Below are positions 1-33,418 of a stretch of 33,418 nt of DNA, in pieces (the first letter of the stretch is position 1; each line of letters begins with the position of its first letter). The translations under genes and the position numbers were made by a program. The stretch lies in NCBI GenBank assembly GCA_937891035.1, contig CALAED010000641.1, positions 1-33,418 of the forward strand, given 5' to 3'. The DNA is from an uncultured Thermomonosporaceae bacterium (lineage in GTDB: Bacteria > Actinomycetota > Actinomycetes > Streptosporangiales > Streptosporangiaceae). The notes below the pieces were generated by a model. That model was given only the letters and a program-made list of their open reading frames with translations. It did no database searches and was not told where the DNA came from.

Positions 1-2
1 GC

Positions 3-956
3 AGGCAACTGGCCGCGCCGCGGGTGCGCGACGACACCGTCGTGGTCGACGACGGGAAGGTCGGCCACTCCGCCGACTCGGAGCGGTCGCGGACCTGGTG
101 GCGGATCGGTCCCGGCGACGATCCGTTTTTGACCCAGAGCCTGCAGGTGCATTTCGTCGAGCTGCCACCGCACTCGGCCAACCAAGGCCACGGCCACCAG
201 AACGAAGCGGCGTTCTACATCCTCGCCGGCGCCGGCTATGAGATCCATGACGGCGAGCGCTACGACTGGGCCAAGGACGACCTGGTGCTCGTGCACACCG
301 ACTCCGTGCACCGGCATTACAACCCTTATGACGAGAAGGCGCGCTGCATCGTCATGAAGGCCAAGTCGCTGTGGATGTACCTCGGCCTCATCCAGCAGGG
401 TCGCAGCGGCCCGGTGGCGGATGAGCATCGGTTCGGCCCGCGCGTCGACTGGAGCCGGCTGTGGACGCCGGGCGTGGCGGATCGCCAGAAGGTCGTCAAG
501 CCGGCCGACACAACGTGGGAGTCCACCCCGCTCGGCCGGGTGCGGGTGCTGTCCTCGCCGCGGCATTCCCGCGTACGGACGTTCAGCGTCGACGCGTTCG
601 TGCTCGACATCCCGGCGGGCAGCCGGTCTGGCCGGCGCTGGCAGATGGCCGACGAGGTCCTGTACGTGCTGTCCGGCACGGGCCACAGCCTGCATTGGGA
701 GGTGGAGGCGGAGATCGCCGAGCGCTACTACGCGCGGATCGCGACCGAGCCGACCCGGCACGAGATCAAGCCGGGCGACACCTTGTACGTGCCGCACAAC
801 ACGGTGGCCCAGCATTTCGCCACCGGCGGCGAGCCGCTCATGCTGCTGTCCGGCCAAAACCGCGTCTTCAAGCTGCTCGGGTACGACAACGTCGCCTTCC
901 TCGAAGCCGCCCCGGAGTACACCGGCGACGGCGCGCAAGCGGCGGCACGCGCATGA
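3..956 (+). CDS. double-cupin domain protein, 5' end outside or at window edge
   Basis: The frame is open to the left edge of the window, so the true start is probably upstream; the first start codon inside is GTG at 24 (310 aa from there). The protein contains two cupin modules, like bicupin dioxygenase/isomerase-type proteins. Counting from the GTG, the first module carries a metal-site-like GHGHQNE (His56, His58, Glu61) and a later His96 in SVHRH. The second module (about 195-290) has a recognisable beta-barrel pattern (DEVLYVLSGTGHSLHWEV, then GDTLYVPHNTVAQHF) but a less clear metal site. The stop overlaps the start of the methyltransferase gene (ATGA), so the two are translationally coupled. 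The substrate cannot be read from the sequence. The pair converges on the lasso operon and may not belong to it. Confidence 0.75.
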   Translation, partial: RQLAAPRVRDDTVVVDDGKVGHSADSERSRTWWRIGPGDDPFLTQSLQVHFVELPPHSANQGHGHQNEAAFYILAGAGYEIHDGERYDWAKDDLVLVHTDSVHRHYNPYDEKARCIVMKAKSLWMYLGLIQQGRSGPVADEHRFGPRVDWSRLWTPGVADRQKVVKPADTTWESTPLGRVRVLSSPRHSRVRTFSVDAFVLDIPAGSRSGRRWQMADEVLYVLSGTGHSLHWEVEAEIAERYYARIATEPTRHEIKPGDTLYVPHNTVAQHFATGGEPLMLLSGQNRVFKLLGYDNVAFLEAAPEYTGDGAQAAARA

Positions 957-1633
957 CCGAGCAAGGACGGCAGATCGCCGCCCCCTGGCGGGACCCGACG
1001 TTCGTCGCCGCCTGGACGGCCGGCGACGCGATGAGCGACATGCTCGCCTTTCCCCGGCGGCTCGCCGCGGCCCTCGTCGCGGCCGATCGCCCGGAGGTGC
1101 GGACGGTCATCGACATCGCCAGCGGACCCGGCGCGTTCCTCGTCTGCTTTCTCGAGGAGTTCCCCGCCGCGCGCGGCGTCTGGTCGGACGCCTCCGAGGC
1201 GATGCTCGACCGGGCTCGCGAGTCGCTCGCGCCGCACACCGAGCGCGTCGAGTTCCGCCCGGGCGACATGACCGACCTCGACGCCGCGGGCCTGCCCGCC
1301 GGAGTCGACGTGATCGTGACCTCGCGCGCCACCCATCACCTCGACCGGGCGGGGCTCATCACGTTCTACCGCGAGGCCACCGCGCTGCTCGCTTCCGGAG
1401 GCTGGCTCGTCAATCTCGACCACACCGGGCCCGACGAGGTCTGGGACAAGCTGTTCCGCGCGGTCCGGGCGCGCTTCGCACCGCCGCGACCGGAGACGAA
1501 GCACCACCACAACTATCCGCTGCCGAGCGTCGATGACCACCTTTCCGCCTACGCGGCCGCCGGTTTCACCGACGTCGAGATCGCGTGGAAGGCGTTCCAC
1601 ACCTGCCTTTTCATGGGCAGGAAGCCGGCCTGA
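953..1633 (+). CDS. class I SAM-dependent methyltransferase
   Basis: The product is 226 aa, starting at the ATG that overlaps the cupin stop codon. Motif I for S-adenosylmethionine binding is VIDIASGPGAF (about residues 46-56). It is followed by an acidic residue after strand 2 (WSDASEAML) and a FRPGDMTDLD segment, the normal Rossmann-type layout. THHLDRAGL and GGWLVNLDHTGPDEVW match the post-motif II/III region of small-molecule methyltransferases. The methyl acceptor is unknown. The gene is co-transcribed with the cupin gene and ends 14 nt before the stop of the convergent ABC permease gene. A role as a lasso tailoring enzyme is possible, but neither sequence nor orientation shows it. Confidence 0.8.
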   Translation: MTEQGRQIAAPWRDPTFVAAWTAGDAMSDMLAFPRRLAAALVAADRPEVRTVIDIASGPGAFLVCFLEEFPAARGVWSDASEAMLDRARESLAPHTERVEFRPGDMTDLDAAGLPAGVDVIVTSRATHHLDRAGLITFYREATALLASGGWLVNLDHTGPDEVWDKLFRAVRARFAPPRPETKHHHNYPLPSVDDHLSAYAAAGFTDVEIAWKAFHTCLFMGRKPA

Positions 1634-1647
1634 CGTTCCCGCCCTCG

Positions 1648-2472
1648 TCAGCGGCGGCGGAAGCCGTGGACGGCGGCGCAGGCGGCGGTCACGGTCACCA
1701 GCAGACTGATGGCGACCGCGGTGAGGGCGGCGGTGCCGGCGGGCTCGCCGAAGGTCAGGCCGCGCGCCGCCTCGATGCCGTAGGTGACCGGGTTGGCCAA
1801 AGACACCAGGCGCAGCCAGTCGGGCAGCGCGGAGACAGGGACGAAGGCGTTAGAGGCGAAGATCAGGGGGAAGGTCGCGACGCCGGCGACGGCCTGCATC
1901 AGCTCGGCGCTGCGCATCCAGCAGGCCAAGGCGATGAAGATCCAGCCCAGGCAGCCGCCGACGGCCAGGGCCAGCGCCCACGCCGCCAGGGCGCCCGCCA
2001 CACCCGCCGCCGGACGGAACCCGAACAGCGCCACCGCCGCCGCCATGACCACCAAGAGCTGGAGGCCATTGCGGGCCAGATCGGCCAGGCTGCGCGCCAC
2101 GAGTACCGATACCGGCCGCACCGGCAGGGTGCGGAGCCGGGCGACGATCCCCCCGGACATCTCCTGGGTGAGGCCGACGGCGGTGGTGAAGCCCGCTTGA
2201 ACGGCGGTGGTGACCAAGATCGCCGGCACGAGGAAGTCGATATAGCGCACGTCCGGAAACCCCGGCGCCGCGGCGACCGAGGCGAAGATCTGGCTGAAGA
2301 TCAGCAGCATCAGCAGCGGGCCAAGGAGGCTGGCAACGACCAGCCGCGGATCCAGGGCGACCGCGCGCAGCGAGCGCGCGGTCAACACGAAAATCTGCGT
2401 GGCTGCGCCGCTGCCCCGCCACGCCACCGGAGGCGTCGTCGCCGGGGTCGTCGCCGGGGTCGTCGCCGTCAC
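1648..2472 (-). CDS. ABC-2 type transporter permease (DrrB-like)
   Basis: This 274-aa integral membrane protein has about six hydrophobic segments (for example LVVASLLGPLLMLLIFSQIFA, GLQLLVVMAAAVALFGF, ALAVGGCLGWIFIALACW and a final AAISLLVTVTAACAA-like helix). The central EMSGGIVARLRTLPV and LARNGLQ region is typical of DrrB/ABC-2 permeases for drug or peptide export. It overlaps the upstream ATPase gene by 4 nt (ATGA), so the two form one exporter. Its place at the end of the lasso operon suggests export of the mature peptide and self-immunity (the D function). That role is inferred from context. Confidence 0.85.
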   Translation of the reverse strand: MTATTPATTPATTPPVAWRGSGAATQIFVLTARSLRAVALDPRLVVASLLGPLLMLLIFSQIFASVAAAPGFPDVRYIDFLVPAILVTTAVQAGFTTAVGLTQEMSGGIVARLRTLPVRPVSVLVARSLADLARNGLQLLVVMAAAVALFGFRPAAGVAGALAAWALALAVGGCLGWIFIALACWMRSAELMQAVAGVATFPLIFASNAFVPVSALPDWLRLVSLANPVTYGIEAARGLTFGEPAGTAALTAVAISLLVTVTAACAAVHGFRRR

Positions 2473-3449
2473 CGCCGCTCCATCTCTTTGTCGCCCATGA
2501 GGGACAGGTAGACGTCGTCGAGCGTGGGCTCGGTCATCGCGAGCTCGTAGGTGCCGATCGGAGCCTCGTCGAGGGCCCGCACGATGAGCGCGAGGTCGCG
2601 GGCGGCCGGGGCGGGGACCGTCACCGCCGGGGGCGCGGAGTCCTGGCCGGCCTCCGGGGCCAAGCCCGCGGCACGCAGCGCGCGGACGGCGAGCGGGAGA
2701 TCGGCGACGGCCGCCAGTCGCGCGGTGGCGGTGCGCCCGCCCGCCTTGGCCTTCAGGTCGGCGGGCGTCCCCGTCGCGATCACCCTCCCGTCGGCCAGCA
2801 CGGCGATGGTGTCGGCCAGCCGGTCGGCCTCGTCGAGGTACTGGGTGGTCAGCAGGACCGTGGTCCCCTCGCGGGCGAGGCCGCCCACGGCCTGCCAGGC
2901 GGCCATGCGGCCCGCCGGGTCGAGCCCGGTGGTGGGCTCGTCGAGGAACAGCACGTCGGGCCGGCCGGTCAGGCTCGCGGCCAGGTCAAGCCGGCGGCGC
3001 ATCCCGCCCGAGTACGAGCGGGCGGGGCGGCCGGCGGCCGCGGTCAGGTCGAAGCGTTCCAGCAACTCGTCGGCGCGGCGCCGGGCCTCGCGGCGGCCCG
3101 CACCCAACAGCCTGGCCACAAGCACCAGGTTGTCGCGTCCGGAGATCTGCTCGTCCACTGCGGCGAACTGGCCGGTCAGGCCGATGCGGCGGCGTACTTG
3201 CGCCGCCTCGGTGACCACGTCGTATCCCGCGACCCGCGCGGTGCCCGAGGTCGGTCTGCGGGCGGTGGCCAGGATATCGATCAAGGTGGTCTTGCCCGCG
3301 CCGTTGTGGCCGAGCAGGCCCAGCACCCGGCCGCGAGGCACCGTGAGGCTGACCTGGTCCAGCGCGTGGACCGTGCCGTACCGGCGGCAGATCCGCACCG
3401 TCTCGATGCCGATCTCGGGGGCCGCACGGCGTGCCTCACGCTCGCTCAC
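2469..3449 (-). CDS. ABC transporter ATP-binding protein (DrrA-like)
   Basis: The product is 326 aa with a GTG start at 3449. It has Walker A GHNGAGKTT (residues 47-55), signature SGGMR (147-151) and Walker B VLFLDE (166-171), followed by the H-loop region (TTQYLDEAD). A C-terminal DrrA-type extension (about 225-326) includes the EPTLDDVYLSLMG motif common in antibiotic-export ATPases. It pairs with the overlapping permease gene. The first nine codons are an exact copy of a sequence 122 bp upstream (see the direct repeat). Probable job: energising export of the lasso peptide; the exact cargo is inferred from the operon. Confidence 0.88.
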   Translation of the reverse strand: MSEREARRAAPEIGIETVRICRRYGTVHALDQVSLTVPRGRVLGLLGHNGAGKTTLIDILATARRPTSGTARVAGYDVVTEAAQVRRRIGLTGQFAAVDEQISGRDNLVLVARLLGAGRREARRRADELLERFDLTAAAGRPARSYSGGMRRRLDLAASLTGRPDVLFLDEPTTGLDPAGRMAAWQAVGGLAREGTTVLLTTQYLDEADRLADTIAVLADGRVIATGTPADLKAKAGGRTATARLAAVADLPLAVRALRAAGLAPEAGQDSAPPAVTVPAPAARDLALIVRALDEAPIGTYELAMTEPTLDDVYLSLMGDKEMERR

Positions 3450-3571
3450 AGCACCCCCCGCTCAGCGCTCGGCACGCTCTCCGCGCGACCTTCCCTCGTC
3501 GCGTGCTCACTCGTTCCTCGCTCCGCGCGCTCCTCAGTCCAGCCCGCACGGCGTGCCTCACGCTCGCTCAC
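3422..3571. repeat. 28-bp direct repeat at 3422-3449 and 3544-3571
   Basis: Two identical 28-bp copies, each beginning CCGCACGGCGTG on the plus strand, lie 122 bp apart. Read on the minus strand, each copy begins with a GTG start codon and encodes SEREARRA. One copy forms the N-terminus of the exporter ATPase and the other follows directly on the stop of the MauE-like gene. The 94 bp between them are also rich in GAGCGAG-type words. This looks like a segmental duplication or an interspersed intergenic element that supplied a start codon. Confidence 0.8.
3446..3571 (-). CDS. possible 41-aa small ORF between mauE-like gene and exporter ATPase
   Basis: A GTG at 3571 overlaps the stop of the MauE-like gene (GTGA), and the TGA at 3448-3446 overlaps the GTG start of the ATPase gene, so the frame fits exactly into the operon. 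The peptide is very charged and starts with the same residues as the ATPase (SEREARRA) because of a 28-bp duplication. Low-complexity Ser/Glu/Arg tails like this occur in GC-rich actinomycete intergenic DNA, so this may be a coupling spacer rather than a functional protein. I recognise no family. Confidence 0.25.
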   Translation of the reverse strand: MSEREARRAGWTEERAERGTSEHATREGRAESVPSAERGVL

Positions 3572-4122
3572 TGGTGGGCCTCCGCGTCGGCCGGGGTCAC
3601 CAGGCGTTTCATGAGGGCCGCCACCGCCCGGTCGTAGCCGCGGACGAAGACGAGCGCTCCCGCCGCTCCGGCCAGCGTGGCGGCGGCCGCGGCCGGCAGG
3701 TGGCCGGTGGGTACGGCCGCTCCGGCAAGCCCGAGCGCGGCGATCGAGATGAGCAGGAGGTTTCGCGCGATCATCGCGTGACCCATCACCGCCCCCTTGG
3801 AGCCGAAGCAGCGGCACTCGGCGAAGATCCCGCCGCGGACCGCCCGTACCGCCACCGCCACGAAGACCACGAGCAGCGCGATGGCCAGGACGAACCCGCC
3901 GCGTACCGTCGCGGGCACGACGAGCAGGACCGCCGCGGTGCCCTCGGCGGCCACGATTGCCAGCGCCGCCCCCCTCGCCGCCCGCTCGGGCAATATCGCC
4001 AACCGGCCGATGGTTTCGGTGAACCGGCCGAACCGGGACGCGCCGCGCACCTTGCCGAGAAACGCGGCGGCGAACACGGTCGCGATCAGCGCACGCGCGG
4101 CCAGCGTCAGGTAGCCCGTCAC
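3568..4122 (-). CDS. MauE/DoxX-type membrane protein in lasso operon
   Basis: The product is 184 aa, starting at the GTG that overlaps the B2 stop (GTGA). It has four or so membrane helices: TLAARALIATVFAAAFLGKV, LAIVAAEGTAAVLLVVPATV, GFVLAIALLVVFVAVAVRAV and LLISIAALGLAGAAV. A CxC motif in AECRCFGSKG followed by MIARNLLL is the hallmark of the MauE family. In methylamine utilisation, MauE helps form the disulfides of a cysteine-rich subunit and belongs to the wider thiol-redox membrane protein group. The precursor peptide here ends with two cysteines in its core. An oxidative role in making the tail disulfide is therefore attractive, but it is inference. Confidence 0.75.
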   Translation of the reverse strand: MTGYLTLAARALIATVFAAAFLGKVRGASRFGRFTETIGRLAILPERAARGAALAIVAAEGTAAVLLVVPATVRGGFVLAIALLVVFVAVAVRAVRGGIFAECRCFGSKGAVMGHAMIARNLLLISIAALGLAGAAVPTGHLPAAAAATLAGAAGALVFVRGYDRAVAALMKRLVTPADAEAHQ

Positions 4123-4544
4123 CCCCGCCTCCTCGGAGCGGGCACCACCATGACCTTGTGGAAGGCCGCCACCTCGGGGCGCTCGCCGACCGGACGGCCG
4201 GCGACCTCCACCCAGGCGTGCGCACGAAACGGCTCGGTGCGCACGCCGGTGCACCAGTCCGGCCAGGAACCGGCGGCCCGGCACAGCAGCGCGGTGGCCA
4301 GCGAGCGCTGCAGGCAGCCCTGTCCGGCGCACTGCACGCTCACCGACACCACCGCCGCACGCGCCGCCAGCGCTTGGGCCGCGGATGCGGGCCGCGCTCC
4401 ACGTCGCACCGCCACCAGCACCGACCGCATCCGGCGGGGAGGCAGCCGTATCAGCAGCCGGGCGAGCACCACGGCGGCCCTGGCGGCTGCCCGGCGCCGC
4501 CGGGTGAGGCGGGCGGGGGGTTCCAGCGCCACCGGGATGGTCAT
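4119..4544 (-). CDS. lasso peptide leader peptidase, B2 protein (transglutaminase-like)
   Basis: The product is 141 aa, starting at the ATG whose last bases overlap the B1 stop (ATGA). It belongs to the short transglutaminase-like lasso B2 family (cysteine protease that cuts the leader from the core). The catalytic Cys lies in GCLQRSLATALLCR (Cys77) and the His in RAHAWVEVAG (His109), with spacing normal for the family. Separate B1 and B2 genes, rather than one fused B gene, are usual in actinobacteria. It acts in the cytosol together with B1 and the cyclase. Confidence 0.9.
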   Translation of the reverse strand: MTIPVALEPPARLTRRRRAAARAAVVLARLLIRLPPRRMRSVLVAVRRGARPASAAQALAARAAVVSVSVQCAGQGCLQRSLATALLCRAAGSWPDWCTGVRTEPFRAHAWVEVAGRPVGERPEVAAFHKVMVVPAPRRRG

Positions 4545-4792
4545 GGGGCGATCACCTTCGCCTCGTACAGGGAAGCCACGAACGCCCCTACGTCGGCGGC
4601 CACCCGGTCGGCGGCCTCGGGGTGATCGGCGCACAGGGCGGCGGCCGCGTCATCGGCCGTGCGGCCCTCAAGCAGCAGCCGGATGACGGCCGTCCCGGTG
4701 AGGTTGAGGGTCCAGTAACGGCCGGTCCGCTCGTCGAGCAGGACCATGCCGTGCTCGGTGTCGGTGAGCGTGACGTCGGCTGACAGGGTCAT
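4541..4792 (-). CDS. lasso peptide RRE protein, B1 (PqqD-like)
   Basis: This 83-aa protein has the PqqD/RiPP-recognition-element pattern: GMVLLDERTGRYWTLNLTGTAVIRLLLEGRT, then a helical segment and AADVGAFVASLYEAKVI. The fold binds the leader peptide and presents it to B2 and the cyclase. Its start overlaps the cyclase stop by ATGA and its stop overlaps the B2 start by ATGA, so the three maturation proteins are tightly coupled. Confidence 0.92.
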   Translation of the reverse strand: MTLSADVTLTDTEHGMVLLDERTGRYWTLNLTGTAVIRLLLEGRTADDAAAALCADHPEAADRVAADVGAFVASLYEAKVIAP

Positions 4793-6629
4793 GGTCGGTC
4801 TCCGTTCTCGATGGCCCGGACCCAGCTTTCGCAGGCGAAGGTCGTCACGAGCGGCATCAGCGTGAGGGATGAGGGCGGCAGCACCAGCAACGCTTGGCGC
4901 AAGGCCGCGGCGTCGACGAGGCCGAGGCGGGCCAGCCGCATGTCCTCGCACAGCTCCAGCAGCTCGGCACGATGGCGGCGCAGGCTGCGGTAGATTTCCG
5001 CGCTGTACTCGGACTTGGTCGAGCGGCCCAGGATCTCGGCGGGCACCAGGCCCCGCATGGCCTCGGCCAGCGCGGGCTTGTAGCGGTCGGGGGTGGCCAC
5101 GTCCGCCGTCCGGACGGCCAGGGCGGCCTCGATGACTCGGTCGTCCACGAACGGCGCCTGCCAGGAGACCCCGGACCGGGAGGTCAGCCGGTCGACCCGG
5201 CGCAACGTGTCGCCGCACAGCCGCGCATCTTGCAGGGCGGCGTGCTGGCCGCGCAGCGGCGCCAACGGCTCGGGGTCGGCCCGCCCGGCCTCGCGGAGCA
5301 GGCCGCGGGCCGCGTCGGCCGCCTCGGCGGTGACCCAGGAGGGGAGCCGGTGCGCGATTCCCCAGCCGAACGAGGGGCGGGGGGCGGCCTCGCGGATCGG
5401 CTCGGTGAGCGTGCCGGCGGTGCCGGCCAGCCACGCGCCGAAGGAGGCATTGCCAAGTAGCGCCCGCAGGGTCGAGCCGAGCGGCCACCGGTAGAGGGCG
5501 CGCTGGGCGCGCAGACAGCCGATCGCCCGCAGACCCTGAGTGCGCAGCAGGGTGTGCAGGTACAGGGGGGTGGTCAAGAACAACTCGTCCCCGCCGTGCC
5601 CGGTCAGGTGGATGGTGGAGCCCCGGGCGGCGACCTGCCGGGCCAGGTGCGTGAGCCGGGCCCGGGTGCGGATCCAGGCGAACGGCGCCTCGATGTCGGG
5701 GTCGAGTTCGGTCAGGCCGGCGAACCAGGCCGGGGAGGTGCGGTGGGGCAGCACGAGGTGATCGGCCGCGCGTGGGCTGCCCGGTCGGCCAAGAGCCGGT
5801 CCTCGTCGGCCGGGTCGGCGGCCTCCCAACGGGTCGTCAACAGCCCGGCCCGGCCGCCCGCCGGGGTGTCGTCCGCGGCGGTGCCGGCACCGGCCGCGAG
5901 GTAGCACAGGCTGGTGGAGTCCATGCCGCCGGACAGATCGGCGCTGACGATGTCGCGGCCCCGGGTCCGCACGGCGACGGCCTCGCGCAGCGCCGACCGC
6001 ACGCGCGGCGCGGCCGTCGCCAACGGCAGCTCCGGCGGCGGTGGCCGCCACCAGCGCACGACGCGGCTGCGGATCCCGGCCTCGATCTCCAGGTAGCACC
6101 CGGCGGGCAGCGCGCCGACCCCCTTCCACAGGCACTGCTCGGAAAGCGGCCAGGGCGGCCAGGGAGCGATCAGGCGGGCGGCCAGCAACTCCTCTTCGGG
6201 CCGCCCCCCGTTCAGGGCGGCGAGCGTCTGCGGCCGGTCGGCGGCGACCGGCACGCCTGCCACGTCGGTGAAGAAGATCTGGTGCGCGGAGGAGATGCTG
6301 CCCTGCGCCCGGATCCGGTCGCCGATGGAGGCGACCAGGTGGAAGGCGCCGGCCAACCCGATGGCGGCACCGTCGAGGTCGGCGACCGAGCGGGCGTCGA
6401 CCAGGGCCCGCTCCAGGCGGGACACGGTGGCCGATGAGCAGCCCAGCACGGCGACGCGCGCCCGCCCGGCGGCGGCCCATGTCACCGTCCCGGTAGGCCA
6501 GCGCCCGACGATCCAGGGACGGCCGGACGCGTGCGGGATCACCTCGACGCCGGCGGCGGGAGCCCGGTCCGAAGTGATGGCGGAGACGCGGGCTCCACCG
6601 GGGGTGTCCGGCAGGATCAAGAACTCCAC
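4789..6629 (-). pseudogene. lasso cyclase (asparagine synthase-like, C protein) with a frameshift
   Basis: The N-terminal part reads from a GTG at 6629 (SD-like GAGGAG about 7 nt upstream) and includes the ATP-pyrophosphatase motif SGGMDS (residues 233-238). That frame stops at 5712, giving only about 305 aa. The conserved C-terminal part (DHLVLPHRTSPAWF, LTGHGGDELFLTT, VSWQAPFVDDRVIEAAL, RYKPALAEAM, STKSEYSAE) continues in another frame to 4789. Adding one base near 5762-5774 (a GGCCGCGCG stretch) joins the two into about 613 aa, normal for lasso cyclases. The enzyme adenylates an Asp/Glu side chain and joins it to the core N-terminus. Either the gene is broken in this strain or one base is missing from the assembly; the good conservation on both sides favours a recent lesion or a sequence error. 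Confidence 0.85.
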
Positions 6630-6732
6630 CGTCGGCTCCTCGTCGTGCGGTGCGTGCGTTGGGAAAGCGTGCCGGTGCCGGGTGATCCCGGCACCGGCAG
6701 CCGAGGGTGAACCAGTCACACCGGAGCGGTCG

Positions 6733-6855
6733 TCAGCAGAACATGACGCACGACCAGTCGCTCTCGAAGCCCCAGCTTGGGCGGCCGAGAGTGAGGGCGG
6801 CGAAGTCGCCGACCTCGGCGAGCGTGGGCGGTTCGTAGACCGCGGCCTTTTCCAT
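6733..6855 (-). CDS. lasso peptide precursor (A), class IV LP2006-like
   Basis: The product is 40 aa. The leader matches the actinobacterial lasso leader motif YxxPxLxxxGxxxxxTxG (Tyr7, Pro10, Leu12, Gly15, Thr22, Gly24). Thr22 is the conserved penultimate leader residue, so the core should start at Gly24: GRPSWGFESDWSCVMFC (17 aa). Glu8 of the core gives an 8-residue Gly1-Glu8 macrolactam ring, and Cys13 and Cys17 can form a tail disulfide. From memory, LP2006 (class IV, Nocardiopsis) is GRPNWGFENDWSCVRVC, so only positions 4, 9, 15 and 16 differ. An ATG with an ideal Shine-Dalgarno sequence fixes the start. It is the first gene of the operon, 103 nt before the cyclase start. Confidence 0.93.
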   Translation of the reverse strand: MEKAAVYEPPTLAEVGDFAALTLGRPSWGFESDWSCVMFC

Positions 6856-6864
6856 TATTTGTCC

Positions 6865-6872
6865 ACCTCCTT
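6865..6872 (-). promoter_or_regulatory. strong ribosome binding site of the lasso precursor
   Basis: AAGGAGGT on the minus strand lies 9 nt before the precursor ATG at 6855. It is close to a perfect complement of the 16S 3' end and stronger than other sites in the operon, as expected for a precursor made in excess over its enzymes. It also rules out the in-frame start 30 codons upstream. Confidence 0.8.
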
Positions 6873-6943
6873 CTCCGGTTTTCTGGCTTTTTCTGGCTTT
6901 TCCGGCGGACGGAAGGGTGCTCCGCCGAACCAGTGACAGGTTC

Positions 6944-6989
6944 ACGGTAGAGAGCGGGCGGTTTCACTTCACTTTCAGTTGCCTTTCAC
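6944..6989 (-). promoter_or_regulatory. putative SARP-binding repeats and promoter of the lasso operon
   Basis: On the minus strand, three related heptamers start exactly 11 bp apart: GTGAAAG (6989-6983), CTGAAAG (6978-6972) and GTGAAAC (6967-6961). A TACCGT hexamer fitting the TANNNT -10 pattern follows at 6949-6944. The -35 position 17 bp upstream (6972-6967) falls on the third repeat and is a poor consensus. This is the known layout of SARP-activated promoters. A SARP gene lies 1.6 kb away (9404-8622). The leader to the precursor ATG would be about 80 nt. The rest of 6856-7078 is AT-richer DNA; I see no gene in it. Confidence 0.5.
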
Positions 6990-7078
6990 AAAGCCTCTGG
7001 CGCGAAGGGGATTATTGCCATCCAGCGGCCCGGTGGCGGAGATTTGTCGAGCCTGCAATTCCGCCGAAAGGGACTCTT

Positions 7079-8077
7079 ATGATCGACATCTCGGTGCTGG
7101 AGACGGCGCCGGTGTGGACCACCACCTCCCCCACTCAGGCGCTGCGCGAGGCGGTCGACCTCGCCGTCGAGGTGGAGCGGCTGGGCTACCTGCGGTTCTG
7201 GGTGGCCGAGCACCACAACGCGCCGTTCATCGCCAGCTGCGCGCCGCCGGTACTGGTCGCCCACATCGCCGCCCGGACCTCGCGGCTGCGGGTCGGGTCG
7301 GGCGGGGTGATGCTGCCCAACCATCCACCGCTGGTGGTCGCCGAGCAGTTCGGCACCCTGGAGGCACTCAACCCGGGACGTATCGACTTGGGCGTTGGCC
7401 GCTCGCCCGGCACCGACTCGGCGACCGCCCGCGAGCTGCGCCGCGTCAGCGCCCCGCCCGGCGCGGAGTCCTTCCGCGAGCAGGTGCGCCGTCTGCTGGG
7501 ATACTTCGACGACCCGGCGGAGGGCGGGATCGCGGCGGTACCCGCCGCGGGGAACCGCCCCGGCTGCTGGCTGCTGGGGTCGAGCGTCGCAACCGCGGTC
7601 TTCGCCGGCGAGCTGGGGCTGCCGTTCGCGTTCGGGCATCACGTACGCCCCGAGAACGCGGTGTCCGCGCTGCGCGCCTACCGGGAGTCCTTCCGCCCGT
7701 CCCCGGCACGGCCGCACCCGCGTGCGATCGTGGCCGCGTCGGTACTGGTGGCCGACACCGACGCCGAGGCGGAGCGGCTGAGCAGGCCGATCGAGGTGAT
7801 CTTGCACAAGTCCCTGGCGGGGACCCGCGACGCGCCCAACCTCACACCCGACGCGGCCGCCCGCTACATCGTCCCGGAAAGGGAACGCGCGGCCGTGCGC
7901 GAACGGATGGCCGGCCACCTCATCGGCGGGCCCGGCACCGTCGGCCGCCGGGTGGGCGAGTTGCTCGCGGCAACCGGGGCCGATGAGCTGATGGCGATGA
8001 CGGTGGCGCACGGCCTCGAGCACCGCGTCCGCTCGTACGAGCTGCTGGCCAAGGCCGTCGCCGCGCTGCCGGGGTAA
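7079..8077 (+). CDS. LLM-class flavin-dependent oxidoreductase (MsnO8-type)
   Basis: This 332-aa luciferase-like monooxygenase starts at the ATG at 7079, with GAAAGGGA as a ribosome site just upstream. Family features include LGYLRFWVAEHHN (residues about 38-50), RVGSGGVMLPNHPPLVVAEQFGTLEALNPGRIDLGVGRSPG, and a C-terminal GPGTVGRRVGELLAATGADELM. Such enzymes use reduced FMN and oxygen to hydroxylate or oxidise small molecules. A flavin reductase gene lies convergently 39 nt downstream and could supply FMNH2. The gene is divergent from the lasso precursor across a shared 223-bp region. Whether it tailors the lasso peptide is unknown. Confidence 0.85.
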   Translation: MIDISVLETAPVWTTTSPTQALREAVDLAVEVERLGYLRFWVAEHHNAPFIASCAPPVLVAHIAARTSRLRVGSGGVMLPNHPPLVVAEQFGTLEALNPGRIDLGVGRSPGTDSATARELRRVSAPPGAESFREQVRRLLGYFDDPAEGGIAAVPAAGNRPGCWLLGSSVATAVFAGELGLPFAFGHHVRPENAVSALRAYRESFRPSPARPHPRAIVAASVLVADTDAEAERLSRPIEVILHKSLAGTRDAPNLTPDAAARYIVPERERAAVRERMAGHLIGGPGTVGRRVGELLAATGADELMAMTVAHGLEHRVRSYELLAKAVAALPG

Positions 8078-8116
8078 CGCCGGGGATGCCGGGAAGATCG
8101 CCCCGGGGGACGCCGG

Positions 8117-8635
8117 TCAGCACAGGTGCCCAAGCGGCGGCGCGGGACCCGGCGCCAGGCGGCCCCGGAAGCACAGCAGAGGGGCGCGGGATGAGTCGGC
8201 CAGCAGCTCGGAGACGCGGCCGACGGCGATGGTGTGATCACCGGCGGGGAAATGGTTCTCCAGCGTGCAGCCGATCCACGCGGTGGCGCCGGGCAACATG
8301 GGGGCGCCGCCCGGAGTGCGACCCAGATCGAGCCGGTCGAAGCGGCGCGCCCCGCGGGCGGCGAAGCGCCGGCCAAGCTCGGCCTGATCGGCGGCCAGGA
8401 CATTAACGCAAAACAGCCGGGACTGCCGGATCCACGGCCAGGTCGCCGAGGTGCCAGCCACGCAGAACAGCACCAGCGGCGGGTCGATCGACAGAGCGCT
8501 GAAGGCCTGGCAGGTGAATCCGGCCAGATGGCCGCCGCACGCGGTGGTGATCACGGTGACGCCGGTGCAGAAGTGCCCGAGCACGTGGCGGAACTCCTCA
8601 GGACCCGGGCGGCGGAACCCGTCAGCGGGCTCCAT
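8117..8635 (-). CDS. flavin reductase family protein
   Basis: The product is 172 aa. The flavin reductase-like FMN-binding split-barrel pattern is clear: FRHVLGHFCTGVTVITT (about 15-31), GFTCQAFSALSIDPPLVLFCV, LFCVNVLAADQAELGRRFA, then AWIGCTLENHFPAGDHTIAVGRV. Proteins of this group reduce FMN or FAD with NAD(P)H for a two-component monooxygenase. The start overlaps the SARP gene by 14 nt, so the two are one transcript. The likely partner is the convergent LLM oxidoreductase. Confidence 0.87.
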   Translation of the reverse strand: MEPADGFRRPGPEEFRHVLGHFCTGVTVITTACGGHLAGFTCQAFSALSIDPPLVLFCVAGTSATWPWIRQSRLFCVNVLAADQAELGRRFAARGARRFDRLDLGRTPGGAPMLPGATAWIGCTLENHFPAGDHTIAVGRVSELLADSSRAPLLCFRGRLAPGPAPPLGHLC

Positions 8636-9404
8636 TGGGCACCCCCGCCGGGTCGTTGCGCAAGATCGCCACGTGCAGACGGCGCAACTCCGGCCCCGGG
8701 TCGACGCCGATCTCCTCCCGCAGCCGGGTGCGCACCCGGCGGTAGGCGTCCAGCGCCTCGACCTGCCGCCCGCAGCGGCACAGCGCGCGCATGAGCTGCC
8801 CCCAGTACCGCTCCCGGTAGGGGTATTTCCTGGTGAGCGCGAGCAGTTCGCCCACCAGCCGGTCGTGCCGCCCCAGCGCGAACCCGACCTCGTGCCGCCA
8901 TTCGAGCGCGCGCAGGTACTCCTCGGTGATCCGAGGGATCACGTCCTGCTGCAGCGAGTCGGAATGAACGTCCGCCAGAACCGGGCCGCGCCACAGCGAC
9001 AGGACGGTCGCCAGCGCGGCCCACTGGCCGACAAGATCGCCGCGTTCGGCGGCGGCCTCGGCGGCGCGCAGCGAGTCGCGGAAGCGCAGCAGGTCGACGT
9101 TTTGCGGCGGCAACCGCAGAACGTACCCCGCCGACTCGGTCGTGAGCAGCCGCGCCGCCCCCTCGCCTTGGACGTCCAGCCAGCGGCGCACCCGGGTCAG
9201 GCAGATCTGCAGGGCGCCGCGGGGGCTGCCGGGCAGCCGATCGCCCCACATGCGCTCGAGCAACTCATCGACGCCGACGACTTCGCCGGTGTGCAGGACG
9301 AGCGTGGCCAGCAGCACGCGCTGTCGGCCACGCGGGATCGGGGTCGGCCGTTGGTCGACCAGCGCCTCGAATGGCCCCAGCACGCCAAATTCCATCCTAC
9401 GCAT
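8622..9404 (-). CDS. SARP-family transcriptional activator
   Basis: The product is 260 aa: an N-terminal winged-helix DNA-binding domain of the OmpR type (EFGVLGPFEALVD to about residue 95, with VDELLERMWGDRLPGSPRGALQICLTRVRRWL), followed by a bacterial transcriptional activation domain (about 105-250) ending in EEIGVDPGPELRRLHVAIL. This is the standard short SARP layout, as in pathway-specific activators of natural-product clusters. Starts at 9404 or at the next Met (9395) are both possible. The AT-rich stretch 9410-9460 upstream is a likely promoter area. It is the probable activator of the lasso operon, given the 11-bp-spaced repeats there. Confidence 0.88.
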   Translation of the reverse strand: MRRMEFGVLGPFEALVDQRPTPIPRGRQRVLLATLVLHTGEVVGVDELLERMWGDRLPGSPRGALQICLTRVRRWLDVQGEGAARLLTTESAGYVLRLPPQNVDLLRFRDSLRAAEAAAERGDLVGQWAALATVLSLWRGPVLADVHSDSLQQDVIPRITEEYLRALEWRHEVGFALGRHDRLVGELLALTRKYPYRERYWGQLMRALCRCGRQVEALDAYRRVRTRLREEIGVDPGPELRRLHVAILRNDPAGVPNGAR

Positions 9405-9542
9405 TGAAGATCCCTAATGCTGCACCGATACCATATTTATGACTGTTGGTAAAAATTGCTGTTACCCCCGCCTCCTTGGACCGCCGCGGGCGGCGCGTTG
9501 GCGACTTTGCCGCCCAGAAGTCACCTCTCGGTATCGCCTCGG

Positions 9543-12460
9543 TCACTCTGTGTGGTGAGCGACGCCGGCGTCGGCCGGCACCCCTTCCTCCCGGTCCCGC
9601 GGCCGGGCCCGCTCGGCCGCCGCCGTCCGCGCGAAGACCTCGTGCGCGATGCCGAGCGCGAGCGCGATGCCGTCCTCGGATTGCGCGCCGCGCCGCCAGG
9701 CCTCGGTGTACGCCTGGGGCACCAAGTGCTCGCACACCTGGCTCTTCGTGCGGGTGTGGAGGCGGTGAAAGGGTTTGAGTCCGGCGAGTGCGGCACCGGT
9801 CACCTGGCGCTGGCGGTGGGCGGTGCCCAACAGCCGTGCGGCATGGTGGGGGTGTCCGAGTGCGCTCGCGGTCCAGGCGAGGGTTTCCACCACCCACGCG
9901 GGGCCCCAGCGGTCGTCGATGGCCTGTTGTCGCACGAGCGCGTTACACAGCGGCATGAGCGCGTGACCGGGGTCCCCGTGCAGGAGTTCGGTGAGGCCGG
10001 CGCACCATTGGGCCCAGGTGCGCGCCCACTCGGCGCCGGCGGCGTCGGCCTCGGCGACATAGGTGTCGCAGGCCGACACGGCGGTGTGCCGGTCGCCAAG
10101 GAAGGCGGCGGCCATCGCCCAAAACATCGTGGCCATGTGCGCGTCTCCGCTGTGGCCGGTGGCCCGGAACTCTTCCCTGGCCCGCGCGAGCCGGTCGATG
10201 CATGCGGGGTCTCCGTGCACCAAAAACATGTAGATGCCCTCGACATAGGCCAGGGGCGGGGGCTGCGCGCCCGACGCATCGGCAAAAGGACGCAGGCGAC
10301 GAAGGTTTGCATGACCGTCACTTGGATGGCCGCCTCGCAGCCGCCGGCGCCGAGGCCCGCCGACAGGGTCTCAAGCCAGTGACGTGCCTCACCGAGCGTG
10401 CCGCTGAAGAACCAGGAGCGGGAGCGCGTGAGATCGACGGCGATGTTCGCGCCGGTCCGCGCCCGGCCCGGCTCGGTGAGACAAAAACCCAGGGCGGCGC
10501 GAAGGTTGGGGAGTTCCGTACGCAGCCGGTCTAGCCATTCGACCTCTTGCGGGCTGCACCAGTCGGCGGCGGCGCCGGCGGCCAGGGCATGGTAATGCTC
10601 ACTGTGGCGGATGCGGTATTCGATGACGTTCCCATCTGCCCGGAGACGGTCCAGTCCGTACTGGCGGATCGTCTCGAGTAGCCGGTAGCGAGCGGCGCCG
10701 CCGGTGTTTTCGACCACCACGAGCGACTTGTGGATGAGGCCGGTCATCAGGTCGAGCACGTCGGCGCCGTCGATGCCGTCCCCCGCGCACACGGCCTCGG
10801 CCGCCGCGAGGTCGAAGCCGCCGGCGAAGACCGACAGCCGTGTCCACAACAGGCGTTCCCCGGGCGTGCACAGGCTGTAGCTCAGGTCCATGACCCCGCG
10901 CAAGGTCCGCCGGCGGCGGCTCCTGTCCGGGGTCCGGGGGGCGGACAGCAACCGGAAGCGGTCCTCCAGGCGTTCCAGGATCTCCTCGACCGTGAGAGAG
11001 GTCAGGCGGACGGCCGCCAACTCGATCGCCAGCGGGATGCCGTCCAGGCGGCGGCAAAGATCGGCGGCCGAAGCGCTGTCTCGTTCCCCCGCCCGTAGCG
11101 GAACCGCGCACGCCGCCGCCCGGTCGATCAGGAGGCGCACAGCCTCGCACTCCCCTCCCTCGGCGTCGCTTTGGAGGGTCAGCCCGGAAACGAGAAAGAC
11201 ATGCTCGCCGGAGACACCGAGCCGCTCCCGGCTGGTGGCGAGCACCTGAAGTCGCGGTGCCGCGCACAGCAGCCGAAGCACCAGCGCGGCCACGGCGTCC
11301 ACCAGATGTTCGCAGTTGTCGAGCACGAGCAGGAGCCGCCGATCGCGTACGTGATCGACGATGGCGTCAACCGCGGAACGCACGGATTGGTCGCGCAGCC
11401 CAAGCGATTCGGCGATGGCCCGTTCCAACAGCGTCGGATCGGTCAACGCGGCGAGGTCCGCAAGCCACACCCCCTCGGGGAAGGATGGCGCCATCTGCCG
11501 CGCGATGCGCAAGGCAAGCCGCGTCTTACCGACGCCCCCAACTCCGGTCAAGGTGACCAGGCGCGACTCGTGCAGGAGGTGTCGCGTCTCGGCCAGTTCC
11601 TTTTCTCTGCCGATGAACGACGTCGTTTCAGCGGGAAGGGTCCCGCCGTCGTACGGCGTCCAGGGCGCGGCGGGCACCGCGGCGATCTCGGGTGCCGACG
11701 CGAGCATTCGTTGGTGCAGCGTTCGGAGCTCCTCACCCGGATCGACTCCCAGCTCGTCGGCGAGCAGCCGGGTGACCTGCCGATAGCACTCCAGCGCCTC
11801 TCCCTGCCTGCCGCACTGATACAGGGCCAGCATCCGCTGCGACCAGAAGCGCTCACGCCATGGGTGGCGCTCGGTCAGCCGGCGCAGCTCCGGAAGCACA
11901 TCGGCGGGACGCCCGCACCGGATGACAGCGTCGATCCACAGTTCCTGCGCGGCCAACCGCTGTTCGCACAGGGCCGATACGACATCCTGGAACCGCTCGG
12001 CGGGCAGGTCGGCCAAGGGCTCGCCCCGCCACAGTCCAAGCGCCTCACCCAGCAACGCCGCCGCACGCACGGGCTCCCCCATCGCCGCCGCGGCGGTCCC
12101 CCGCCGGACGAGGGAGGCGAACCGCCGTGCGTCCAACCCATCGGGCGCCACATCGATCAGGTAACCGTTGCGATCGGTCACCACGACGTCCTGCCCCAGG
12201 GTCCGGCGGACTCGTAAAACGTAGTTCTGGATGGCGTTCCGCGCTCCGTACGGCGGCCGCTCCCCCCACAACCTGCCCACCAAGGCATCCACCGAGACGA
12301 CCTGGCCGGCGTCGATGAGCAACGCCGCGAGCAGGCTGCGTTGCTGGCCGGCTCCGATGGGCACCCGCGCGCCATCGCGCCTGACGTAGAGGGGACCCAG
12401 GATTCCGAACTCGTAGCACACATTCATAAAGTCACAATATAACGTTAGGTAATTGGTCAA
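9543..12460 (-). pseudogene. large AfsR-like SARP/NB-ARC/TPR regulator with a frameshift
   Basis: From 12460 (TTG; the ATG at 12427 is an alternative start) the frame encodes a SARP DNA-binding plus activation domain (about 12-255) and an NB-ARC ATPase beginning at FIGREKEL, with P-loop GVGGVGKT (306-313) and LLLVLDNCEHL. A TPR-like region then follows. Near 10281-10290 the frame becomes non-homologous (RRARSPRPWPM), while the expected continuation (DASGAQPPPLAYVEGIYMFLVHGDPA) lies in another frame to 9543. One added base joins them into about 970 aa, the usual AfsR-like length. Either a strain lesion or a missing base in the AAAA/GGC area of the assembly explains this. Probable role: ATP-dependent activator near the lasso cluster. 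Confidence 0.8.
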
Positions 12461-12566
12461 CTACATTACGTATCACCGAGTGCCCGTCAGGTCGGACCGA
12501 GCCGCCCGGCATGGCCGCTACCTGCACGGGTAGAGGCGCAACGAGGACCAAGAAGGGAGAGAGAAG

Positions 12567-12803
12567 ATGGACCCCACCCGCCAGGAGACCGGCGAGATCT
12601 CAGGTACGAAAGACAAGGACTACAACCTGATCTGGTTCGTCGAACAGTGCCTCAGCAACGTTGTACGCCTGGAGGTCTACGTCGCCGACGCCGAACGCGC
12701 CGGTGACTCCGAATTGGCCGATTTCTTCCGCCGCGCCCAGGCAGAAAGCCGCAAGGGAGCCGAGCAGGGCAAGGAGCACCTGCGTAAGCGGCTCAGCGGG
12801 TGA
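12567..12803 (+). CDS. conserved small hypothetical protein (78 aa)
   Basis: A short acidic/helical protein starts at ATG 12567 after a good ribosome site (AAGGGAGAG). It has a tryptophan/cysteine-containing helix (YNLIWFVEQCLSNVVRLEVYVADAERAGD) followed by a charged helix (ELADFFRRAQAESRKGAEQGKEHLRKRL). I recall similar small proteins in actinomycete genomes, without known function. It stands alone, convergent with the molybdoenzyme gene, and divergent from the AfsR-like gene across an AT-rich spacer (12428-12566) that probably holds both promoters. Confidence 0.65.
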   Translation: MDPTRQETGEISGTKDKDYNLIWFVEQCLSNVVRLEVYVADAERAGDSELADFFRRAQAESRKGAEQGKEHLRKRLSG

Positions 12804-12827
12804 CCTTCGTTACTTATACCTGCCGAG

Positions 12828-12843
12828 CCGGCCGGCCGGCCGG
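12828..12843. repeat. CCGG x4 perfect palindrome in convergent spacer
   Basis: Four tandem CCGG units form a 16-bp palindrome between the 78-aa gene (+) and the molybdoenzyme gene (-). More GGCCGG-rich inverted words follow at about 12915-12956. The region could fold into GC hairpins that act as bidirectional terminators, but no T-tract is seen. Confidence 0.35.
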
Positions 12844-12958
12844 TAGACGGATACCGTCCGGGCTCCTGCGGGCGGACGGCCTTCAGCCGAGATGGTGACC
12901 CGTCGCGGCCGGCCTGGCCGGACCCGCCCAGGGTCCACGGCCCGGGTGGCCGGCCTTC

Positions 12959-15832
<2,874 letters not shown>

Positions 15833-15876
15833 CGCCCTTCTGATGATTCAGACATCGATCCGGACATCGCCCCTGG

Positions 15877-17406
15877 TCAGGACAACGGGATGTCCTGTGC
15901 GGCACGGACAAAGACGCTCTCGTAGGCCGCCAAGGCCGCTTGGACGACAAGACCGGCGATCAGCGCGGCACCGGGTAGCCCGGCCCAGCCGAAACAGGCC
16001 AGCACCGCACCCAGCGCGGCGAGTCCGACGCCACCGCCCCAGAACGTGCGCGCGTAGCGACCCCGGACCGCCATGCGGGCGGCGGCCGCAGCGCCCGCGG
16101 TGGCATGACGGCCGAGGTACTCGACGAGCACGATGCCGATGTGGGCCGCCGTGCCCACGGTGAGCGCGGCGCCCACAAGCGTCCGTCCCGCGCCGTCGAG
16201 CCGGACGGCCGCCGCGGCGATCGCGAGCGCGCCGGCGCCGACCATCACGGCCTGCGCCTGCAGGTGCCAAAACAACAGCCGCGATTGCCAAAGATCGCGC
16301 CCTTCCGCTTGGCCGAACAGGAACGCGGTATAGCCGGTGACCATGACCGCGGTCGGCAGCGCGAGCACGGCCAGCCCGGTCAGCCCGGCGCCGCCGACGA
16401 CGCCGAGGGTGGTCAGGACGCCGAGTACGAGCCAGGCGGAGAACACCGCCGCTCCGCCGGCGAGCACGACCGAACCCCAAAACAACCAGGATCTCGGGTT
16501 GGGCCTGCGGAAGATGTAGAGGAACCGCTCCGGCCGCTTCAGGTCCGCGACGAGGAGCAGGCCGGTGACCGCGATCCCGGCCACCCCGATCGCCGGGGCG
16601 ACCACATCGCCGAGCAGACCGAGATCGACGCCGATCAGCCGGGCCAGCGCGGCGATCAGCATGGCCCCGGCGGCGACGGCCTTCGTCCATAGGTAGGCGG
16701 TGACGCGTGCGCCCCACGGTCGCGGGTGCGCGGTGTTCAACGTGGTCCTGGCCTTGGTCACCGGATCGGTCGGCAGGTCGGCCGCGACCTCGGCGCGGTG
16801 GGGGTCCGGGGTCGAGTAGAGGTACCCCTCGCCCGCGGGGGCGGCGAGCGGATCGAGGACCGCCGGCTCGGCGCCGAGGTAGAACACGTTCGGGCCGGTG
16901 CCCTGCTCTGGTGCCCGGACGCTGACCGGGCCGGACCGCAACAGTTGTGAAATGCCCGACTCGGCGTCGTCAAGATCACCCACCCAGATGGATTGCGTCG
17001 GGCAGACCACGACGCAGGCGGGCTCGAGACCGGAGTCCACCCGGTGGGCGCAGAAGTTGCATTTGGCGGCGGTGTGCGTGTCTTCGTCGATGTAGATCGC
17101 GTCGTACGGGCACGCCTGCAGGCAGCCCTTGCAACCGATGCAGAGGTCGCGGTCGAAGTCGACGATGCCGTCCGCGCGGGTGAACAGCGCATTGGTGGGA
17201 CAGATCTCGACGCAGGGCGCGTCGGTGCAGTGATTGCAGCGCAGCACGCCGAAGTCGCGGGTGGACGACGGGAATTCCCCGGAGTCGACGTACTTGACCC
17301 ACGTGCGGAATTGACCGACCGGGATCTCGTGTTCCGTTTTGCAGGCGACCGTACAGGCGTGGCAGCCGATGCAGGTGCGCTGGTCGATCGCGAAGCCGTA
17401 TCGCAT
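15877..17406 (-). CDS. fused four-cluster ferredoxin / NrfD-type membrane subunit (SoeB-SoeC-like)
   Basis: The product is about 509 aa from the ATG at 17406 (MRYGFAIDQRTCIGC, the usual family start; an ATG at 17421 adds five residues). Residues 1-195 hold four [4Fe-4S] binding blocks of the PsrB/DmsB kind: CIGCHACTVAC, CNHCTDAPCVEIC, CIGCKGCLQAC and CNFC with a later CVVVC. After a linker, residues about 235-505 form eight hydrophobic helices of the NrfD/PsrC family. The protein would take electrons from the molybdenum subunit and pass them to quinone. In characterised SoeABC these are two separate proteins; here they are one. It sits between the LysR gene (39 nt upstream) and the catalytic subunit (44 nt downstream). 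Confidence 0.85.
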   Translation of the reverse strand: MRYGFAIDQRTCIGCHACTVACKTEHEIPVGQFRTWVKYVDSGEFPSSTRDFGVLRCNHCTDAPCVEICPTNALFTRADGIVDFDRDLCIGCKGCLQACPYDAIYIDEDTHTAAKCNFCAHRVDSGLEPACVVVCPTQSIWVGDLDDAESGISQLLRSGPVSVRAPEQGTGPNVFYLGAEPAVLDPLAAPAGEGYLYSTPDPHRAEVAADLPTDPVTKARTTLNTAHPRPWGARVTAYLWTKAVAAGAMLIAALARLIGVDLGLLGDVVAPAIGVAGIAVTGLLLVADLKRPERFLYIFRRPNPRSWLFWGSVVLAGGAAVFSAWLVLGVLTTLGVVGGAGLTGLAVLALPTAVMVTGYTAFLFGQAEGRDLWQSRLLFWHLQAQAVMVGAGALAIAAAAVRLDGAGRTLVGAALTVGTAAHIGIVLVEYLGRHATAGAAAAARMAVRGRYARTFWGGGVGLAALGAVLACFGWAGLPGAALIAGLVVQAALAAYESVFVRAAQDIPLS

Positions 17407-17445
17407 CTGGCGACGGTACATCGCGCCCGCGGAAACGAGAGCCCC

Positions 17446-18369
17446 TCACCGGTTTTGCACCCCCAAAGCCGGGTTTTGGGGCCTGTTCGGCCGGCAGGCG
17501 ACCGCAACCACATCCCGCAGGACGCCGTTGAGCCGCCGGCCAGCCGGCCACACCGCCCGCAGCAGGCGGCCGAGCTCGACATCGGCCACCTCGACGGCGA
17601 CCAGCCTGCCGTCGGCCACCTCGTGCGCGACGGCGAGCGAGCTGACCACGGCCGGGCCGACGCCGGCCTCGACCGACGACTTGATGGCCGTCGTCGACGA
17701 CAGCTCCGCCAGCGGAACCGCCAGCGGGCCGTACGGCGCCAGCACCGCTTCGAGGGTCTCCCGCGTCCCGGATCCGCGTTCGCGGGTCACCAGCGGGGCC
17801 GCGGCCAGTTCCGCGGCGCGCACCGGCCGGCGGCGCCGGGCCCAGGGGTGGCCCGGCGCGACGACGAGCCGGAGCCGGTCGCGCGCGACGACCTTCGACT
17901 GCAGCCCCTCGGGATGTCCCGGTCCTTCGACGAACCCGATGTCGGCGCCGTCCGCGACCACGAACCGCACCACGTCGCCCGAGTTGGCGACGCGCAGGGC
18001 CACGGACATGCGCGCCAGCCGGCCGCGCAACTCCACCAGCCAGCCGGGCATCAGGTACTCGGCGATGGTCATGCTGGCGGCCACCCGCAGCCGGTCCTCG
18101 TGCTGAGCCCGCAGCGCGGCCACGCCGGCCTCGAGGCGTCCGGCGGCGTGTACCACCTCCCTGGCCCAGTCGGCGACCATCGCCCCTTCCGGCGTCAGCC
18201 GCGAGCCGGACGCGGACCGCTCGATGAGCGCGAGGCCGAGCAGCCGTTCGAGGTTCCGGATCCGCGAACCCGCCGCGGGCTGGGTGATGCCGTGCCGGCG
18301 CGCCGCGCGGCCGAGGCTGCCGTGCCGGGCCACGGAAAGGAGCAATTCCAGCGCCCGGATGTCCGGCAT
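17446..18369 (-). CDS. LysR-family transcriptional regulator
   Basis: The product is 307 aa from ATG 18369. The N-terminal helix-turn-helix is typical (ALELLLSVARHGSLGRAARRHGITQPAAGSRIRNLERLLGLALIERS, residues 5-51). The effector-binding domain follows from about 85 (DRLRVAASMTIAEYLMPGWL). A GTG at 18489 would add 40 residues containing a Gly/Arg repeat encoded by a 12-bp tandem repeat; the family normally starts close to the helix-turn-helix, so I prefer 18369. First gene of a probable operon with the FeS/NrfD and molybdopterin subunits. Likely a sulfite or sulfonate-responsive regulator, from context only. Confidence 0.85.
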   Translation of the reverse strand: MPDIRALELLLSVARHGSLGRAARRHGITQPAAGSRIRNLERLLGLALIERSASGSRLTPEGAMVADWAREVVHAAGRLEAGVAALRAQHEDRLRVAASMTIAEYLMPGWLVELRGRLARMSVALRVANSGDVVRFVVADGADIGFVEGPGHPEGLQSKVVARDRLRLVVAPGHPWARRRRPVRAAELAAAPLVTRERGSGTRETLEAVLAPYGPLAVPLAELSSTTAIKSSVEAGVGPAVVSSLAVAHEVADGRLVAVEVADVELGRLLRAVWPAGRRLNGVLRDVVAVACRPNRPQNPALGVQNR

Positions 18370-18400
18370 CCGGGCCGACAGCCGATCCGGCTCCGCGCCG

Positions 18401-18448
18401 CCACCGCCTCGGCCACCGCCTCGGCCACCGCCTCGGCCACCGCCTCGG
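18401..18448. repeat. 12-bp tandem repeat, 4 perfect copies
   Basis: CCACCGCCTCGG is repeated four times without change. It lies just upstream of the preferred LysR start. If the longer GTG start (18489) is used, it encodes GGGR-type repeats at the N-terminus. Copy number could vary by slippage. Confidence 0.9.
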
Positions 18449-18508
18449 CGCGGCGACGTCCACGGGCTACCCGTCTCGTCCAAGACCACGGCCGCTCCCG
18501 CGTGCGTG

Positions 18509-18528
18509 CTGGTCAGTGGTCAGACCAG
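18509..18528 (-). promoter_or_regulatory. possible GntR/FadR-type operator before the LysR-sulfite dehydrogenase operon
   Basis: CTGGTCAGTGGTCAGACCAG contains the perfect palindrome TGGTCAGACCA (18517-18527), the form TGGTnnnnACCA bound by many FadR-subfamily GntR regulators. Read on the minus strand it holds TCTGACCAC, the same nine bases as in the site before the gntR gene. The left half differs from the other three sites, so this is the weakest of the four. It could also be a LysR site. Confidence 0.4.
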
Positions 18529-18572
18529 GGTAGCGCCTCGCCGCACGTGCGTCCGGGCCTGCGGCGTGGGTC

Positions 18573-18602
18573 TTGTCATGCGACGTCGCCAGCGGCTACC
18601 GT
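18573..18602 (+). promoter_or_regulatory. candidate sigma-70-type promoter of the suyAB operon
   Basis: TTGTCA (18573-18578) and TACCGT (18597-18602, TANNNT pattern) are separated by 18 bp. The predicted transcription start at about 18609 falls directly before the operator-like palindrome at 18612-18631, a normal place for a repressor. Confidence 0.45.
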
Positions 18603-18611
18603 TTTGGGCGA

Positions 18612-18631
18612 GTGGTAAGACCTCTAACCAC
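18612..18631 (+). promoter_or_regulatory. operator-like palindrome before suyA (GntR regulon site)
   Basis: GTGGTAAGACCTCTAACCAC is an inverted repeat with GTGGT and ACCAC arms. Its last 12 bases (ACCTCTAACCAC) are identical to the site before the aldolase operon read in the direction of transcription (32072-32061), and 10 of 12 match the site before gntR. It ends 19 nt before the suyA ATG. Confidence 0.6.
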
Positions 18632-18650
18632 GCTCACCACGGAGTTTCGC

Positions 18651-18956
18651 ATGGTTGACACCGAACCGCCCGCATTCCTCGCCCACCACGAGGGAGACCT
18701 GGTCGCGGTCGCGGTGCGGGACCTGGAACCGGGCACGGTCGAGGGGGGCCACCTGCGCGGGCCCGCATCGGTGACCGTTGAGCTGCTCGATCCGGTTCCG
18801 CTTGGTCACAAGCTGGCGCTGAGCGACATCGCGGCCGGGCAGGACGTCATCGAGTACGGCCAGGTGGTCGCGATCGCGACCAAGGACATCAGGAAGGGCG
18901 AGTACGTCCACGTCCACAACGTGAGGAGCGCACGGTGGCGCAACAGCGTGGCCTGA
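18651..18956 (+). CDS. suyA: UxaA-family small subunit (SAF domain), probable sulfolactate sulfo-lyase SuyA
   Basis: The product is 101 aa from ATG 18651 (GGAG upstream). The whole protein is one SAF domain of the UxaA/GarD type (FLAHHEGDLVAVAVRDLEPG, VELLDPVPLGHKLALSDIAAGQDVIEYGQVVAIATKDIRKGEYVHVHNV). In altronate and galactarate dehydratases this domain is usually fused to the large domain; in (R)-sulfolactate sulfo-lyase it is a separate small protein, SuyA. The next gene overlaps by 22 nt and encodes the matching large subunit. The enzyme would split 3-sulfolactate into pyruvate and sulfite. Split altronate dehydratases also exist, so the substrate rests on the neighbours. Confidence 0.75.
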   Translation: MVDTEPPAFLAHHEGDLVAVAVRDLEPGTVEGGHLRGPASVTVELLDPVPLGHKLALSDIAAGQDVIEYGQVVAIATKDIRKGEYVHVHNVRSARWRNSVA

Positions 18957-20098
18957 CCGGATACCGCCGGGAGAACGGCGACGTCGGCATCCGCAACCAC
19001 ACGGTCATCCTGCCGGTCGACGACCTTTCGAACGCCGCCGCCGAGGCGGTGGCGAAGGTGGTGCCCGGCACGCTGGCGTTGCCACACGCCTACGGGCGGC
19101 TGCAATTCGGCCCCGACCTCGACCTGACCTTCCGGACGCTGATCGGCACCGGCCGCAACCCGAACGTCGCGTCCGTGGTGGTGATCGGGATCGAGCCCAA
19201 CTGGACCGAACGTGTCGTGGAAGGCGTCGCCAAGACCGGCAAGAAGGTACGCGGGTTCGCCATCGAGCGGCACGGCGACCTCCGCACCGTCGAGGCGGCC
19301 GCCAGAGTCGCGGCGCGCTTCCTCGCCGACGACTCCGAGCAGCACCGAGAGCCCGTGCGGCGCGGCGAGATCATGCTTTCCATCAAGTGCGGGGAGTCCG
19401 ACACCACCAGCGGTCTGGGTTCGTGCCCGACCACCGCGGAGGCGGTGGACCGCTGGGTCGACGCCGGCGGCACCGTGTTGTTCGGCGAGACCAGCGAACT
19501 GACCGGTGGCGAGGACCTCATCGCCGCGCGGTGCGTCAACGACGCGGTCCGCGCCCGGTTCCAGGAGATCTACGACGACTACATCGAGATGATCGAGCGG
19601 ACCGGCGCCAACCTGCTGGGGTCACAGCCGACCCAGGGCAACATCCGGGGCGGCCTGTCCACCATCGAGGAGAAGGCGATGGGCAACATCGCCAAGACCG
19701 GCGGCAGGCCGGTCGTCGGGGCGCTGGCGGCCGCCGAACCGCCGGGCGCGCAACCCGGGCTGTACTTCATGGACACATCGTCGGCCGCGGCCGAGTGCAT
19801 CACGCTGATGGCCGCCGCGGGCGCGACGCTCCACCTATTCCCGACCGGACAGGGAAACGTCATCGGCAACCCGATCGAACCGGTCGTCAAGCTGACCGCG
19901 AACCCGCAGACCGTCGAGACCATGAGCGAGCACGTCGACGTGGACTGCTCCGGCCTGCTCCGCCGCGAGTACGACCTGACCGCCGCCGGTGACCGGCTGA
20001 TGGAGATCTGCGATCGCACCATCAACGGCCGGCTGACGTGCGCGGAGGTGCTGGGTCACCGCGAGTTCGCGCTCACCCGTCTGTACCAGAGCGCCTGA
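18935..20098 (+). CDS. suyB: UxaA-family large subunit, probable sulfolactate sulfo-lyase SuyB
   Basis: The product is 387 aa from the GTG at 18935, close to the 42-kDa size known for SuyB. Family features are GYRRENGDVGIRNHTVILPVDDLSN (about 7-31), IKCGESDTTSGLGSCPTTAEAVDRWVDAGGTVLFGETSELTGGE (Cys-containing metal region), GNIRGGLSTIEEKAMGNIAKTG and FPTGQGNVIGNPIEPVVKLTANP. It forms the catalytic part of the lyase with SuyA. The reaction yields sulfite in the cytosol, which fits the divergent cytoplasm-facing molybdoenzyme. Altronate or galactarate dehydratase activity is the main alternative. Confidence 0.78.
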   Translation: MAQQRGLTGYRRENGDVGIRNHTVILPVDDLSNAAAEAVAKVVPGTLALPHAYGRLQFGPDLDLTFRTLIGTGRNPNVASVVVIGIEPNWTERVVEGVAKTGKKVRGFAIERHGDLRTVEAAARVAARFLADDSEQHREPVRRGEIMLSIKCGESDTTSGLGSCPTTAEAVDRWVDAGGTVLFGETSELTGGEDLIAARCVNDAVRARFQEIYDDYIEMIERTGANLLGSQPTQGNIRGGLSTIEEKAMGNIAKTGGRPVVGALAAAEPPGAQPGLYFMDTSSAAAECITLMAAAGATLHLFPTGQGNVIGNPIEPVVKLTANPQTVETMSEHVDVDCSGLLRREYDLTAAGDRLMEICDRTINGRLTCAEVLGHREFALTRLYQSA

Positions 20099-20100
20099 GC

Positions 20101-21540
20101 ATGACCGCGGTGATGATGAGCGACGCCCCGACGAACCTGATCAACGGCGAGTGGCTGGATCCGCCGCGGACCCGGGACGTGACCAACCCGGCCACCGGCC
20201 AGCGGGTCGGCCGGATCGGCTTCGGTGGCGCCGAGCAGGCCAGGGCCGCCGCCGACGCGGCCGCCGCCGCGTTCGAGGGCTGGGCGGCCGCCCCCGCCCG
20301 GCGCCGCGCGGACATCTTGCTCCGCGCGTCCGATCTGATCGCCGAACGGGCCGACCGAATCGGCGAGTTGCTCGCCGCCGAGGCCGGCAAGCGCCGGCCG
20401 GAGGCCGTCGCCGAGGTGACCTTCGCCGCCGAGTACTTCCGCTGGTTCGCCGAGCAGGCCCGCCGGCCCAACGGGACGATCGTCCCGCACGAGTCGCCCG
20501 GCCGGCGGCATCTGACCATCAGGCGGCCGGCCGGCGTGGTGGCCGGCCTGACACCGTGGAACTTCCCGTGCTCCATCCAGGCTCGCAAGCTGGCTCCCGC
20601 GCTGGCGGCCGGTTGCACCGTGGTGGCCAGAGTGTCGGAGAAGGCGCCGCTCGCGGCCACGGAGATGATTCGTTGTCTCACCGAGGCCGGGCTGCCGGCC
20701 GGCGTCGTCAATTTGGTGCACGGCCCGGCCGCCGAGATCACCGACGCCTACCTGACCCACCCCGCCGTACGGGTGGTGTCGTTCACCGGCTCCACCGAGG
20801 TCGGCCGCTCGATCATGGCCGCCGCCGGAGCCCGGGTGGTGCGGCCACTGCTCGAGCTGGGCGGTGCGGCCCCCTTCATCGTGTTCGACGACGCGGACCT
20901 CGACGCGGCGGTCGAGGGAGCGTTGATCGCCAAGTTCCGCAACACGGGTCAATCCTGCATCGCCGCCAACCGGTTCTTCGTGCACGACGCCGTCTTCGCC
21001 GACTTCGCCGCCCGGTTCGCCGCCGCCGTCGACGCGATGACCGTCGGCGCCGGGCTGTCCGCTCCCGTACCCGACCTCACCTGCTGCATCGACGACGATC
21101 GCGTCGCCGCGGTCGACGGGATGGTCGCCGAGGCCATGGACGCGGGAGCGAAACGGATCACCCGCGGTTTCGACCTGCCCGGGCCCTGCTTCGCCGCGCC
21201 CACTTTGCTGGTCGACGTGCCCGAGCACGTCGCGCTCGCGCGGCGGGAGATCTTCGGTCCGGCGTCCGGCATCTTCCGGTTCGACGATGAGGACGACGTG
21301 CTGGCCCGCGCCAACGACACCGAGATGGGCCTGGCCGCCTACTTCTACACTCGGGACTCCGCCCGGACCTGGCGCCTGGCCGAGCGGCTCGACGTCGGCA
21401 TCCTCGGCGTCAACAACCCCTTGCCCGGCTCGGTGTTCGTCCCGATGGGCGGCACCAAGCAGTCCGGCCTCGGCCGGGAGGGCGCGGCGCTCGGACTGGA
21501 GGAGTTCGAGGAGACCTGTTCGATCGCCATCGGGCTGTGA
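20101..21540 (+). CDS. aldehyde dehydrogenase, probable sulfolactaldehyde dehydrogenase
   Basis: The product is 479 aa, the usual GabD-type length, with ATG 2 nt after the suyB stop. Catalytic residues are in place: Asn154 (TPWNFP), Glu252 (LELGG) and Cys286 (NTGQSCIAANR), plus FTGSTEVGRSI for NAD(P) binding. The normally conserved KPSE loop reads RVSE here. In the sulfo-Entner-Doudoroff pathway a GabD-like enzyme oxidises 3-sulfolactaldehyde to 3-sulfolactate, which would feed directly into the sulfolactate enzymes encoded on either side. Succinate-semialdehyde or glyceraldehyde are alternative substrates. Confidence 0.85.
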   Translation: MTAVMMSDAPTNLINGEWLDPPRTRDVTNPATGQRVGRIGFGGAEQARAAADAAAAAFEGWAAAPARRRADILLRASDLIAERADRIGELLAAEAGKRRPEAVAEVTFAAEYFRWFAEQARRPNGTIVPHESPGRRHLTIRRPAGVVAGLTPWNFPCSIQARKLAPALAAGCTVVARVSEKAPLAATEMIRCLTEAGLPAGVVNLVHGPAAEITDAYLTHPAVRVVSFTGSTEVGRSIMAAAGARVVRPLLELGGAAPFIVFDDADLDAAVEGALIAKFRNTGQSCIAANRFFVHDAVFADFAARFAAAVDAMTVGAGLSAPVPDLTCCIDDDRVAAVDGMVAEAMDAGAKRITRGFDLPGPCFAAPTLLVDVPEHVALARREIFGPASGIFRFDDEDDVLARANDTEMGLAAYFYTRDSARTWRLAERLDVGILGVNNPLPGSVFVPMGGTKQSGLGREGAALGLEEFEETCSIAIGL

Positions 21541-21546
21541 CATGCG

Positions 21547-22518
21547 ATGACCGAACGGATCGATGTGCTGGTGACCGAGGACATCTCCGGTGCGCCGCTG
21601 GACGACCTCGCCACGCGTCACCGCGTGGTGCTCCGGCCGGAGGCCTGGCGCGACCGCGGCGCATTGCGGGAACTGGTGTCTCGCGCCCGGGCGATCGTGG
21701 TGCGCAACCGCACCATGGTGGACGCCGAACTGCTCGCCGCGGCGCCGGACCTGCGGATCGTGGCGCGCGCCGGCGTCGGGCTCGACAACATCGATCTCGC
21801 GGCGGCCCGCGAACGCGGCGTGGTGGTGTCGGCGCCGCTCGGCGCGAACGCGGTCAGCGTCGCCGAGCACACGCTCGGGCTGGCGCTGGCGCTGGCCCGC
21901 CGGACCGTGGCACTGGACGCCGGATGCCGCTCCGGGGAGTGGGACCGCAGCCCCGGTACCGAGTTGCACGGGGGAACCTGGGGACTGCTTGGCGCCGGGG
22001 CGACCGGCCGGGCCTGCGGACGGCTGGCCGCCGCGCTTGGCATGCGGGTGCTCGCCTTCGACCCCTACCTCGAGCCGGACGATCCGGAGCTGACCGGCGC
22101 CGGAATCGAGCTGGTGCCGCTGGCGGACGCGGTCACGCGGTCCGATGTGATCTCCATCCACCTGCCGGCCACCGGCCGGACCCGGGGCCTGGTGGACGCG
22201 GCCCTGCTGGCCAGGATGCGCCCCACCGCGCTGCTGATCAATGTCGGCAGGGGTGAGGTGATCGACGAGAACGCGCTCGCCGACGCACTGGAGTCGGGCG
22301 CACCGGCCGGCGCGGCGCTCGACGTGCGCGCGCAGGAACCACCGCGTCCGAGCCGGCTGGACAAGCTGGACAACGTGCTGTTCACCCCGCACATCGCCGG
22401 GATCACCGTGCAGAGCCAGGAGCGCATCTTGCGTCTGCTGAGCGCGGACGTGGACGCGGTGCTGAGCGGTGGCCGGCCCGCCTCGGCCGTGGACACGCGG
22501 GGCGCGGGCCGCCGATGA
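21547..22518 (+). CDS. slcC: D-2-hydroxyacid dehydrogenase, SlcC-like ((S)-sulfolactate dehydrogenase candidate)
   Basis: The product is 323 aa of the D-isomer-specific 2-hydroxyacid dehydrogenase family. Substrate-binding ARAGVGLDNID, nucleotide-binding GLLGAGATGRACGRLAAALGM, catalytic Arg in NVGRGEVIDENAL and His in TPHIAGIT are all visible. Length and family match SlcC, which oxidises (S)-sulfolactate to sulfopyruvate with NAD+. The neighbouring LDH2-type gene (ATGA overlap) would reduce sulfopyruvate to (R)-sulfolactate, the isomer used by SuyAB. 3-phosphoglycerate or another 2-hydroxyacid remains possible. Confidence 0.75.
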   Translation: MTERIDVLVTEDISGAPLDDLATRHRVVLRPEAWRDRGALRELVSRARAIVVRNRTMVDAELLAAAPDLRIVARAGVGLDNIDLAAARERGVVVSAPLGANAVSVAEHTLGLALALARRTVALDAGCRSGEWDRSPGTELHGGTWGLLGAGATGRACGRLAAALGMRVLAFDPYLEPDDPELTGAGIELVPLADAVTRSDVISIHLPATGRTRGLVDAALLARMRPTALLINVGRGEVIDENALADALESGAPAGAALDVRAQEPPRPSRLDKLDNVLFTPHIAGITVQSQERILRLLSADVDAVLSGGRPASAVDTRGAGRR

Positions 22519-23531
22519 GCCTCACCCTCGCGGAGGCGCGACGCCTGGCCACCGATCTGTTGACCGCCGCGGGAATGCCGCTCGACACCGCGAAGCGCAC
22601 GGCGTGGTGCGTTTCAGTGGCCGAGGCCTGGGGGGTCGCTTCGCACGGCTTGCTGCGGTTGCCCTACTACCTGCACCGCATCCAGGCCGGCGGCTATCCG
22701 CCGGACGCCGAGCTGCGTACCGTGACCGACACCGGCCCGCTGGTGGCTCTGGACGGGGGCGGCGGCCTCGGCCACTGGCAGGCGTGGCATGCCGCCGAGT
22801 TGGCGACCGGGCGCTGCGCCCGATATGGCATCGCCGCGGTCGCGGTGGCCGACTCCGGGCACTGTGGCGCGCTGGGGCTGTACACCGTGCCGGGCATCGA
22901 GGCCGGCCAGATCACGCTGGCCTTTTCGAACGGTCCGGCGGTGATGCCGGCATGGGGCGGCGCGCGCCCGCTGCTGTCCACCTCCCCGCTGGCGGCCGGC
23001 ATACCGACCCGGCCCCGGCCGGTCATCGTGGACATGGCCACCAGCGCCGTGGCGCGCGGAAAGATCGCCGCGCACGCACGCGATGGCACGCCGCTGCCGC
23101 CGGGCTGGGCGCTGGACGCGGACGGCCGGCCGACCACCGATGCGCGTGCCGCGCTCCACGGGCTGCTCGCCCCGCTGGGCGGCGCCAAGGGTTTCGCCCT
23201 CGCCCTACTGGTCGAGGCCCTGGCCGGCGGGCTGGCCGGGCCGAACCTGTCCGCCGCCGTTCCGGACATGTTCGCCGACACCGACGCCGGCCACCCCCAA
23301 CGCGTCGGGCATCTGCTGATCGCCATCGACGTGGCGAGATTCGAGGCCGCCGGCGACCGCCTCGACCGGCTCGCCTCGTCCGTCGAGGTGGGGGGCGGGC
23401 GGTTGCCGGGAGCGCGCCGGCGGCTGCCGTCCGAGCTCCACCCCGATCAGCCGCTGGACACCGCCGACTCCACGCTCGCCGAGTTGCGCGGCTGGGCCGA
23501 CCGCCTGGGGGTCGCCCGAAACGTCCGCTGA
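22515..23531 (+). CDS. comC: LDH2/MDH2-family oxidoreductase, ComC-like ((R)-sulfolactate dehydrogenase candidate)
   Basis: The product is 338 aa of the malate/L-lactate dehydrogenase type 2 family, a non-Rossmann NAD(P) fold. Signatures are SHGLLRLPYYLHRIQAGGY (about 44-62), ADSGHCGALGLY, DMATSAVARGKI and GGAKGFALALLVEALAGGL. The family includes ComC, which interconverts sulfopyruvate and (R)-sulfolactate. The start overlaps the SlcC-like stop by ATGA. Together the pair can epimerise sulfolactate, as described for Chromohalobacter. It is the last gene of the plus-strand operon. Confidence 0.75.
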   Translation: MSLTLAEARRLATDLLTAAGMPLDTAKRTAWCVSVAEAWGVASHGLLRLPYYLHRIQAGGYPPDAELRTVTDTGPLVALDGGGGLGHWQAWHAAELATGRCARYGIAAVAVADSGHCGALGLYTVPGIEAGQITLAFSNGPAVMPAWGGARPLLSTSPLAAGIPTRPRPVIVDMATSAVARGKIAAHARDGTPLPPGWALDADGRPTTDARAALHGLLAPLGGAKGFALALLVEALAGGLAGPNLSAAVPDMFADTDAGHPQRVGHLLIAIDVARFEAAGDRLDRLASSVEVGGGRLPGARRRLPSELHPDQPLDTADSTLAELRGWADRLGVARNVR

Positions 23532-23540
23532 CACGTCATC

Positions 23541-23588
23541 GCGTCACTCGCGCGTCACCCGCGCGTCACCCGCGTACCCGCGTCACCA
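23541..23588. repeat. short GCGTCAC direct repeats in convergent spacer
   Basis: Several near-identical GCGCGTCACCC-type units stand in tandem between the comC-like and dgoD-like stop codons and run just into the end of the latter gene. There is no clear hairpin-plus-T terminator. Probably a slippage product. Confidence 0.55.
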
Positions 23589-24752
23589 TTCGGTGTAGCG
23601 GCCGTCCGGGGTGCGCCAGACAGGATCGGGGAGGGTCCAGGAGCCGGCGCCGGCGCGGACGGAGCCGGCGGCGATCTCTATTCCCAGACCGGGGGCGGTG
23701 GGGCGGGGAAGGTGACCGCCGATGGGGCTCAGCGGGGTCGGATCCGCGAGGTAGTCAGCCATCTCGCCGGGAGGCAGACCCGCGTAACCCTGGTTGTAGT
23801 GCAGGCCGAGGCTTTGTTCCTGGATGACCACGTTGCCGGCGCAGCAGGCCACTTGGAGCGAGGCCGCCAGCGAGATCGGGCCGTTGGGGCAGTGGGGAGC
23901 CACCGCCACGTCATAGGCCTCGGCCATCCGGCAGATCTTCTCCAGTTCGAACAGGCCGGTCAGGGAGACGTCCGGCTGGATGATGTCCACCGCTCGTTGT
24001 TCCAGGAGTCGGGCGTACGCGGCCCGCGTGAAGACGCGTTCGCCCGTGGCCAGCGGGGTGCGGCCCGCGTGGGCGGTGAGTTCGGGGAGCAGGTCTTCTT
24101 GCCCCGGCGGCAGCGGTTCTTCGATCCACATGAGGCGGAACTGTTCCAGCTCGCGAAGCAGCGCCTTGGCCATCGCGCGGTGGACCCGGCCATGGAAGTC
24201 CACGGCTATGTCGACGGCGTCGCCGTGGGCGTCCCGGATCGCGGCGACGCGGGCGACGACCGCGTCCACCTGTTCGGGGCTGTCGACGTAGTCGAGCTCT
24301 TCCGTGGCGTTCATCTTGACGGCCGTGAACCCTTGAGCGAGCCGTGCCTTGGTGTGGGCCACGACGTTGCCGGGACGGTCCCCGCCTATCCAGGCGTAGA
24401 GGCGCACGCGTTCCCGTACCGCGCCGCCGAGGAATTCATAGACGGGAAGGCCGTGGCGGTGGCCTTTGACGTCCCACATGGCCTGCTCGATCGCCGCGGT
24501 CGCCGTGGCGAGCACCGGTCCGTCGCGGAAGAAGCCGCCGCGGCTCATGCGCTGCCAAAGGTCCTCGATACGTGCCGGGTTTTCCCCGATGATGTTGCGG
24601 GCCAGGTCGTCGACCGCGCCCGCGACGGCCGCGGCCCGTTTGGGGACGATGGCCTCGCCCCAGCCGGTCAGGCCGTCGCGGGTCGTCAGCTCGACGAAAA
24701 TCCAGCGGGGGGCGACGCGGTGCGTCCGGATCGCCGCGATCTGGTCGCTCAT
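23583..24752 (-). CDS. dgoD: enolase-superfamily sugar-acid dehydratase (D-galactonate dehydratase-like)
   Basis: The product is 389 aa, closely following E. coli DgoD in pattern. Metal and catalytic residues sit in VDFHGR (Asp185, His187), WIEEP (Glu211), ATGERV (Glu238) and APHCPNGP (His287); VKMNATEEL, IQPDVSLTG and QEQSLGLHYNQG complete the match. The family removes water across C2-C3 of a sugar acid to give a 2-keto-3-deoxy acid. D-galactonate and D-gluconate (hence 6-sulfogluconate) have the same C2 and C3 configuration, so a sulfogluconate dehydratase role is chemically possible. Characterised sulfo-ED pathways, as I recall, use an IlvD/EDD-type enzyme instead. Last gene of the operon, 10 nt after the ATPase gene. 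Confidence 0.88.
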   Translation of the reverse strand: MSDQIAAIRTHRVAPRWIFVELTTRDGLTGWGEAIVPKRAAAVAGAVDDLARNIIGENPARIEDLWQRMSRGGFFRDGPVLATATAAIEQAMWDVKGHRHGLPVYEFLGGAVRERVRLYAWIGGDRPGNVVAHTKARLAQGFTAVKMNATEELDYVDSPEQVDAVVARVAAIRDAHGDAVDIAVDFHGRVHRAMAKALLRELEQFRLMWIEEPLPPGQEDLLPELTAHAGRTPLATGERVFTRAAYARLLEQRAVDIIQPDVSLTGLFELEKICRMAEAYDVAVAPHCPNGPISLAASLQVACCAGNVVIQEQSLGLHYNQGYAGLPPGEMADYLADPTPLSPIGGHLPRPTAPGLGIEIAAGSVRAGAGSWTLPDPVWRTPDGRYTEW

Positions 24753-24762
24753 GCGTGGCCGG

Positions 24763-25830
24763 TCATCCGATGGTCTGGCCGGTGTCGGGATCGAACAGAT
24801 GGACCCGGGCCGGATCGACGCTGAGCGTCACCTTCTCGGCATGATGGAAACGGTGCTCGCGCGGGAGCTTGGCGGTCACCGTCTCATCGCCGACCGCCAA
24901 GATCACGTGCTGTTCCGAGCCGAGCGGCTCGACGACCTCAACGACCCCTTCGACGACACAGCCGGCGTCTCGCCCCGAATGCGGCCGCAGGTGCTCGGGA
25001 CGGATTCCGCACACCGCCTTCCCCGGGACGTTTTTGAGACGATCCGCCGGAAGCCTCAGCCGCACCCCGGCTCCGCGCAGCTGCGGACCGTCCACCTCGC
25101 AGGTCAAAAATCCCATCGCGGGAGTGCCGATGAAGCTCGCCACGAACCGGTTGACCGGGCGCTCGTAGAGCTCATCCGGTGTGCCGAGCTGTTGAATGAC
25201 GCCGTCGTTCATGACGGCGATGCGGTCGCCCATCGTCATCGCCTCGACCTGGTCGTGGGTCACGTAGATCGCGGTCGCGGTGACGGCACGGTGCACCTTC
25301 AGGATCTCGGCGCGCATCCGGACGCGCAGGTGGGCGTCCAGGTTGGACAGCGGCTCGTCCAGCAGGAACACCGCCGGGTCGCGGACGATAGCGCGGCCGA
25401 GAGCGACGCGCTGGCGCTGACCTCCCGACAGCTGCCTCGGGCGGCGGTCGAGAAGCTCCTCGATGCCGAGCAGCCCAGCGGCGTCCCGCACCTTCTCATC
25501 GATCAACGATCGCGGGAGTTTGCGGCGCCGCAGCCCGAAGGCCATGTTCCCGTACACCGACATATGCGGATAGAGGCCGTAGTTCTGGAACACCATGGCG
25601 ATGTCGCGGTCGCTAACGTCGATGTCGTCCACCCGCTCGTCCCCGAAGAACACCTCGCCCTCGGTCGGCGACTCAAGGCCGGCGATGATGCGCAGCAGCG
25701 TCGTCTTCCCCGACCCGGACGGGCCGACCAGGACGAGGAACTCGTGGTCACCGACGTCCAGGTCGCAGTCGCGCAGGACGACGGTGTCGCCAAAGCGCTT
25801 GCCCACGCTCTTCAGGCTGATACCGGTCAT
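24763..25830 (-). CDS. sugar ABC transporter ATP-binding protein (UgpC/MsmK type)
   Basis: The product is 355 aa from the ATG at 25830, which shares one base with the dehydrogenase stop (TGATG). It has Walker A GPSGSGKTT (residues about 37-45), Q-loop FQNYGLYPH, signature LSGGQRQR, Walker B VFLLDEP and switch YVTHDQVEAMTMG. The C-terminal TOBE-like regulatory domain (about 235-355) contains GIRPEHLR, as in carbohydrate importers. It powers the two permeases and the lipoprotein encoded upstream. Confidence 0.93.
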   Translation of the reverse strand: MTGISLKSVGKRFGDTVVLRDCDLDVGDHEFLVLVGPSGSGKTTLLRIIAGLESPTEGEVFFGDERVDDIDVSDRDIAMVFQNYGLYPHMSVYGNMAFGLRRRKLPRSLIDEKVRDAAGLLGIEELLDRRPRQLSGGQRQRVALGRAIVRDPAVFLLDEPLSNLDAHLRVRMRAEILKVHRAVTATAIYVTHDQVEAMTMGDRIAVMNDGVIQQLGTPDELYERPVNRFVASFIGTPAMGFLTCEVDGPQLRGAGVRLRLPADRLKNVPGKAVCGIRPEHLRPHSGRDAGCVVEGVVEVVEPLGSEQHVILAVGDETVTAKLPREHRFHHAEKVTLSVDPARVHLFDPDTGQTIG

Positions 25831-26630
25831 CACTTCTCTCCCAGCGGGTCGGGGTATCTGCTGAGCCGGCGGCCGGCGTCCACGTGCAGTGTGGCGCCGG
25901 TGCAAAAGGCGGCCGCGTCGGAGCAGAGGAAGGCGACGGCCGCCGCGACCTCTTCAGGACGGCCGAACCGCCGCAGCAGGGTCGGGGGTGTCACGCTGGT
26001 GTCGGCGTGGCGTTCGCGCAGCGTGTCGCCCATGGACGGCGAGTCGATGACGCCCGGCGCGACCGCGTTCACGCGAACGCCGAGCGGGGACAGTTCGACC
26101 GCCATGGCGCGGGTGAGCGCGCTGAGCCCGCCCTTGCTCGCCACATAGGACGTGTGCGCCGACACGGGAAGGTCCTCCTGGATGCTCGTGATGTTCACGA
26201 TGGCGCCGAAGCGGCGGGCGACCATGTCGCGCGCGGCGTCCCTGCCGAGCACCATCGCGGCCGTCAGGTTGATGTCGAGTACGTTCCGCCAGTCGTCCAG
26301 ATCGGTGTCCAGAAACGACAGGCGCCGGCCGAGGAAGGCGGCGTTGTTCACCAGCATGTCGACCCGGCCGTGCCGCGCGACGACCTCCGGTATCACCGAC
26401 GCGCACCGCGCGGCGTCGGCGAGGTCCGCGACCAAGTAGGTCGCCGCCGCCTCCGCGGGTCCGGCCGCCGCCGGCCCGCTTCGGCTCACCGTCAGCCCGG
26501 CCGCCACGTCCGCCACGGCCTCGTTCCGGTCGACGAGGACGACGGCGGCCCCGTCGGCCGCCAGCCGGGTCGCGACGGCGCGGCCGATCCCCCGCGCGGC
26601 GCCCGTGACCACCGCCACCCGCCCTCTCAT
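25830..26630 (-). CDS. short-chain dehydrogenase/reductase, candidate sulfoquinovose (sugar) 1-dehydrogenase
   Basis: This classical SDR of 266 aa has NAD(P)-binding TGAARGIG (residues 10-17), NNAA (94-97), Ser148, and catalytic Tyr161/Lys165 (YVASK). The C-terminal TGATLHVDAGRR fits the family. In the sulfo-ED and non-phosphorylative sugar pathways, an SDR oxidises the sugar at C1 to a lactone, and a lactonase gene is in the same operon. The start overlaps the permease stop by ATGA. Substrate not readable from sequence. Confidence 0.85.
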   Translation of the reverse strand: MRGRVAVVTGAARGIGRAVATRLAADGAAVVLVDRNEAVADVAAGLTVSRSGPAAAGPAEAAATYLVADLADAARCASVIPEVVARHGRVDMLVNNAAFLGRRLSFLDTDLDDWRNVLDINLTAAMVLGRDAARDMVARRFGAIVNITSIQEDLPVSAHTSYVASKGGLSALTRAMAVELSPLGVRVNAVAPGVIDSPSMGDTLRERHADTSVTPPTLLRRFGRPEEVAAAVAFLCSDAAAFCTGATLHVDAGRRLSRYPDPLGEK

Positions 26631-27541
26631 GTTCCCGAGAGCGCACCGGCGGTCATACCGCGGACCATGGAGCGCTGAACGGCGAAGAAGGCGATGACCA
26701 GCGGCAGGCTCGTGATGAGCGCGGCGGCCATCATGCCGCCCCAGTCGGTCTTAAAGGTGCCGGTGAAGCTCTGCATCAGCCCGGCCGGGAGGGTCTGCCG
26801 CGCGTTTGTGCTGACCAGGGTCAACGGGTAGAGCAGATTGTTCCAGGTGTTCATGAAGATGAACACCGCGGTGGTGACCAGACCGGGTATCGACGTCGGC
26901 ACGACGACCCGGAACAGCACGCCAAGGCGCCCGTACCCGTCCACCCGCGCGGCCTCTTCGATCTCCCGGGGCATTCCGTCGAAGAAGCCCTTCATCATCC
27001 AGGCGCCGAACGGTATCGCGAACGACGTGTAGCCGACGATGAGCCCGAAGTAGGTGTTCAGCAGATGCGCCTTGAGGAGCAGGAGATAGAGCGGGCCGAT
27101 CAGCACGACGAGGGGCAGCATCTGCGTCGCCAGCACGGCGATGCCGGTAACCCCGTTGAGCCGGTAGCCGCCCCTGGAGAAGCTGTACCCGGCGAGGGTG
27201 GAGATCAGCACCGCGACCAGCGCCGCGATGATCGCCGTGAAGAAGCTGTTGAACAGGTACGTCCCGAACGGGACGGTACCGGTGAACAGTCCTTGGAAGT
27301 TCGCGCCGGTGAACGAGCGCGGCCACAACGTCGGGGTGAGGTTCGTCGCCTCGAGCGGAGACTTCACCGACGTGGCGATCATCCAGTACAGCGGCGCCAG
27401 CGTCCACGCGGCGAACAGCGCGATGATCACGACGGCGATCGATCGCGCGGCCCAGGGTCGCCGGCGGCGGCGTGGCGCGCGTGCCGTCCCGGCGGTCACA
27501 TGGGACTCCTTGGCGGCCGCGGCGGTTCTCCGCGCGGTCAT
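26627..27541 (-). CDS. carbohydrate ABC transporter permease (MalG type)
   Basis: The product is 304 aa from the ATG at 27541, overlapping the first permease's stop (ATGA). Six membrane helices are visible (for example SIAVVIIALFAAWTLAPLYW, AIIAALVAVLISTLAGYSF, MLPLVVLIGPLYLLLL, LVTTAVFIFMNTWNNLLYPL). The EAA loop contacting the ATPase reads EIEEAARVDGYGRLGVLFRVVVPTS. It pairs with the MalF-type permease. Confidence 0.93.
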   Translation of the reverse strand: MTARRTAAAAKESHVTAGTARAPRRRRRPWAARSIAVVIIALFAAWTLAPLYWMIATSVKSPLEATNLTPTLWPRSFTGANFQGLFTGTVPFGTYLFNSFFTAIIAALVAVLISTLAGYSFSRGGYRLNGVTGIAVLATQMLPLVVLIGPLYLLLLKAHLLNTYFGLIVGYTSFAIPFGAWMMKGFFDGMPREIEEAARVDGYGRLGVLFRVVVPTSIPGLVTTAVFIFMNTWNNLLYPLTLVSTNARQTLPAGLMQSFTGTFKTDWGGMMAAALITSLPLVIAFFAVQRSMVRGMTAGALSGT

Positions 27542-28476
27542 GCGGTCCTCCCTCGCAGGACTCGGATGAACAGGACCGCGATGCCCAGCAGCAGTACCAG
27601 CCAGACGAAGCCCACGGCCGATGCGTAGCCGAGGTCGTATTTGGTGAACGCGAGCCGGTACACGTAAACGACCAGGGTCGTGGTGCTGTAGGCGGGGCCG
27701 CCCTCGGTCATCGCCCAGATCAGCGGGAAGTTGTTGAAGTTCTGGATGGTCATCAGCAGCGCGCCGACCAGCGCGGCGCCGCGCAGGAAGGGCAGCTTGA
27801 TCCGGGTGATCATCGTCCAGGTGCCGGCCCGGTCGATCCGCGCGGCCTCGACGACCTCCCCCGGCACCGCGGCGAGCGCCGCCGTGAAGACCAGCAGGAA
27901 GAACGGCGCCTGCGACCAGACGTTGGCGATGATCACCGATGCCAGCGCCCAGTCCCCGTTGGTCAGCCACGGTACTGAGGAGCCGGTGACGTGCGTCCGC
28001 AGCAGGACGGCGTCCACGACGCCGCCTCGTTCTTCGAACATGAACCGGAACAGGAACGCCACCACGATGACCGGGATCGCCCACGGGGTGAGCAGCGCGC
28101 CGCGCAGCAACTGCCACGGCCCTCGCAACCGCTCGGTGACCAGGGCGAGCGCCAGCCCGATGAGCATGCCGCCCACCACGGAGGCCACGGTGAAGACGGC
28201 CGTGCTGCGCAGCGACGTCCAGAACACCGGGTCCGCCGCGAGGCGCTCGTAGTTGCGCGCGCCGATGAACTCATGGCTCGGCATGAGCAGCGGATAGTCG
28301 TAGAACGAGACGATGACCGTCCGGACGATCGGGTACGCGATGACGACGGCGAGCACGATCAGGGCGGGCAGGGTCATCCAGTCGAGCCACGGCTCGCCGC
28401 GGCGCCGCCTGCGCCGTGGCGGCCGCGACGGCGGTGCCGGCCGGGCCGCGCCGGTCCGGGTGGCGGCAGCCGTCAT
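27538..28476 (-). CDS. carbohydrate ABC transporter permease (MalF type)
   Basis: The product is 312 aa, with the ATG at 28476 overlapping the lipoprotein gene stop (ATGA). An Arg/Pro-rich cytosolic start is followed by helices such as LPALIVLAVVIAYPIVRTVIV, FTVASVVGGMLIGLALAL and PWAIPVIVVAFLFRFMF. The EAA loop reads GEVVEAARIDRAGTWTMITRIKLPFL. The first of two permeases in the importer. Confidence 0.92.
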   Translation of the reverse strand: MTAAATRTGAARPAPPSRPPRRRRRRGEPWLDWMTLPALIVLAVVIAYPIVRTVIVSFYDYPLLMPSHEFIGARNYERLAADPVFWTSLRSTAVFTVASVVGGMLIGLALALVTERLRGPWQLLRGALLTPWAIPVIVVAFLFRFMFEERGGVVDAVLLRTHVTGSSVPWLTNGDWALASVIIANVWSQAPFFLLVFTAALAAVPGEVVEAARIDRAGTWTMITRIKLPFLRGAALVGALLMTIQNFNNFPLIWAMTEGGPAYSTTTLVVYVYRLAFTKYDLGYASAVGFVWLVLLLGIAVLFIRVLRGRTA

Positions 28477-29780
28477 CCGAACTCCGACTTCAGGGTCGAC
28501 TGCAGGTTGGCGGCGACCGAGTCGATGGGCTGCGAGCCGGTCATCGTGGCCTGGATCCCGGACATGATCGGCGAGTACGCCTTGGCGTAGTTCGAGCCCC
28601 ATTCCGGCCTGGCCACCTTGGGAATGACCGCCTCGCGGAACGACTTCATGATCGGGTTATCGAGCCGCTTGGCCCCGTCACCGGTGAGGTCGCGCACCGG
28701 CGGCAGCGAGCCCTCGGCGTCGAGGATGTAATCGACGCCCTCCGGCGATGTGGTGAGGAACTTCATGAACTCCCAGGCGGCCTTGTGCTTCTTGCTGTCC
28801 TTGAACAGCACGAGTTGGTGGTCGGTGGGGGCGCTGAAGTGCTGCCCGGTGGCCGTGGGCAGCGGCGCCACTCCCCAGGTGTCGTAGAACTGCTCGTCCG
28901 TCGCCTTGTTGGCGTCCTGGACGACGCCTTTCACGTACGGGCCGTCGACGGTGAACGCCACCTGGTCGGATGCCGCGGGCTGGCGGAAGAACCCCGCCTT
29001 CTGGTTGATCGGGGTGTACCCGTTCTTGGCGATCTCCCGCATGAAGTTGAGGTAGGCCTTCATGCCGGGCGAGTCGGCGGTCGGGTTCGACCCCTGGAAC
29101 GGCTGCGCGCCGAAGCTCTTCATGATCGGCCAGTTGGTGTCCAGGCCGTAGGGGCGGTTGGTGGTGTCCAGGCCGAACGCGATGGTCTTCGGATTCTTCT
29201 GGTGGATCGTCCGCGCCGCGGCGAGCAGTTCGGTCCAGGTGGCGGGCGGCTTGGCCGGATCGAGCCCGGCGTCCTTGAGGACCTTCTTGTTGTACCAAAG
29301 GCCGATCGGCGCGACCGTCCACGGGGCGCCGATCAGCTCGCCGCCGACCTGGCCGAGCTTGAGCACCTCCGGGATGATCGACTGCTTGTACGCGGGGCCG
29401 GCGAGCTCGTCGAGCGGCTGCAGCGCCTTGGTCTCGGCGACGGTGAAGGTGTAGTTGCCGGCGAGCTCGGCCACGTCCGGCGCGTTGCCGGACTGGGTCT
29501 GCAAGATGAGCTGGTGCTCGATGTCGGTGAACGAGATGGGCTCGCTCTTGATCTTGATATTGGGGTGCGTCTGCTCGAACTTGGCGATCAGCGCCCGGAT
29601 CCCCGGCTGGGTGGCGGGCTCCGCGTCGGCCCAGTTGGCGAACCTGATCGTGGTCGTGCCGCCGGATTCGCCGTCCGACCCTCCGCCGCAGGCCGCGGCG
29701 AGCAGGTTGAGCGCGAGCGCGCCGGCCAGGGCGCGCCCAAGGAGGGGTAGCGCCCGGCCTCGTGGACTGGGGGGTGTCAT
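28473..29780 (-). CDS. extracellular solute-binding lipoprotein of sugar ABC importer
   Basis: The product is 435 aa, ATG at 29780 with AAGGAG upstream (an earlier ATG at 29810 lies inside a tandem duplication). A signal peptide ends in the lipobox LLAAACGGG, so the protein is lipid-anchored outside the membrane. The mature part follows the family 1 sugar-binding pattern (TTTIRFANWADAEPATQPGIRALIAKFEQTHPNIKI, then GNAPDVAEL and PWTVAPIGLWYNKKVLKDAG). It captures the substrate for the two permeases. In a sulfoquinovose pathway it would be the counterpart of SmoF, but I could not identify sulfonate-contact residues. Confidence 0.92.
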   Translation of the reverse strand: MTPPSPRGRALPLLGRALAGALALNLLAAACGGGSDGESGGTTTIRFANWADAEPATQPGIRALIAKFEQTHPNIKIKSEPISFTDIEHQLILQTQSGNAPDVAELAGNYTFTVAETKALQPLDELAGPAYKQSIIPEVLKLGQVGGELIGAPWTVAPIGLWYNKKVLKDAGLDPAKPPATWTELLAAARTIHQKNPKTIAFGLDTTNRPYGLDTNWPIMKSFGAQPFQGSNPTADSPGMKAYLNFMREIAKNGYTPINQKAGFFRQPAASDQVAFTVDGPYVKGVVQDANKATDEQFYDTWGVAPLPTATGQHFSAPTDHQLVLFKDSKKHKAAWEFMKFLTTSPEGVDYILDAEGSLPPVRDLTGDGAKRLDNPIMKSFREAVIPKVARPEWGSNYAKAYSPIMSGIQATMTGSQPIDSVAANLQSTLKSEFG

Positions 29781-29794
29781 CGGTTGCTCCTTCT

Positions 29795-29827
29795 CATCTC
29801 GGCGGTTCATCTCGGCGGTTCATCTCG
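29795..29827. repeat. 13-bp tandem duplication between lactonase and lipoprotein genes
   Basis: CATCTCGGCGGTT occurs twice in tandem (29795-29807, 29808-29820) plus a 7-bp partial copy. It covers the lactonase stop codon and creates an extra in-frame ATG upstream of the lipoprotein gene. Likely slippage. Confidence 0.85.
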
Positions 29828-30734
29828 CGCCCCCGCTTGTCCCCGCGTACCGCGCGGCGGGCAGCCCCGCCACGCCGATGTTGGGGATCCGTAGCACGGC
29901 GCCCGCCTCCGGGTACCGGGCGAGTTCGGCCTCGCCGAGCCCGGCGCAGAGGGTCGTCACGAACAGGTCCTCCAGGCGCTCGCCCCCGAAGGCGCAGCTG
30001 GTGACGTACGGCAGCGGCAGGTCGACGACCTCGTCGAGGCGCCCGGACGGGGCGAAGCGCCGGACGGTGCCGCCACGGGCCATCGCCACCCAGAGGCCGC
30101 CCTCGGCGTCCATGGCGAGCCCGTCGGGACGGCCGGGCGTATCGTGCAGGTCCACGAAGGTCCGGCGACCGCGAACCCCACCGGTCTCGATGTCGAAGTC
30201 GAACACGTCGACCCGTTCGGTGACGGTGTCGGCGTAGTACATCCGAGTGCCGTCCGGGCTCCACGCGAGCCCGTTCGACAGCGTGACGTCGTCCAGGACG
30301 GTGATGAGCCGCCCGTCCGGGGCCAGCCGGTACAGCGCCGCCGCTCGCGGCCGGTGCTCCAGCGTGAGCGTCCCGCCCCACAGCCGGCCGGCCGGATCGC
30401 ACCGGGCGTCGTTCATCCGGTCGCCGCGGCCGGCTGTCGCGAGATGCGTCAGCTCGCCGGACGCCTCGTCGAGCAGCGCGAACCCCATCCCCGCCGCCAC
30501 GACGAGCCCGGACGACCGGCAGGTCGCGACGGCTCCGACCGGCACCGGCAACCGCGCGACCAGCCGGTCGTCATCCTCCCGGGGCCGGAACCGGTGGACC
30601 TCGCCGCGCAGGATGTCGACCCACAGCAAGGACCCGTCCCGTTCGTCCCAAACGGGCGACTCGCCGACCAGGGCGCGGTTGCCGGCGACCACCTCGGCCT
30701 TGCTCACGGGTCGCTCACCCTTTGCGTTCCCCAC
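29820..30734 (-). CDS. SMP-30/gluconolactonase family lactonase
   Basis: The product is up to 304 aa (GTG at 30734; GTG at 30707 with AAGGGTGAG upstream is an alternative, 295 aa). Six-bladed propeller signatures of the SMP-30 family are present: GESPVWDERDGSLLWVDI (metal Glu), GDRMNDARCDPAGRLWGGTL (Asn/Asp), LSNGLAWSPDGTRMYYADT (metal Asn), and RPDGLAMDAEGGLWVAM (Asp). These divalent-metal enzymes open sugar lactones. In the sulfo-ED route it would hydrolyse 6-sulfogluconolactone produced by the SDR. The aldolase gene ends one base upstream. Confidence 0.9.
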   Translation of the reverse strand: MGNAKGERPVSKAEVVAGNRALVGESPVWDERDGSLLWVDILRGEVHRFRPREDDDRLVARLPVPVGAVATCRSSGLVVAAGMGFALLDEASGELTHLATAGRGDRMNDARCDPAGRLWGGTLTLEHRPRAAALYRLAPDGRLITVLDDVTLSNGLAWSPDGTRMYYADTVTERVDVFDFDIETGGVRGRRTFVDLHDTPGRPDGLAMDAEGGLWVAMARGGTVRRFAPSGRLDEVVDLPLPYVTSCAFGGERLEDLFVTTLCAGLGEAELARYPEAGAVLRIPNIGVAGLPAARYAGTSGGAR

Positions 30735-30735
30735 C

Positions 30736-31713
30736 TCAACGGCGCTCCTTCACGACGCCCAGTCGCGCCAGATGATCGGCGAGCGCGGCGTGATCTTGGC
30801 CGGACAGCGGCGCGGCCCGGCCGGCCAGGCGCCGGTCGCAGATGCCCGCGATCTCCAGCGCGGATTTCCAGCCGGCGGGCGGAGTTCCCCGGCGGCAGGC
30901 CAGCACGACATCGGTCAGGCGGCGCTGTGCCCTCAGCGCACGGTCCAGGTCGCCGGACGCGACGGAGCGGCAGATCTCGGCGCCCAGCTCGGGGACGAGG
31001 TTGGCGCTCGCGGCGATCGTGCCGTCGGCGCCGGACAGCAGGCCGGCCATCAGGAGGGTGTCGGTGCCGGTCAGCACCGTGAAGTCGGCCGCGGGGTTGG
31101 TCGGGGAGACCGGGGAGCCGGTGGAGCCCGGGGAGCCGGTGGAGCCCGGGGAGCCGGTGCCGCCTGAGGTCGCCTCCAGCACCGCCAGGAGGTATTCCAT
31201 GTCGCGGCCGCTGTCCTTGATGCCGGCGATGGCGGGGTGGGCCGCGAGGTCGCCGACCACGGGCGGCGGGATGGTGACCTTGGTGAACTGCGGGATGTTG
31301 TAGAGGACGATCGGCAGCGGCGTCGCGGCGGCCAGCTCCTCGTAGAACCGGAGCACCTCGTCACCCGGCATGGGAAAGTACGACGGCGGACTGACCAGCG
31401 CGGCGGTCACGCCGGTGGCGGCGAGCCCCGCCAGCTCGGTCAGCACGCTCTCGGTGTCGGTCGCGGGCAGGCCGGCCACCACCGGGACCTCGGCGGGCAC
31501 CAGACCCCGGACGGCCGCGGCGACCTCGGCGCGCCGCCGTGGCCCAAGGCGCGCCCCTTCTCCGGTGGAGCCGGTCGGGCAGACCATGCTCACGCCGCCG
31601 GACAGCACCCGGCGGACGAGCCGCTCCAGACCCGCGTGGTCGAGTTCTCCCCTCTCGTCCAGCGGTGTGGCGAGCGCGACGGCGGCGCCGCCGGGAAGGC
31701 GCACGGTGTCCAT
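30736..31713 (-). CDS. DapA/KDG-aldolase family lyase, candidate 2-keto-3-deoxy-sulfogluconate aldolase
   Basis: The product is 325 aa, longer than the usual 290-300. DHDPS-family landmarks are the substrate carboxylate loop GSTGEG (48-53), Tyr138 in LYNIPQ and Schiff-base Lys166 in GIKDSGRD. An inserted low-complexity stretch of about 25 residues (183-207, GSPGSTGSP-type) encoded by an 18-bp tandem repeat follows shortly after the lysine helix. The family cleaves or dehydrates 2-keto sugar acids; here cleavage to pyruvate plus a three-carbon aldehyde would suit the downstream aldehyde dehydrogenase. First gene of the import/degradation operon. Ketodeoxyglucarate dehydratase or dihydrodipicolinate synthase activity is less consistent with the neighbours. 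Confidence 0.85.
   Translation of the reverse strand: MDTVRLPGGAAVALATPLDERGELDHAGLERLVRRVLSGGVSMVCPTGSTGEGARLGPRRRAEVAAAVRGLVPAEVPVVAGLPATDTESVLTELAGLAATGVTAALVSPPSYFPMPGDEVLRFYEELAAATPLPIVLYNIPQFTKVTIPPPVVGDLAAHPAIAGIKDSGRDMEYLLAVLEATSGGTGSPGSTGSPGSTGSPVSPTNPAADFTVLTGTDTLLMAGLLSGADGTIAASANLVPELGAEICRSVASGDLDRALRAQRRLTDVVLACRRGTPPAGWKSALEIAGICDRRLAGRAAPLSGQDHAALADHLARLGVVKERR
31112..31158. repeat. 18-bp tandem repeat (2.6 copies) inside aldolase gene
   Basis: GGGGAGCCGGTGGAGCCC is present at 31112-31129 and 31130-31147, with a partial copy to 31158. On the coding strand it gives GSPGST-type repeats. The unit length is a multiple of three, so expansion would keep the frame. Confidence 0.9.
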
Positions 31714-32289
31714 TGGTCGTCCCTATTCGGTCGCTATGGCGAACAAGTGCGTCGCCGTTGTCCGGCCACCCGCGCCGAATGGACCGGGGGCCGGTTGGTG
31801 CCGGGAATCGCTCTGCGCCTCGTCGGTCGCCAAAAGATAGTGTGCCAAACCCCGTCTTCTCCAGCTGTCCGCTTGTGGAGGTGGACGAATGCGAGCCGAT
31901 CGGAGCCGAGCCCGACGCCACACCCGGGGCACGGTGCGCGCGTTGGCCGCGGCCCGCCATCGTCGGCCAGGCGAAGCCCGGCGTCGTCTCCGTCATCTTC
32001 CGGCTCCACTGGAGAGTGGCTTTTGCGTTCGGCTCCACGCTCGGGGCAAGAGCCACATGCGTGGTTAGAGGTTAGACCTCAGATGTCTCAGAGGACAAGG
32101 TCATCGAAGTCCCGCCGCCGGCTGTTACCGCTCCTCCCCCGACCACCAGGGAGTTCGCGATAATGAGAGAGTTCGCCTGAGCGCCGGCACGGACGGCTGA
32201 AGTGCGGCGCACCGGCTCGATCTCCTGCTTTAGCGGTAGGAAATAAAAGAATTAGCGGCCGGATGCCCCGCGGTACCGTTCGCAGGGAA
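31714..32289. other. 576-bp intergenic region between aldolase operon and gntR, no convincing gene
   Basis: Open frames here lack ribosome sites and family patterns. The region holds the operator-like site at 32061-32080 and a candidate minus-strand promoter (TTGTCC at 32093-32098, 16-bp spacer, TCTAAC at 32071-32076). That would give the aldolase mRNA a leader of about 350 nt. At 32145-32180 GAGTTCGC occurs twice, and at 32230-32260 an AT-rich stretch repeats TTAGCGG. I recognise no riboswitch class. Confidence 0.5.
32061..32080 (-). promoter_or_regulatory. operator-like site of the aldolase/importer operon
   Basis: On the minus strand, GAGGTCTAACCTCTAACCAC. The last 12 bases equal those of the suyA operator in the same orientation to transcription. 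The core also forms the palindrome AGGTTAGACCT-like (32069-32079). It overlaps the candidate -10 element, suiting repression. Confidence 0.55.
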
Positions 32290-33057
32290 TCAGGGTCCCG
32301 TGCCGGTCCTGTCGTCGTCTTCGGGGACGGCGTCCGCCATCGCCGGGTTGCGGGCGGTCTCGATCCTCAGGCGCCGGACGGCCGTACGGTGGGCGGCTCG
32401 CACGTGGCGGCGCGCGGCCGTCCTGGCCGCCTGGGAATCGCCGGCGAGCAAGGCCGCCATGATGCGCTCGTGGTCCAGACGCGACTTCTCGAAGCGCCCG
32501 GGGACCATGAGGGTCGTCTGCATGCCGCCGGCGAGGATCTTCTGGAGCACACCCAGCGTCTCGCGCAGGAACCTGTTGCCCGCGGCATCCACGATCGCCA
32601 GGTGGAAGGCGGCGTCCAGGCGTTGGAGCTCGGTGAACTCGCGGGGCTCGCGCTCGCCGGCGGCGTTCAGGGCGTCCAGCGCGTCGCGCACCCGGACGAG
32701 GCGGGCCCTGTCCTGCTCGGCGGCGGCCCAGCCCGCGGCGGGAACCTCAAGCACCTCGCGCATGGCGAACAACTCGTCCATCGTGATGGCCTGGCGGTCG
32801 AGGGCGAGGCGCAGCTCACGGCTGGTCTCCGGGTGGGCGACGAAAACACCGCGGCCATGCACCACCCGCACCAGGCCACGGGCCTTCAGGGAGCCGATCG
32901 CCTCCCGGAGGGTGGGCCGGCTCACCCCGAGCTGTTCGGCGAACTCCCGCTCAGCCGGGAGCCGGTCGCCGGGCGCGAGCCGACCGCTCTCGATCACCTC
33001 GAGGATCTGGGCCTCTACCTGTTGCGCAACGCTGCCCCGCCCGAGCCGCCGCCACAT
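32290..33057 (-). CDS. GntR-family regulator, FadR subfamily
   Basis: The product is 255 aa from the ATG at 33057 with GGAGAGG upstream. The N-terminal winged helix is clear (QQVEAQILEVIESGRLAPGDRLPAEREFAEQLGVSRPTLREAIGSLKARGLVRVVHGRGVFV, residues about 11-72). The helical FCD effector domain follows (about 90-235), with DAAFHLAIVDAAGN and FEKSRLDHERIMAALLAGDSQAARTAARRHV. This subfamily commonly controls sugar-acid and lactate catabolism and binds TGGTnnnnACCA-like sites. A matching site lies 54 nt upstream of its own start and others precede the catabolic operons, so it is the probable local repressor. Confidence 0.9.
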   Translation of the reverse strand: MWRRLGRGSVAQQVEAQILEVIESGRLAPGDRLPAEREFAEQLGVSRPTLREAIGSLKARGLVRVVHGRGVFVAHPETSRELRLALDRQAITMDELFAMREVLEVPAAGWAAAEQDRARLVRVRDALDALNAAGEREPREFTELQRLDAAFHLAIVDAAGNRFLRETLGVLQKILAGGMQTTLMVPGRFEKSRLDHERIMAALLAGDSQAARTAARRHVRAAHRTAVRRLRIETARNPAMADAVPEDDDRTGTGP

Positions 33058-33110
33058 CACGGCCTCTCCTTCATGTCGCCGGAATCCGAGCGTCCACCCG
33101 GTAGAGGTCA

Positions 33111-33130
33111 GTGGTCGAATCTCTGACCAC
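33111..33130 (-). promoter_or_regulatory. operator-like palindrome before gntR (autoregulation)
   Basis: GTGGTCGAATCTCTGACCAC (plus strand) is an inverted repeat with GTGGT/ACCAC arms and the same 20-bp geometry as the suyA site. A TATGCT hexamer on the minus strand at 33144-33139 would be the -10 element, placing the site right at the transcription start. Confidence 0.55.
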
Positions 33131-33188
33131 CGGTCTCCAGCATATTCGCGGGCGGGACAGTGTAAGGGCACACGTCCCGGCCAGGGCG

Positions 33189-33418
33189 TCAGCGGTCCGC
33201 ATGCCACTTAACAAGGTAGTCGGGCCCGGCGACGTGATAACGCTCTTGCCGATCAACCGGTCGCCATTCGGCGACCAGCGGCATCGCGTCACCCGGCACC
33301 ACCCGATGGGCGGCAAGGAGGCTCTCGAGTTCGTCATACCGTGGATCGACCCCACCCGTGCCTGGATGGCTGTCCACCGAGGCCATGCCCGCTTCGTAGC
33401 GACTGTTCCAGGCAACGA
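33189..33418 (-). CDS. unidentified protein, C-terminal part only
   Basis: The frame is open at the right edge of the window; 76 residues are visible before the stop at 33189, or 65 from the first internal ATG (33386). The end reads SHPGTGGVDPRYDELESLLAAHRVV, then LVAEWRPVDRQERYHVAGPDYLVKWHADR. Composition and codon use look like coding sequence, but I do not recognise the family. The gene is transcribed toward gntR. Confidence 0.5.
   Translation of the reverse strand, partial: VAWNSRYEAGMASVDSHPGTGGVDPRYDELESLLAAHRVVPGDAMPLVAEWRPVDRQERYHVAGPDYLVKWHADR

Follow-up and report, generated by a model that had tools for sequence, protein, structure and literature searches.

Sulfosugars make up a large share of biological organosulfur. 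The 33,418-nucleotide stretch of actinobacterial DNA analysed here (the window) carries an operon with a sugar-acid dehydratase gene at one end and an aldolase gene at the other, and it raises the question of whether a sulfosugar is degraded and, if so, which one. A preliminary description had proposed, on the condition that the operon serves sulfoquinovose (SQ), a new version of the sulfo-Entner-Doudoroff (sulfo-ED) pathway. Our analysis favours a locus that holds the whole of a sulfofucolytic Entner-Doudoroff-type route for breaking down a sulfosugar, with sulfofucose as the most likely sugar (probability about 0.6).

Convergent sugar and sulfolactate operons

The sugar operon occupies positions 23583-31713 of the minus strand, with overlaps or short gaps between its genes. 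From the lower coordinate, it encodes a DgoD-like dehydratase of the enolase superfamily (23583-24752), an ABC transporter ATPase of the UgpC/MalK type (24763-25830), the start of which overlaps the stop of the SDR gene, an SDR (25830-26630; PF13561) that is conserved in linked clusters, permeases of the MalG (26627-27541) and MalF (27538-28476) types, a sugar solute-binding lipoprotein (28473-29810; PF01547), a lactonase of the SMP-30/gluconolactonase family (29820-30734; PF08450, 275 bits) and a DapA-family class I aldolase (30736-31713; PF00701). A GntR/FCD-family regulator is encoded on the same strand (32290-33057), and its relatives adjoin suyAB in most related genomes.

On the plus strand, a sulfolactate module (18651-23531) stops 52 bp short of the dehydratase gene. 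It encodes a SuyA-like small subunit with a SAF domain (18651-18956; PF08666), found upstream of SuyB in all relatives, a SuyB-like sulfolactate sulfo-lyase large subunit (18935-20098; GD_AH domains, 60% to Sinorhizobium mexicanum SuyB), an aldehyde dehydrogenase (ALDH, 20101-21540; PF00171), an SlcC-like 2-hydroxyacid dehydrogenase (21547-22518; PF00389/PF02826) and a ComC-like dehydrogenase of the Ldh_2 type (22515-23531), for which the best NCBIfam model is L-sulfolactate dehydrogenase at 180 bits, below the cut-off of 500. With separate SuyA and SuyB and two putative sulfolactate dehydrogenases in one operon, the genes probably form a SuyAB-SlcC/ComC module. Its closeness to the dehydratase gene gives good support to a sulfonated substrate, and the proposed C6-sulfonated aldonate is likely. 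The two operons are convergent and hence separate transcripts. The preliminary description took in the sugar operon and omitted the sulfolactate module, which is the best evidence for its sulfonate idea.

A LysR regulator (17446-18489, minus strand) is divergent from suyAB, and its relatives lie near suy genes in several genomes. Beyond it on the minus strand are an Fe-S/NrfD fusion (15877-17421; PF13247, PF03916) and a molybdopterin oxidoreductase (12959-15832; PF00384, PF01568, PF04879), which by their position only may be subunits B and C and the catalytic subunit of a sulfite dehydrogenase, possibly of the SoeABC kind. No homologue of the molybdoenzyme was found at the related suy loci examined.

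Association with sulfolactate genes across genomes

The locus could be an ordinary galactose/galactonate operon that lies beside sulfolactate genes by chance. The non-phosphorylative (De Ley-Doudoroff) galactose pathway has the same series of a dehydrogenase, a lactonase, a DgoD-type dehydratase and a 2-keto-3-deoxy-aldonate aldolase. The window dehydratase, which carries MR_MLE_N and MR_MLE_C domains, also passes the NCBIfam cut-off for galactonate dehydratase (NF010624, 483 bits versus 311), and convergent operons do not share a transcript. However, the linkage to sulfolactate genes, which distinguishes the window from De Ley-Doudoroff systems, recurs in several genera with differing gene orders (the window and loci L045, L047, L039/L152 and L128).

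We found SuyB (57-87% identity) in 14 of 16 distinct genomes that carry the dehydratase clade. Among genomes of the window's family that lack the clade, it was present in 5 of 198 (3/3 versus 5/198 for the co-occurrence test; Fisher P = 4e-5). G092 and G560, the genome behind L042, gave identical matches and were counted once. In G092, suyAB adjoins a sugar-transporter-like gene, an SDR gene and an SMP-30 gene. Nine clade loci have no adjacent sulfonate genes (L040-L044, L046, L050, L052, L053) and were considered as sources of non-sulfonate enzymes, which is unlikely as every one of their genomes has SuyB at 69-87%. This argument does not extend to L048 (Opitutae), where SuyB is absent, or to L049 (Rhodospirillales), where SuyB has a 36% relative only. 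Overall, the link between the clade and sulfonate metabolism is strong.

Dehydratase clade, aldolase and dehydrogenases

The dehydratase itself departs from ordinary DgoD. Compared with 92 ordinary DgoD-type sequences, the clade carries the signature E37P, G38K, Y75F, H264L, A265T and L290N; the window protein (clade support 1.0) has K38, F75, L264, T265 and N290. Its motifs read WGEAIVPKR, QPDVSLTG and PHCPNGP in place of the canonical WGEP-EGR, QPD-SHAG and PHCPLGP, and a separate DgoD of the ordinary type is encoded elsewhere in the same genome. Co-occurrence, linkage and this motif signature lead us to reject the ordinary galactonate operon as very improbable. The earlier suggestion to check the pocket for added positive charge near C6 has a counterpart in spirit only: sequence comparison suggests K38, a newly present clade-wide Lys, in the capping domain.

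An enolase-type dehydratase was published in 2025 for sulfofucose catabolism, SfcF of Paracoccus wurundjeri (PMC12421959). S. mexicanum is a candidate sulfofucose degrader named in the same paper, and its dehydratase falls inside our clade (support 1.0; 60% identity to the window protein); it serves here as the stand-in for SfcF, so that membership in the SfcF group is judged through this one sequence. The dehydratase is thus of the SfcF type, and a sulfonated galacto substrate is the more likely one. The preliminary description had treated the galacto substrate as the alternative. The dehydratase half of its "new version of sulfo-ED" is likewise a published type, whereas the DapA-type aldolase remains new.

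The proposed difference from P. putida SQ1 is borne out, as the dehydratase and aldolase there belong to PF00920 and PF03328 (PMC12421959). The window cluster has neither: PF00920 (IlvD/EDD-type) genes are absent from its contig and number four on other contigs of the genome, and for an HpcH/HpaI-type (PF03328) SfcE aldolase the genome offers only a 36% HpcH relative, also on another contig. The aldolase of the window matches Pfam DHDPS/DapA but stays below every curated NCBIfam cut-off (145 bits for dapA, where 206 are required). It retains the Schiff-base Lys and the Tyr of YN(I/F)P and has an invariant Arg in KDS(S/G)RD, and the DHDPS-marking Arg138 that follows YNxP is lost (YNIPQFT). The predicted reaction order, the broad families of SDR and lactonase, and the sulfolactaldehyde/sulfolactate end are shared with P. 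putida SQ1, but the window locus is predicted to degrade sulfolactate further. Its SDR has Leu/Val at the positions of Arg152/Arg154, the sulfonate-site contacts of PpSQDH, with unchanged Ser-Tyr spacing; this comparison sets the SDR apart from PpSQDH and leaves its choice of substrate undecided. The ALDH has the catalytic Cys and both Arg residues proposed for sulfonate binding. Succinate-semialdehyde dehydrogenases have them too, so its assignment as a sulfolactaldehyde (SLA) dehydrogenase of the GabD/SlaB kind rests on operon context.

The closest known system is the sulfofucolytic ED-sulfolyase pathway of P. wurundjeri Merri, which has an SDR, an SMP-30-type lactonase, a PF13378/PF02746 dehydratase, an ABC importer, SlcC, ComC, SuyA and SuyB (PMC12421959). 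Unlike it, the window has a DapA-type (PF00701) rather than an HpcH/HpaI (PF03328) aldolase, a linked ALDH of the SLA dehydrogenase type and an actinobacterial host.

Identity of the sugar and the predicted route

Sulfoquinovose is far commoner in nature than sulfofucose. The same enzymes could act on it in a sulfo-ED route whose dehydratase and aldolase are non-orthologous enzymes, the dehydratase using 6-deoxy-6-sulfogluconate, which has the same C2/C3 stereochemistry as the galacto substrate. We consider this unlikely, though well worth weighing. Three clade genomes encode YihQ-like proteins, and a plasmid of Arthrobacter sp. YA7-1 (pYA7-1a) has the same SDR, DgoD-like, DapA-type and SMP-30 genes together with a predicted GH188 sulfoquinovosidase, which reaches 527 bits against ArSqgA and in the alignment keeps the residues that contact SQ. 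GH188, a YihV-like kinase, a YihT-like aldolase, SLA dehydrogenase and TauE are common to this plasmid and Arthrobacter sulfo-EMP clusters (e.g. AK01); unlike them, pYA7-1a adds the ED-type genes and has no YihS-like match, and the window is without EMP genes.

Against sulfoquinovose stand the place of the S. mexicanum dehydratase inside the clade, the lack of Arg152/Arg154 in the SDR and the glycosidase neighbours of related clusters. In L039, L045 and L128 the cluster has beta-galactosidase-type GH2 genes as neighbours, and in G040 a GH59 gene adjoins the dehydratase gene; both point to a galacto-configured sugar. In the window's genome we found no GH188 or YihQ-like match (84% complete assembly; GH188 search without a positive control). 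The two GH31 proteins there, an alpha-xylosidase and an unassigned protein, come nowhere near the YihQ-model (PRK10426) cut-off. Against the sulfofucose reading, no glycosidase is encoded on the window's contig, and the genome has only a distant GH2. At 84% completeness, such absences are weak.

It is also conceivable, but improbable, that the enzymes are promiscuous at C4 and the locus serves both sugars, as set by the host's glycosidase or importer. GH188, GH2 or GH59 accompany the same core enzymes in different hosts, and aldol cleavage of either epimer yields the same (S)-sulfolactaldehyde (PMC12421959), but no kinetic data on both epimers were found for any clade member.

For the favoured sulfofucose reading, the ABC importer would take up 6-deoxy-6-sulfo-D-galactose, the SDR would oxidise C1 and the SMP-30 protein open the lactone. 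The DgoD-like enzyme would dehydrate sulfogalactonate (or, for the gluco epimer, sulfogluconate) at C2/C3, and the aldolase would split the resulting 2-keto-3-deoxy-sulfogalactonate into pyruvate and (S)-sulfolactaldehyde. Enzymes of the second operon would then oxidise sulfolactaldehyde to sulfolactate (ALDH), invert it (SlcC/ComC) and release pyruvate and sulfite (SuyAB), and the molybdoenzyme encoded nearby may go on to oxidise the sulfite. The analysis shows which genes are present and how the operons are built, their recurrent linkage and co-occurrence, the signature of the clade and the catalytic motifs; we infer the substrates and reactions, and most of all the configuration of the sugar at C4.

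Sulfofucose use has been shown in one Paracoccus, with further candidates in Proteobacteria only; in P. wurundjeri the SLA dehydrogenase was not found, and no sulfofucosidase is known (PMC12421959). A 2026 review likewise gives sulfo-ED for Proteobacteria only (PMC12890257). The 2025 proteobacterial pathway appears to reach into a further phylum, with a single enzyme exchanged. New here are the actinobacterial host, the DapA-type aldolase replacing SfcE, the linked candidate SLA dehydrogenase and the GH2/GH59 genes beside relatives. The locus places a predicted import-to-sulfite route in Actinomycetota, and offers a candidate for the missing SLA dehydrogenase along with an apparent aldolase replacement. 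Through its relatives, candidate glycosidases can be assigned to named strains such as Micromonospora yasonensis DSM 45980 and Arthrobacter sp. YA7-1, and the motif signature can tell clade dehydratases from galactonate dehydratases bearing the same annotation. More tentatively, Actinomycetota may possess a distinct sulfofucose-mineralising system, combining a neofunctionalised DgoD clade, a DapA-derived sulfo-aldolase and secreted GH2/GH59 enzymes as the first sulfofucosidases. If so, beta-sulfofucosides would be a common, overlooked environmental substrate.

A probable sulfosugar operon facing a putative sulfolactate module

Two genes, an enolase-superfamily dehydratase and a DapA-family aldolase, had been proposed in the preliminary description as possible parts of a sulfo-ED variant for sulfoquinovose (SQ). 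Family matches confirm both on the minus strand: a DgoD-like dehydratase at 23583-24752 (NCBIfam galactonate dehydratase, 483 bits versus a cut-off of 311) and an aldolase of the DHDPS/DapA family at 30736-31713, which passes no curated cut-off. Between them lie genes for an SMP-30 lactonase, a solute-binding protein, two permeases, an SDR and an ATPase. Since all share one strand and overlap or are spaced by ~10 bp across 23583-31713, they likely form a single operon. A GntR/FCD regulator is encoded upstream. Judging by its position, the ABC transporter may be specific for the sulfosugar.

The range originally described omits the strongest sulfonate evidence, a convergent plus-strand module (18651-23531) encoding SuyA- and SuyB-like sulfolactate sulfo-lyase subunits, an aldehyde dehydrogenase, and SlcC-like and ComC-like dehydrogenases. 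A complete or near-complete sulfolactate set adjoins the equivalent operon in L045 (Micromonospora yasonensis), L047 (an Actinomycetes MAG) and L128 (Sinorhizobium mexicanum); in an Actinophytocola MAG (L039/L152) the two share a contig. Gene orders vary among these loci. SuyB (at least 57% identity) is found in 14 of the 16 distinct genomes having the dehydratase clade (G092 and G560, apparently one genome, were counted as one). In a 201-genome sample of the window's family, SuyB occurs in 3/3 clade-positive genomes versus 5/198 others (Fisher test, P = 4e-5, uncorrected for relatedness). The genes, their linkage and co-occurrence, the clade signature and the catalytic motifs described below are read directly from sequence. 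By analogy with relatives, the sugar would be oxidized, the lactone opened and the product dehydrated, and sulfolactate would be inverted and then cleaved.

A molybdoenzyme and an Fe-S/NrfD fusion (12959-17421) adjoin the suy operon; neither was seen at related suy loci. They are possibly a sulfite dehydrogenase, the molybdoenzyme's position suggesting sulfite oxidation. The region 4789-12460 is possibly a separate natural-product locus. It encodes an asparagine-synthase-like relative of macrolactam cyclases (4789-6480), a luciferase-like protein of the MsnO8 type (6917-8077) and, at 8622-9404 and 9800-12460, two regulators of the BTAD/SARP type.

The dehydratase clade and the published sulfofucose pathway

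A FastTree phylogeny (114 rows) places the window dehydratase in a clade whose 22 rows represent 19 distinct sequences (support 1.0), separate from 92 ordinary DgoD-type sequences. The aligned clade shows near-fixed changes (E37P, G38K, V68R, Y75F, H264L, A265T, A275R, L290N) and retains the motif residues D185, E211, E238, H187 and H287, the metal ligands and catalytic His of this family. A second DgoD with ordinary motifs is encoded in the window's genome. The AlphaFold model (mean pLDDT 88.7) best matches R. pickettii 3RR1/3RRA; K38 comes after capping-domain strand 29-34, in a region that helps determine specificity in the enolase superfamily.

In Paracoccus wurundjeri, sulfofucose degradation relies on the SDR SfcH and the lactonase SfcD, followed by SfcF, a dehydratase with PF13378/PF02746 domains, and SfcE, an aldolase of family PF03328; SlcC/ComC and SuyAB are proposed to act later (Stewart et al. 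2025, PMC12421959). The same study names S. mexicanum as one candidate organism for sulfofucose use, and singles out the dehydration step, through its enzyme family, as the difference from sulfo-ED degradation of SQ. A plasmid locus of S. mexicanum ITTG R7 encodes a dehydratase of the same clade, 60% identical to the window's, together with an HpcH-type aldolase, SMP-30, SuyAB, SlcC and ComC. Hence the dehydratase does not mark the new pathway version suggested earlier: the enolase type is already published as SfcF. The sulfolactaldehyde (SLA) dehydrogenase step has no assigned gene in P. wurundjeri, whereas an aldehyde dehydrogenase that is a candidate for it is linked in the window. Close to their C-terminal ends, the SDR (25830-26630) and its relatives, including that of S. 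mexicanum, have GGR-x-(L/I)SR in common, possibly an alternative sulfonate contact.

Sulfofucose or sulfoquinovose

We favour sulfofucose (6-deoxy-6-sulfo-D-galactose) as the substrate, with a probability of roughly 0.6. Besides the S. mexicanum relationship, this reading draws on beta-galactosidase-type GH2 genes beside the clusters (L039:425-2974, L152:2-9965, L153:15253-17610, L154:403-8341, L128:27692-29836). The Actinophytocola contig has four of them, Micromonospora has three, and one lies near the S. mexicanum cluster. The best PDB match of the GH2 proteins is beta-D-galactosidase 5EUV/5LDR; many carry twin-arginine-like signal sequences, and they are candidate sulfofucosidases. Genome G040 (L126:1244-4050 and 8594-11881) adds a GH59 gene (galactocerebrosidase family, in two overlapping frames) next to the clade dehydratase, a further point for sulfofucose. 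Upstream of the ABC genes there, a YihT-like aldolase is encoded, and one sequence weakly matches fucose isomerase.

The same relationship and GH2/GH59 neighbours count against SQ, which we consider a rather unlikely substrate. Its case comes from Arthrobacter sp. YA7-1, whose conjugative plasmid pYA7-1a (NZ_CP110115.1) has a hybrid cluster (L127:13707-27203) that combines a GH188 sulfoquinovosidase, an ABC importer and ED-type SDR-DgoD-DapA-SMP30 with an EMP-type kinase, a YihT-like aldolase, an SLA-dehydrogenase-type ALDH and TauE. The GH188 protein scores 527 bits against the reference ArSqgA and keeps the SQ-contact residues (PMC10755693) in alignment. The EMP-type kinase is YihV-like; the cluster gave no YihS match, and no isomerase was seen. 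YihQ-like proteins also occur in three clade genomes. The window's genome gave no GH188 or YihQ-like match, which favours sulfofucose weakly, given an 84% complete assembly and a GH188 search run without a positive control. Use of both sugars seems improbable.

A putative non-orthologous aldolase

The window differs from P. wurundjeri in its aldolase, DapA-type versus the PF03328 family of SfcE. The DapA-type gene is linked in the window, L039, L045 and on pYA7-1a, where it overlaps the dehydratase gene; the L044 and L047 genomes encode unlinked relatives (at least 47%). Among the genomes searched, an S. mexicanum-like HpcH (at least 44%) was found in Aurantimonas only, and the actinobacterial ones gave no close HpcH, only relatives of at most 40%. 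The DapA-type proteins retain the Schiff-base Lys and the Tyr of YN(I/F)P, after which the DHDPS Arg is missing. An Arg within KDS(S/G)R is common to them and, at a guess, binds the sulfonate. Position suggests that these proteins would perform the retro-aldol cleavage. The window protein also contains a ~25-residue Gly-Ser-Pro-Thr repeat insertion (31090-31167) absent from its relatives.

For Actinomycetota, a 2026 review lists sulfo-EMP, not sulfo-ED (PMC12890257). Overall, we suggest that the locus encodes a variant of the sulfofucolytic pathway described in 2025, with a non-orthologous aldolase.
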